Assembly: GCA_009746045.1 (NCBI GenBank)
Contig: RPFO01000648.1
Location: 526,734-590,733, forward strand
From: Mesostigma viride
Taxonomy: Eukaryota > Streptophyta > Mesostigmatophyceae > Mesostigmatales > Mesostigmataceae
Direction of reading: 5' to 3'
Length of the DNA stretch: 64,000 nucleotides
This document shows, piece by piece, positions 1-64,000 of this stretch; position 1 is the first letter of the stretch; every line of letters starts with the position of its first letter. The translations under genes were made by a program, and so were the position numbers. The notes beneath the pieces are model-generated. The model saw nothing but the letters and a program-made list of their open reading frames with translations, had not been told where the DNA came from and ran no database searches.

Positions 1-624
1 TTTAATGAAGATGCTGGTTTTTGTGGGAGCTACGTGGGACATGAATCGGGGTTCTTTGAACGGAGTTTCTTCTATACGTGAATGCGGGAACAAGAGGCCG
101 CTGGATGAGCGGCTTATAGGTCGTAGTGTTTTCTCGTAGCTGTTTGGCTAGAGCTTTTGTGATTAGTAGATGCAATATAGTGCATGGTTGAAAAATGAAT
201 TAAATAAAATGTGCGTTCCGCGCTTGGGTTGATTATACCCGGGCGGAACGGGGCGTGAGGTGCAGTGCCCCTGAAAAGAACAACCTACGCATTATTTAAT
301 ACTAGCCGTGCAGATTCGGGATATTCTACCCCCGGTCTGTACGGTTAGCGTCTTACTAGCATCACTGAACATAAGGGTTTAATGACGTCAGTTAGCTAGG
401 GATAAGGGAGGTTTTGCGACTAAAAGCCGCTCTGGCTGGTTTTGTCGGCCTCTTTCTTTGCTCCCCACCCACCCACCCTTGTCTTGGTTGCCTCTAGGGC
501 AACGTACTTCATGAAGGGCCTTGAACGGCGTGCCTCCGGGCATGTCAACTAGTGTCACATGTATGCTTCCACTTATTGTTTTAATGAAGATGCTGGTTTT
601 TGTGGGAGCTACGTGGGACATGAA
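1..624. repeat. Diverged Gypsy-leader-like repeat, left edge of window
   Basis: No gene is visible. A 45-bp direct repeat occupies 1-45 and 580-624. Segments resemble the duplicated Gypsy leader at 58.5-63.0 kb: a shared ctgtacggtta block, a ttaatgacgtcag-like block, and a 3' part reading cttccacttattgt. A CCCACCCACCCACCC tract lies near 465-480. At 624 the sequence passes directly into the interior of an N element, so this looks like another insertion whose left part lies outside the window. The family assignment is tentative. Confidence 0.4.
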
Positions 625-779
625 AAAGACTTTTGGGCGCTGCCAGGTTAGTACCCTGAGAGCTTTGGGATGACATCTGTAATGGCATCCAAGAGGTGGG
701 CAGGCAATGGGGGGAGCCTGGTGAGACCGGCTGGTTGTGACGGTTGTGAGGGCTAAGAGCAGGGGCGCTTGCTCAAGAT
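625..779 (+). mobile_element. N0 element, left internal fragment
   Basis: This matches the internal region of the complete copy N2 (near 31050-31210), from aaaaagacttttgggcgctg to gcttgctcaagat. N0 continues at 4077 after the N1 insertion, and again at 28512 after the C1 insertion. Its 5' A repeat is not in the window. Confidence 0.75.
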
Positions 780-1885
780 TCCCTGTGCATGTCTCAACTC
801 GTTCACTCCATCATTGAGGGCTCCAGACATTATTTTTTACAAAATACGTTTACGCACAAGAGACTCTTGGACCAAAGTCGCATAATTGGTGAATAAAGCA
901 TCTGCAGGCCCCCCCCGCCAGCTGATGCTGCCATCTCACTCCCCTCAGGGTGGGTTGGGTGGGCTAATAAAAACGAATACCAGCACAGGCACACCTCGGC
1001 TGGTTATATGCCAGCACTTTTTCTCAGACTTGGGCCGGCGGCGGCCCAGGTCCTTCTAATTCGGGTCGAAACACAATTCCGCGACCCATACAATATTCGT
1101 ACACCATGCGAAGTGGCAGCGTACTTGCCCACTGTGGCGGATGCAAGTCCGGTACACCTGGTTTTGGCGCCAAAAGCACCCTTGGCCAGTTGTACTACAA
1201 GGAACCCATCCCTACTAATTCTTTTGACATTGTACTACGTTTAGTCTTGGTCTACTACACCCCAGTAGGTCCGTTCACCTCCTGAGCGTCCAGTGCTACG
1301 CCGAAGCACGTCAGCACTGGTTTGAACTAGAATGAACTAGTTTGAAGTAGTTTGAAGTAGACTGTACTACCCTGTAGGCCAAGTGAAGTACTTGGAACTA
1401 CGTCCAAGTACTTAGAACCAGTTTACAAGTTACTTGTACGGACTTTCACCCTATTAGAGGGCAGATCTCGTACCACCACACTGGCGCCCCTTATTAAATT
1501 CCAGGGCCCTTATACATTGTGACTACTGCCCCTTATAAAAGACCAGGGCCTATTATAAAATATTAAATGCTCTATTTATTTTTTATATGTGCTGTCACCC
1601 AGCGGCGTCCCTCGCCTCCTTCGCTCCCTCCGCCCCGACAAATCAGGGAATCCAGATCGAGGGAGATCAACCATCCCTGTGCATGTCTCAACTCGTTCAC
1701 TCCATCATTGAGGGCTCCAGACATTATTTTTTACAAAATACGTTTACGCACAAGAGACTCTTGGACCAAAGTCGCATAATTGGTGAATAAAGCATCTGCA
1801 GGCCCCCCCAGCCAGCTGATGCTGCCATCTCACTCCCCGCTTCCCCCAGCCTGGCCATTCTGGCCGTGGAGGACCCGTCACCAAT

Positions 1886-1923
1886 AGTGAAGGCCTAGCA
1901 TGCCTGCTAGAGTGCCCCTCACT
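1886..1923 (-). ncRNA. Conserved 3' hairpin b of N1 (RNA structure element)
   Basis: On the - strand the outer arms AGTGAGGG and CCTTCACT pair. The invariant GCACT forms a 5' internal loop. The inner stem is CTAGC/GCTAG with a 6-nt loop. The same fold with different paired bases recurs in P1, P2 and the other N hairpin. Confidence 0.6.
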
Positions 1924-1953
1924 TGCTGGTCGCGGGGAAGCCTGTCACCAACA

Positions 1954-1989
1954 GTGGGGCCCCAGCTTGTCTGCTGGAGTGCGCCCCAC
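1954..1989 (-). ncRNA. Conserved 3' hairpin a of N1
   Basis: The outer stem GTGGGGC/GCCCCAC (7 of 7 pairs) and inner stem CCAGC/GCTGG flank a 5'-side GCACT internal loop. Compensatory changes relative to hairpin b and to the P1/P2 hairpins support RNA structure. Confidence 0.6.
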
Positions 1990-4076
1990 TAGCGAAGTCT
2001 CAAACAATGCCTTGATCCCCCTTGGATAGGAGAGAACAGCGTCCAACCGAAGGTACGGTCAATCAATCCCCCACACCTTTCCCCCCTCCTCGTCCAGCGA
2101 AAATAGCTGGCACGCTTCCACCCTACACCATCCTCCTCGCGCTCCTCATGCCATAACTGTCACGATCCAGTGCTATGGCCCAGCGACTCGCCAAAAGTCA
2201 CATGCCACAAGCTGCCGCTACGGTCACAGCCCTCTGTTTGCAGGGCGTAACCCGGGGTGCAAGCATCCCCAGGTACTCGCCCTAGAGGGCTGCCGGCGGC
2301 ATACATAGCAAGGTGTAATCTCCATTCCATTCTCAGGACAGCTAGCCGGTCACTTAGGCTATCTTGAGCAAGCGCCCCTGCTCTTAGCCCTCACAACCGT
2401 CAAAACCAGCCGGTCTCACCAGGCTCCCCCCATTGCCTGCCCACCTCTTGGATGCCATTACAGATGTCATCCCAAAGCTCTCAGGGTACTAGCCTGGCAG
2501 CGCCCAAAAGTCTTTTTACGTAGGCCGCTCATTTTGCCTCCCCCCAGTTCCAAAACACCACAGTCCTTAGCTCCCCAAAGCCGTCAAGAAAGGCACCTCC
2601 CCCAACCGGCCACCACTGGCCCAAGGCCGCCGAGCCGCCCTACCACCACGTAAGCCCTTGAGAAATAAAATCCAGGGAGCCACACCCAGCGCTCCTCCAG
2701 CCACCGGTTTTCCCCATAAAATTCGGCTCCACATATTCTTTTTCACGTTACCATCACGTAATGGACCAGCCGACCCGCTCCTTTAAAGCCATCGGGCTGT
2801 GACGCGGTATGCCCTGCCCGCAAAGCCCCGAGAGCCAAAGATAGCTAATGATGCCGCATTCAGATCTTGGGCAGCCGGCATTGCAGCCTACTATATTTTT
2901 TACACTGCTCGTCGTTGAGGGTCATCATGCAAGGCAGTATCAAACGTAAAACAGCTCGAACAAGCACGCCCAGGGCCGAAATAAAATTTTCGTTCCCTTA
3001 CCGCACTTTCCGGCCTTGCGACTCAATTTCGGGTCAAAATTTCTATGCCCACCCCTCAAACGACGGGACAGCAGCCGGCCACCTTTGCTCGTCGTTTAGG
3101 ACCATCGAAACAGGTCCGAGCAACCTTTATTCGCCTCGTCCCAGGTCAGTTAAGGCCGAAAAAGATTGCCGGCACCCTACCGCAGATTTCGGCACTAAAT
3201 CCGCAATTTCTGCCCCGATTTTCAACGACTGGCCCTCAAACGACCGCTTGGACGCCGACCACCGTCGCGCGTCTCTAAATAAAATTCATTCCCAGCCCCC
3301 CCGGACTCGGGGAGGCCTTTTGCATTCGTTTAAATCATTGCCAGCCACCATGGCTGGCCGTCACCACTAATAAAAACGAATACCAGCACAGGCACACCTC
3401 GGCTGGTTATATGCCAGCACTTTTTCTCAGACTTGGGCCGGCGGCGGCCCAGGTCCTTCTAATTCGGGTCGAAACACAATTCCGCGACCCATACAATATT
3501 CGCACACCATGCGAAGTGGCAGCGTACTTGCCCACTGTGGCGGATGCAAGTCCGGTACACCTGGTTTTGGCGCCAAAAGCACCCTTGGCCAGTTGTACTA
3601 CAAGGAACCCATCCCTACTAATTCTTTTGACATTGTACTACGTTTAGTCTTGGTCTACTACACCCCAGTAGGTCCGTTCACCTCCTGAGCGTCCAGTGCT
3701 ACGCCGAAGCACGTCAGCACAGGTTTGAACTAGAATGAACTAGTTTGAAGTAGTTTGAAGTAGACTGTACTACCCTGTAGGCCAAGTGAAGTACTTGGAA
3801 CTACGTCCAAGTACTTAGAACCAGTTTACAAGTTACTTGTACGGACTTTCACCCTATTAGAGGGCAGATCTCGTACCACCACACTGGCGCCCCTTATTAA
3901 ATTCCAGGGCCCTTATACATTGTGACTACTGCCCCTTATAAAAGACCAGGGCCTATTATAAAATATTAAATGCTCTATTTATTTTTTATATGTGCTGTCA
4001 CCCAGCGGCGTCCCTCGCCTCCTTCGCTCCCTCCGCCCCGACAAATCAGGGAATCCAGATCGAGGGAGATCAACCA

Positions 4077-5074
4077 AGCCTAAGTGACCGGCTAGCTGTC
4101 CTGAGAATGGAATGGAGATTACACCTTGCTATGTATGCCGCCAGCAGCCCTCTAGGGCGAGTACTTGGGGATGCTTGCACCCCGGGTTACGCCCTGCAAA
4201 CAGAGGGCTGTGACCGTAGCGGCAGCTTGTGGCATGTGACTTTTGGCGAGTCGCTGGGCCATAGCACTGGATCATGACAGTTATGGCATGAGGAGCGCGA
4301 GGAGGATGGTGCAGGGTGGAAGCGTGCCAGCTATTTTCGCTGGACGAGGAGGGGGGAAAGGTGTGGGGGATTGATTGACCGTACCTTCGGTTGGACGCTG
4401 TTCTCTCCTATCCAAGGGGGATCAAGGCATTGTTTGAAACTTGGCTAGTGGGGCGCACTCCAGCAGACAAGCTGGGGCCCCACTGTTGGTGACAGGCTTC
4501 CCCGCGACCAGCAAGTGAGGGGCACTCTAGCAGGCATGCTAGGCCTTCACTATTGGTGACGGGTCCTCCACGGCCAGAATGGCCAGGCTGGGGGAAGCGG
4601 GAAGTGAGATGGCAGCATCAGCTGGCTGGGGGGGCCTGCAGATGCTTTATTCACCAATTATGCGACTTTGGTCCAAGAGTCTCTTGTGCGTAAACGTATT
4701 TTGTAAAAAATAATGTCTGGAGCCCTCAGTGATGGAGTGAACGAGTTGAGACATGCATAGGGATGGTTGATCTCCCTCGATCTGGATTCCCTGATTTGTC
4801 GGGGCGGAGGGAGCGAAGGAGGCGAGGGACGCCGCTGGGTGACAGCACATATAAAAAATAAATAGAGCATTTAATATTTTATAATAGGCCCTGGTCTTTT
4901 ATAAGGGGCAGTAGTCACAATGTATAAGGGCCCTGGAATTTAATAAGGGGCGCCAGTGTGGTGGTACGAGATCTGCCCTCTAATAGGGTGAAAGTCCGTA
5001 CAAGTAACTTGTAAACTGGTTCTAAGTACTTGGACGTAGTTCCAAGTACTTCACTTGGCCTACAGGGTAGTACA
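4077..5074 (+). mobile_element. N0 element, middle part (interior, B1, 5' half of A2)
   Basis: The interior resumes directly after N1 and runs through the two conserved hairpins (about 4450-4560) and B1 (near 4603-4764). A2 starts near 4765 (tggttgatctccc) and is cut at 5074, in ggtagtaca, by the LTR of C1. The remainder of A2 is at 28512. Confidence 0.8.
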
Positions 5075-5652
5075 TGTTTGGAATCATACACTGACCCCAT
5101 GAATAGGACGCCGTTGGCGGTAATGGGAAATTACTATTAGGCGTCTAGCACTAGTGTTTTATATAGGGTACCGTTGGCGGTAATGGGATATTACTATTAG
5201 GTTACCCGAATGGTTGGCAAAACAGACAGTACTACTAAGCATATCACATCTGTACTTGTACAATCCGTAAAGATTCCCTAGCTGTTCCTCGCAGGAATCT
5301 TCTCGCAAGAATCACAAGTGTATATATTGTATATATGCCAAATGGCAACCTGTAAATACTGTTAGTCTAGATTCTTTCCTTGCGTTATAGATTCTTTAGT
5401 TGCGTTATTGTGTGTTTGCCACCTGGAGCTCATTCGTACATAGTACTTTGTGTTGACATCTGGAGCTCGTAGGTTCACTCTGAATTCGAACACGGAATCT
5501 ACAGAATCTTCCGTTTAGTATAGAAGTAAACTAACTTTCTAATTCCAAGTACCGTTCAAGCACCGCTCATGCAATCAACACCTCATCCGTCCTCACTTGT
5601 CGGTCATTGTGTGTCGTGTACGTTTTTGTGTGTTTACTGTGTAAGTGTAAAG
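5075..5652 (+). repeat. C1 5' LTR, first part
   Basis: This is the same sequence as 27875-28452 with about eight small differences (for example near 5213, 5330 and 5433). It is interrupted after aaag (5649-5652) by element X and resumes at 19923. Confidence 0.85.
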
Positions 5653-5748
5653 TGGCTGACACCCAACAGTTTTGTCCTCAATTGAGGACAGTGCAATACT
5701 GTTAATAACTCTCTCACACACAAAAAAATAAATATGGGGCTTTGAAGC

Positions 5749-6174
5749 ATGGTTGATCTTACGATCTGGATTCCCTGATTTGCGACTAAGGGGAGCGGAG
5801 TGCGAGTCGGTGCCGCTGCCTCATGGCTGATCTGCGAGAAATGCTCCTGGAAAGGGTGAAAGTCCCTGCAAATGACCTACGGACTGCATGCTTCCAAGTA
5901 CTTGGATGTAGTTCAAAGTACTTCAGTGGTACTACAGGGTAGTACAATCTACTTCAAACTAGTTCAAACTAGCTCAGGCTAGTAAAGATTCGTTCAGGTG
6001 TAGCACAACCTGCCTAGGAGGTGGTATGACCACCTGGGTTGAAGTAGACAGTGACTAAACGTAGTACAATGTCGAAAGAATCAGTACAAGTGGGTTCTTT
6101 GTAGTACAACTGGTCAGTGGCACCTAGGCGCCGCGCCAGTACTGTACCGGACTTGCATTCGTCACCGTGCGCAT
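5749..6174 (+). repeat. P1 A1 repeat (5' terminal)
   Basis: It starts atggttgatcttacgatc and ends gtcaccgtgcgcat. It contains short GTAGTAC and AACTAGTT modules near 5930-5985 and the block AGGGTGAAAGTCC, which also occurs in the N repeats. It probably holds the promoter and one recombination end. Confidence 0.85.
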
Positions 6175-6319
6175 GCAATGCAGCCAATTTATTGAGGAAG
6201 ACATGGCGGCGCATGCTTTATCAGTTTTCAAATTCGTTTTTCGGTTTTCTAAGCCATCTTTTGGCCGTTTTACCTCGGAATAGATCCGTTTTAAAGCTAA
6301 CGACTTCCTCTTTACGATT

Positions 6320-8060
6320 ATGATGGCTAGCGGGGATGAAACGCTAGCGAGACGGGGGATTTACCGCGCGGATTTGCGAGTCGTGTGGAGGAAATCTATG
6401 TGAACCATGGCAGGAACGCCTCAGCTGTCGCCTATTTTATAGCGGCAGAACTCGGCTCTGAATACCCTAAAATATTGTTGCGTAGCTCGGAAAACAAGTT
6501 ACGAAGTTTGGCAGAAAAGCTTCGGATCTTTGGGTTTGAAATCAATGGGTATGACACTCGTGAGGAGCTGGCGCAAAATATTTCAGCCAAGGTGGCGAAA
6601 ATGTTAGCACAAGGTACAACAGGCATTACAAACGATGAGGAACCGAACGGGGACTCCTCAGAGGAGGACACTGATGTCGGGGAAGCTTTGGCAGGGGCCA
6701 AAGAGGAGCAGGCGCAGGGATTTCGCCCCCCAGGTGCTAGCACAGTTGCTGGCGCACCAGGTGCCGTTTTTCCCGCCGTTTTTGGTCATATGGCGCCTGT
6801 CGTCGGAGGGGATGGCAGGAAACAGCTTGCAAATGCAGGGAGGAGCTTGGCAAACGCGGCTGGCGCTAGTTTTGGGGGAGGCGAGGGGGTGTCTGCAGTG
6901 CCACGCTCAGGCACTTTAAAAGCGGGCGCGCGCGGGGGAGGCAAGGAGGAGAAAGCAGGTCTCCCGCGCAGTGCCAAGGGGGACGGGGCGGCCGGAATGG
7001 GACTGAGCCCCGAAATGATGGCGCAGATGAATGCCCTCATGGGGGGCTTCCAACAGCTGGGGATTGGCGGCGCCCAGGGGTTGGGAGCCGCAGTACGGGT
7101 GCCAGCACCCAGCGTGCAGGAAGGGGGCGCATGGGGGGGGCGGGGGCAGCAGGGCCCAGCCCTGCCGGGTGGACAAGCGGGCCCCATGGGTACCCGGGCA
7201 CACCGACAGGCGTGGAAAGAACGCAGGGCCCAGCGTACGCTTACCCAGGGCAGATGGGTGCAGCCTGGCCTCAGCCCTACCCACCAGCGGGTACCGCGTA
7301 CGGTACCTGGGTGCCAGCGGCTGGAACCCCGTACCACATGGCGCTCGCAGCAGCCCAAGGTGGGCAGAGGAAACGGGAGAGCAAGCGGTCCAAGTGCCGG
7401 GAGTGCGGGCATCGGCACTGCCGGTGCACGTCCAGCGACAGCACGAGCAGCGACTCGGAGGGGAGCGGGCGAGGGCGCGCGGGTGGCCGGGGCACAGGTG
7501 GGAGGTTGACCGACCTGCCAGTTACCCGCGGGGTCAACCTGCTCGAGTACCTGCCGGCGGGGCGGGCGCTCAGCGTGGTGTGGGACGTGGAAGACCACAA
7601 GTACCACCAGCGCACGGCCCCCAAGCACATGGAGACCGCCATACAGGGCCACAACGGCAACATGGTGGCCTGGCTGAACGTGCAAAGGGCCCCCGTGCTG
7701 CGCCAGCAGAAGGAGGGGACGGGACTTGGGTGGGCATCCAAGGAGAGGATGGAGCTGGCCCAGAACCTGTGCCACGTCTGGGATACGCTCAACAAGGAGC
7801 TCAGTCCCAACGTGTGCAGCGAGCTGGCGGGCGTGGAGTACCTGGCGCTCTGCGTGGAGGCTCTCCTGCTGGTGGAGACCAGCGGGTCTTGGAACGCGTC
7901 CGGGTACATGCTGCCCTACCGGCCGGCAGGGGGTGTCCGCACGCGGGCGGCTCGACGAGCGCTGCGGGCACACAAGAAGGAGCGCGATGCGTTGGCGTCG
8001 GCGCGAGGAAAGGAGGACAAGGCGGAGGGAGGAGTGGCGGGCTCTTCCCAGAAGAAGTGA
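6320..8060 (+). CDS. P1 ORF1, Gag-like protein (frameshifted)
   Basis: This is the first ORF of P1 and probably its RNA-binding structural protein. I place the start at the ATG of 6320 or 6323, because the residues MASGDETL there align with the P2 start (MASDHEDTTL). The frame changes near 6410 and again in the eight-G run at 7133-7140. After the shifts the protein runs to the TGA at 8058-8060. An N-terminal helical region (LGSEYPKILLRSSENKLRSL) matches P2 (LGPNWAQRLTTMSEGRLTSL). The middle is Gly/Pro/Ala-rich. A small Cys cluster (CRECGHRHCRC) lies near 7400-7430. The C-terminal 150 residues match P2 ORF1 around the conserved LVETSGSWN-like motif. Function is by position and homology to P2 only. 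Confidence 0.65.
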
Positions 8061-11000
8061 GAGGGCGAGGTGTATTCCCCCTCCCAGAGGTGGCCATCAA
8101 GCCCCTCGACCGCGCGCGCCTACGGTCCCGACGTAGGTATCAGCGGGCCATGCGGCGGCGGGCCCTGCTCCTGCGCAGCGCGCGAATCGTGGATGGCCTC
8201 AACTGGTTGTGGAGGGGAGCACAGGAACCGCCTGAAACGGGTCCTGTCGGTGGCATGCGGATGGCTTTGCCCGCACCTGTTGCCCAGGAGCCCGCGGGTT
8301 GCGGTACCAGCGGGGTGTCCTTAGTGACCCCCTGCACTGCGGCCCAGCAGGCGGCCCTACAAGGGCTGGAGATTGCCGCCCAGGTCCATGAGCGCCGGCT
8401 GAGAGCCGTAGCGGCAGAGGACCTGGTGCATGACGTTGAGTCTGGGCCCTATGGGCCCGACGGGCAATATGAAATAATTGCCCCGGAGAGACTTGCGCTG
8501 CCCGCGGGCGGAGTGGCGGGCAGCGTGCCGCTGATGGACTGCCTCCCCCCCAGTGGAGGGAGGTATATGGCAATATAAAAAATATTTTGAGGGAAGAGGC
8601 AGCGCAGCCAGGGCGTCGACGGCGAGTAACGCATGGCTGTGCGAGCGACACGGAGTACGCGCGCCTGAGCGTGCGGCTGGCGGAGACCGGGATGACAGAG
8701 TATAGCGAGGAGGAACCACCGGTCACCAACGGCCTGTTCGGCGTGCCCAAGCGCGATCCAGGGGTGGTGGACCCGTCAGCCCAGCGCCAGCGACTCATCT
8801 GCAACATGGTGCAGAGCAACGACAAGTTCCTCACCCCTGGCAGCTGTTACCTGCCAGATGTGGGGGCGGTGGCCGAGATGGCCGGGGGCGCGCCCAGCTA
8901 CTCGAGTAAAACGGACCTGGAGACGTACTACTACCGCTTCTCTGTGCCAACGGAGTGGCGGAAGTGGTTCGCGCTGCCCCCAGTCTGGTCAGACGAGGTC
9001 GGCCAACCAGGGGAGCGCCGCCGGCTCTATCCCAGGTTCCGTGTTCTGGTGATGGGGTGGTCCCACTCGGTCCTGTTGGCGCAGGTGGCGCACATGCAGA
9101 CCCTGTTCGGGCCGGGGAAGCTGAACCCCGGGCTGAGTGTGAGCGTCCCGATGCATCAGCTCGGGGTGCGCACAGTGCGTGAGGGAGGACGGGAGTGGAT
9201 GGAGTTGGTGGGGGCCGCCGAGCTTGACTGGCAGCTGCTGCCCGAGGACCCTCCTCGGCCGGCGCAGTTGGTCATGATCGACGACCTGGGCACCACACAC
9301 GCGCGCAGCGCAGCGGAGGCGAACGCGCTGCTGGACCGCGCATGCACTGAGTGCTACGCGCCAGCTGGCCTGGTGGTGAATGAGAAAAAGGTCGAGCGGG
9401 CGCGGGAGGGCCAAGCTGTGGAGATCCTGGGCATCGAGTTTCACCAAGATGGGAGCTTGTGGCCGTCGGCGAAGCGACTAGCCCTCCTCGTCCATGACAC
9501 TGAGGCGGTGCTGGCCCGGGGACGAGCAAGCTACCATGAGCTGGCCTCCCTACTGGGACGCTGGGTATGGATCCAACTGCTTCGCAGGAGTCTGCTAAGC
9601 ATCTGGTTCCATGCCTACAGGATGCTCCACCAAGTGCTGGCCCTCCGCAAGGGAGGACGCTTCCAACTCTGGGCAAGTGTGCGCCGGGAGCTCTGGGCGG
9701 CTGTCTGCCTGGCTCCCCTGGTGCATGCGCAGCGCAACCAGCCGCTGGACACCACCGTCGTGGCCAGTGACGCGTCGAGCCGGGGCTCCGGTGTGGTGTA
9801 CGCCCGTCTGGCAGAGGCAGACGTGAAAGCTTTGTCCAACTGCCGTGAGATGAAGGGGTGGAAGACTCTGTGTGTCGGGTCGGAAGAGGTCGGTGTGGAG
9901 CGAACGGGGGAGAGGGAACATCGGGCGGTGGCGACCGCCCGCTGGCGTGTGGCGGTGAAACACCGGTGGAGGGACGCGGGTGCGCACATCAATGAGAAAG
10001 AGGCGCGCGCAGCCGTGCAGAGCCTGGAGTGGGGGCTGCGCACGCGGGCCCGGTGGGGGCGACGGCACGTACGGCTGGTGGATAGCTCCGCCGTTCTGGG
10101 CGCACTGGTGAAGGGGCGGTCATCATCTTACCGCCTCAACACGTGGTGCCGCCGCGCTGCCGCCCTGGGCTGTGCCAGCAACACCAGGTACCACTGGGTG
10201 TACATCCGCTCGGAGCGAAACCCCGCGGACGCGCCCAGCCGGGGCCGGTGGGTGCGGGACCTTACCGCCGATGGCGATGTGGAGAGTAACCCGGGGCCGG
10301 GAGGGCGGCAGGAGCTACTGGAGAGCACCGTGCTGCCCGCGACCCTGCGCAGCTACCATCGCGCAGTGATCGCGTACCTTCTTTGGGCTGAGCCCTATGG
10401 TGCTGTACCGCCGGAGGAAGCGGAGAGCGTGTTCTGCGAGTGGCTCGTGTCTGTCTACGAGGATGGAGGGGGAGCAGGGCGTTCCATGTGCATGAGGGCG
10501 CTGTGTGGGCTGCAACTGTACTACCCCAGCCAAGTGCAGGGGTGGCGCGAGGCCCGCCGACTCCTGTACGGGTGGCAGCGACGCGTGCAAACCCATAGCC
10601 CCAATCCGGTGCCGTGGGAGCTGCTCTACCTGGTGGTGCAGATCCTCCGCTGGCAGGGGGCGCCCATGGCAGCAGCCGTGTGCGTCATCACTTTCCAGCA
10701 ATACCTGCGCATCGGGGAGGCCTTCAAGCTCCGAGTGGGGGACGTGGCGCTGCGCGGCGACCGTCGCCTGGGGCAGCGAGGCCTGGGCGCGCTGCTTCTG
10801 CGGGATCCCAAGACAGCCAAGGGGGGTGCACAGGCGGTGGTGGTGCAGGACCCCCTCTCGCTGTACGTGCTCGAGCGCCTGTGCGCTGGGCGGGAGCCCG
10901 AGGAGCCCTTGTTTGGGAGCCTCAACTACAGCCAGTTCTCTCGTCGGTGGCACGCGGCGTGGGATGTTCTGGGCCTGCGGGGGATGTTTCCGCCCTACTC

Positions 11001-11202
11001 CATGCGACATGGTGGGGCAACGTACGACTACCTGCAGGGCGTTTCACTCCCAGACATCCAGAAGCGCGGGCGTTGGCGCCAGTTCAAGTCGGTGGACCAC
11101 TACGTGGGCCTGCACCGTGCTCTAGCGGTGCAAGTGCCGCGGTGGGTGTGGTTGCTGGCTGAGGAGTTCCCCCCCGCTCAGTGGAGTTCACACTGGCAGT
11201 AG
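8058..11202 (+). CDS. P1 ORF2: reverse transcriptase-RNase H-2A-tyrosine recombinase polyprotein
   Basis: ORF2 overlaps the end of ORF1 in another frame (conserved VRGRGVxPLP) and is broken once, in the seven-C run at 8526-8532. From 8587 it is open for 871 codons. Using that numbering: RT motif A TDLETYYYRF (Asp110), a motif-B-like VMGWSHSVLL, the active site MIDD (Asp232/233), then GLVVNEKK and ILGIEF. RNase H shows Asp395, Glu470 or Glu472, Asp499 and Asp548 (NPADAPSR). A DVESNPGP 2A motif occupies 564-571. The recombinase shows Arg708 (YLRIGEA), Lys742 (PKTAKG), Arg807-His808 (SMRHGG), GRW 828-830 and Tyr839. All catalytic positions appear present. Predicted role: copy RNA into DNA and integrate the product. 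Confidence 0.9.
10276..10299 (+). other. 2A ribosome-skipping motif in P1 ORF2
   Basis: The codons read D-V-E-S-N-P-G-P in frame, preceded by LTADG. This matches the 2A consensus D-[VI]-E-x-N-P-G-P, at which the ribosome fails to form the Gly-Pro bond. It lies 15 residues after the last RNase H Asp and about 137 residues before the first recombinase Arg, so skipping would release the recombinase with an N-terminal Pro. Confidence 0.88.
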
Positions 11203-11280
11203 CCAGTGTGGGGATGCGCCTGCCCCGGTCTAGGCCGGGGGGGCGCAGTATAAAACGATGCAGCTCCGTTGGAGGAGTCG

Positions 11281-11316
11281 GCAGGGCGCACTCCAGTGGA
11301 CACGCTGGGGCCCTGC
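11281..11316 (+). ncRNA. P1 3' hairpin 1
   Basis: The outer stem GCAGGGC/GCCCTGC and inner stem CCAG/CTGG carry an invariant 5'-side GCACT internal loop. It is the first of three such hairpins in the untranslated region after ORF2. Confidence 0.6.
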
Positions 11317-11385
11317 TGGTTTTGGGCGTCGCGCCATCATCCTGATTTCCGGTTTGGCTCAACTTCGACCGTATCCTGCCTTGGA

Positions 11386-11428
11386 CAGAGCCGGCGGGGC
11401 GCACTCTAGTGGATACACTAGGGCTCTG
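11386..11428 (+). ncRNA. P1 3' hairpin 2
   Basis: The inner stem CTAGTG/CACTAG has a 4-nt loop, and the outer stem CAGAGCC pairs with GGCTCTG. GCACT again precedes the inner stem, here within a longer 5' internal loop. Confidence 0.55.
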
Positions 11429-11452
11429 CGGGTACCTGCGTTGACAGGTGCA

Positions 11453-11490
11453 GGGGAGGCGCACTCTAGCAGCCACGCTAGGGCTTCCCC
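11453..11490 (+). ncRNA. P1 3' hairpin 3
   Basis: The outer stem GGGGAGGC/GCTTCCCC (one G-U) and inner stem CTAGC/GCTAG have the loop agccac and a GCACT internal loop. It is closest in sequence to the single hairpin of P2. Confidence 0.6.
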
Positions 11491-11634
11491 CTCTACAACC
11501 ACTCCAGATGCGGCCGGGGACGGCCAGGTTGGAGATGCGGGTGTTATATGGTGGCAGCCGCCTGGGACTTGCGCACAATTTGCCAGTCTCTCGGTCTACC
11601 AAGGCCTGCAAGCGGCTTAAGCATATAATTTTGC

Positions 11635-11654
11635 AATAAACAAGTTCTGGTGCC
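11635..11654 (+). promoter_or_regulatory. P1 polyadenylation signal and conserved 20-nt block before B1
   Basis: AATAAACAAGTTCTGGTGCC is identical in P2 on its own sense strand, although the surrounding sequence has diverged. AATAAA is a standard polyadenylation hexamer. The extra conservation suggests another role, such as defining the RNA 3' end next to B1. Confidence 0.6.
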
Positions 11655-11694
11655 TTCTCAAACAAAGTGAACCTGAAAGCATGCACAGAGGATG
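11655..11694 (+). repeat. P1 B1 repeat
   Basis: This 40-bp sequence (ttctcaaacaaagtg...cagaggatg) is identical to B2 at 12115-12154. It directly precedes A2, giving the PAT-type order B1-A2-B2. Confidence 0.85.
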
Positions 11695-12115
11695 GTTGAT
11701 CTTACGATCTGGATTCCCTGATTTGCGACTAAGGGGAGCGGAGTGCGAGTCGGTGCCGCTGCCTCATGGCTGATCTGCGAGAAATGCTCCTGGAAAGGGT
11801 GAAAGTCCCTGCAAATGACCTCTGGACTGTGCTTCCAAGTACTTGGATGTAGTTCAAAGTACTTCATTGGTACTACAGGGTAGTACAATATACTTCAAAC
11901 TAGTTCAAACTAGCTCAGGCTAGTAAAGATTCGTTCAGGTGTAGCACAACCTGCCTAGGAGGTGGTATGACCACCTGGGTTGAAGTAGACAGTGACTAAA
12001 CGTAGTACAATGTCGAAAGAATCAGTACAAGTGGGTTCTTTGTAGTACAACTGGTCAGTGGCACCTAGGCGCCGCGCCAGTACTGTACCGGACTTGCATT
12101 CGTCACCGTGCGCAT
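11692..12115 (+). repeat. P1 A2 repeat
   Basis: This is a 424-bp near-identical copy of A1. It differs by a 2-bp gap and a few substitutions between 11821 and 11890. Confidence 0.88.
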
Positions 12116-12154
12116 TCTCAAACAAAGTGAACCTGAAAGCATGCACAGAGGATG
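12115..12154 (+). repeat. P1 B2 repeat (3' terminal)
   Basis: It is identical to B1. The element ends here and X sequence (atcatttatgatg) follows. Confidence 0.85.
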
Positions 12155-12458
12155 ATCATTTATGATGTGTTTGAGAGTTCCAATGCTTAACATCATCCAT
12201 ATGTGCGCATTTCCTATTTAATTATGAATTGTTACGTGCAGGGGGGCCTGCATCGGCAACCAAGGAAAACCCTCCACTAGAATGTACGAGAGAATGAGAC
12301 ATAAAGACCATGCTTCCAAGGACCACAAGCGGTCAGCAAACCCATAGGACACCTCCCTAACATGTGGCAGCCACCCCGGGGCTGCCCATGCTTGGCCACC
12401 TCACGGAAGGCTATGACAGACGGCCAGGAACCCGATACGAGCAATTGCACTTGGCAGA
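12155..12458. other. X sequence between P1 and P2a, no gene seen
   Basis: This belongs to element X. I see no ORF or RNA gene. Its last 44 bp (12415-12458) are repeated with one mismatch at 18496-18539 on the other side of P2a. Confidence 0.6.
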
Positions 12459-12495
12459 CCCCCCAAGACAAAACAGAAAAGGGTGGGTGGGTGGG

Positions 12496-12930
12496 GAAAA
12501 CTGATAAGCTGGCTTGGCAGCCATCACCACCTTGAAATACATCGCATCAACGTTGCATCCGTGACACACGCAAGTGCGGCGCCCCGCTGGCGCGGCGCTC
12601 CATGTAAGAATGACCTCAGAATACTACTGTACTAGATCTAGGACCCTGATACTACTTTTTATCTTGAGGGTCCCTGGATACTAGTTGAAGTAGATTGAAC
12701 TAGTTTGAACTAGTTTGTACTACCTGTACTAACTTTGAACTAGTTTGAACTACATCTGAGGCCCATCCAAGGCTGTCAGACCCTCCAGAGAGGGCGTGGC
12801 CACCCCGTTTGGCTCCCGCATGTCGACTTGCACCACTGGGCAACGGTGTAGCGCCTCCAAGGTAGCGGCGCACCTCCATCCCTCCGCTCCCCCAGGCAAA
12901 ATCAGGGAATCCCGATCGTAAGATCAATCA
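12496..12930 (-). repeat. P2a A2 repeat
   Basis: This 435-bp copy of 18061-18495 starts (on the - strand) tgattgatcttacgatcggg. It contains AACTAGTT and GTACTAC modules near 12680-12750. Confidence 0.85.
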
Positions 12931-12967
12931 TCCACTGTGCATTGCCTAGGTCCACTTCTGGTTGAAG

Positions 12968-12987
12968 GGCACCAGAACTTGTTTATT
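12968..12987 (-). promoter_or_regulatory. P2a polyadenylation signal and conserved block
   Basis: On the - strand it reads AATAAACAAGTTCTGGTGCC, the same 20 nt as in P1, just upstream of the B1-like segment. Confidence 0.6.
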
Positions 12988-13158
12988 ACACTATATGTTG
13001 AAGCCGACCGGACTTAGTAGACAGAGAGACATAAAATATTTTTTGGCAGTCCCTGGCCGCCGCTTCCACTTGACCCGCATCTCCAACCTGGCCGCAGGCC
13101 GTACATCTGGAAACCGCGTCAGGAGCCATGGGAGGGCACATCCTTACCCTCCAGCTGG

Positions 13159-13192
13159 TGAAGCCCTAGCGTGTCCGCTAGAGTGCGCCTCA
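13159..13192 (-). ncRNA. P2a 3' hairpin
   Basis: On the - strand the outer stem TGAGGC/GCTTCA (extendable by two pairs) and inner stem CTAGC/GCTAG have the loop ggacac and the invariant GCACT internal loop. It lies shortly after the ORF2 stop. Confidence 0.6.
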
Positions 13193-13210
13193 CCGAAGTA
13201 TGGCCGAAAT

Positions 13211-16200
13211 CTACGGCCCAAAGTGACGACGCCAGTCACGGGGGGGCAGTCTGCCCGCGAGGTCCCACACCACCTGGGGCACCCGCACCTGCAGGGCGCG
13301 GTGGAGCCCCACGTAATGGTCCACGGACGAAAACTGGCGCCACCGGCCACGCTTTTGGATGTCCGCGATTGGTACCCCGCGCAGGTAGTCATGGGTGGCC
13401 CCCCCGTGGCGCATGCTGTAGGGTGAAAACATCCCCCGCAAGCCAAGGAGGTCCCAGGCGGCGTGCCACCGCCGCAAGAAACGGCTGTAGCTGAGTGCGC
13501 CAAAGAGCAGCTCCTCGTGCGCCCGCCCAGCACACAGGGCGCCAAGCAACGTGAGTGAAAGGGGCTCAACAACCACCACTGCCTGGGCCTGGCCCTTGGC
13601 TGTCTTGGGGTCGCGTAGCAGCAGCGCACCCTGGTTACTGGGCCCCAGGCGGAAGTCCCCGCGCAGAGCCACGTCCCCCACGCGAAGCTTGAACGCTTCT
13701 CCGATGCGCAAGTATTGCTGAAAAACAATGATGCAGCAGCAGGCAGCTAATATCGAGCCTTGTGCACGAAGAATGTTTGCCACGAGGTACAGTAGCTGCC
13801 ACGGGACGGGGTGAGGGCTCTGCACGGGAACTCGTCGCGCCCAGCCGGCCAGCAAGCGACGCGCCTCGTACCACCCCTTAATCTCGTTGGGGAAGTACAG
13901 CTGCAGCCCGCATAATGCGCGCACAACCATGGTCCGGCTTCCCCCTTCCTCATACACGCTGACCAGCCACTCACAAAAGACGCCTTCCGCCTCCGTCTTG
14001 GCCACGGGAGCGAGGGGTTGACCATACTCCACGTACGCCCTCAGCGCTCGGTGATATGCAGCTAGCGTGCTGGGCTGCACAGTGGCCTCCAGCAATTCCT
14101 GCCGCCCATGTGGCCCCGGATTGCTCTCCACGTCGCCATCCGCAGTGAGGTTGCGCACCCATCGACCACGACTGGGCGCGTCGGCCGGGTTGCGCTCCGA
14201 CCTCACATACACCCAGTGGTAGCGGGTGTTGCTGGCCAGCCCTAGCGCGATCGCCCGGCGGCACCAGGCGTTCAGCCGGTAGGACGACGAACGCCCTTTG
14301 ACGAGCGCACCGACAACTGCCGAATTGTCCACCAGCCGCACGTGACGTTGCTGCCAGTGAACCTGTGAGCGCAGGCCCCACTCGATCCCTTGCACAGCCG
14401 CACGAATCTCCTTCTCGTTGATGTGGGCCGAGGGATCGAGCCACCGGTGGGCAAGAGCGGTCCTCCACTGCGCCGCTGCCATGGCTCGGTGCTCAATCTC
14501 CCCTGTGCGCTCCACGCTGGCCGTCTCAGAGTCCACACAGAGCGTCTTCCAGCCCTTCCGCTCCCGACAGTTGGACAGGCCACGCACCGCAGGCGCCTCC
14601 CACCGGCTGTACACCACCCCAGAACCGTGGGTTGACGCATCAGTGGCCACCACGGTGCAGCTCAGGGGCTGGTCGCGCTGCGCATGCACCAGCGGGGCCA
14701 AGTCCATTGCAGCCTGGAGCTCTTCCCTTACACTACCCCACAGCCGATAGCTCCAGCCCCGCTTGTGCACCAGGACTTGCTGCAGCAAGCGGTAGGCGTG
14801 AAACCAGATGGACAGTAGACCCCGACGCAGCAAGTGGACCCACACCCACCGTCCCAGCAACGAGGCCAGTTGGTGGTAAGTGGCCCGTCCACGCCCCAGC
14901 ATTGCCTGCGTGTCGCGCACCAAGGCCGCCATCCGGGCCGCGCTCGGCCGCATGGACCCGTCCTGGCAGAACTCAATCCCCAAGATTTCCACCGGGCGCC
15001 CCTCCTCAGCTCTCTCCACCTTCTTCTCGTTGACCACCAACCCCTTGGGACCGTAGCTCTCCTCGCACGCCTTGGTGAGCACGGCGTTGGTCTCCTCCGC
15101 GCTCCGCCCATGGGTGACCCCCAGATCATCGATCATGACCAGCTGAGCGGGATGTGGGGGATCCTCCGGCAGCAGCCGCCACGCTGCACTGGCTGCGCTC
15201 TCCACCAACTCCAGCCGGTCCATGCCATCCCCGCGCACTGTGCGCACCCCCATCAAGTGCATGGGATATGACAGCCCTCTCTTGGCATCGAGCACCCCGC
15301 CCCGTAGAGACAGTGCAGGTGGGCAACCTGTGCAAGGACCACCGAGTGGCTCCAGCCCATGACAAGGACCCGGAACCTGGGGTACAACTTTCGCCGTCGT
15401 CCCAGCTGGCCGACCTCATCGGACCACACGGGGGGCAGCGAGAAATAGGGGCGCCAGCTCTCAGGTACCTCGAACCGGTAATAGTAGGTGTCAAGGTCTG
15501 TCTTGCCCGAATAGCATGGCGCCCCCACACTCAGCTCAGCGACCTCGCCCAAGTTAGGCAGGTAACAGGTAGGCGGCTTGAGGAAGCGCCGGTTGCACGG
15601 CACCATATTCCCTATAAACCGCTGCCGTCGTTCGCTGGGCTCCACAACCCCGGGGTCTTTCTTGGGGACGGCAAAACAGCCGTTCACCACAGGGGCGCCT
15701 CCTCACTGTACTCGATCATCCGCGTCTCCGCCAGCCTGATGCTCAGTCGTGCGTACGCCGCATCGCTTGCACAACCATGAGACACCCGGCCCCGCCGCAT
15801 CCACGCCCCCGCCTCCGCGTCGCATCTTTGTAGAATGTTGTTTATGTCCTCATACGTCCTCTGCCATGCCTCCGGCAGGCAGTCCAGCAGCTTGACACTA
15901 CCTGCAGCTCCTCCTTTTGGCAGTGCCAGCCTCTCCGGGTCAATAATTTCGTATTGACCGCCCGGCCCGTATGGCGCGGGCTCTGCGTCCCCCGTGTCTG
16001 TCGCCTCCGCTACGGCGGTAAGCCGGCGGTTGTAGACGCGGGCAGCATCCTCCATCCCTTGTAGGGCGGCCCTTTGGGCGACGGTGCAGGGGCTCGCAGT
16101 AATAGCCTGCTGCTGCACCGCCGGTCCACCGGACCGTTCCCGGGTCCTGCCCCACAGCCAGTTCAGGCCCCTTGTGGCCCGCTCTTGACACCGCAGCCTT

Positions 16201-16305
16201 GCTCTGGCACGCAGAGCGCGCTGCAGCCTGCGGTTGGATCGCAGGCGGCTGCGGTCGAGCGGGGGACCATCTTCACTGGCAGCGGGAGCACACCCCTGCC
16301 CCTCA
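13211..16305 (-). CDS. P2a ORF2: RT-RNase H-2A-tyrosine recombinase (frameshifted)
   Basis: Three reading frames join into one protein homologous to P1 ORF2. The first part (16305-15684) starts after LDRSRLRS and ends in EYSEEAPLW. The second (15690-15253) carries the RT motif TDLDTYYYRF and MGWSHSVVLAQ. The third (15295-13211) carries MIDDLGVTH, GLVVNEKK, the RNase H motifs (TDASTHGSG, HINEKE, LVDNSAVVG, NPADAPSR), the 2A motif and the recombinase motifs (YLRIGEAFKLR, SMRHGG, GRWRQF, DHYVGLH). Both frame breaks correspond to one missing base in a C or G run and are shared with P2b. One further G is missing near 16259-16263 relative to P2b. The C-terminus (DWRRHFGP) matches the P1 end. Confidence 0.85.
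14111..14134 (-). other. 2A ribosome-skipping motif in P2a ORF2
   Basis: DVESNPGP is preceded by LTADG, identical to P1 although neighbouring residues differ (HGRQELLEATVQPS against GGRQELLESTVLPA). It lies between RNase H and the recombinase. Confidence 0.88.
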
Positions 16306-17043
16306 CTTGTCCTTTTTGGCCGCCGCCGCCGCCGCCGATGCCAGCTCCGCCTCCTGGCGAGCCGCCTTCCGCGCTGCCCGGGCTGCTGCGCTTCCAATAG
16401 TACTGCCCTCCACCAGTGGCAGCAGGTGCATCGCCCCGTTGTTCCAGCCGCTGGTCTTCTCCACCATGAGGAACGCCTCGACCACACGCGCCAGGTACTC
16501 GAAGCAGGCCAGCTCCGTCACCACATCCTCCCCCAGCTCTTGGATGGCCACATCCAGAATGTAGGTCAGGTTGTTGCACACCAGATGGTGCGTGCTGTTC
16601 TTCCACCCGCGGGGGGCTCCCGGTGCAGCCCCAACGCCCTCCTGCTCCTTGCGAAGGGCCAAGCGGGCCTGCAGGCTCCCGTGCGCGACCTGGCGCGCAT
16701 CCAGCACCTGCAGCGGCAGCACCCTGTCGTCGCGGTCCTTGACCAACAGGCGCCAGGCCACTTTGAAAGCTCGCCGGGGGAGACGCACCCCCTTGGTGGT
16801 TCGGCGCAGGTCTCTCTCCCTCACACGCTCCCGCGATCGACGCGAGCTCCGCTGGGAGGAGTCCCGACTCGTGCTCCGGCTGCTGGACCGCTGCCGCTCC
16901 TTGCGACGCTCGCGGGAGCGATCCCGACGCCCCTTGGGCTCCGCAGAACGGCCCCTGCCATGCCCACGTCGCTCCCGGGACTTGTCGCGGCGCGACCGAG
17001 CGCCACCCCTGCCCCTGCCACGGCCTCTGCTCTCGCTGTCGGA

Positions 17044-17108
<65 letters not shown>

Positions 17109-17831
17109 GCGACTCTCGTCGCTCCCACTGCTGGTGTCTGTCGAGCCTGGGCTGCTCCCGCGCCGCGCGCGTCTCTTCTCCTGGCGCTTGCTCTTCGGAT
17201 GGCCCTTGCCCCCCTTGTCCTCGCGCTGGCTCTTCCCTTTCCTCGCGTCCCTCCTCTTCCCCCGCGCCAGGGCTTGCAACTCCGCTCCGATGAGCTCGCG
17301 GACGCCCGCCAGAAGGGCAGCATTCTCTGCCAGCTTTCGGTTCCTGCCCTGAGACTTCTTTCCCTTGGCGCGAGCAGCAGCAGGGGCCAGCTGCTCGCGC
17401 GCGTCCAAAAAATCCTCAGAGCTCGTCGCGTCCTCCTCTTCCTCGTCGGTGCCGTTGCTGGGAGGATCCTTTCGGGTCCTTTCGCCCCTGGCTGGACCAG
17501 TCTTCCCCTTGCCCCCAGTGGCCACTGGGGGCTTCTTCATCTCTAGAGTAATGGCCTTGCACAACATGGAACCCATGTCGGAATCACTTGACCCCTCACT
17601 AATCTGGAGCCCTGCAGTCTTGAGAAACTGTCCCAAGGATGTCAAACGACCCTCAGACATAGTAGTAAGCCTTTGGGCCCAGTTTGGACCGAGATACTCA
17701 GTCAAGAACTTCAAAGTCGTTAACAGCTCCTTGCCCCCCTGAAAATACGATTTTTTCACATTTAATAAGAAATCTCGGTCTACTGCCTCAAGGGTGGTGT
17801 CTTCGTGATCACTAGCCATTATAGAATGCAA
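16303..17831 (-). CDS. P2a ORF1, Gag-like with Ser/Arg-rich domain (frameshifted)
   Basis: This is the same protein as the intact P2b ORF1, but a 2-bp difference at the end of the CTG/CAG run (about 17050-17110) breaks the frame. The N-terminal part reads in one frame from 17831 and the C-terminal part (RERDLRRTTKGVRL onward) in another to the stop at 16303. In the wrong frame the repeat becomes poly-Ala, so the full Ser/Arg domain is lost in this copy unless the difference is an assembly error. Confidence 0.75.
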
Positions 17832-18060
17832 AGATGAAGAAATTTCTCACAACTAGGCTCAATATTCCGCAATCTTGGAGACTGAGAAAAATTTCGGACT
17901 GAAAATTTGTCACTCAGTTCTACCTTGCGGACTTTTACTCCCGTTGCGCAAACCCGTCAAAACTAGGTGCGAAAACCGTCAAAATGTTGTCGGCTATTGT
18001 CTCACGATTAGTTTGACACCAACTTTGTCAAAAACGGTGAAGTATTGCTCTAGTTGTGTT
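17832..18060 (-). other. P2a 5' untranslated region
   Basis: This AT-richer leader lies between A1 and the ORF1 start. It repeats TTTTGACGG-like motifs and has no ORF of note. The same leader is at 26287-26515 in P2b. Confidence 0.55.
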
Positions 18061-18495
18061 GAAAACTGATAAGCTGGCTTGGCAGCCATCACCACCTTGA
18101 AATACATCGCATCAACGTTGCATCCGTGACACACGCAAGTGCGGCGCCCCGCTGGCGCGGCGCTCCATGTAAGAATGACCTCAGAATACTACTGTACTAG
18201 ATCTAGGACCCTGATACTACTTTTTATCTTGAGGGTCCCTGGATACTAGTTGAAGTAGATTGAACTAGTTTGAACTAGTTGGTACTACCTGTACTAACTT
18301 TGAACTAGTTCGAACTACATCTGAGGCCCATCCAAGGCTGTCAGACCCTCCAGAGAGGGCGTGGCCACCCCGTTTGGCTCCCGCATGTCGACTTGCACCA
18401 CTGGGCAACGGTGTAGCGCCTCCAAGGTAGCGGCGCACCTCCATCCCTCCGCTCCCCCAGGCAAAATCAGGGAATCCCGATCGTAAGATCAATCA
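18061..18495 (-). repeat. P2a A1 repeat (5' terminal)
   Basis: This 435-bp repeat matches A2 with a few substitutions. Like A2 it lacks the 84 bp found in both P2b A repeats. Confidence 0.85.
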
Positions 18496-18539
18496 GACAG
18501 ACGGCCAGGAACCCGATACGAGCAATTACACTTGGCAGA

Positions 18540-19922
18540 GCACAAGGAAAGCTAGCTAAGCCAAACTAGGGTAAGGACAGGTTTTCAGTGGCCAAGGTCG
18601 GTCCTAGGTCTTCGTAGGACGCTTAGGTGACACCATGGTGCTTTAGCACCCTTACTAGAGCCATGCATGCAATATAAAGGGCTCATTATAGGTATTGCAA
18701 AGACGAAGAGGCTATCACAGCAGCAGAATGCCAACATGACAAGGTCAACTCCTCTACCTAGCTCCCTCTAGAAAAAGGGTTATATGTCAGAAACCATATA
18801 GGCAAGATCCCAGAAAGCCTGGGAAAAGCTTTCAGCAACAAGGCAGCAACAAGAAACCATCCACACTACGCTTACCATAGCAAGCAAGGCATTGCTTTTA
18901 ACGCCAGCGTTGGCCATGCAGATAACGTAATTTGCATTGACGGAACGGATTAACCTTTGCATTGACGGAACGGAAGAAAAAAACGGTGGCCAGCTAACAC
19001 TCGCCTCTCCCCATTCAACAGCGGCATGAAAACGAAGGGGCTGGGCATAATACACAATCGAAATCATACAATGTAATCGAATAACAACCTACGACATGTG
19101 TTGTCGCAATTTATATGAAGAAACGGATGCGGATGATGTCCGGAGACGGCTTCTCGACGTGCTCCCAGCCGGCCAGATGCGCGGAAAGGCTCGAAAATTA
19201 TAAAAGAAAGCATGGGGACGCGCGGGCAGCACCCAGCCTTGCGGCAAATGAAATCTATGGCTCGCGCCCACCGCCGTCGTCGCCAGGCGCAACGACGATC
19301 TGACGACATAAAAACTGGGTATATTTAACGCTTCCAACCGCCCAAAATACTTGTACCCAGAACTCGCCCTTGAACCCGAAAGCGTAACAATACCCACCCT
19401 CACGGTATCCCTTGCTAATGTCAAGAAAAAAGCGCGCATCACAGAGCAGTATACCGGCTTGTCATGCAATCTACGCCGCCTCCCGTTTTTCTGCAAACTA
19501 GACAAATTCCGTTCATCAAAGGTTTTTTAGAGAATAAAAAGCGACTGCCCCCCAAAAACAGCTTGAGCGGAAGCTCTAGATGTCGATCTATAACTCTGTC
19601 TTGGTCCGGGGCAAAACGATCGCCTGTATAGTTCAGGCAAGCCTCGGACCTGGCTCGACCCCATAGCCGCAATTTGCGGGAACACACGCACGCATTGCAA
19701 CGTTCCCACCAAAATAGGTACTTTTCTCCACCACATAATTTACAGGTACGGACGGGTCCTGTCGACCCCAGTACCGCGCCGCGCCGGGTACCGAGTCCAT
19801 TTTCGCGGGAAAAGGGTCAGATGACCGTTGGGACCAAGGTTTCGCGCCAATACCTGCTGCTGAAGGTGCTGTCCTTATTGGGAGGATTTTGTCCTCAATT
19901 GAGGACATGTGAGTTTGGGGCA
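18540..19922. other. Right part of element X, no gene seen
   Basis: About 1.4 kb without a convincing ORF. There is a local duplication of tttgcattgacggaacgga near 18930-18975. The palindrome with its ttt prefix sits 15 bp from the end (19887-19907). The end is gagtttggggca, before the aaag duplication. Confidence 0.5.
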
Positions 19923-19979
19923 AAAGGTCTTCAAGACCGTAACTTTACTCCGATTCCAGCTGAATGTTTTATTTTAACA
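19923..19979 (+). repeat. C1 5' LTR, remainder
   Basis: It matches 28450-28506 and ends in attttaaca. Confidence 0.85.
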
Positions 19980-19996
19980 TGGTATCGAGTGCGCTA
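19980..19996 (+). promoter_or_regulatory. C1 primer binding site
   Basis: The sequence tggtatcgagtgc directly follows the LTR. It resembles the TGGTATC start of initiator-Met tRNA primer sites of Copia-type elements. Confidence 0.6.
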
Positions 19997-20777
19997 GGTT
20001 GTCGATTTTCCTTAACAAAAATATGAACAAATACCAACGCTATACTTACATTATCTTTTTAACGACTCATTTGTTTACGCCCGTTGAGGTGTCGTTCAAA
20101 AGGGCATTTTGTGACAATTCTATCAAGCCATAACGTGGCCCAAGCTGTTTAGTACTACGGCAACTACGTTCATTCCTGTCGGACCAGCAGATTTCCGGAA
20201 TTTCTCATCTTTCTCGTCAACAGCACATCCGTTTGGACCGTGCTAGGCGTCCATCGACGCGGAATTTTATGCTCTTTTTAACAAGCTATCATACGTCGTC
20301 ATCGGTTTGGTACAACGCCAGCAACACTCATTTCCGTGGCGCCAGCTGACAGACCTTTGCCGACATGCAACTTTTACGTGGCTCCTCTTTTTGAGCCATT
20401 TGTGACGTTTTCGGATTCGTCTCTTTTTTTTTTTGGTGTTGATTGTCACGTGTTTTATAATCCGTTTTCTTGTTTACTTTGCAGCCCTACAGGTTGCATT
20501 GTTTGCATCTTTTGCTGCAATCCTTTGTGTGTCTACATTTCGTGGACTGTTGTGTGTCAATTGTGTGTTTTGCTAGCAGAGTGTGTGCACAGGGGTCGCT
20601 CCCCTAGTGTGTCACGTTTGTTTATATTGTATAAGTGTTTATATTGTGTTATCTTTGTTGTTTTGTGGTCCGTTTGAGTCCCACAAGGCACATTCCGAAA
20701 TTTCTTTCCAATTTCGCAATTTCTTCCCAATTCCGCAATTTCTTTCCAAGCTTTCAATCTCTTAAACCATTCATATC
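19997..20777 (+). other. C1 leader, no gene seen
   Basis: This is the AT-rich untranslated region between the primer site and the gag ATG. It has T-rich stretches near 20425 and repeated caatttc motifs near 20710-20750. No coding region is supported. Confidence 0.5.
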
Positions 20778-20832
20778 ATGGCGGCCACTGTGGCAGCTGT
20801 GAACAAAGTCAAGCATTCCCAGATTATCAACG
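20778..20832 (+). pseudogene. C1 gag, 5' end (interrupted by P2b)
   Basis: The ATG at 20778 opens MAATVAAVNKVKHSQIIN. The last 53 bp (20780-20832) are duplicated at 27035-27087 on the far side of P2b, where gag continues. This is a retrotransposon capsid-region start. Confidence 0.75.
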
Positions 20833-20880
20833 CTTCCACTTGACCCCCCAAGACAAAACAGAAAAGGGTGGGTGGGTGGG

Positions 20881-21399
20881 GAAAACTGATAAGCTGGCTT
20901 GGCAGCCATCACCACCTTGAAATACATCGCATCAACGTTGCATCCGTGACACACGCAAGTGCGGCGCCCCGCTGGCGCGGCGCTCCATGTAAGAATGACC
21001 TCAGAATACTACTGTACTACATCTAGGACCCTGATACTACTTTTTTCAACATTGTACTACATTTTTATGATGTCACACATGTTCTGTCATGCCAGAACCG
21101 TTCAGCAACCACCTGGCATATCTTGAGGGTCCCTGGATACTAGTTGAAGTAGATTGAACTCGTTTGAACTAGTTTGAACTAGTTTGTACTACCTGTACTA
21201 ACTTTGAACTAGTTCGAACTACATCTGAGGCCCATCCAAGGCTGTCAGACCCTCCAGAGAGGGCGTGGCCACCCCGTTTGGCTCCCGCATGTCGACTTGC
21301 ACCACTGGGCAACGGTGTAGCGCCTCCAAGGTAGCGGCGCACCTCCATCCCTCCGCTCCCCCAGGCAAAATCAGGGAATCCCGATCGTAAGATCAATCA
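20881..21399 (-). repeat. P2b A2 repeat
   Basis: This 519-bp repeat matches the A1 copy and contains an extra block (about 21044-21120) and one extra AACTAGTT-type module relative to P2a. Confidence 0.85.
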
Positions 21400-21612
21400 T
21401 CCACTGTGCATTGCCTAGGTCCACTTCTGGTTGAAGGGCACCAGAACTTGTTTATTACACTATATGTTGAAGCCGACCGGACTTAGTAGACAGAGAGACA
21501 TAAAATATTTTTTGGCAGTCCCTGGCCGCCGCTTCCACTTGACCCGCATCTCCAACCTGGCCGCAGGCCGTACATCTGGAAACCGCGTCAGGAGCCATGG
21601 GAGGGCACATCC

Positions 21613-24600
21613 TTACCCTCCAGCTGGTGAAGCCCTAGCGTGTCCGCTAGAGTGCGCCTCACCGAAGTATGGCCGAAATCTACGGCCCAAAGTGACGACG
21701 CCAGTCACGGGGGGCAGTCTGCCCGCGAGGTCCCACACCACCTGGGGCACCCGCACCTGCAGGGCGCGGTGGAGCCCCACGTAATGGTCCACGGACGAAA
21801 ACTGGCGCCACCGGCCACGCTTTTGGATGTCCGCGATTGGTACCCCGCGCAGGTAGTCATGGGTGGCCCCCCCGTGGCGCATGCTGTAGGGTGAAAACAT
21901 CCCCCGCAAGCCAAGGAGGTCCCAGGCGGCGTGCCACCGCCGCAAGAAACGGCTGTAGCTGAGTGCGCCAAAGAGCAGCTCCTCGTGCGCCCGCCCAGCA
22001 CACAGGGCGCCAAGCAACGTGAGTGAAAGGGGCTCAACAACCACCACTGCCTGGGCCTGGCCCTTGGCTGTCTTGGGGTCGCGTAGCAGCAGCGCACCCT
22101 GGTTACTGGGCCCCAGGCGGAAGTCCCCGCGCAGAGCCACGTCCCCCACGCGAAGCTTGAACGCTTCTCCGATGCGCAAGTATTGCTGAAAAACAATGAT
22201 GCAGCAGCAGGCAGCTAATATCGAGCCTTGTGCACGAAGAATGTTTGCCACGAGGTACAGTAGCTGCCACGGGACGGGGTGAGGGCTCTGCACGGGAACT
22301 CGTCGCGCCCAGCCGGCCAGCAAGCGACGCGCCTCGTACCACCCCTTAATCTCGTTGGGGAAGTACAGCTGCAGCCCGCATAATGCGCGCACAACCATGG
22401 TCCGGCTTCCCCCTTCCTCATACACGCTGACCAGCCACTCACAAAAGACGCCTTCCGCCTCCGTCTTGGCCACGGGAGCGAGGGGTTGACCATACTCCAC
22501 GTACGCCCTCAGCGCTCGGTGATATGCAGCTAGCGTGCTGGGCTGCACAGTGGCCTCCAGCAATTCCTGCCGCCCATGTGGCCCCGGATTGCTCTCCACG
22601 TCGCCATCCGCAGTGAGGTTGCGCACCCATCGACCACGACTGGGCGCGTCGGCCGGGTTGCGCTCCGACCTCACATACACCCAGTGGTAGCGGGTGTTGC
22701 TGGCCAGCCCTAGCGCGATCGCCCGGCGGCACCAGGCGTTCAGCCGGTAGGACGACGAACGCCCTTTGACGAGCGCACCGACAACTGCCGAATTGTCCAC
22801 CAGCCGCACGTGACGTTGCTGCCAGTGAACCTGTGAGCGCAGGCCCCACTCGATCCCTTGCACAGCCGCACGAATCTCCTTCTCGTTGATGTGGGCCGAG
22901 GGATCGAGCCACCGGTGGGCAAGAGCGGTCCTCCACTGCGCCGCTGCCATGGCTCGGTGCTCAATCTCCCCTGTGCGCTCCACGCTGGCCGTCTCAGAGT
23001 CCACACAGAGCGTCTTCCAGCCCTTCCGCTCCCGACAGTTGGACAGGCCACGCACCGCAGGCGCCTCCCACCGGCTGTACACCACCCCAGAACCGTGGGT
23101 TGACGCATCAGTGGCCACCACGGTGCAGCTCAGGGGCTGGTCGCGCTGCGCATGCACCAGCGGGGCCAAGTCCATTGCAGCCTGGAGCTCTTCCCTTACA
23201 CTACCCCACAGCCGATAGCTCCAGCCCCGCTTGTGCACCAGGACTTGCTGCAGCAAGCGGTAGGCGTGAAACCAGATGGACAGTAGACCCCGACGCAGCA
23301 AGTGGACCCACACCCACCGTCCCAGCAACGAGGCCAGTTGGTGGTAAGTGGCCCGTCCACGCCCCAGCATTGCCTGCGTGTCGCGCACCAAGGCCGCCAT
23401 CCGGGCCGCGCTCGGCCGCATGGACCCGTCCTGGCAGAACTCAATCCCCAAGATTTCCACCGGGCGCCCCTCCTCAGCTCTCTCCACCTTCTTCTCGTTG
23501 ACCACCAACCCCTTGGGACCGTAGCTCTCCTCGCACGCCTTGGTGAGCACGGCGTTGGTCTCCTCCGCGCTCCGCCCATGGGTGACCCCCAGATCATCGA
23601 TCATGACCAGCTGAGCGGGATGTGGGGGATCCTCCGGCAGCAGCCGCCACGCTGCACTGGCTGCGCTCTCCACCAACTCCAGCCGGTCCATGCCATCCCC
23701 GCGCACTGTGCGCACCCCCATCAAGTGCATGGGATATGACAGCCCTCTCTTGGCATCGAGCACCCCGCCCCGTAGAGACAGTGCAGGTGGGCAACCTGTG
23801 CAAGGACCACCGAGTGGCTCCAGCCCATGACAAGGACCCGGAACCTGGGGTACAACTTTCGCCGTCGTCCCAGCTGGCCGACCTCATCGGACCACACGGG
23901 GGGCAGCGAGAAATAGGGGCGCCAGCTCTCAGGTACCTCGAACCGGTAATAGTAGGTGTCAAGGTCTGTCTTGCCCGAATAGCATGGCGCCCCCACACTC
24001 AGCTCAGCGACCTCGCCCAAGTTAGGCAGGTAACAGGTAGGCGGCTTGAGGAAGCGCCGGTTGCACGGCACCATATTCCCTATAAACCGCTGCCGTCGTT
24101 CGCTGGGCTCCACAACCCCGGGGTCTTTCTTGGGGACGGCAAAACAGCCGTTCACCACAGGGGCGCCTCCTCACTGTACTCGATCATCCGCGTCTCCGCC
24201 AGCCTGATGCTCAGTCGTGCGTACGCCGCATCGCTTGCACAACCATGAGACACCCGGCCCCGCCGCATCCACGCCCCCGCCTCCGCGTCGCATCTTTGTA
24301 GAATGTTGTTTATGTCCTCATACGTCCTCTGCCATGCCTCCGGCAGGCAGTCCAGCAGCTTGACACTACCTGCAGCTCCTCCTTTTGGCAGTGCCAGCCT
24401 CTCCGGGTCAATAATTTCGTATTGACCGCCCGGCCCGTATGGCGCGGGCTCTGCGTCCCCCGTGTCTGTCGCCTCCGCTACGGCGGTAAGCCGGCGGTTG
24501 TAGACGCGGGCAGCATCCTCCATCCCTTGTAGGGCGGCCCTTTGGGCGACGGTGCAGGGGCTCGCAGTAATAGCCTGCTGCTGCACCGCCGGTCCACCGG

Positions 24601-24774
24601 ACCGTTCCCGGGTCCTGCCCCACAGCCAGTTCAGGCCCCTTGTGGCCCGCTCTTGACACCGCAGCCTTGCTCTGGCACGCAGAGCGCGCTGCAGCCTGCG
24701 GTTGGATCGCAGGCGGCTGCGGTCGAGCGGGGGGACCATCTTCACTGGCAGCGGGAGCACACCCCTGCCCCTCA
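21613..24774 (-). CDS. P2b ORF2: RT-RNase H-2A-tyrosine recombinase (frameshifted)
   Basis: It has the same domain order as P2a. The N-terminal segment is in the expected frame here (GVLPLPVKMVPPLDRSR, possible start Met near 24738). The two internal frame breaks (near 24160 and 23750) are identical to P2a, each one base short in a C or G run. RT (TDLDTYYYRF, MIDD), RNase H, 2A and recombinase motifs are all visible. Near 21710 P2b has six G where P2a has seven, so its C-terminus runs on past the natural end to 21613. Confidence 0.85.
21628..21661 (-). ncRNA. P2b 3' hairpin
   Basis: It has the same sequence and fold as in P2a: CTAGC/GCTAG inner stem, GCACT internal loop. Confidence 0.6.
22579..22602 (-). 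other. 2A ribosome-skipping motif in P2b ORF2
   Basis: DVESNPGP is identical to P2a and in frame between RNase H and the recombinase. Confidence 0.88.
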
Positions 24775-25512
24775 CTTGTCCTTTTTGGCCGCCGCCGCCG
24801 CCGCCGATGCCAGCTCCGCCTCCTGGCGAGCCGCCTTCCGCGCTGCCCGGGCTGCTGCGCTTCCAATAGTACTGCCCTCCACCAGTGGCAGCAGGTGCAT
24901 CGCCCCGTTGTTCCAGCCGCTGGTCTTCTCCACCATGAGGAACGCCTCGACCACACGCGCCAGGTACTCGAAGCAGGCCAGCTCCGTCACCACATCCTCC
25001 CCCAGCTCTTGGATGGCCACATCCAGAATGTAGGTCAGGTTGTTGCACACCAGATGGTGCGTGCTGTTCTTCCACCCGCGGGGGGCTCCCGGTGCAGCCC
25101 CAACGCCCTCCTGCTCCTTGCGAAGGGCCAAGCGGGCCTGCAGGCTCCCGTGCGCGACCTGGCGCGCATCCAGCACCTGCAGCGGCAGCACCCTGTCGTC
25201 GCGGTCCTTGACCAACAGGCGCCAGGCCACTTTGAAAGCTCGCCGGGGGAGACGCACCCCCTTGGTGGTTCGGCGCAGGTCTCTCTCCCTCACACGCTCC
25301 CGCGATCGACGCGAGCTCCGCTGGGAGGAGTCCCGACTCGTGCTCCGGCTGCTGGACCGCTGCCGCTCCTTGCGACGCTCGCGGGAGCGATCCCGACGCC
25401 CCTTGGGCTCCGCAGAACGGCCCCTGCCATGCCCACGTCGCTCCCGGGACTTGTCGCGGCGCGACCGAGCGCCACCCCTGCCCCTGCCACGGCCTCTGCT
25501 CTCGCTGTCGGA

Positions 25513-25565
<53 letters not shown>

Positions 25566-26286
25566 GACTCTCGTCGCTCCCACTGCTGGTGTCTGTCGAG
25601 CCTGGGCTGCTCCCGCGCCGCGCGCGTCTCTTCTCCTGGCGCTTGCTCTTCGGATGGCCCTTGCCCCCCTTGTCCTCGCGCTGGCTCTTCCCTTTCCTCG
25701 CGTCCCTCCTCTTCCCCCGCGCCAGGGCTTGCAACTCCGCTCCGATGAGCTCGCGGACGCCCGCCAGAAGGGCAGCATTCTCTGCCAGCTTTCGGTTCCT
25801 GCCCTGAGACTTCTTTCCCTTGGCGCGAGCAGCAGCAGGGGCCAGCTGCTCGCGCGCGTCCAAAAAATCCTCAGAGCTCGTCGCGTCCTCCTCTTCCTCG
25901 TCGGTGCCGTTGCTGGGAGGATCCTTTCGGGTCCTTTCGCCCCTGGCTGGACCAGTCTTCCCCTTGCCCCCAGTGGCCACTGGGGGCTTCTTCATCTCTA
26001 GAGTAATGGCCTTGCACAACATGGAACCCATGTCGGAATCACTTGACCCCTCACTAATCTGGAGCCCTGCAGTCTTGAGAAACTGTCCCAAGGATGTCAA
26101 ACGACCCTCAGACATAGTAGTAAGCCTTTGGGCCCAGTTTGGACCGAGATACTCAGTCAAGAACTTCAAAGTCGTTAACAGCTCCTTGCCCCCCTGAAAA
26201 TACGATTTTTTCACATTTAATAAGAAATCTCGGTCTACTGCCTCAAGGGTGGTGTCTTCGTGATCACTAGCCATTATAGAATTCAA
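24772..26286 (-). CDS. P2b ORF1, intact 504-aa Gag-like protein with Ser/Arg-rich domain
   Basis: This is an open frame of 504 codons from ATG at 26286 (MNSIMASDHED; the second Met matches P1). The N-terminal 110 residues are predicted helical (YLGPNWAQRLTTMSEGRLTSL). An acidic patch (DEEEEDATSSEDF) and a Lys/Arg-rich basic region follow. Next is a Ser run encoded by AGC triplets (about 25505-25562), then an RS/RE/RD-rich stretch of about 80 residues (RDRSRERRKERQRSSSRSTS) like the RS domains of splicing factors. The C-terminal 150 residues, conserved with P1, end AAAAAKKDK. The expected role is RNA binding and particle formation. The RS domain suggests nuclear targeting or phospho-regulation. 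No zinc knuckle is seen. Confidence 0.82.
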
Positions 26287-26515
26287 AGATGAAGAAATTT
26301 CTCACAACTAGGCTCAATATTCCGCAATCTTGGAGACTGAGAAAAATTTCGGACTGAAAATTTGTCACTCAGTTCTACCTTGCGGACTTTTACTCCCGTT
26401 GCGCAAACCCGTCAAAACTTGGTGCGAAAACCGTCAAAATGTTGTCGGCTATTGTCTCACGATTAGTTTGACACCAACTTTGTCAAAAACGGTGAAGTAT
26501 TGCTCTAGTTGTGTT

Positions 26516-27034
26516 GAAAACTGATAAGCTGGCTTGGCAGCCATCACCACCTTGAAATACATCGCATCAACGTTGCATCCGTGACACACGCAAGTGCGGC
26601 GCCCCGCTGGCGCGGCGCTCCATGTAAGAATGACCTCAGAATACTACTGTACTAGATCTAGGACCCTGATACTACTTTTTTCAACATTGTACTACATTTT
26701 TATGATGTCACACATGTTCTGTCATGCCAGAACCGTTCAGCAACCACCTGGCATATCTTGAGGGTCCCTGGATACTAGTTGAAGTAGATTGAACTCGTTT
26801 GAACTAGTTTGAACTAGTTTGTACTACCTGTACTAACTTTGAACTAGTTCGAACTACATCTGAGGCCCATCCAAGGCTGTCAGACCCTCCAGAGAGGGCG
26901 TGGCCACCCCGTTTGGCTCCCGCATGTCGACTTGCACCACTGGGCAACGGTGTAGCGCCTCCAAGGTAGCGGCGCACCTCCATCCCTCCGCTCCCCCAGG
27001 CAAAATCAGGGAATCCCGATCGTAAGATCAATCA
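26516..27034 (-). repeat. P2b A1 repeat (5' terminal)
   Basis: This 519-bp repeat has the same length and the same extra block as the A2 copy of this element. Confidence 0.85.
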
Positions 27035-27087
27035 GGCGGCCACTGTGGCAGCTGTGAACAAAGTCAAGCATTCCCAGATTATCAACG

Positions 27088-27422
27088 TCTGCAAACTGCT
27101 GGGTCAACCTAATCCCTATGACGGGACCAATCCCAGCCTCTGGAAACCTCTTCAAGTGAGAGTGTGTGCCATGTTTGCAGGACTGGGCATGCTGGATGAC
27201 CTCCTGGGGAATGGCACCCTGGATCCAGAACGCCAAGCTGCTGGCTATGCTGGGCTAACCCTGATTTTTTATGGGAAGCTCCTCCTGGGCATCGCACAAC
27301 TAGAGGAGCGCACCTGCAACGCCGCGTGGAAGTGGATCTGCGACCACTGTGAGCAGCCAGAACACACTGTCTCTTTCCTCAATGATCTCCGCCGGCAACT
27401 GCAAGCGTCCTGGACATGTTGA
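27088..27422 (+). pseudogene. C1 gag, continued after P2b
   Basis: It continues the gag reading frame (VCKLLGQPNPYDGTNPSLW) for about 110 codons to a TGA at 27420-27422. The pattern of Trp-containing helices resembles the gag of Copia elements. In the next frame CKRPGHVESHC follows, the last three ligands (C-x4-H-x4-C) of a zinc knuckle. The original Gag has therefore been shortened and shifted here. All pol domains are missing downstream. Confidence 0.7.
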
Positions 27423-27591
27423 GTCCCATTGCTGGGAACTCTACCCCGCCTTACGACGCGCTAGGGCACCCATGGGCTCCACGCCTCGGGCTCATCTCAC
27501 GGAGGGCCCCCTCCCCACGGACACTCCTGGTACTCCACAGGCTTCTTCTGACGTGAACGCCAGTGATGTACCTCTGTTTTATGGTTTCTGA

Positions 27592-27866
27592 CCTGGCCTG
27601 GGAGGCCTTGGTCCCCTGAACTAGAACTTGTTTGCTACGTTACTCAATGGGTACTGGCCTGATCAACCAACTTCCTTTTACAAGTAACTATGCTCTTCTA
27701 GTTCCCTCAGGTGCGCTTTTCCAGTCCTAGTGGCTGGCCACCTTAGCCATTTCTGAGAATGCCCACCTGTGTCGGGCAAGGGGGGTGTCTGTTTTGCCCC
27801 ACACATGTAAAGGGTGCATTGGTCCTGCACAGTAGCAGGTCACCCTGTTATCATGCTGTCAGTAGT
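27592..27866 (+). other. C1 3' untranslated region
   Basis: There is no ORF. It runs from the end of the gag remnant to the purine tract. Confidence 0.5.
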
Positions 27867-27874
27867 AAGGGGGG
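27867..27874 (+). promoter_or_regulatory. C1 polypurine tract
   Basis: The run aagggggg abuts the 3' LTR start and is the expected plus-strand primer site. Confidence 0.7.
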
Positions 27875-28506
27875 TGTTTGGAATCATACACTGACCCCAT
27901 GAATAGGACGCCGTTGGCGGTAATGGGAAATTACTATTAGGCGTCTAGCACTAGTGTTTTATATAGGGTACCGTTGGCGGTAATGGGATATTACTATTAG
28001 GTTACCCGAATCGTTGGCAAACAGACAGTACTACTAAGCATATCACATCTGTACTTGTACAATCCGTAAAGATTCCCTAGCTGTTCCTCGCAGGAATCTT
28101 CTCGCAAGAATCACAAGTGTATATATACAATATATGCCAAATGGCAACCTGTAAATACTGTTAGTCTAGATTCTTTACTTGCGTTATAGATTCTTTAGTT
28201 GCGTTATTGTGTGTTTGCCACCTGGAGCTCATTCTTACATAGTACTTTGTGTGTTGACATCTGGAGCTCGTAGGTTCACTCTGAATTCGAACACGGAATC
28301 TACAGAATCTTCCGTTTAGTATAAAAGTAAACTAACTTTCTAATTCCAAGTACCGTTCAAGCACCGCTCATGCAATCAACACCTCATCCGTCCTCACTTG
28401 TCGGTCATTGTGTGTCGTGTACGTTTTTGTGTGTTTACTGTGTAAGTGTAAAGGTCTTCAAGACCGTAACTTTACTCCGATTCCAGCTGAATGTTTTATT
28501 TTAACA
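27875..28506 (+). repeat. C1 3' LTR, complete (632 bp)
   Basis: It begins TGTTTGG and ends TTAACA, uninterrupted. It shows the empty site of X (gtgtaaaggtc). Two copies of cgttggcggtaatggga lie near 27912 and 27971. Confidence 0.88.
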
Positions 28507-28511
28507 GTACA

Positions 28512-29021
28512 GTCTACTTCAAACTACTTCAAACTAGTTCATTCTAGTTCAAACCAGTGCTGACGTGCTTCGGCGTAGCACTGGACGCTCAGGAGGTGAA
28601 CGGACCTACTGGGGTGTAGTAGACCAAGACTAAACGTAGTACAATGTCAAAAGAATTAGTAGGGATGGGTTCCTTGTAGTACAACTGGCCAAGGGTGCTT
28701 TTGGCGCCAAAACCAGGTGTACCGGACTTGCATCCGCCACAGTGGGCAAGTACGCTGCCACTTCGCATGGTGTACGAATATTGTATGGGTCACGGAATTG
28801 TGTTTCGACCCGAATTAGAAGGACCTGGGCCGCCGCCGGCCCAAGTCTGAGAAAAAGTGCTGGCATATGACCAGCCGAGGTGTGCCTGTGCTGGTATTCG
28901 CTTTTATTAGCCCACCCAACCCACCCTGAGGGAAGTGAGATGGCAGCATCAGCTGGCTGGGGGGGCCTGCAGATGCTTTATTCACCAATTATGCGACTTT
29001 GGTCCAAGAGTCTCTTGTGCG
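28512..29021 (+). mobile_element. N0 element, 3' part (rest of A2, truncated B2)
   Basis: A2 continues from the C1 target site to about 28911. A C-rich joint (cccacccaacccaccc) and B2 follow. B2 stops after 91 bp (ttgtgcg), directly at the hexanucleotide array. Confidence 0.8.
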
Positions 29022-29292
29022 CACGCCCACGCCCACGCCCATGCCAACGCCCACGCCCACGCCCACGCCCACGCCCACGCCCACGCCCACGCCCACGCCC
29101 ACGCCCACGCCCACGCCCACGCCCACGCCCACGCCCACGCCCACGCCCACGCCCACGCCCACGCCCACGCCCACGCCCACGCCCACGCCCACGCCCACGC
29201 CCACGCCCACGCCCACGCCCACGCCCACGCCCACGCCCACGCCCACGCCCACGCCCACGCCCACGCCCACGCCCACGCCCGCGCCTGCGCCC
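29022..29292. repeat. Hexanucleotide array (ACGCCC)n, about 44 units
   Basis: An almost perfect GCCCAC array with a few variants at both ends. It is open in several frames on both strands only because the unit contains no stop codon. It starts exactly at the truncated N0 end. Confidence 0.95.
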
Positions 29293-29494
29293 ACCCTAGC
29301 CTCACCCCTACTCCAAGCCACAAATGCACCGTAAGCCACAGCCAGAAGTACAGCACAGCAGCGACAATTGCAGACTTAGCCCAGACACACACCTACCCGC
29401 GTCAATGCCCCTGCCCAGAGACTCGCGGCCTCATCCCATCCCCCTGCACAAACAGTTCCCAAACAAAAGAAAAGGCAAACCAAAGGAACAAGAG
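29293..29494. other. Unassigned sequence between the array and N2
   Basis: C/A-rich single-copy sequence with no supported gene. The last 13 bp before the N2 body (29483-29495) recur at 32741-32753. Confidence 0.5.
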
Positions 29495-31589
29495 TGGTTG
29501 ATCTCCCTCGATCTGGATTCCCTGATTTGTCGGGGCGGAGGGAGCGAAGGAGGCGAGGGACGCCGCTGGGTGACAGCACATATAAAAAATAAATAGAGCA
29601 TTTAATATTTTATAATAGGCCCTGGTCTTTTATAAGGGGCAGTAGTCACAATGTATAAGGGCCCTGGAATTTAATAAGGGGCGCCAGTGTGGTGGTACGA
29701 GAACTGCCCTCTAATAGGGTGAAAGTCCGTACAAGTAACTTGTAAACTAGTTCTAAGTACTTGGATGTTGTTCCAAGTACTTCACTTGGCCTACAGGGTA
29801 GTACAGTCTACTTCAATCTACTTCAAACTAGTTCATTCTAGTTCAAACCAGTGCTGACGTGCTTCGGCGTAGCATTGGACGCTCAGGAGGTGAACGGACC
29901 TACTGGGGTGTAGTAGACCAAGACTAAACGTAGTACAATGTCAAAAGAATTAGTAGGGATGGGTTCCTTGTAGTACAACTGGCCAAGGGTGCTTTTGGCG
30001 CCAAAACCAGGTGTACCGGACTTGCATCCGCCACAGTGGGCAAGTACGCTGCCACTTCGCATGGTGTACGAATATTGTATGGGTCACGGAATTGTGTTTC
30101 GACCCGAATTAGAAGGACCTGGGCCGCCGCCGGCCCAAGTCTGAGAAAAAGTGCTGGCATATAACCAGCCGAGGTGTGCCTGTGCTGGTATTCGTTTTTA
30201 TTAGTGGTGACGGCCAGCCATGGTGGCTGGCAATGATTTAAACGAATGCAAAAGGCCTCCCCGAGTCCGGGGGGGCTGGGAATGAATTTTATTTAGAGAC
30301 GCGCGACGGTGGTCGGCGTCCAAGCGGTCGTTTGAGGGCCAGACGTTGAAAATCGGGGCAGAAATTGCGGATTTAGTGCCGAAATCTGCGGTAGGGTGCC
30401 GGCAATCTTTTTCGGCCTTAACTGACCTGGGACGAGGCGAATAAAGGTTGCTTGGACCTGTTTCGATGGTCCTAAACGACGAGCAAAGGTGGCCGGCTGC
30501 TGTCCCGTCGTTTGAGGGGTGGGCATAGAAATTTTGACCCGAAATTGAGTCGCAAGGCCGGAAAGTGCGGTAAGGGAACGAAAATTCTATTTCGGCCCTG
30601 GGCGTGCTTGTTCGAGCTGTTTTACGTTTGATACTGCCTTGCACGATGACCCTCAACGACGAGCAGTGTAAAAAATATAGTAGGCTGCAATGCCGGCTGC
30701 CCAAGATCTGAATGCGGCATCATTAGCTATCTTTGGCTCTCGGGGCTTTGCGGGCAGGGCATACCGCGTCACAGCCCGATGGCTTTGATGGAGCGGGTCG
30801 GCTGGTCCATTACGTGATGGTAACGTGAAAAAGAATATGTGGAGCCGAATTTTATGGGGAAAACCGGTGGCATGAGGAGCGCTGGGTGTGGCTCCCTGGA
30901 TTTTATTTCTCGAGAGCTTACGTGGTGGTAAGGCGGCTCGGCGGCCTTGGGCCAGTGGTGGCCGGTTGGGGGAGGTGCCTTTCTTGACGGCTTTGGGGAG
31001 CTAAGGACTGTGGTGTTTTGGAACTGGGGGGAGGCAAAATGAGCGGCCTACGTAAAAAGACTTTTGGGCGCTGCCAGGCTGGAACCCTGAGAGCTTTGGG
31101 ATGACATCTGTAATGGCATCCAAGAGGTGGCAATTTTAATGGGGGGAGCCTGGTGAGACCGGCTGGTTTTGACGGTTGTGAGGGCTAAGAGCAGGGGCGC
31201 TTGCTCAAGATAGCCTAAGTGACCGGCTAGCTGTCCTGAGAATGGAATGGAGATTACACCTTGCTATGTATGCCGCCGGCAGCCCTCTAGGGCGAGTACC
31301 TGGGGATGCTTGCACCCCGGGTTACGCCCTGCAAACAGAGGGCTGTGACCGTAGCGGCAGCTTGTGGCATGTGACTTTTGGCGAGTCGCTGGGCCATAGC
31401 ACTGGATCGTGACAGTTATGGCATGAGGAGCGCGAGGAGGATGGTGTAGGGTGGAAGTTGGCAGACGTGCCAGCTATTTTCGCTGGACGAGGAGGGGGAA
31501 AGGTGTGGGGGATTGATTGACCGTACCTTTGGTTGGACGCTGTTCTCTCCTATCCAAGGGGGATGAAGGCATTGTTTGAGACTTCGCTA

Positions 31590-31625
31590 GTGGGGCGCAC
31601 TCCAGCAGACAAGCTGGGGCCCCAC
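31590..31625 (+). ncRNA. N2 3' hairpin a
   Basis: GTGGGGC/GCCCCAC outer stem, CCAGC/GCTGG inner stem, loop agacaa, GCACT internal loop. Confidence 0.6.
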
Positions 31626-31655
31626 TGTTGGTGACAGGCTTCCCCGCGACCAGTA

Positions 31656-31693
31656 AGTGAGGGGCACTCTAGCAGTCATGCTAGGCCTTCACT
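31656..31693 (+). ncRNA. N2 3' hairpin b
   Basis: AGTGAGGG/CCTTCACT outer stem, CTAGC/GCTAG inner stem, loop agtcat, GCACT internal loop. Confidence 0.6.
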
Positions 31694-32820
31694 ATTGGTG
31701 ACGGGTCCTCCACGGCCAGAATGGCCAGGCTGGGGGAAGCGGGAAGTGAGATGGCAGCATCAGCTGGCTGGGGGGGCCTGCAGATGCTTTATTCACCAAT
31801 TATGCGACTTTGGTCCAAGAGTCTCTTGTGCGTAAACGTATTTTGTAAAAAATAATGTCTGGAGCCCTCAGTGATGGAGTGAACGAGTTGAGACATGCAT
31901 AGGGATGGTTGATCTCCCTCGATCTGGATTCCCTGATTTGTCGGGGCGGAGGGAGCGAAGGAGGCGAGGGACGCCGCTGGGTGACAGCACATATAAAAAA
32001 TAAATAGAGCATTTAATATTTTATAATAGGCCCTGGTCTTTTATAAGGGGCAGTAGTCACAATGTATAAGGGCCCTGGAATTTAATAAGGGGCGCCAGTG
32101 TGGTGGTACGAGAACTGCCCTCTAATAGGGTGCAAGTCCGTACAAGTAACTTGTAAACTAGTTCTAAGTACTTGGACGTAGTTCCAAGTACTTCACTTGG
32201 CCTACAGGGTAGTACAGTCTACTTCAATCTACTTCAAACTAGTTCATTCTAGTTCAAACCAGTGCTGACGTGCTTCGGCGTAGCATTGGACGCTCAGGAG
32301 GTGAACGGACCTACTGGGGTGTAGTAGACCAAGACTAAACGTAGTACAATGTCAAAAGAATTAGTAGGGATGGGTTCCTTGTAGTACAACTGGCCAAGGG
32401 TGCTTTTGGCGCCCAAACCAGGTGTACCGGACTTGCATCCGCCACAGTGGGCAAGTACGCTGCCACTTCGCATGGTGTACGAATATTGTATGGGTCACGG
32501 AATTGTGTTTCGACCCAAATTAGAAGGACCTGGGCCGCCGCCGGCCCAAGTCTGAGAAAAAGTGCTGGCATATAACCAGCCGAGGTGTGCCTGTGCTGGT
32601 ATTCGTTTTTATTAGCCCACCCAACCCACCCTGAGGGAAGTGAGATGGCAGCATCAGCTGGCTGGGGGGGCCTGCAGATGCTTTATTCACCAATTATGCG
32701 ACTTTGGTCCAAGAGTCTCTTGTGCGTAAAAGTATTTTGTAAGGAACAAGAGTAGCAAGCTGCATTGCGAGCACATATGCCAGTTCTGGCGCACATGCCA
32801 GGCCGAAAGCAACTCATGAT

Positions 32821-33130
32821 TGCCCCTGCCCCTGCCCCTGCCCCTGCCCCTGCCCCTGCCCCTGCCCCTGCCCCTGCCCCTGCCCCTGCCCCTGCCCCTG
32901 CCCCTGCCCCTGCCCCTGCCCCTGCCCCTGCCCCTGCCCCTGCCCCTGCCCCTGCCCCTGCCCCTGCCCCTGCCCCTGCCCCTGCCCCTGCCCCTGCCCC
33001 TGCCCCTGCCCCTGCCCCTGCCCCTGCCCCTGCCCCTGCCCCTGCCCCTGCCCCTGCCCCTGCCCCTGCCCCTGCCCCTGCCCCTGCCCCTGCCCCTGCC
33101 CCTGCCCCTGCCCCTGCTCCTTCCCCTGCC
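32821..33130. repeat. Hexanucleotide array (TGCCCC)n, about 51 units
   Basis: Nearly perfect over about 300 bp. The other strand is GGGGCA, a strong G-quadruplex-type repeat. Apparent ORFs across it are artefacts of the stop-free unit. Confidence 0.95.
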
Positions 33131-33611
33131 ATCACCATTCTAACCACCACACAATACGAAAAGCAAGAAGAAATTATAATAAACAAGCACAAAGTTGACT
33201 GCACATGCGACTGTATCAGTAGGCACGTAGCAAATTTTAGCTGCAGCTTCAATTTCAACTTCATTGCAATTGCAAGTGTGACTGCATGTGTAATTGCACT
33301 ACCAATGCCTAATGCCCACTGCATGTGCCCAGTGCGAATGCAATTCAAAAGCAACATGCAATCGCGATTACAGCTGAAGCCGGCTATTAACAAAGATATT
33401 TAAAGCAGTTGTTAACTGCAGAGACCCAATGAAAATGCAAATGCAATGAAAAAGCAACAGAAGTTGAAGCCACTGCCACTCTACCTGCCGACAGTAACAC
33501 CACCGCCAGCACCCACTCATATCCCAACGACAAGGAAATAGAATTGCCCAAAGCCAGACATACATTGGGACGCATAAGCAAATGGCAACGCAAGCGCACA
33601 TGCAAATGTAT
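33131..33611. other. Spacer between two hexanucleotide arrays
   Basis: Single-copy sequence with repeated gcaattgcaa/gcatgtg-like motifs and no supported gene. Confidence 0.4.
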
Positions 33612-34003
33612 ACGCCAACGCCAACGCCAACGCCAACGCCAACGCCAACGCCAACGCCAACCCCAACGCCAACGCCAACGCCAACGCCAACGCCAACGCC
33701 AACGCCAACGCCAACGCCAACGCCAACGCCAACGCCAACGCCAACGCCAACGCCAACGCCAACGCCAACGCCAACGCCAACGCCAACCCCAACGCCAACG
33801 CCAACGCCAACGCCAACGCCAACGCCAAAGCCAACGCCAACGCCAACGCCAACGCCAACGCCAACACCAACGCCAACGCAAACGCCAACGCCAACGCCAA
33901 CGCCAACGCCAACCCCAACGCCAACGCCAACGCCAACGCCAACGCCAACGCAAACGCAAACGCAAACCCAAACGCAAACGCAAACGCAAACGCAAACGCC
34001 GGC
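33612..34003. repeat. Hexanucleotide array (CGCCAA)n with CGCAAA variants, about 65 units
   Basis: Mostly perfect CGCCAA, with point variants (ccccaa, cgccaaag) and a run of CGCAAA at the right end near 33950-33998. Confidence 0.95.
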
Positions 34004-34118
34004 CAATCACGTTCCTTAGTACATTTCACGGAGTGCATTTCACGAAGTACATGCCGAGGTAGCCATGTCTTCTTGCTTGCAAAATTGTGGCTGTTTGTGC
34101 GATTAGTGTCAAGGTCAG

Positions 34119-34667
34119 GTGCACATTGAGCTATCCGGACTAGTGGCCGACATGGCGGTCGAAACGGAAGGTGTGCTATGGCTTTGCTGGGACATAATCG
34201 TGGCTATCTGCTTCCTGGCTTTCGCTATCATGGTGATGGGACACCATGGGAAGCGCAAGTTCGCAGCCATAGTGCTAAGCGGCAGCACCCATACCGGCAG
34301 CCTAGTGACCGACGAGACGTTTGACTGTAAGTGCGGCCACGAGTGCATGAAGCCCATTAGAATATCACATCTCCAGGCATTGCGAAGCGCCTGGTTTTCG
34401 CCCGGGCGGAAGCAAGAGGACAGGAAGGCGGCGATAAAGCAGCAGCTGCACCAGGGGGGGTACGACGCCATAACCACGATGTCGTCATCTACTCGTCACA
34501 AGTTCGTTCATGGCGCTGGTTTTCGTTTCGTTCTCGACGGGGGAGTCAAGGATATGAACACAGGGTTTGTGACCCCTTTTCACTTTTGCGTTTGCGAGGC
34601 GGCCTTCAGGCACTGCGCCCCACGTTTAGCACTGCGCCCCACGTTTAGCACTGCGCCCCACGATTAG
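34119..34667 (+). CDS. Unidentified ORF with Cys-rich segment
   Basis: 182 codons without a close match that I recognise. The segment [13 protein letters not shown]...[19 protein letters not shown], followed by [16 protein letters not shown], resembles the Cys-rich N-terminal part found before the nuclease domain of some eukaryotic DDE-type transposases. No catalytic domain is visible here. A hydrophobic stretch near residues 20-43 may be coincidental. It could be an exon of the gene-like region running to 37257. The true start is unknown. Confidence 0.35.
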
Positions 34668-34814
34668 CAACCACGTTTGGAACTCGTCGGACCACCTGTG
34701 AAACTAATCACATTTGATGATGTGCTGGCGGGCCTGGGCATCGCATTTGAGCATTACTTCGAGCAGGGCTCAACAAGCTCGATGCGCCAACTCAACCCGA
34801 AGAAGCCCTAAGCT

Positions 34815-36436
34815 GCGGTAAGACATATATTTGTGTGGATGGCTCTTGATATCATGCTGAATTTCTAGTCTTCTCTAGGTGGACAGTTCATGTGCAGCCA
34901 TACAGGTCATCCATGTGTGTTTTAACCATGTTGCATGTGCCACAGATATTATGAGCAGTATTTACTAAGTGTGCTGGAGTCGTTGTTGCATGCTTGTTGT
35001 ATTTCACAGGTTCACGCCTGCATGAACGCATCGTTGATACTAATGATTATTCATATTGCATGACTGTTCTATTGGGGACGCCGCGCTTGATGTCACAACG
35101 TGGCTGAAAGGGTGCATCCACCGCGACTTTGGCCGGTGGGTGAAATCGATGGACGCATTTCCGAAGAAGCCAGCCGCGGGCCACACCCATGGCGCGGGCT
35201 TGGGCGTGGGCGGGGGAGAAGGCGCGGGTGCGGGCGCGGGCGCCACCCAAGGCGCCGGCGCGGGCGCGGGCCCGGGCGGGGGCGGGGGCGGGGGCGCCTA
35301 CGCCGGCGCGGGTGCGGGCGCGGGCGCCACCGCCGACTTGGATGATGAGCCAGCAACCGAAGCCGAGAGGGAGAGGCACCGCTCTTCGAAGGTGTTCGAT
35401 CTCGAAGTGTTTTGGGGGCCGGATTGTTTGGCGACCAGTCAGTTGCGCGGGCAACACGAGCACTGAGGCTGCCCATAAAACAAGTCATCTCACACGTCGC
35501 TTGCCCTGCCCGCGAGATTCAAGCGCAGATCAACCGCGCATGTGCGCCCGCTGCGCGAGGAAGCACATCAACGGCAACGCCCGCTTTGCGCACACTGATT
35601 TCCGGCAGGCACACCTTCAAGGTGAATGGAAGCCTCATACGACACGGCGACCTACTCGTTGTTAAGCGGCCAGCCGTCACCTGCGGCAGGGAATGCCGTG
35701 GGCACCACACATGCTGGTGAAGGTCCTTGATCTGGAAGGCGATCGCACGGAGCGTGACAGCATTGTCGCCTCTCCTTACTACGCACCGTCGTGGACGGGC
35801 CAGGTTTCTAGAGTGACATTAGGTGGCGGCAGCGCAGGGATGATGGTCCCCATTTCTGATGTACACCTGCAGCACTGGACAGTGGGCGGTACGGCAGAGA
35901 TGCACCAGCCTGAGCTGAGCAGTACCGGCAAACTGTCAGCTGCCACGGTGGCGGCGTTGAAAGAGCACCCGCAGATTGACTTTGAGCATTACAAGACTGC
36001 CACCGCCGCCAGGGCAGCAGCAAAGGATGACTGCAATGCCTACTTTGCCGAGCATGGAGCACGTGCGCAAGCTTATCGGGATGCGCCTGTGTGCCCTGTT
36101 TCCGGGGAGAGCGAGGAAGAGGGAGCGCTTCCATGGCTGGGTCACTAAGGTTCAGGAGAGGTCACCTGCTCATCAAGGCTGTGTGGGCTGATGGGCAGTA
36201 TGAGGACTATCATGCCCTCGCGGAGGTGACGCAGTTCGTGTGCGGCTGCCCATGCCCAGTCGAGGCATTTGGCCGCGCTCGCTTCTTTCCACAGGAGGCT
36301 GGCACCGTGAACGCAGGTGATGGCACCCACATGGACGATGCCGTCCCTGCTGTGCACAGTGACAGTGAAGGCGGGGAGGAGGAGGAAGAGGGAGAGGAAG
36401 AGGGGGAGGAAGAGGGGGAGGAGGAGGGGGAGGAGG
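34815..36436 (+). CDS. Gene-like region with Gly/Ala-rich segment and Glu-rich tail, probably multi-exon
   Basis: Several open segments lie in sequence on the + strand. A possible 5' splice site (gcggtaagac) is at 34815 and a possible acceptor (ttcacag) near 35010. 35056-35466 encodes a Gly/Ala-rich stretch. 35693-36148 encodes an unrecognised segment (MLVKVLDLEGDRTERDS). Around 36120-36240 RFHGWVTKV and HLLIKAVWADGQYEDY look like the two strands of a Tudor-like fold, split by a 1-nt frame change. The end is a Glu/Gly-rich tail (36368-36437). N3 is inserted in this tail, and the purine-rich coding continues in frame at 37144-37257 (ending EWEPGMTGR). The exon structure is not proven. Confidence 0.35.
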
Positions 36437-36437
36437 A

Positions 36438-37143
36438 TGGTTGATCTCCCTCGATCTGGATTCCCTGATTTGTCGGGGCGGAGGGAGCGAAGGAGGCGAG
36501 GGACGCCGCTGGGTGACAGCACATATAAAAAATAAATAGAGCATTTAATATTTTATAATAGGCCCTGGTCTTTTATAAGGGGCAGTAGTCACAATGTATA
36601 AGGGCCCTGGAATTTAATAAGGGGCGCCAGTGTGGTGGTACGAGATCTGCCCTCTAATAGGGTGAAAGTCCGTACAAGTAACTTGTAAACTAGTTCTAAG
36701 TACTTGGATGTAGTTCCAAGTACTTCACTTGGCCTACAGGGTAGTACAGTCTACTTCAATCTACTTCAAACTAGTTCATTCTAGTTCAAACCAGTGCTGA
36801 CGTGCTTCGGCGTAGCACTGGACGCTCAGGAGGTGAACGGACCTACTGGGGTGTAGTAGACCAAGACTAAACGTAGTACAATGTCAAAAGAATTAGTAGG
36901 GATGGGTTCCTTGTAGTACAACTGGCCAAGGGTGCTTTTGGCGCCAAAACCACGTGTACCGGACTTGCATCCGCCACAGTGGGCAAGTAAGCTGCCACTT
37001 CGCATGGTGTACGAATATTGTATGGGTCACGAAATTGTGTTTCGACCCGAATTAGAAGGACCTGGGCCGCCGCCGGCCCAAGTCTGAGAAAAAGTGCTGG
37101 CATATAACCAGCCGAGGTGTGCCTGTGCTGGTATTCGTTTTTA
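36438..37143 (+). mobile_element. N3: solo A repeat of the N family
   Basis: One A repeat from its exact 5' end (tggttgatctccc) to four bases short of its 3' end, with no interior and no B. Purine-rich (gag) sequence lies on both sides, so it split the Glu-rich coding tail. Confidence 0.85.
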
Positions 37144-37257
37144 GAGGGGGAGGGAGAGGGGGAGGGAGAATGGGAGGGGGAGGGGGAGGAGGAAGAGGGA
37201 GAGGGAGAGGGAGAGGGGGATGCGGAATGGGAACCGGGGATGACTGGTAGATGAGAC
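37144..37257 (+). CDS. Separated C-terminal end of the Glu-rich ORF
   Basis: The codons read EGEGE...EWEGEGEEEEGEG...DAEWEPGMTGR and stop at 37255-37257. The composition continues the tail cut at 36437. Confidence 0.4.
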
Positions 37258-37673
37258 GGTGCCATCTACCGGCGCATGGAAGGAAGTGGTACACAAGTTT
37301 ACTCATGGTTATCGGCAAGTAGAGCATGCACGCCTGGCCTAGTTGCATTTAAATCAATGAGTTGAGTTTGGAGAGGCTGCATTTTGCTTGGATGAAGAAT
37401 GTGTTAGCATGGCCAAACTTTTATGGCTTGTAGCCAAATCCTCTTGGGGTATGCAGTGTACTAGCGGTGTGCAATTGCGAGGATTCCTGTCTTGTAGCGA
37501 TGTGGCCTCTCACCCTGCAGCCTGGTAGATGTGTTGGCATGCAGCCACCCATCATTGGTAATCCGATCTGGTGTGATTTGCATTTGCACACCTTGTATTA
37601 AGCCATGATTTAATATTGTCTTGTTATTTTTAATGTGTGTATGCGAAAAGAGGCATAATATGCTCATATATAG
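37258..37673. other. AT-rich intergenic sequence
   Basis: No ORF, RNA gene or repeat is recognised. Confidence 0.4.
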
Positions 37674-38328
37674 TGCTAGCAAATGTCACTACCTTTACCT
37701 ATGCCTGACCTTACAAGTTGAGGATGGTCTAATGTAGTGGCAAACAGGTTATTTACAACAATTCACAATTTTCTGACATAGTTTGAGGCAACTATACTTA
37801 CCAAACTGCTTGAAAAAGGAAAAAAATTCACCGTTTATGCTAGCAAACGTCACTATTTTGAGATCAAACTGGGCCCAAACTTTGTGCATGGTCTAATCTA
37901 GTGGTGTTTAGCTTGCTTCCAACATTTCATAGCTTTATGACGTAGTTTGATATTGTTTAGTAGCTTACACTGAGCAAAATGCTTGAAAATGGCAAAAAAT
38001 GCAGTATTTATGCTAGCAAACGTCACTATTTTGAGTTCAGATTGACCCCAAACTTTGTGCATGGTCTATTCTAGTGGTAATTAGGTTTCTTGCAAATATC
38101 CACGATGGTTTGACGTGATTTAGTACTGTTTCCCATTTATTACTATTTAATTTAATTTAAAATGACAAAAATGTACCTTTATTGCTAGCAAATGTCACCA
38201 AGATGACGTTCGATCGATACCAAACTTTGTACGAGGTCTATTTTGGTTGCAAACATCATGCATGACAATTTTCAGCATAAAAAGACAAACTTCGGTACGA
38301 AGTACATTTTGCGTGCTGGAGTACATTC
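37674..38328. repeat. Four-unit tandem repeat, period about 164-173 bp
   Basis: The block TGCTAGCAAAYGTCAC begins at 37674, 37838, 38011 and 38183. It is followed in each unit by ccaaactttgt..ggtcta-type sequence (weaker in the first unit). Units are diverged. Confidence 0.7.
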
Positions 38329-39892
38329 TTAATGGCTGGTAGGGTCGGCGGCGGCCCGGTAGCCCTTGACCGCACTGTCATGGGCCTGGCGCATCTGGAC
38401 CAGCAGCCTCTCCACCCCTTCGAGGGTGTCTCGCCGGACGGACTTTTCAGCTAAGGCTTGGCTTGTGAGAAGGTCAGTCGGCGTGAGCGGATGCCTGCCC
38501 GTGTTGAGGAAGAATGGTGTGAAGCCATGAGCTGCCTGGGGGGCGTTATTCAGGGAGAACTCCACCAAACCCAAGAACTCTTCCCAGTTGCTTCCCACCG
38601 CGTCGGTGTAGTGGCGCATGGTCTCTTGCACTGTGCGGTTCAGCCTCTCCACCAGGTGGGAGGACGAGCTGTGATATGCTGTCCCCAGCGACACCTTGGT
38701 GCCCAGGCATTCAAAGAACTCCTGCCAGAAGCGGGCCGTGAACAGCTTGTCTCGGTCCGATATGAATTGCCGGCTGAGTCCGTGGTACCTAAACACGTGG
38801 TGAAGGTATAGCTTAGCGCAAGCCTCGGCCGTGAGCTCGGCCGGACATGGTGCCAGGTGACACATGCGCGTCAAACGGTCCAGGAAAACCAGAATCATGT
38901 TGTTGCCATTCTTGGTCTTCCGGAAGGGGCCAACAAAATCCATCATCAAGGAATCCCAAGGGCCCACAGGGTCTGGTAGGGTCTGGGGGACCGCCTGTGA
39001 GCCCGTATTGCGGGACTTCATGATCTGACATGATGGACACTCACGCACGTACGTCTCAATGTACTCTCGCATGCCTGGCCAGTAGAAGTTCTTTCGGGCC
39101 CGTGGCAGCAAGCGGTGGATCCCTTGGTGGCCACCGGCGAGAGAGTCATGGAGCTCATGGAGCAGAGCCGCTCGACATATCTCCGGGACGTACAGGCGCC
39201 AGCAGTCTGGCCTCACCATGACATAGAGTCGCCCGTCCTGGAACTTGCACGGGAGCTTGCCCATCTGCTTGGGGTGCGACCTGATTGCCTCTAAGGCCGC
39301 GGGCTCCATGACAGTGAACCGACTAATCAACGTCTCCAGGACAGAAGTGATCGTGTACGTGTCCGCCTCCTCCTCAAGGATTTGGTGCACGTACTCCGAA
39401 AAAATGGTAGGGGGCCCGATGCACTGCAGGTGAAAAATTCCCTGAGCCGGTACCACGTGGCTGAGTGGCACTCGTGACCGGGACCCCTCCCTTTCCCCGG
39501 GGGCGCGCACGTCCTCCCGCGCGGCCTCCCAGTCGGGAGACAGGTCGTCCTGGGTCGTGCGACCGGTGTGGAACAGATAGCGACTGTGCGGCGACTTGTT
39601 GCGGGGCTGGGTGGCTTCCCGCTCGTGCGTGATGTTATGCACGTCGGGGCCCTGCATTTGGTATTCGCTGACAGGACTCCAAAAGGAACCGTCAGGGAAC
39701 CACACCACGCGACGCCGAATGCTAATGTCCACATCCTGCGCGTCCAGCCAGTCGATGCGGATGATGATGTCTGCAGCTCCAAGCGGTGCGACCGTGGCTT
39801 TGTTCGCAAACGGTTTCCATCCCATGGCAGCAGCCGCCTTAAGATAGAGACCTGCCACGGGCGGACGTTGACAGCGCAAAAATTCTGCAGCT
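38329..39892 (-). CDS. G2: Gypsy-type integrase with protease-like remnant, no RT
   Basis: A 541-codon open frame whose first 20 codons come from M1. In G2 proper, the N-terminal part has a retropepsin-tail pattern (APLGAADIIIRIDWL, VVWFPDGSFW) matching G1 (TADVLLGLDWH, VIWFPDSSYW). A zinc-binding region follows (HDSLAGGH...CPSC). Then comes an integrase core with Asp in MMDFVGPF, Asp in SDRDKLF and Glu in HLVERLNRT, all three catalytic residues being present. RT and RNase H are absent between protease and integrase. The gene continues upstream at 49320-49529, separated by M1+M2. It may be a deletion derivative or an integrase gene of another kind. Confidence 0.7.
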
Positions 39893-39896
39893 TTAA
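39893..39896. other. TTAA target duplication, left side of M1
   Basis: TTAA flanks the M1 inverted repeat. TTAA or a one-base variant recurs at the ends of M2 and M4. Confidence 0.6.
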
Positions 39897-39986
39897 GGGG
39901 TCCGGACGGACCGGAATTATTTCGCGCCAAAAAATTCGCGCCGGTACCCGGCACGTGAAATTGTGGTGCACGATGCGCGTAACCCT

Positions 39987-42398
39987 TCCCTATGCATGTC
40001 TCAACTCGTTCACTCCATCACTGAGGGCTCCAGACATTATTTTTCACAAAATACGTTTACGCACAAGAGACTCTTGGACCAAAGTCGCATAATTGGTGAA
40101 TAAAGCATCTGCAGGCCCCCCCAGCCAGCTGATGCTGCCATCTCACTTCCCGCTTCCCCCAGCCTGGCCATTCTGGCCGTGGAGGACCCGTCACCAATAG
40201 TGAAGGCCTAGCCTGCCTGCTAGAGTGCCCCTCACTTACTGGTCGCGGGGAAGCCTGTCACCAACAGTGGGGCCCCAGCTTGTCTGCTGGAGTGCGCCCC
40301 ACTAGCGAAGTCTCAAACAATGCCTTGATCCCCCTTGGATAGGAGAGAACAGCGTCCAACCAAAGGTACGGTCAATCAATCCCCCACACCTTTCTCCCCT
40401 CCTCGTCCAGCGAAAATAGCTGGCACGTCTGCCAACTTCCACCCTACACCATCCTCCTCGCGCTCCTCATGCCATAACTGTCACGATCCAGTGCTATGGC
40501 CCAGCGACTCGCCAAAAGTCACATGCCACAAGCTGCCGCTACGGTCACAGCCCTCTGTTTGCAGGGCGTAACCCGGGGTGCAAGCATCCCCAGGTACTCG
40601 CCCTAGAGGGCTGCCGGCGGCATACATAGCAAGGTGTAATCTCCATTCCATTCTCAGGACAGCTAGCCGGTCACTTAGGCTATCTTGAGCAAGCGCCCCT
40701 GCTCTTAGCCCTCACAACCGTCAAAACCAGCCGGTCTCACCAGGCTCCCCCCATTAAAATTGCCACCTCTTGGATGCCATTACAGATGTCATCCCAAAGC
40801 TCTCAGGGTTCCAGCCTGGCAGCGCCCAAAAGTCTTTTTACGTAGGCCGCTCATTTTGCCTCCCCCCAGTTCCAAAACACCACAGTCCTTAGCTCCCCAA
40901 AGCCGTCAAGAAAGGCACCTCCCCCAACCGGCCACCACTGGCCCAAGGCCGCCGAGCCGCCCTACCACCACGTAAGCCCTCGAGAAATAAAATCCAGGGA
41001 GCCACACCCAGCGCTCCTCCAGCCACCGGTTTTCCCCATAAAATTCGGCTCCACATATTCTTTTTCACGTTACCATCACGTAATGGACCAGCCGACCCGC
41101 TCCTTCAAAGCCATCGGGCTGTGACGCGGTATGCCCTGCCCGCAAAGCCCCGAGAGCCAAAGATAGCTAATGATGCCGCATTCAGATCTTGGGCAGCCGG
41201 CATTGCAGCCTACTATATTTTTTACACTGCTCGTCGTTGAGGGTCATCATGCAAGGCAGTATCAAACGTAAAACAGCTCGAACAAGCACGCCCAGGGCCG
41301 AAATAAAATTTTCGTTCCCTTACCGCACTTTCCGGCCTTGCGACTCAATTTCGGGTCAAAATTTCTATGCCCACCCCTCAAACGACGGGACAGCAGCCGG
41401 CCACCTTTGCTCGTCGTTTAGGACCATCGAAACAGGTCCAAGCAACCTTTATTCGCCTCGTCCCAGGTCAGTTAAGGCCGAAAAAGATTGCCGGCACCCT
41501 ACCGCAGATTTCGGCACTAAATCCGCAATTTCTGCCCCGATTTTCAACGACTGGCCCTCAAACGACCGCTTGGACGCCGACCACCGTCGCGCGTCTCTAA
41601 ATAAAATTCATTCCCAGCCCCCCCGGACTCGGGGAGGCCTTTTGCATTCGTTTAAATCATTGCCAGCCACCATGGCTGGCCGTCACCACTAATAAAAACG
41701 AATACCAGCACAGGCACACCTCGGCTGGTTATATGCCAGCACTTTTTCTCAGACTTGGGCCGGCGGCGGCCCAGGTCCTTCTAATTCGGGTCGAAACACA
41801 ATTCCGTGACCCATACAATATTCGTACACCATGCGAAGTGGCAGCGTACTTGCCCACTGTGGCGGATGCAAGTCCGGTACACCTGGTTTGGGCGCCAAAA
41901 GCACCCTTGGCCAGTTGTACTACAAGGAACCCATCCCTACTAATTCTTTTGACATTGTACTACGTTTAGTCTTGGTCTACTACACCCCAGTAGGTCCGTT
42001 CACCTCTTGAGCGTCCAGTGCTACGCCGAAGCACGTCAGCACTGGTTTGAACTAGAATGAACTAGTTTGAAGTAGATTGAAGTAGACTGTACTACCCTGT
42101 AGGCCAAGTGAAGTACTTGGAACTACGTCCAAGTACTTAGAACTAGTTTACAAGTTACTTGTACGGACTTTCACCCTATTAGAGGGCAGATCTCGTACCA
42201 CCACACTGGCGCCCCTTATTAAATTCCAGGGCCCTTATACATTGTAACTACTGCCCCTTATAAAAGACCAGGGCCTATTATAAAATATTAAATGCTCTAT
42301 TTATTTTTTATATGTGTTGTCACCCAGCGGCGTCCCTCGCCTCCTTCGCTCCCTCCGCCCCCACAAATCAGGGAATCCAGATCGAGGGAGATCAACCA
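39987..42398 (-). mobile_element. N4: A1-interior-B1 copy lacking A2 and B2
   Basis: On the - strand, A1 (42398-41689, 710 bp), a complete interior with both hairpins (about 40195-40300) and B1, ending exactly where A2 would begin. The flanks rejoin without duplication when compared with other M elements (...gtaaccctt / tgcgccaag). Confidence 0.85.
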
Positions 42399-43366
42399 TG
42401 CGCCAAGTTGGCCATGGCGACGTGCGTTAGGTAATAAATGCAGTAATATGGCAATAAGACCGCAGAAAACTATGCAGATGCGTCAAATCAAAGTTTCATC
42501 ATGATCTTGCGTAGCCGAAGATGCATTATTGACGAGATCGATGCCATTTTTCATCCGCGTTTGCGAGGGGGTCTGGCCCGGAAATCTTGCCGCAACGAAT
42601 AAGCAGCAATACATGCCTACAGCGATAATTACAAAGGTTCTTAGTCCCTAGCGATGCAGAAAGCAACGTTCATTAACGGGGAAAATGTTAAAGAACCTTT
42701 TATTTTATTACTTTTCCTCGTCATTTTCGGAAAGAAAACGCCAGGTCCTGCTTTATGCGCTGTCAACCCGTCCATGGGTGGCTGGCATTTCTTGCGCGCC
42801 TTGTCAGGAAAGATACCATGCCATTGTACGTCTATTATCCAGTGGTTACCCCCGAAGTCTATTGCGTTTAGAAATCCCTTTATTCTAAGCTTTCAGCACG
42901 GTTTCCTGGAAGGGTGCGTTGTTTTGTTCGCCGCTTGCTGCATGCACGTCTCTAGTTTTCCGGCAGCTTTCAACCGATTCGCTTACGTTATGCGTGGCAA
43001 GCTCTGAAATCCTGTCTAGGATTGATTTGGGTAATATCAAGGTAAGCTGCTACGTTAATGTAATGATATATGGAAGGATTTGGATGGCAGAGTGCTTATA
43101 TTGCATATTCAACACGTACCCCGGCATGCCTCGAGGGCGGCATGCAACAAGCTGGCGAGCATATGAACCGTGCGTCTCAACGTGCTGGGAAACAAGGTGG
43201 CTATACTTCTCTTGCTGGCCATGCTTTGTATATGTGTAAGCTATGCTTGCGTGTGTGTTCTCTTTAGATTTGTGGATCACAGCCACTATGCATCACAATC
43301 AATGTGCTCTCAAGGATGCTAGCCATGCTTATGAGGATGGCTGCAAGCCATTTCTCTTATGGCTTT

Positions 43367-46286
43367 TGGTTGATCTCCCTCGATCTGGATTCCCTGATTT
43401 GTCGGGGCGGAGGGAGCGAAGGAGGCGAGGGACGCCGCTGGGTGACAGCACATATAAAAAATAAATAGAGCATTTAATATTTTATAATAGGCCCTGGTCT
43501 TTTATAAGGGGCAGTAGTCACAATGTATAAGGGCCCTGGAATTTAATAAGGGGCGCCAGTGTGGTGGTACGAGATCTGCCCTCTAATAGGGTGTAAGTCC
43601 GTACGAGTAACTTGTAAACTAGTTCTAAGTACTTGGATGTTGTTCCAAGTACTTCACTTGGCCTACAGGGTAGTACAGTCTACTTCAATCTACTTCAAAC
43701 TAGTTCATTCTAGTTCAAACCAGTGCTGACGTGCTTCGGCGTAGCACTGGACGCTCAAGAGGTGAACGGACCTACTGGGGTGTAGTAGACCAAGACTAAA
43801 CGTAGTACAATGTCAAAAGAATTAGTAGGGATGGGTTCCTTGTAGTACAACTGGCCAAGGGTGCTTTTGGCGCCAAAACCAGGTGTACCGGACTTGCATC
43901 CGCCACAGTGGGCAAGTACGCTGCCACTTCGCATGGTGTACGAATATTGTATGGGTCACGGAATTGTGTTTCGACCCGAATTAGAAGGACCTGGGCCGCC
44001 GCCGGCCCAAGTCTGAGAAAAAGTGTTGGCATATAACCAGCCGAGGTGTGCCTGTGCTGGTATTCGTTTTTATTAGTGGTGACGGCCAGCCATGGTGGCT
44101 GGCAATGATTTAAACGAATGCAAAAGGCCTCCCCGAGTCCGGGGGGGCTGGGAATGAATTTTATTTAGAGATGCGCGACGGTGGTCGGCGTCCAAGCGGT
44201 CGTTTGAGGGCCAGTCGTTGAAAATCGGGGCAGAAATTGCGGATTTAGTGCCGAAATCTGCGGTAGGGTGCCGGCAATCTTTTTCGGCCTTAACTGACCT
44301 GGGACGAGGCGAATAAAGGTTGCTTGGACCTGTTTCGATGGTCCTAAACGACGAGCAAAGGTGGCCGGCTGCTGTCCCGTCGTTTGAGGGGTGGGCATAG
44401 AAATTTTGACCCGAAATTGAGTCGCAAGGCCGGAAAGTGCGGTAAGGGAACGAAAATTCTATTTCGGCCCTGGGCGTGCTTGTTCGAGCTGTTTTACGTT
44501 TGATACTGCCTTGCACGATGACCCTCAACGACGAGCGGTGTAAAAAATATAGTAGGCTGCAAAGCCGGCTGCCCAAGATCTGAATGCCGCATCATTAGCT
44601 ATCTTTGGCTCTCGGGGCTTTGCGGGCAGGGCATACCGCGTCACAGCCCGATGGCTTTGATGGAGCGGGTCGGCTGGTCCATTACGTGATGGTAACGTGA
44701 AAAAGAATATGTGGAGCCGAATTTTATGGGGAAAACCGGTGGCTGGAGGAGCGCTGGGTGTGGCTCCCTGGATTTTATTTCTCGAGGGCTTACGTGGTGG
44801 TAGGGCGGCTCGGCGGCCTTGGGCCAGTGGTTGGTTGATCTCCCTCGATCTGGATTCCCTGATTTGTCGGGGCGGAGGGAGCGAAGGAGGCGAGGGACGC
44901 CGCTGGGTGACAGCACATATAAAAAATAAATAGAGCATTTAATATTTTATAATAGGCCCTGGTCTTTTATAAGGGGCAGTAGTCACAATGTATAAGGGCC
45001 CTGGAATTTAATAAGGGGCGCCAGTGTGGTGGTACGAGATCTGCCCTCTAAAAGGGTGAAAGTCCGTACAAGTAACTTGTAAACTAGTTCTAAGTACTTG
45101 GATGTTGTTCCAAGTACTTCACTTGGCCTACAGGGTAGTACAGTCTACTTCAATCTACTTCAAACTAGTTCATTCTAGTTCAAACCAGTGCTGACGTGCT
45201 TCGGCGTAGCACTGGACGCTCAGGAGGTGAACGGACCTACTGGGGTGTAGTAGACCAAGACTAAACGTAGTACAATGTCAAAAGAATTAGTAGGGATGGG
45301 TTCCTTGTAGTACAACTGGCCAAGGGTGCTTTTGGCGCCAAAACCAGGTGTACCGGACTTGCATCCGCCACAGTGGGCAAGTACGCTGCCACTTCGCATG
45401 GTGTACGAATATTGTATGGGTCACGGAATTGTGTTTCGACCCGAATTAGAAGGACCTGGGCCGCCGCCGGCCCAAGTCTGAGAAAAAGTGCTGGCATATA
45501 ACCAGCCGAGGTGTGCCTGTGCTGGTATTCGTTTTTATTAGCCCACCCAACCCACCCTGAGGGAAGTGAGATGGCAGCATCAGCTGGCTGGGGGGGCCTG
45601 CAGATGCTTTATTCACCAATTATGCGACTTTGGTCCAAGAGTCTCTTGTGCGTAAACGTATTTTATTTTGGGGGAGGTGCCTTTCTTGACGGCTTTGGGG
45701 AGCTAAGGACTGTGGTGTTTTGGAACTGGGGGGAGGCAAAATGAGCGGCCTACGTAAAAAGACTTTTGGGCGCTGCCAGGCTGGAACCCTGAGAGCTTTG
45801 GGATGACATCTGTAATGGCATCCAAGAGGTGGCAATTTTAATGGGGGGAGCCTGGTGAGACCGGCTGGTTTTGACGGTTGTGAGGGCTAAGAGCAGGGGC
45901 GCTTGCTCAAGATAGCCTAAGTGACCGGCTAGCTGTCCTGAGAATGGAATGGAGATTACACCTTGCTATGTATGCCGCCGGCAGCCCTCTAGGGCGAGTA
46001 CCTGGGGATGCTTGCACCCCGGGTTACGCCCTGCAAACAGAGGGCTGTGACCGTAGCGGCAGCTTGTGGCATGTGACTTTTGGCGAGTCGCTGGGCCATA
46101 GCACTGGATCGTGACAGTTATGGCATGAGGAGCGCGAGGAGGATGGTGTAGGGTGGAAGTTGGCAGACGTGCCAGCTATTTTCGCTGGACGAGGAGGGGG
46201 GAAAGGTGTGGGGGATTGATTGACCGTACCTTTGGTTGGACGCTGTTCTCTCCTATCCAAGGGGGATCAAGGCATTGTTTGAGACT
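43367..46286 (+). mobile_element. N5: 3'-truncated copy, interrupted by N6
   Basis: A1 43367-44076, interior 44077-44831, then N6, interior resuming near 45667 and stopping at gagact (46286), before the hairpins. There is no B or A2. The 5' end is exact. Confidence 0.82.
44832..45664 (+). mobile_element. N6: solo A plus truncated B2, inserted in N5
   Basis: A is 44832-45541 (710 bp), followed by the C-rich joint and about 103 bp of B2. Compared with N2, about 8 bp of N5 are missing at the insertion point. Confidence 0.82.
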
Positions 46287-46683
46287 CCCTGGGCCCAACC
46301 CATGCGTATTTGATTTGATCTTTTTTTTTTAGTCACAAAAAAGACGTATTTTTTGGTAAACTGCATAAGTATGCCCAGACGTGCGATTTTGGTGCTGCAA
46401 ATTAGCTCCATTCTTTGGTCTGGGTGGGGATTTGAACAAAATATGGTGTTTGGTACACAAGTGGGGGGGGGTTGTCCTAGGCAATCCGTGCTTGTAGGAC
46501 GTGTCGTTGCCAGATTTAGCTCCCTGCACATGTATTGTGATGGGCCTTTAACTCAACAAGTAGTGGGATGCATGCCCAAGGGTCATATTTATGGTCCCCC
46601 ATCATCATTTGCATTGCCAGCATGGGTATTGAGTGCAAAACATGTGTATTCAATTTTGGGGGGGGCAGGTCCGTCCGGACCCC
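46287..46683. other. Right end of M1, non-coding
   Basis: It contains a T10 run (46319-46330), a G9 run (46465-46473), the shared block ggtcatatttatggtccccc and the terminal inverted repeat. Confidence 0.5.
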
Positions 46684-46828
46684 TAAAGGGGACTCGCACG
46701 CCCAAAAGCCTGAAAAACTTACTTTAATGAATATCAGTTCCAATGCTCTTGGGAACCATCTAGTGATGATTGAGTACCATAAATATGATGTTTGGACATT
46801 CATGCCACCACTTGTTGGGGGTACTACC

Positions 46829-47527
46829 AGTTAACGCCAAGCGCATTGGCGTGATCCTGATTCGGCATATCTCTGCGATTCCAGCGGCACCGGAACAAGG
46901 TCATTCCGACAAGTATCAAGAAAGTTATGGCGTTCCGACTTCCCGGTCGCGCGCGAGCGCGAGCCGGCTGTTCTTCTAAGTCGCGCGTGAATATGTGCCG
47001 ACGGCATATGGGGTCGACAGTAATTCCTGGGCTGACAGGAATTAGGTGCTGAACCTACGACGGTATTGGATTAATACGTCGTACGCAGGAAATAGGAACC
47101 TTAACCTGTGGTCTGTTGGTACCGCAGGCTTAGTCCTGGACTATTGGGTGCAGACGCAATAATCACTGTGGACTGTACACTGTGGTCACTGTGCCTGTAT
47201 GGCAGACCTACTGTATAGGATCTGGACGCTGTACAGGTTGTTAATACTGTACCGGGGGTGTTAATACTGAGCAGGCCTACGAGGCTGCTCAGGCCTAGCA
47301 AAGCACAGTGCACAAGTATATAAAGAATAGGCCAGTGCCAACTGGTTAGATCTCTTGCGAGCCCGCCTCACGTGTGTTGCCTTGACTTGGCAAACTCGTG
47401 TCTAAGCACTCACGTGCACGAGTGCTGTAAGCCTATATTTTTAACTAAGCTCCATTCCAACCATTCTCATGATGAATGTATCCGCTTGCATTGGAATCTA
47501 TCTATCCCTACACATTGCGCTTTAACT
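46829..47527 (+). mobile_element. Y: solo-LTR-like insert with AGTTA...TAACT ends
   Basis: 699 bp beginning AGTTAACGCC and ending TTTAACT, flanked by CTACC (46824-46828 and 47528-47532). A TATA-like tatataaag lies near 47317. The 5-bp duplication and internal promoter fit a solo LTR with unusual ends. Confidence 0.5.
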
Positions 47528-49315
47528 CTACCCCCAACCACGCACCGGTGGCGAGCTAAAAATAGAAAAAGACGCTATTTATGAGATATTTTGCCCAAGA
47601 CAAACCACTTATCCAAATGACCTGCCCATACATTCCTGCAAAGTTCCCCCACTTCTAAAAAATCTGGGCTATTCACATGGTCAAAATAATCACATTTGTT
47701 TGAGTTATTAATTTCCCCGCAAAATGGGTACTTTTTTGAGCAAAAAAAAAAAAATCAAATCATCAACACATCGAATGGGGTCATCCATACATGCGAAATT
47801 CCACTGAGTGGGGGGAAACACAACCCCAAAGTTTGAGCTCATTCTGAGAAGCGTAGCTCAATTTATTGATTTTCCTGTGATGCCACCTGGGTAGACGCTA
47901 CAAGAGAATTGAGCTAGTGCTGAGCCAAAATGACATCTGTTTTGCTACCCTAGACACCCAAAAGCATGCCCACTTTGATCACGGAGTGTGGGGAGGATGT
48001 CCGGAGCGTCATACGCCCCACCCCTCCATCGGCACAGCCAGCCTTGTGAGTCTACCCTTATCAACAAGGCTGGTAGGACGACACGCCTGAGCAGCATATG
48101 TAATGCCTATCTCAGGCTAATAATGTGTAATTTTGTGCCAACAACCAAGTTGTTCCACCCAACAACACATCTTCAACACATCTTCAACAAAACCCTCTTC
48201 CAAAATGCCCAACAAGCCGGACACGTGGAGGACCACACACGCAGTATATAAAGAGAAAATAAGCTGACTTTTTATCCAGCCAACCTGTGGCTAGCTGCTC
48301 TGGTTAGCATGACAAAGGCTATCATTTACTCAGTGGGAAAGGTGAAGAGACCATTGGAACAACCTACCTGACGCATGTGCCACCAAAGCATTGTGTCCCG
48401 CAAAATGCACACTGCCCCCTTCCTAAAAAGCACGAGCCACTTTCTTTAGGAGACAGGTGCCAGCTCGTCAGTGTCTGGGGGAATGATGCCGCTGCTTAGG
48501 AAGACCGCGTGAATTTCCTCGAACACAACTGTCTATTAAGCAAAAGAAATTTCAGAGAAGCATGGAAATAAAAGCATTACACCTTCCCGACAGGTTGCGG
48601 GCCACGCGCTGCAGAAAGCCTGGCAGCCACGTCACAGACGAACTTGCTAAAAGACATCCAGGAATCCAGCGATGCAGCGCCAGACCCGCAACTTCCTGGC
48701 AGCATCTGGCCGGAAAGAAGGCAAAAAGCTTACACTCAACGAGCTAAGAAAGCAGGAAAACGCTCGATTAAGACGTTTAATACAAGAACGTACCATAACG
48801 GGCATCTATTCGTGCCCAGGCGCACAAGAAAGGCCACCCTTTCATGGAGAGGTTGGGCGCGCATCGCGCAGGCCTAATGTTATCTTACCACAAAATGACG
48901 GGAAAGGTAAAGATTACAGCGGGAATTTTTACGGCTTTAGAAACGTCATTAAACTAGCCTTCCTTACGACCATCAAAACTGGCAACAATCGACAATCACA
49001 CTGGCAGGCATCCATTATACTTTATTCATCCCGACAGAAATTCAGGCCGGACCCCCCCTGCCGATGGCAAAGAAAAAAGCCCGCGACATTATAGATCGCA
49101 ACCATCCCACCATAAATTAGAATCAGTAACTAATTTTCTCCAACAATCGAGCATTTATTCTGCTTTCCGCGGGCCAGATTTGTCACGTTTCGTCTAAAAG
49201 CAGTCGCCATGGCCACTTCCGCAAGGGGTGCGCGCACCGTGCACCCACTTTTCACGGTACGGAGGGTACCGCGGAATTATTTTGGCGCGGAAAATATTCG
49301 CCGCGCCGAGTCCCC
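47528..49315. other. Main body of M2, non-coding
   Basis: About 1.8 kb. It contains an A-rich run near 47740. Short ORFs near 47990, 48560 and 48670 show no recognisable domain and are probably chance. Confidence 0.45.
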
Positions 49316-49319
49316 TTAA

Positions 49320-49529
49320 GTCGCAGTTTACGCACTTGCTGGTGTGGATCGTGCGGGGCAGGCCGCCATACGTGAGATCGCCATCTGAGGTGCGCCGTCG
49401 TAGCTTGTCACACCGGTAGCAATAGCGCAGGTTGCCTTCCGTCGAATTCGTGAGGATCTGAGCAATACAATGAAGCATCGGGGGGAGGGGGGGGCGGTGG
49501 ATTTCAGGGTTTTTAGAGCTCCGAAGCAC
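49320..49529 (-). pseudogene. G2 upstream coding part, cut off by M2/M1
   Basis: On the - strand the frame reads YCYRCDK...SKCVNCDL, two Cys pairs suggesting a zinc ribbon. If M1 and M2 are skipped it continues as AAEFLRCQRPP at 39892. It is too short to name. Confidence 0.4.
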
Positions 49530-49998
49530 CCACTAGCAGATTTAACGAGGATATTAACCGAACTGAAAATTTTTCGGGAAAAGCTCGTGGTAACGCTAAA
49601 ATAGACTTACCAACGAAGAGAAATTCGCTCTCAGTGCTCGCGGACCCAGTGGTGGCTGGGCTACCGCGATGGTGTGCTTTTTTGCATCTGCAGACAGCAG
49701 CCTGCAAAAGGGTCGGCAGGCTCGTACCCACCCCCGCCCGAAAATTTGTTTCAGCATGCAGCACGTCGGTAAAATAGAAAAAAAATTATCATGAGCGATC
49801 GCACATCTCGGAGCATGTGCAGCAAAATTTTCCAGCGTTTATAATGCTTAAATGCCTCCATCAAGGTCACCGCCATTAAATCAGCCGACATAGCTTTTTG
49901 GCCTCAATTTGCACCGAAATTTGGTCCGTACCGTCCAGCTCAGTCGGGCACGTGGGAGAGAATTTTCCAGCCGGCTCTCCGCAGGAAAAGTTTGATGT
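49530..49998. other. Unassigned sequence left of the P1-like fragment
   Basis: AT-rich with no supported gene or repeat match within the window. Confidence 0.4.
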
Positions 49999-51329
49999 GC
50001 AGCCCAGCGCCAGCGACTCATCTGCAACATGGTGCAGAGCAATGACAAGTTCCTCACCCCTGGCGGCTGTTACCTGCCAGATGTGGGGGCAGTGGCCGAG
50101 ATGGCAGGGGGCCCGCCCAGCAAAACGGCGCCTCGAGCAAAACGGACCTGGAGACGTACTACTACCGCTTCTCCGTGCCAACGGAGTGGCGGGAGTGGTT
50201 CGCGCTGCCCCCAGTCTGGTCGGACGAGGTCGGCCAGCCCGGGGAGCGCCGCCGGCTCTATCCCAGGTTCCGTGTTCTGGTGATGGGGTGGTCCCACTCG
50301 GTCCTGCTGGCGCAGGTGGCGCACATGCAGACCCTGTTCGGGCCGGGGAAGCTGAACCCCGGGCTGAGTGTGAGCGTCCCGATGCATCAACTCGGGGTGC
50401 GCACAGGGAGGACGGGAGTGGATGGAGTTGGGGGGCCTCCGAACTTGACTGGCAGCTGCTGCCCGAGGACCCTCCTCGGCCGGCGCAGTTGGTCATGATC
50501 GACGACCTGGGCACCACACACGCGCGCAGCGCAGCGGAGGCGAACGTGCTGCTGGACCGCGCATGCACCGAGTGGTACGCGCCAGCTGGCCTGGTGGTGA
50601 ATGAGAAAAAGGTCGAGCGGGCGCGGGAGGGTCAAGCTGTTGAGATCCTGGGTATCGAGTTTCACCAAGATGGGAGCTTGTGGCCGTCGGCGAAGCGACT
50701 GGCCCTCCTGGTCCACGACACCGAGGCGGTGCTGGCCCGGGGACGTGCAAGCTACCATGAGTTGGCCTCCCTACTGGGACGCTGGGTATGGATCCAGCTG
50801 CTGCGCAGGAGTCTGCTAAGCACCTGGTTCCACGCCTACAGGATACTCCACCAAGTGCTGGCCCTCCGCAAGGGAGGACGCTTCCAACTCTGGGCAAGTG
50901 TGCGCCAGGAGCTCTGGGCGGCTGTCTGCCTGGCTCCCCTGGTGCATGCGCAGCGCAACCAGCCGCTGGACACCACCGTCGTGGCCAGTGACGCGTCGAG
51001 CCGGGGCTCCGGTGTGGTGTACGCCCGTCTGGCAGAGGCAGACGTGAAGGCTTTGTCCAACTGCCGTGAGATGAAGGGGTGGAAGACTCTGTGTGTCGGG
51101 TCGGAAGAGGTCGGTGTGGAGCGAACGGGGGATCGAGTGTCTCGAGAGGGAACATCGGGCGGTGGCGACCGCCCGCTGGCGTGTGGCGGTGAAACACCGG
51201 TGGAGGGACGCGGGGGCGCACATCAATGAGAAAGAGGCGCGCGCAGCCGTGCAGAGCCTGGAGTGGGGGCTGCGCACGCAGGCGCGGTGGGGGCGACGCC
51301 ACGTACGGCTGGTGGATAACACCGCCGTT
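49999..51329 (+). pseudogene. P1-like ORF2 fragment (RT to RNase H), broken
   Basis: It corresponds to P1 8776-10095 at roughly 95% identity by eye. It has the RT active site (MIDDLGTTH), GLVVNEKK, ILGIEF and the start of RNase H (SDASSRGSG, HINEKE). It lacks the RT N-terminus, the end of RNase H, the 2A motif, the recombinase and all terminal repeats. Frame breaks: a duplication-like change near 50118-50133, a deletion near 50405 and a short insertion near 51130. The right end joins a putative LTR at 51330. Confidence 0.8.
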
Positions 51330-52225
51330 TGTTACGTCCTAAACCTCTACCGCCACCTCTACCTCTACCCGGCCTAACGCTGCCTAAACTAGTAAGGCCA
51401 CCTCTAGTTAATCCCCTAGCGAAAGACGAACGAGACGATCCAGATCTCAAAGCATTTACGTATGTGCTACTATAATACGCCATAAGCCATTGACACAAAC
51501 CCGTTTACTCCAGGAATAGAGGAAGGAAACACAACTACACTGCCATGACCCAAGCTAATATGTGTTTCATTTAACACACGCCGAGTGCCAACACGAGGGG
51601 TAGAACGTGCATAAATGATCACCAACGGTCCAGCATGCTCGGGCCGACATTGCCCTCGCCTACAGATGCACAGATGCACGCTGGTCCACTACATTCTACC
51701 CCAAGGATAAGGACCACTAATAAAGTACGCGGCGCGACGCCCAAAAGCATCCGATGCACCACGGTACTGTTACGAGGACAACAGTGTCCCAGTACACACT
51801 ATACGTAAACCTAGGAACGACCGAGGCAAAAGACCTAATTTACGTCCGTAACTACAACGAATGCTACTACTACTACGCGACGTAACACCTTCCCCACCAC
51901 AAAGGTAGGGAGCCCTCGCCCTACACACAGGGAGGAAACCAAGGGGTAGGAAGAACCTAACGCACCCAGCACACACCAACACAATCGACAGGCCATCCAA
52001 GATACAAAGCACCAACAAGTTAACTCGGTTCCACCCCGAGTGGTGTAGGGTTAACCAGCACCAAGCCTGGTGGGAGGATCCCCTAAGTGCCTGGCACAGA
52101 GGCCTTGCCGGGAGGAACGGCACTGGGCAGGACACACAGAGTGAACAAAGTCAGCACCAAGGACCAAGAACGACCAATCAACTGGCCAGAATATGAGGGC
52201 GACTCTATATACCGGAGGGACAACA
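51330..52225 (-). repeat. Candidate G1 3' LTR
   Basis: On the - strand it begins TGTTGTCCCTCC at 52225, has a TATA-like ggtatatagag about 15 bp inside, and ends CGTAACA at 51330 next to the P1-like fragment. It directly follows the last G1 ORF. No second copy is visible in the window, so this is tentative. Confidence 0.4.
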
Positions 52226-52253
52226 CCCTCAGGTCGGGCCTAAGGCCCTCTAT

Positions 52254-53282
52254 CTAGTTGCCATCAGTCTGGTAGGTAACACGCGAGGCCAGCAGAACAT
52301 CCAGATACGCATGGTAGTGGGCCACGTCGTCCGCGTTATCATGCCTATCTACAGTGAGAAAGACATCGGCCCACACGCCATCAGGGAAAAGGCCCAGAAA
52401 GGCCCAGTAATACCTATGCTGCGTAAGGACCACCTGGCCACGGGCCCAGTCCAAGAAGCCACAGGCAAAGAGGCGTAGGAAAGGCTCTACCGCGATCAAA
52501 CAGAGAGCCCGAAGGAGTAGGCGATGATACCGGATCCGATGACGCAGACTCGTCGGGAAGAACAGATCTAGCAGAGGCTCCACATTAGCCGGCCACAACC
52601 TAATGTGCCGAATCTCACGGGAACGCCACCGCCGAGCGCACTGTCGCGACCCAAACGTCTCTAGATACTCGCTAGCACGAGGGGGAGGATGACCACGGGC
52701 ATCAGGCACTATGTTATCTACACCTTTAACATACTGAAGTTTAAAAGGGGAAAACTGTGCTAAAAACTCCATCCAGCGCGCTTGACGAGGGGTAAGGTTG
52801 GGTTGGGAGAGAAGATGGGTAAGGGGGCGATGGTCCGTTTGTATAACTAATCTATAAGGATCTATCTCACAGGGTTCATTCAGGCAAACATCAAATTGGG
52901 CACCTTTAAGAAAGTGCTGCCACGCGTGGCAACAATACACCACAGCTAAAAGTTCCTGCTGGTGTACAGTATAGTTACGCTCCGCGGGGAGCATTGTCCT
53001 AGAGATATACTCAATTGGTTGTAAGCCCTGACCCTGATCCTGGAGAAGGACTCCCCCTATTGACACTATAGCTACCTTACTAGCGTCTGTAGCTACCACA
53101 AAGGGTTTGGTAGTATCGGGTAGGATGAGTACGGGAGGAGAGAGGAGTAGGGATTTTAAACACTGAAAAGCAGACTGACACTCACTACTCCAGATAAAGG
53201 GGATATCTTTCTTTAATAAATGATTGATAGGGGCTGCTATAGTTGCGAAACGAGGGATAAAACGCCTATAGTAAGAGGCAAT
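52254..53282 (-). pseudogene. G1 pol, RT end and RNase H domain
   Basis: On the - strand, from 53282 the RT thumb/connection reads YYRRFIPRFATIAAPINHLL. The RNase H domain follows (VVATDASKVAIVSIGGVLLQ, YTVHQQELLAVV, VIQTDHRPLTHL), with Asp, Glu and Asp at the expected places. The end is changed: PDARGHPPP stands where the family has a conserved ADALSR-like motif. No integrase follows before the stop near 52254. Confidence 0.75.
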
Positions 53283-53768
53283 AGTTAGTCTCCATGCTTT
53301 GCTGTAGACTAAGTCTCAAAGGCATTGTGAATACAACGTATGAATAAGCCCTGTAAACCTACGTTGGTATGTGAATATAAATACCACGTGGGCTATGCAG
53401 ATAGGAATGCTAGTCGAGTCGCATACGTTTCCCTAGATAATAGGTACTTTGGGTACTGGGGTACGTGACAGATGTCAGTACCCAGTATACGTAGTGTCCT
53501 GTCATTGGACGGTACTAGAGTATCCTAGATAGGGACCGTACTGCAGCGTGCATTAATCTGTGATCACACGATGCAGTGACTAGACTGCTACCTGTCATCG
53601 TGCGGCCTCGGGCCAACGGTCTGCACCCAACGGTCACTGGCGGCGCAGCCAGTGAGAGGAACGTTGATAAAGGGTAAACCTATTTTCTAATGAACCAAGC
53701 AATTCATTGCTCACAGCATACAGTGTTCTCAAGCAATATATCACGTCGTTCATTTCTCATTCCTAACT
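53283..53768. mobile_element. Z: solo-LTR-like insert with AGTTAG...CTAACT ends
   Basis: 486 bp flanked by gcaat (53278-53282 and 53769-53773), splitting the G1 RT codons for FLGIA / SYYRRF. It has a TATA-like tatttatattc (- strand). The ends resemble those of Y. Confidence 0.55.
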
Positions 53769-53962
53769 GCAATCCCTAAGAAACTACGTACACTTTTAAC
53801 GTCCGTAGGGGTAGGCCAATCCTGAATTGACTTAGTTTTATCCGGGTCGGTAGCGACACCGGCGTCTGACAAAACCTGTCCTAAAAATGGTACACTCCTA
53901 CCAGAACGAACTTTAGCACGGCGAGCCCACAAAGAATTTTCAGACATTATTTCTAAGACTTT
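53769..53962 (-). pseudogene. G1 pol, RT palm-thumb junction
   Basis: It reads SVPFLGQVLSDAGVATDPDKT...DVKSVRSFLGIA, the conserved region after the RT active site of Gypsy elements. It is cut on the left by Z and on the right by M3. Confidence 0.75.
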
Positions 53963-53966
53963 CTAG

Positions 53967-55859
53967 GGGGAGGGTCCCATAGAAATATATCAAAACTGAA
54001 ACCCCCTAATAACTACAGAAATGCAACTGACAACCACTGAATGATGTTTGGGGACCATAAACATGATGTTTGGGCATGCATACCACCACTTGTTGGGGGT
54101 ACTACCCCCAGCCATACACCGGCTATGAGCTAAAAATAGAAAAAAACGCTGTCCGGGGCACATCTTGCCCAGAACAGTGGGAGAACCAGTTGCATGAAAA
54201 AAGCACACCCCATATAAAAATGTCATGGGACATGGTTTCTACCTAATTGGATCAACAAAATCAGCACATCCCTTTGAGTTATTAACTTTTGGGCCAAAAA
54301 TACGCTTTTTTAGGCGGGGCGTCCCCATACACACTAATAACACATCAATTAGGCCTGCAAAGCACAAGTCAAATTCTGTGATGACCATAAAAGGCACTGT
54401 CAAAGTTTGGTGGCATTCTGAGCTCAGCTGTAGCAGTTATTAATTTTGGCAGTTGGCCACCTGTGCAGACGCTAAGGAAGGCATTAGTGAGTATTAAGGC
54501 ACACTAACACTTCCTATGCCATCCAAAAGGCTCCTGACCATGCCCAATTCGACCACAATGTACAAGGAGGTGGCTGGGCACGTCATGTGCCCTTGCCTTA
54601 CCTCGACACGGGCAACCTGTTGCGTGTGTGCACAACAATGAGGCAGGTAGCTCTACATGCCTAGCCAACACTTCTAAAGCATATTCCAGGTTTATGGTGT
54701 GGGCATCATCCCAAAACCAAGCTCAAACACACCCTAGAAAGCCATATCCACTAATTGCCCAACAAGGGTAACAACAGACAGTCCACAGAGAAAGCAGAAG
54801 TATCATACATGCTGCTTGCCAAGGCTTCTTACCATGGTTACCTTGCCTTGCTAGCATATGAATTAGGGCTCTCCCATTTTAGTGGGAGAAAGGCCAACAA
54901 GACAACGATAACCCCTACCTACGTGCAGTTCCACCCATGCAGTATGCCCCTTAGAAAAACCACTGCCACCTTTCTTTCCAGCGCAATTGTTTGCCAAGAA
55001 ACAAACTCAAGCTTGTGAGCCTCTAACCACAATGAAGCCTCTGCTAAGGAAGGCCGCGTCAATATTCACACAAAACTGAGTGCTGTTAGCAATCTCCTTC
55101 CAAGAAACCACTCAGCAAATCCCTGACAACTTGACGATATGCCACGGTCACGGTTTGACACGTCCCAGCCATGCAACGTACATAAAAACCACTGAAAGGT
55201 GCCAGGAATCTGGCGATGCGCAGCACGGAATGGCATCATACCTGGCGCTAACTGCACGGAAAGAAGCCGAAAACTTGCGTTGATAACCCATAAAGGAAGC
55301 GAAACATTCATAGGGTCACGTTGATCACACGATCGTACCATTACCGGAATTGTCCTTCGCCCAGCGGCGCAAGAAAGAACAACCTTCCATGGAATAATAA
55401 GACGCGCATCCCGCGAGCCTGGAGAGTGTCTTACCGATCATGACGGAAATCTTGCCGAAACCCAGCAAATTTTTTAAAGCTTTACCAATAACGATTTAAA
55501 CGCATCCTTGACGCTAGGTAAAGCCCATAAAACCTGACAATCACCGCCGCCAGCGTGCATTCTAATTTATTCCTCTCGACAAAAACATCAGATTGGACCC
55601 CCGTGGCGATGGTCATCAATAAAATCATCGACACTGCAAAAAACGCGAACTCCGCTACGAAGTAGTATCATTTACTCATCGTCTTTAAGATTCGCACAGT
55701 TTCTCTGCATTCCGCGAGCTATCTTTTTCTACTCTGCCTGAAAGCACGTCGCCATGGCCAGCTCCGGTAGGGGTGCGCGCCCCGTGCACCACTTTTTCAC
55801 GGTACGGACGGGTACCGCGAATTTTTCGGCGCCAAAATATTCGCGCCGGGACCGTCCCC
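53967..55859 (+). mobile_element. M3: inverted-repeat element in the G1 RT
   Basis: The ends GGGGAGGGTCCC and GGGGACGGTCCC (one mismatch) are flanked by TTAA on the right (55860-55863) and ctag on the left. Shared M blocks: ggggaccataaacatgat (54051), gagctaaaaatagaaaaa (54126), cgccatggcc (55751). Non-coding, 1.9 kb. Confidence 0.65.
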
Positions 55860-55863
55860 TTAA

Positions 55864-56259
55864 ATCACGTAGGTGTGTTTCAAAATCTGGGGAGTAAATA
55901 AGGATGTCATCTAAGTAAGCCTGAGCACAAGAACGATCGTGCTCGGCTAAGGAAACAGAGGAGAAGGAAGGATCCTTTAAATCAGAGGACACTTGGGGAA
56001 GGTGAGAATTACCCATAACAGGTCTAAGCACTTCATTCATCAACATTTGAAAAGAGGCAGGAGAATTACAGAGTCCCATGGCCGCTACTCTAAACTGATA
56101 ATGACCAAAAGGGGTAGCAAAGGCGGTTTTATGACAATCCTCGGGCGCTATTCGCAGTTGCCAAAAACCATCTGCACAATCCAGTACAGTGAAACAGGTA
56201 GAACCTTTAACCTTATTAAATATATCATCAATACGAGGTAGAGGGTATTTAGACTTCAC
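55864..56259 (-). pseudogene. G1 pol, RT catalytic core
   Basis: It carries RT motifs FTVLDCADGFWQL (motif A Asp), VAAMGLCNSPASFQ (motif B) and AYLDDILIYS (active site YLDD), then ends in FETHLRDL at M3. It is separated from the preceding frame by one extra A near 56265 (KLK-stop instead of a continuous KLNDIN). Confidence 0.8.
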
Positions 56260-56266
56260 ATTGATA

Positions 56267-57208
56267 TCATTTTAACTTCCTATAATCAGTAACTAAACGA
56301 AACTTGCCATTTGGCTTAGGGACTAACAGGACACCAGCTGAGTAGGGGGAGTTACTAGGCTCTATCAATCCTGCTTCTAATAGTGACACTAAAATCTGTT
56401 TTAGTTCCTTTAACTCGGTAGGGCCCATTCTATACATCGGAGAGTGCGTAGGAACTGCACCGTCCTTAATAACTACACGGTGTAAAACAGAACGAGGAGG
56501 AGGATAAGAAGGAGTCTTTTCTTCAAAAACTTTGGAGGAATATATCACAGCCATGTATCTTACTATTTCGTTTTCAGTAAATCCCACCCCTATGGTATCC
56601 ACTGTGTTCACATCTATATCCACACTGTTATTAGGGATAGGTATCTCCTGTACTTCTAACTGAAGGAACATACATAATAAATATCCATATTCCTTTAGTT
56701 CAGATCGCAATTCATCATTGGACATTAATACTTCAGGTATAGGTCTTACAGGAGGATCAACACGTGTAGGAGGAGTAATATCTACCAAGGATAAATTTTC
56801 TACTCTATAATGACGTTCCGGTACCCAGTAAGAGCTATCTGGAAACCAGATGACCATGGTATCATAATTAATAGTAATCTTATTATCCTGGTGCCAATCT
56901 AATCCTAGTAATACATCAGCGGTAGTGATAGGGCCTATAGTGGCCGTCAGGTTGACAGTACGTCCTTGTATGACCAGGGGAAGGGATACCGTACCCGGGG
57001 AATGACTGGTGCGACCGTCAGCATAATGGACAGTGACAGGTTTGGTGTGAGGGATAGGGTCTAGTCCTAAACGCCTAACTAGGGCCTCGCTCACAAAAGA
57101 GCTAGCCGCACCGCTATCCACTAACACGGAGACATTCAAAAGTTCATCAGCATGCCAGAAGGGGTCTACAACAGTGTGAGGGACGGTTAAACCGCCATTC
57201 AAAAACAT
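56267..57208 (-). pseudogene. G1 protease and RT N-terminus
   Basis: An aspartic protease signature VLVDSGAASSFV (catalytic DSGA), followed by TADVLLGLDWH and VIWFPDSSYW. After a linker comes the RT start (YPPPRSVLHRVVI, LVPKPNGKFRLVTDYRKLK). The frame ends at a stop caused by a 1-bp insertion. Confidence 0.8.
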
Positions 57209-57297
57209 AAGAGGACGGACACGTAGTGGTAGGGATGATTCAGCTCCTACAGAAGTTATAAAAACAGGCAGGCAAAAATTATTATCTGGGGTACTAT

Positions 57298-57600
57298 CTA
57301 AGGACCTGTCCAGGTTACCCCCGGCTGACAGGCGTACTGTTCCCCCTCCCCCCCCACATCCATTGGGACTAACCCCGAAGAAGTCCCTGGCGAAAAAGCC
57401 ACTGCTGGAGGGTCACGAGGGAGCGAAGAGGGTGCAGGAGCCTGATTATCATAGGGGAACCCTGAGGGTCCTGTCTGCACAGCATTCAGCCTACTAGGGG
57501 TAGCTGAGGGAACGCGTCCTGGAGTGGGACGAATAGGAGCACGCTGAGGGGTACGAGGAGGGCGAGCATCGGGATGAGGGGGGGCACCCGAAAGGAACTT
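57298..57600 (-). pseudogene. G1 Pro-rich linker after the zinc knuckle
   Basis: A Pro/Arg-rich open segment (SGAPPHPDARPPRTP) between the Cys knuckle and protease, in a different frame from the upstream gag. It includes PMDVGG, a motif often seen in Gypsy gag linkers. Confidence 0.45.
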
Positions 57601-57613
57601 GGGGCACTCACGT

Positions 57614-58488
57614 TTAATTAAGATGACCTACTTCCTTACAATGATAGCATGTGATATGAGAGACATCCAGAGCCGAAAGGTCGGTAACACAAATGTCTAA
57701 TTCTTGTACATAGGAGTTCTCCTCCTCAGGGGTAAGGCTAATGTTATTAATACGGGAACGGGTAGGAAGAGAAGGGGTGGTGAAGAAATCTGCTACTCGT
57801 AAGAGATGCTGACGCACATGCTTGAGGGGTAGATCAGTAAAACGGTAGGCAGAGAACTGGCGCTTTACCTCACGTAATAAGGGTCTACTGAGGCCTTGTA
57901 GGAAACGAGCACGTACTTCTGCGCCCGACAAATCCCTAATTCGTACCATCTGTGCATCAAGGTACCAAAGGCTAATCTATCCTGCCAATCTGCATCAGGA
58001 GGAACTAAATGGCTCTCTAACCGCTTAAACAATTCTGCTACTGAGTTAGGGTAGGCATGAGAGGCCAAGGATTCACACTGAATGAGGTTAGCAAGCTCAG
58101 GGGTAATACAGGTGGTAAGATAGTGAGGGACTAATACAGCATCAGGGAGACGCCATCTATTATGATTTTGCCACGACTCTGTGTTCTGGGTAAGCAACAT
58201 AATAAAAGTGAAAAACTGTTGAGGGGTAGACTTGACATCTAACTTGGGAAGGTTAGCAAAGAGGGGAAGAGCAGGGGGCTTAGGAGGATGGGAAGGATCA
58301 GATTTACCCATAGGACCACTGTCTTCCACTGCTACATACGAGGGATAGAAAGAAGGAAGAGGAAAGGTTTTGGATAGGGGTCTAGAAGGGGCCACCGTTT
58401 CAGGATGGTGCCCATAGGAGAAGGGAACAGTATCGGTTTTCTCTGAATATAGTTTAATTAACGCATGCGGGAAAGATAAGGCCGCCAT
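57614..58488 (-). pseudogene. G1 gag (frameshifted)
   Basis: Starts MAALSFPHALIKLYSEKTD at 58488 and runs to about 57960. It then shifts frame near 57950 and continues (VRIRDLSGAEVRARFLQGL...LREVKRQF), a Gypsy capsid-like segment. The end is a zinc knuckle CYHCKEVGH whose last Cys (REC) is thrown out of frame by a shift at the TTAATTAA near 57616. Confidence 0.7.
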
Positions 58489-59004
58489 GCCTTGGCCTGG
58501 ATGTGGAAGGCTGCCTGCGACATGGGCTGACTAATTCGATCTGTACAAAGGGTTTCCTGCTCGCCCAAATTTTCCTTGGATGACCCGGTTGTTTATAAGG
58601 GTCGGTGGCTGTTAATTAGCGGTCCGAGAGAATTAATTGTAGGTTTTATACGACTTCACTTGCAAAGATTCGTGTTTGGTTGCACCAGCTGAGGTTAGGT
58701 GGGGACCTGTAGGGTCGGCTGGTTGCTTACCGAATCTTTGGCTGATTTGGGTTATTTAGTGAGTCGTGATTAATTATTGTATAGTGGATTCGGACCGGCC
58801 CAAGGGGTCGATGGGCGAGTTTTATGTTTGTCAGTCTTGGGAACCTTGTACAACTACCTGTACGGTTAACGCACTAGCCTGGGGGTGCGTGGCCACGCTG
58901 TTTGTAGTGGCGTTTTCAGCACTGTTCAGGCCGGTGTGTGACGTATGCCGGTGTTAATTAATTTAGGATGATGTCAGCTTGTGTGTCGGCGGGTCATGCC
59001 TTAA
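58489..59004 (-). repeat. Gypsy leader, copy 1 (cut by M4)
   Basis: This untranslated leader upstream of the G1 gag start is nearly identical to 62342-62851 (copy 2). It continues at 61276 after M4. Short ORFs are not supported. Confidence 0.65.
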
Positions 59005-61271
59005 GGGGACATGACACCCCAAAAGGGCACTTTTCTGGAAAACATACCTAGGCATGTGATAAAAATCCAGTTATGATGGGGGACCATAAATATGATAAAA
59101 ACAAAATTTTCCAACCACTTGGGGGGGTACTACCCCCCACCATGTGACAGTTATGTGCTAAAAATAGAAAAGACGCTATTTTTGGCCGATTTTCCCTAGA
59201 ACAATGGGCAAACCCAATGTGGCCAAATCATATATTCCCATCTAATTGCAACCCTTGCCATTCATTCCAGCTAGTTTGCAGGTCAGAATAAGCATTTAGA
59301 CACATTGAAATAGTTTACCCCAAAACACGTATTTTTTTGTGCCTAAAAAAATATATCAAATCATAGACACATGCAATGGGGTCAAATCATATAATCAAAA
59401 TTGGCCCAGGGTTGCAATCACACAGCCCCAAAGTTTCAGCTCATTCTGACCACGTTTACTCACATTGAAATATGGTCATGTGCAAAAGAAAAATGATCGC
59501 TTTTTGTGGTTTGGAGCTCAAACACCACCACAAAGACACCCTTGCCCACCACAAACTGGGCCAAAACAACAGCCATTAGTTTATTTATGATGTTAGAAAG
59601 CTTGCTATGAAATCCCAGGTCATTCTGAGCTAGTATGGCCATGTTACATCATATTATAGCTGCCACGCTGCGTTCCTGGTACAACATGGCATGAGGGGGC
59701 ACACATGCATATGACCCACCCAAGCAAGTCCCATCATGTCTTATGATGGCCAAATAATACAAGCACTGTCCTGCCACCTAGCTTGATAACACACAGGAAG
59801 GCTTTAGCCCTCGTCGGAATCGCCGTCCCCCATGCAGTTGGGGCAATACCAGGCACCCACCGGCATGGTTTTCTTTGTGAGGCCAAGGCAGAGCATGTGG
59901 GCACCATGCTCTTCCCCGCCTGCACCTGCCAAACTGGGCCAAAACAAGTGCAATTAATTAAATTAATGTATCACGAAGCTTGCCACCAAATTACAGGTCA
60001 TTCTGACCTAGTTTGCCCATATTACATCTTGTTATAGCTGCCAGCCTGCATGCTTGGTGCACCATGACATGAGGCAATACCATGAGCACATTCCTAAGCT
60101 TGCCCCCTGCAAATGGGGCAGAACCACGAAAAACAAATGCTAGATGCTTGAAGAAAACAACCACCAACTCTTTAACCATTATGAGCAGGTATGACCGCTT
60201 GCGGAAATCACTCATAGCCAACACCATGTCATGACGCTTATGGATAAAAGGTGCATCCTTCATAGCCATAACGACCTGATCCCTGTCATCTAGGAAGTAC
60301 AAGCCATGTGTAATGGAGGCTAAACAGGTGGGGATGTGATAAGTAACTCACATATTCTCACCTTCCATACAACAACCTTGTTTTCCAGCAGGCTGAAGAG
60401 CCATGACAGGCGTTAATGAGCTCGCCAGCTCCTTGCAACGGTGATGCCGCTCCCAGGCAGCTAGGGTCCTTGACTACGCAATATAGAATGTCTACCGTGT
60501 GAAAACCTCCATACAGGAAGCGTAGCAAAGCCAGATAACTGCCCGATCAATTCTGGGTAGCTTTAGGAAGCATGGCATACGCAGCGTAAGGAAAACCATT
60601 GAAAGCTGCGGAAAATCTGATAGCACAACTGCAACAAGTGGAGAACAAAATAGCAAGAAGAACCCAGAAACGGCGCCAAAAGTTTCATGCCAGGTTCACT
60701 GAGAGCGCAAACAGACTGGGCGGTGACATGCGGCAAATCAACGTACCACGGCCGGCATTATTTCCTACCCAGGCGCGCAAGAAAAGCCAGCCAGCCATGG
60801 ATGGATTAACCGCGGATCGCGCAGGCCTGAACGAAATCATTTTAGAAATGACAGGAAATGGCCGCAGATCGAAGACGCTTAGGTTATTTTCATGGTGTCC
60901 GTTACTGAACGGCTCTTACTGCATCAATACAACCCACGAATATCGAGTTCTACCGACGTCGCAGGCACGCATGCTAGATTATTCATCGCGGCCAAATTGT
61001 TGGATGAGACCCCCGTGCAAATCTGTACCAACAAAGGCAGCGAATTTGCAAATAGTGCAGATCTGGCTATGAAACATCATAATAGAACATCACTTTTAAC
61101 CACCGGCTTAATTTTTCGGCCTGTCGCCCGCCGGATTAGCCATATTTTAACGGAACGCACGTCGCCATGGCCACCTCCGCACGGTGCGCGCACTGTGCAC
61201 CACAATTTCACGGTCCGTCGGTACCGTCCCGACTTTTTTGGCGCCAAAAAAGTCCCGGGTGTCATGTCCCC
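59005..61271 (+). mobile_element. M4: TTAA-flanked inverted-repeat element with paralogous empty site
   Basis: The perfect terminal inverted repeat GGGGACATGACACCC (59005-59019, 61257-61271) is flanked by TTAA (59001-59004, 61272-61275). The duplicated leader at 62850 reads gcctaaagcaagc, the site without M4 (one base changed). Shared blocks: gggggaccataaatatgat (59080), gctaaaaatagaaaagacg (59157), cgccatggcc (61163). Non-coding, 2.3 kb. Confidence 0.78.
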
Positions 61272-61275
61272 TTAA

Positions 61276-62279
61276 GCAAGCTAGGCAGGCAATGATCCGC
61301 AATTGTTTCTTTCACAATGGCGGCAATGGCCGCCTGTGCAAAATTGCACATTCTAGCGCGGGTTGCATCTGTCTTGTAGCCGAGGCAGATGGTGGCACAA
61401 CCGCTAAGTTGTTCGACCAAGCATAGTATCGTTGGTCGTGCAACGGAAAGAAAATTTAAATTTACCCCCATGTCGTTTTCCCCGGCTGCGGGTCTTTTTG
61501 ACATGGGCGAAGGATGGGGCGCTACTCCGGCGGTTGGGCCAGCTTCGGCGGAGCTGTTTATAAGTTTCTAAAACAGCTCTAGTGTCACATCGCAGGCTTG
61601 CCACCTTGCGATGGTGCGTGGGACGTGACCTGGACTCAAAAGGTCCTGAACCAGGTTCCTGTCAGCAACGGCCTGTTTTTTTCATAAATTATTTTTTGTG
61701 GCGGCAGGTCAGTTGTCCAGCTGCCCCTGCCGAGGAGGGGTGGTTGGGGACAATAGGAGCCGCGCGAGAGTTGCGCTCCGAAGCTAGAAATTTCCCTATT
61801 GCGAGACTCGAGTTGGGGAGGGCGTCTCAGGGAGGCGAGGCTACGCCAGACCTTTGTCGTTCCTTTTCGTCTCAGCACCTGCTGCGCGGCTCAGTCTATT
61901 ATGGTGTCGTAAAACCTCTTTCCTTTTTGGACGGTTCCGGAATTGCGAAATGCTGGCTCTTTTTGAGGGCTTGCTTTTGGGGTGGTCACCGGCTTGTGTC
62001 GCATTGAACCAGCGGGCCCCTGCGGGGGTTAAGATAGCCTAGCGCGGGCTGAGTCGCCATTAATTAAAGATGTTGCGACACGCTCTTTCGCGCACGGTGG
62101 TCATGAGTTTAATCGGCGCAATGGGGTTGGCGCCAGGGGGGGGTAATTGGGTGGAGGCTTCTTGCTTCCGCGTGCGGATTGAGAAACCTTAAGGCCACTG
62201 TTAACTGCTGCATTTGTGGCAGGGCTCCACTTATTGTATTCAATCAAATGCTGGTCTTCTTGGGAGCTGAGTGATCTTA
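61276..62279 (-). repeat. Gypsy leader copy 1, distal part
   Basis: It continues the leader from the M4 site. Its last 120 bp (about 62158-62279) recur at 62923-63040. No supported coding sequence. Confidence 0.5.
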
Positions 62280-63040
62280 ATCGGTTTTCTCTGAATATAG
62301 TTTAATTAACGCATGTGGGAAAGATAAGGCCGCCATGCCTTGGCCTGGATGTGGAAGGCTGCCTGCGACATGGGCTGACTAATTCGATCTGTACAAAGGG
62401 TTTCCTGCTCGCCCAAATTTTCCTTGGATGACCCGGTTGTTTATAAGGGTCGGTGGCTGTTAATTAGCGGTCCGAGAGAATTAATTGTAGGTTTTATACG
62501 ACTTCACTTGCAAAGATTCGTGTTTGGTTGCACCAGCTGAGGTTAGGTGGGGACCTGTAGGGTCGGCTCAGTGGTTGCTTACCGAATCTTTGGCTGATTT
62601 GGGTTATTTAGTGAGTCGTGATTAATTATTGTATAGTGGATTCGGACCGGCCCAAGGGGTCGATGGGCGAGTTTTATGTTTGTCAGTCTTGGGAACCTTG
62701 TACAACTACCTGTACGGTTAACGCACTAGTCTGGGGGTGCGTGGCCACGCTGTTTGTAGTGGCGTTTTCAGCACTGTTCAGGCCGGTGTGTGACGCATGC
62801 CGGTGTTAATTAATTTAGGATGATGTCAGCTTGTGTGTCGGCGGGCCATGCCTAAAGCAAGCTAGGCAGGCAATGATCCGCAATTGTTTCTTTCCCCTCC
62901 CTCCCACCCTGGAGGCTTCTTGCTTCCGCGTGCGGATTGAGAAACCTTAAGGCCACTGTTAACTGCTGCATTTGTGGCAGGGCTCCACTTATTGTATTCA
63001 ATCAAATGCTGGTCTTCTTGGGAGCTGAGTGATCTTAATA
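62280..63040 (-). repeat. Gypsy leader copy 2, with truncated gag start
   Basis: A tandem duplicate of copy 1 that includes the first ~19 gag codons (MAALSFPHALIKLYSEKT), then breaks into copy 1. It lacks about 0.85 kb present in copy 1 (between about 62895 and 62923) and shows the M4 empty site. Confidence 0.65.
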
Positions 63041-63123
63041 TTGTTCACGAAGGGAGGAGTAGGCAAAATGATCATAATTTCTGTCATCTAGAGGCATGGT
63101 GCTGAAATCACTATTATTAACTT

Positions 63124-63435
63124 CTAACTCAGCCACACGGGTAGGGACCTGGGCAGCCTCGTAGGCCGTGTCAGGGTAAAAGAGGGGTCATCACTAAATC
63201 TGCCACGTTGTTTAAAGGTAGGTGAGGTAAGAGAGGGACGACGGCGACCACCAGTAGTAGGAGAAGGAGGTGAGGTACGCAAGTTACCTTGAGGAGTGAG
63301 ATGGTGCACCGTTTCCAAGGAGTCCCGTCTGTTACCACGAGTATTGTTGTTATTATTGTTATTATTAGTAGTAGTATTAGTATTATTAGTATTATTGGTA
63401 GGTATAGGTGACATATCTCCACCCACTGGATCCAT
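63124..63435 (-). CDS. Asn/Thr-rich ORF, unidentified
   Basis: 103 codons with an Asn run encoded by AAT/AAC triplets near 63345-63380, followed by a Ser/Pro/Arg-rich part. It lies between the RNase-H-binding-domain ORF and the Gypsy leader on the same strand, so it may belong to a Gypsy-type element upstream of G1. No domain is recognised. Confidence 0.35.
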   Translation of the reverse strand: MDPVGGDMSPIPTNNTNNTNTTTNNNNNNNNTRGNRRDSLETVHHLTPQGNLRTSPPSPTTGGRRRPSLTSPTFKQRGRFSDDPSFTLTRPTRLPRSLPVWLS

Positions 63436-63494
63436 GTTTAATTAATTAAAAAGAAAAAGCAATGAAAGTTGCCTTATGAAAAGGATCTAGGAAC

Positions 63495-63989
63495 CTAAAT
63501 TGAAGCCAGGAAGGCAAAAGGAAAAACCTTGAATGTCCTAAGCAAAGAAAACAAATAGAATCGATCCTTTTTAACCACAGTAATGGATAGGGAACCAAAC
63601 TCTAAGGTGAGAGGGGTATCTGCACTAGAAGAGGATGCAACACGTCGAGGGGGAGAAGAAGGAGGGGTAGCAAAAACTAGGGATTCCACGGGAGGACGAC
63701 CATGAGGCATAGAGCGTACATGTAGGCCTAAATCTGATTCGCTATGGTCTATGAGGAACTGCTGAGCTTCTTCAAGGGTCACAAATTTCTTATACCTAAC
63801 TACGTTATATACTCGGTTCTGAACTATCTTCCTAGCATCGGACCAAGAAAGAAAAATGGCAGACCATTGAGGCGTAATCACTACGTAATATTTAGCTAGG
63901 CTATTATCGCTAGAAGAATGGGAAGGAGCAGTAAAAGAACGCCGCTGGCTCATGGTATGTAACGCACCTGGTTGGTCTTGAGAAGTCAC
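63495..63989 (-). CDS. ORF with RNase H1 hybrid-binding (viroplasmin-like) domain
   Basis: Residues ~33-80 read YYVVITPQWSAIFLSWSDAR...YKKFVTLEEAQQFL. This is the pattern of the RNase H1 N-terminal RNA/DNA hybrid-binding domain (Cauli_VI/viroplasmin family: aromatic YxV, W near the middle, KxF...EA..FL). The rest is Ser/Pro-rich and unrecognised. The start may lie beyond the window. Its position, next to Gypsy fragments on the same strand, suggests a retroelement accessory or Gag-like protein. Confidence 0.55.
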   Translation of the reverse strand: MTSQDQPGALHTMSQRRSFTAPSHSSSDNSLAKYYVVITPQWSAIFLSWSDARKIVQNRVYNVVRYKKFVTLEEAQQFLIDHSESDLGLHVRSMPHGRPPVESLVFATPPSSPPRRVASSSSADTPLTLEFGSLSITVVKKDRFYLFSLLRTFKVFPFAFLASI

Positions 63990-64000
63990 GATAGGAGAAC

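Follow-up and report, generated by a model that had tools for sequence, protein, structure and literature searches.

Mobile elements of the PAT/Ngaro type, which belong to the DIRS order, encode RT-RNase H together with a tyrosine recombinase, and their layout we take to be A1-ORFs-B1-A2-B2. In APE-type non-LTR elements a 2A peptide lies near the N-terminus of the RT protein; such peptides were reportedly described by Heras in 2006 and Odon in 2013, in L1Tc and in sea urchin elements. According to the accessible text of three sources, natural 2A sequences are largely viral, and cellular cases are those in non-LTR retrotransposons and in certain immune receptors of sea urchins (PMC12846837, PMC4981915, PMC11512398); viruses, non-LTR retrotransposons and NLR proteins are the bearers listed in the available portions of a 2024 review (PMC11512398) and a 2016 paper (PMC4981915). 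The accessible part of a 2026 survey in PNAS defines the core of the peptide as (D/G/C/N)(V/I)ExNPGP, with six upstream classes, and states that viruses of the streptophyte lineage use 2A almost never (PMC12846837). The same part describes motif 4 as DLTxDG-like; its extended form is WV(R/K)DLTx[acidic]G, and D is preferred at p12, S at p15. In vitro, a natural example tested in reticulocyte lysate reached almost 100% activity, and nearly all mutants of the characteristic residues had lost it (PMC12846837).

Here we describe a candidate 2A in the genome of the streptophyte alga Mesostigma viride, within a window (the whole stretch of DNA that was analysed) of 64 kb. The elements that carry it resemble APE-type non-LTR elements in being eukaryotic mobile elements in which a D(V/I)ExNPGP peptide is in frame, but differ in the location of that peptide, between the RT-RNase H and the tyrosine recombinase of a DIRS-order element, and in its upstream context, which is of the motif-4 kind rather than L-rich. 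Context and core are the same as in motif 4 of RNA-virus StopGo sequences, whereas the Mesostigma case is carried by a streptophyte algal genome. As in PAT/Ngaro elements, RT-RNase H is accompanied by a tyrosine recombinase, and one copy (P1) has the split direct repeats A1-ORFs-B1-A2-B2; in contrast to those elements, the two enzymes are divided by the putative 2A. A limited literature search found no paper combining ‘2A peptide’, ‘tyrosine recombinase’ and ‘retrotransposon’, and DIRS was not found among the literature matches listed; this limited search did not contradict the view expressed in the original prediction, that no 2A is known between RT-RNase H and the tyrosine recombinase of DIRS-order elements. 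A working 2A at this locus would extend such peptides to another retroelement order and to the streptophyte lineage, and would offer a natural candidate from the green lineage that is possibly useful for plant/algal gene expression.

Element copies and the position of the motif

The window holds one copy on the plus strand (P1) and two on the minus strand (P2a and P2b), with the following features.

5746..6174, plus strand: P1 left direct repeat A1, 429 nt, 98.4% identical to 11689-12115 (self-BLASTN)
6340..8060, plus strand: P1 Gag-like ORF1, in two frames, 6340-7509 and 6870-8060 (blastp)
8057..8578, plus strand: start of P1 ORF2, RT N-terminal part, in the 7031-8578 frame, which breaks near its end
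8473..11202, plus strand: P1 ORF2 with RT (catalytic DD 270-271), RNase H, putative 2A and tyrosine recombinase, one frame of 909 codons
10219..10242, plus strand: NPADAPSR, conserved RNase H end, P1
10249..10275, plus strand: putative 2A upstream context WVRDLTADG, P1 (viral StopGo motif 4, compared by eye)
10276..10299, plus strand: putative 2A core DVESNPGP, P1 (six-frame scan and codon comparison)
10294-10296 (G608) and 10297-10299 (P609), plus strand: predicted release point of P1, between these residues (from the core position)
10297..11199, plus strand: tyrosine recombinase, predicted free product with Pro first, 301 aa (PF00589 and Cre/XerC-like matches)
11652..11694, plus strand: P1 repeat B1 (self-BLASTN)
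11689..12115, plus strand: P1 repeat A2 (self-BLASTN)
12112..12154, plus strand: P1 repeat B2 (self-BLASTN)
12496..18495, minus strand: P2a element, between 435-nt terminal direct repeats 12496-12930 and 18061-18495
14111..14134, minus strand: putative 2A core of P2a, inside the open frame 13211-15415 (minus)
20881..27034, minus strand: P2b element, between 519-nt terminal direct repeats 20881-21399 and 26516-27034
22579..22602, minus strand: putative 2A core of P2b, inside the open frame 21613-23883 (minus)

A six-frame scan confirmed that DVESNPGP, as had been predicted, is in frame in all three copies, inside the long open frames listed above; indeed D.E.NPG occurs at only three sites in the six frames of the 64-kb window, 10276 (plus), 14134 (minus) and 22602 (minus). 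The motif had also been placed between RNase H and recombinase, and in each copy it does lie after NPADAPSR and before the recombinase. The core, in an open frame, conforms to (D/G/C/N)(V/I)ExNPGP, as would be the case for a member of the 2A/StopGo class. From the composition of P1, D(V/I)ExNPGP is expected about 1.3e-6 times per 909-residue protein and 1.8e-4 times over all six reading frames of the window.

Assignment to the DIRS order reflects the presence of a tyrosine recombinase rather than a DDE integrase or endonuclease, and of RT and RNase H, the latter two being predicted from fold matches on a low-confidence model. PF00589 (Phage_integrase) was matched after the motif in P1 at E 4e-4, below the Pfam cut-off, in P2a and P2b above the cut-off, and in nine of the ten members of alignment A1 (E up to 0.1); in the recombinase, R746, R845, H846, W868 and Y877 are conserved at 90% or more. 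RVT_1 was found in two of the ten members, and DD270-271 is invariant. Searched against the PDB, the profile of alignment A1 gave 22 matches up to E 1, the best being an RT (‘POL protein’) at 0.0015 and an XerC-like protein at 0.005, and Cre chains were also matched, the RT, XerC-like and Cre matches all being weak; the recombinase part alone, searched by sequence, gave no PDB matches. The predicted structure of P1 matches MMLV and HIV RTs and Cre/Tre, and only its domain layout was used because the model has a mean pLDDT of 57.8 and a pTM of 0.31.

The P1 order A1-ORFs-B1-A2-B2 constitutes split direct repeats and supports a PAT/Ngaro-like layout. P2a and P2b have terminal direct repeats, and a B1/B2 pair was found in neither. 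ORF1 of P1 is called Gag-like by position only; it had no Pfam match, and each of its frames partly matches the P2 Gag-like ORFs, the second frame also matching P0010 (blastp). With 99.5% identity over 5577 nt, P2a and P2b are not mutually independent, and the independent comparison is that of P1 with P2, at 71.7% amino-acid identity. The terminal repeats within a copy are 99.5% (P2a) and 99.8% (P2b) identical, and those of P2a differ from those of P2b by one indel and about 4% over 281 nt; because the repeats are alike within each copy and differ between the two, P2a and P2b probably inserted separately and recently. In each of the three copies RT is disrupted further upstream; RNase H, 2A motif and recombinase remain in one frame, except at the very end of P2b, where the residues depart from those of P2a. 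Broken in RT, the window copies may themselves not be active, which counts against a working 2A.

At the junction of the two ORFs, the stop of ORF1 and the frame of ORF2 share the overlap GTGA (8057-8060 in P1, 24772-24775 in P2b), there is no ATG, and in both copies ORF2 is in the -1 frame relative to ORF1, an arrangement that suggests reinitiation or frameshifting for ORF2. Elements of the DIRS order insert without duplicating their target site, and inspection by eye revealed no target-site duplication of P1. P2a is flanked by 44-nt direct repeats of 97.7% identity (12415-12458 and 18496-18539) and P2b by 53-nt direct repeats of 100% identity (20780-20832 and 27035-27087); the two pairs differ in sequence and resemble long target-site duplications, which insertion by a recombinase would not be expected to leave. 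At one end of P2a, flank and terminal repeat are separated by 37 nt (12459-12495) that also occur in P2b.

Constraint on the motif and its upstream context

The original prediction held that LTADGDVESNPGP is unchanged between P1 and P2 despite their divergence, and the alignment bears this out at 71.7% amino-acid identity over 685 codons; directly upstream of LTADGDVESNPGP, D596 in P1 is N in P2. When synonymous and non-synonymous changes were compared, as the prediction had proposed, the 18 codons of RWVRDLTADGDVESNPGP were found to differ between P1 and P2a by nine synonymous changes and one non-synonymous change (D596N), and the last 12 of these codons by six and none, against a background over the 685 aligned codons of pS 0.645, pN 0.202 and dN/dS 0.16. 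This pattern, from one sequence pair, is that of selection on a peptide whose nucleotide sequence is free, and supports, at the sequence level, purifying selection on the motif. Absence from close relatives had been named as an outcome that would speak against a 2A; the core is present in P0004, P0005, P0006 and P0009, in which position x in DVExNPGP is filled by S, A, R and T and the remainder is constant, at 61-79% pairwise identity within the set. Among five members (P0001, P0002, P0004, P0005 and P0006, with P0008 excluded because it nearly duplicates P2 and P0009 because it is cut short), seven of the eight core columns and six of the nine context columns are invariant; the invariant share is 52% for RT-RNase H, 53% for the recombinase and 9 of 18 immediately downstream of the motif. 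Between P1 and P2, 67 of 653 segments 17 residues long match at 16 or more positions. Of 650 segments 18 codons long, 23 carry no more than one non-synonymous change, and 13 of these 23 start at residues 580-592, which correspond to the RNase H end and the 2A motif. The conservation of the motif is thus strong but not unique within the protein.

Upstream of the core, P1 has WVRDLTADG, preceded by R (RWVRDLTADG), and comparison by eye shows that WVRDLTADG-DVESNPGP agrees with motif 4 at every position given in the accessible text of the survey; the upstream context would therefore be that of a 2A/StopGo sequence, a reading made by eye and set alongside a control for chance. In this control the core octamer was sought in prokaryote contigs (GTDB), which yielded at least 120 stretches, 119 of them with usable frames, and for this reason the core octamer by itself does not prove a 2A. 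Among the matches listed, 83 of the 119 frames are open for 30 codons upstream, and none has more than four of the nine context residues in common with P1. P2, P0004, P0005 and P0006 each share eight of the nine. In P0009 the core is retained and the context shares only four of nine with P1, equal to the best chance frame, which counts against a working 2A. A chance origin of the motif was rejected on the basis of the three in-frame sites, the low expectation and the context in prokaryote contigs.

Two of the 119 control frames have LLLLSG before the core, giving LLLLSGDVE(I/T)NPGP. One (L057, 191-3664) is on a contig filed under a Bathymodiolus symbiont and encodes RT; with LLLLSGDVEINPGP near the N-terminus of this RT-encoding ORF, it is a likely example of the non-LTR type. 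The other (L050, 4669-5757) is on a contig filed under a bacterial MAG and has no Pfam match. Both are probably eukaryotic sequence inside prokaryote assemblies. In IMG/VR, no relative was found with P0006 or alignment A1, and the motif-4 DNA pattern gave no stretches.

Relatives and the RNase H boundary

The relatives comprise 39 proteins (P0004-P0042), drawn from the 7993 candidates sharing most words, the only ones scored, and are thus a sample rather than a census. P0007 is encoded by the window itself and P0008 is a Mesostigma copy of P2, to which P2a is identical from GLSYPMHLMG onward (688/688 residues; Mesostigma viride Mesvir1, EukProt), a match in line with Mesostigma as the very probable host. 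An uninterrupted ORF2 with the 2A motif, of 1029-1054 aa, is found in P0004, P0005 and P0006.

The RNase H end motif, NP(A/T)D..SR or MP(A/T)D..SR, is present in 32 of the 39 proteins, and 23 of these 32 terminate 1-27 residues past it, at ends that presumably represent stop codons. The predicted release point of P1, 18 residues past R590, is inside this range of natural ends. Among the other nine, P0004-P0008 carry the 2A motif followed by the recombinase; P0009 has the core and then 19 residues to its end, without a recombinase, which counts against a working 2A; P0011 and P0027 have a fused recombinase without 2A; and P0029 ends 65 residues past the RNase H end motif. The end motif is absent from P0010, P0024, P0026, P0035, P0040, P0041 and P0042, of which P0024 and the gene model P0035 match P1 over RT and recombinase, again without 2A. 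As four relatives (P0011, P0024, P0027 and P0035) fuse RT and recombinase without 2A, separation of the two is not needed in every relative, which counts against a working 2A. Even by a relaxed pattern, the 2A core was found in none of the 33 proteins outside P0004-P0009, which include P0010, a Mesostigma protein that stops short of the region.

Proposed mechanism and alternatives

A 2A motif in the single ORF of a DIRS-order element, as originally proposed, has gained support from context, constraint, relatives, predicted loop position and recombinase matches, and we consider it very likely that the motif works as a 2A (StopGo) element separating RT-RNase H from the recombinase. Ribosomes translating ORF2 would make RT-RNase H up to ...DVESNPG, at which point the nascent chain in the exit tunnel would block formation of the Gly-Pro bond and be released; the same ribosome would then continue from Pro609 to produce the tyrosine recombinase as a free protein. 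StopGo would in this way replace a stop codon and separate expression of the recombinase. Indeed, since 23 of the 32 relatives with the RNase H end motif end where Mesostigma has the motif, the 2A most likely stands in for a stop codon. Skipping and its efficiency are here deduced from sequence, and the benefit would presumably be that the freed recombinase could act on nuclear DNA. With more reserve, we favour the broader proposal that a family in the green plant lineage uses a viral-class StopGo instead of a stop codon to produce its integrating recombinase, which could make it the first such peptide to occur naturally in Viridiplantae and the first in the DIRS order, and that recoding here replaces termination at a fixed boundary, at which relatives show ending, fusion or 2A. 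The occurrence of all three at one boundary means that the family allows a test of why an element might gain StopGo, whether for dosage, for freeing the recombinase or for both.

It could be argued that the peptide only resembles a 2A and is conserved between RNase H and recombinase for a linker or binding role. Constraint of this kind is common to other blocks of the protein, so that a linker or binding function could in principle account for it, and conservation runs upstream into RNase H (residues 579-595 are an identical run in P1 and P2). The motif is inside a low-confidence stretch of the AlphaFold2 model (579-621), flanked by the predicted last RNase H strand (572-577) and first recombinase helix (611-618). 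A plain linker at this position would, however, be expected to drift, as it does in distant relatives, which end here or carry unrelated linkers. In addition, context and core fit the viral StopGo class as set out in the accessible text of the survey, including its p12 and p15 preferences, and only about 1e-6 such motifs are expected by chance per protein. A linker is thus extremely unlikely.

Two further possibilities concern how well the peptide works. It may be an inactive or weak relic that was active in an ancestor or donor and now yields mainly fused protein, as the broken RT of the window copies and the degraded context of P0009 might indicate. The synonymous change with almost no non-synonymous change between P1 and P2, and the conservation of the core in the full-length ORFs of P0004-P0006, make such a relic highly improbable. 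Alternatively, skipping may be partial by design, setting a ratio of fused and free recombinase, both of which are used. Use of 2A at partial efficiency is described, in the accessible text of the survey, in sea urchin proteins whose signal sequence is followed by a 2A (PMC12846837), and forms fused without 2A exist in P0011, P0024, P0027 and P0035; the motif-4 example tested in that source was, however, almost fully efficient (PMC12846837). This arrangement, a sub-case of a working 2A whose probability overlaps with that of the main proposal, seems unlikely to us. The preferred reading remains that of a working 2A between RT-RNase H and recombinase.

Several observations lie outside these arguments. 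The recombinase of the Mesostigma family has Tyr in YS(M/L)RHGGAT (P0001 residues 842-846, 10996-11010), and the same position is His in P0011, P0024 and P0027; His (HxxR) is usual at this position in tyrosine recombinases. There were no Rfam matches in the window, which contains more retroelement pieces on the minus strand (38332-40017, 52257-53315 and 56270-57412), with integrase (rve, H2C2), RT RNase H and gag aspartyl protease. Finally, 10 of the 15 distant relatives (P0028-P0042) have a C-5 DNA methyltransferase domain (PF00145) in the RT-matching protein, and the name of one of the 15, P0028, starts with Skav, presumably a dinoflagellate prefix.
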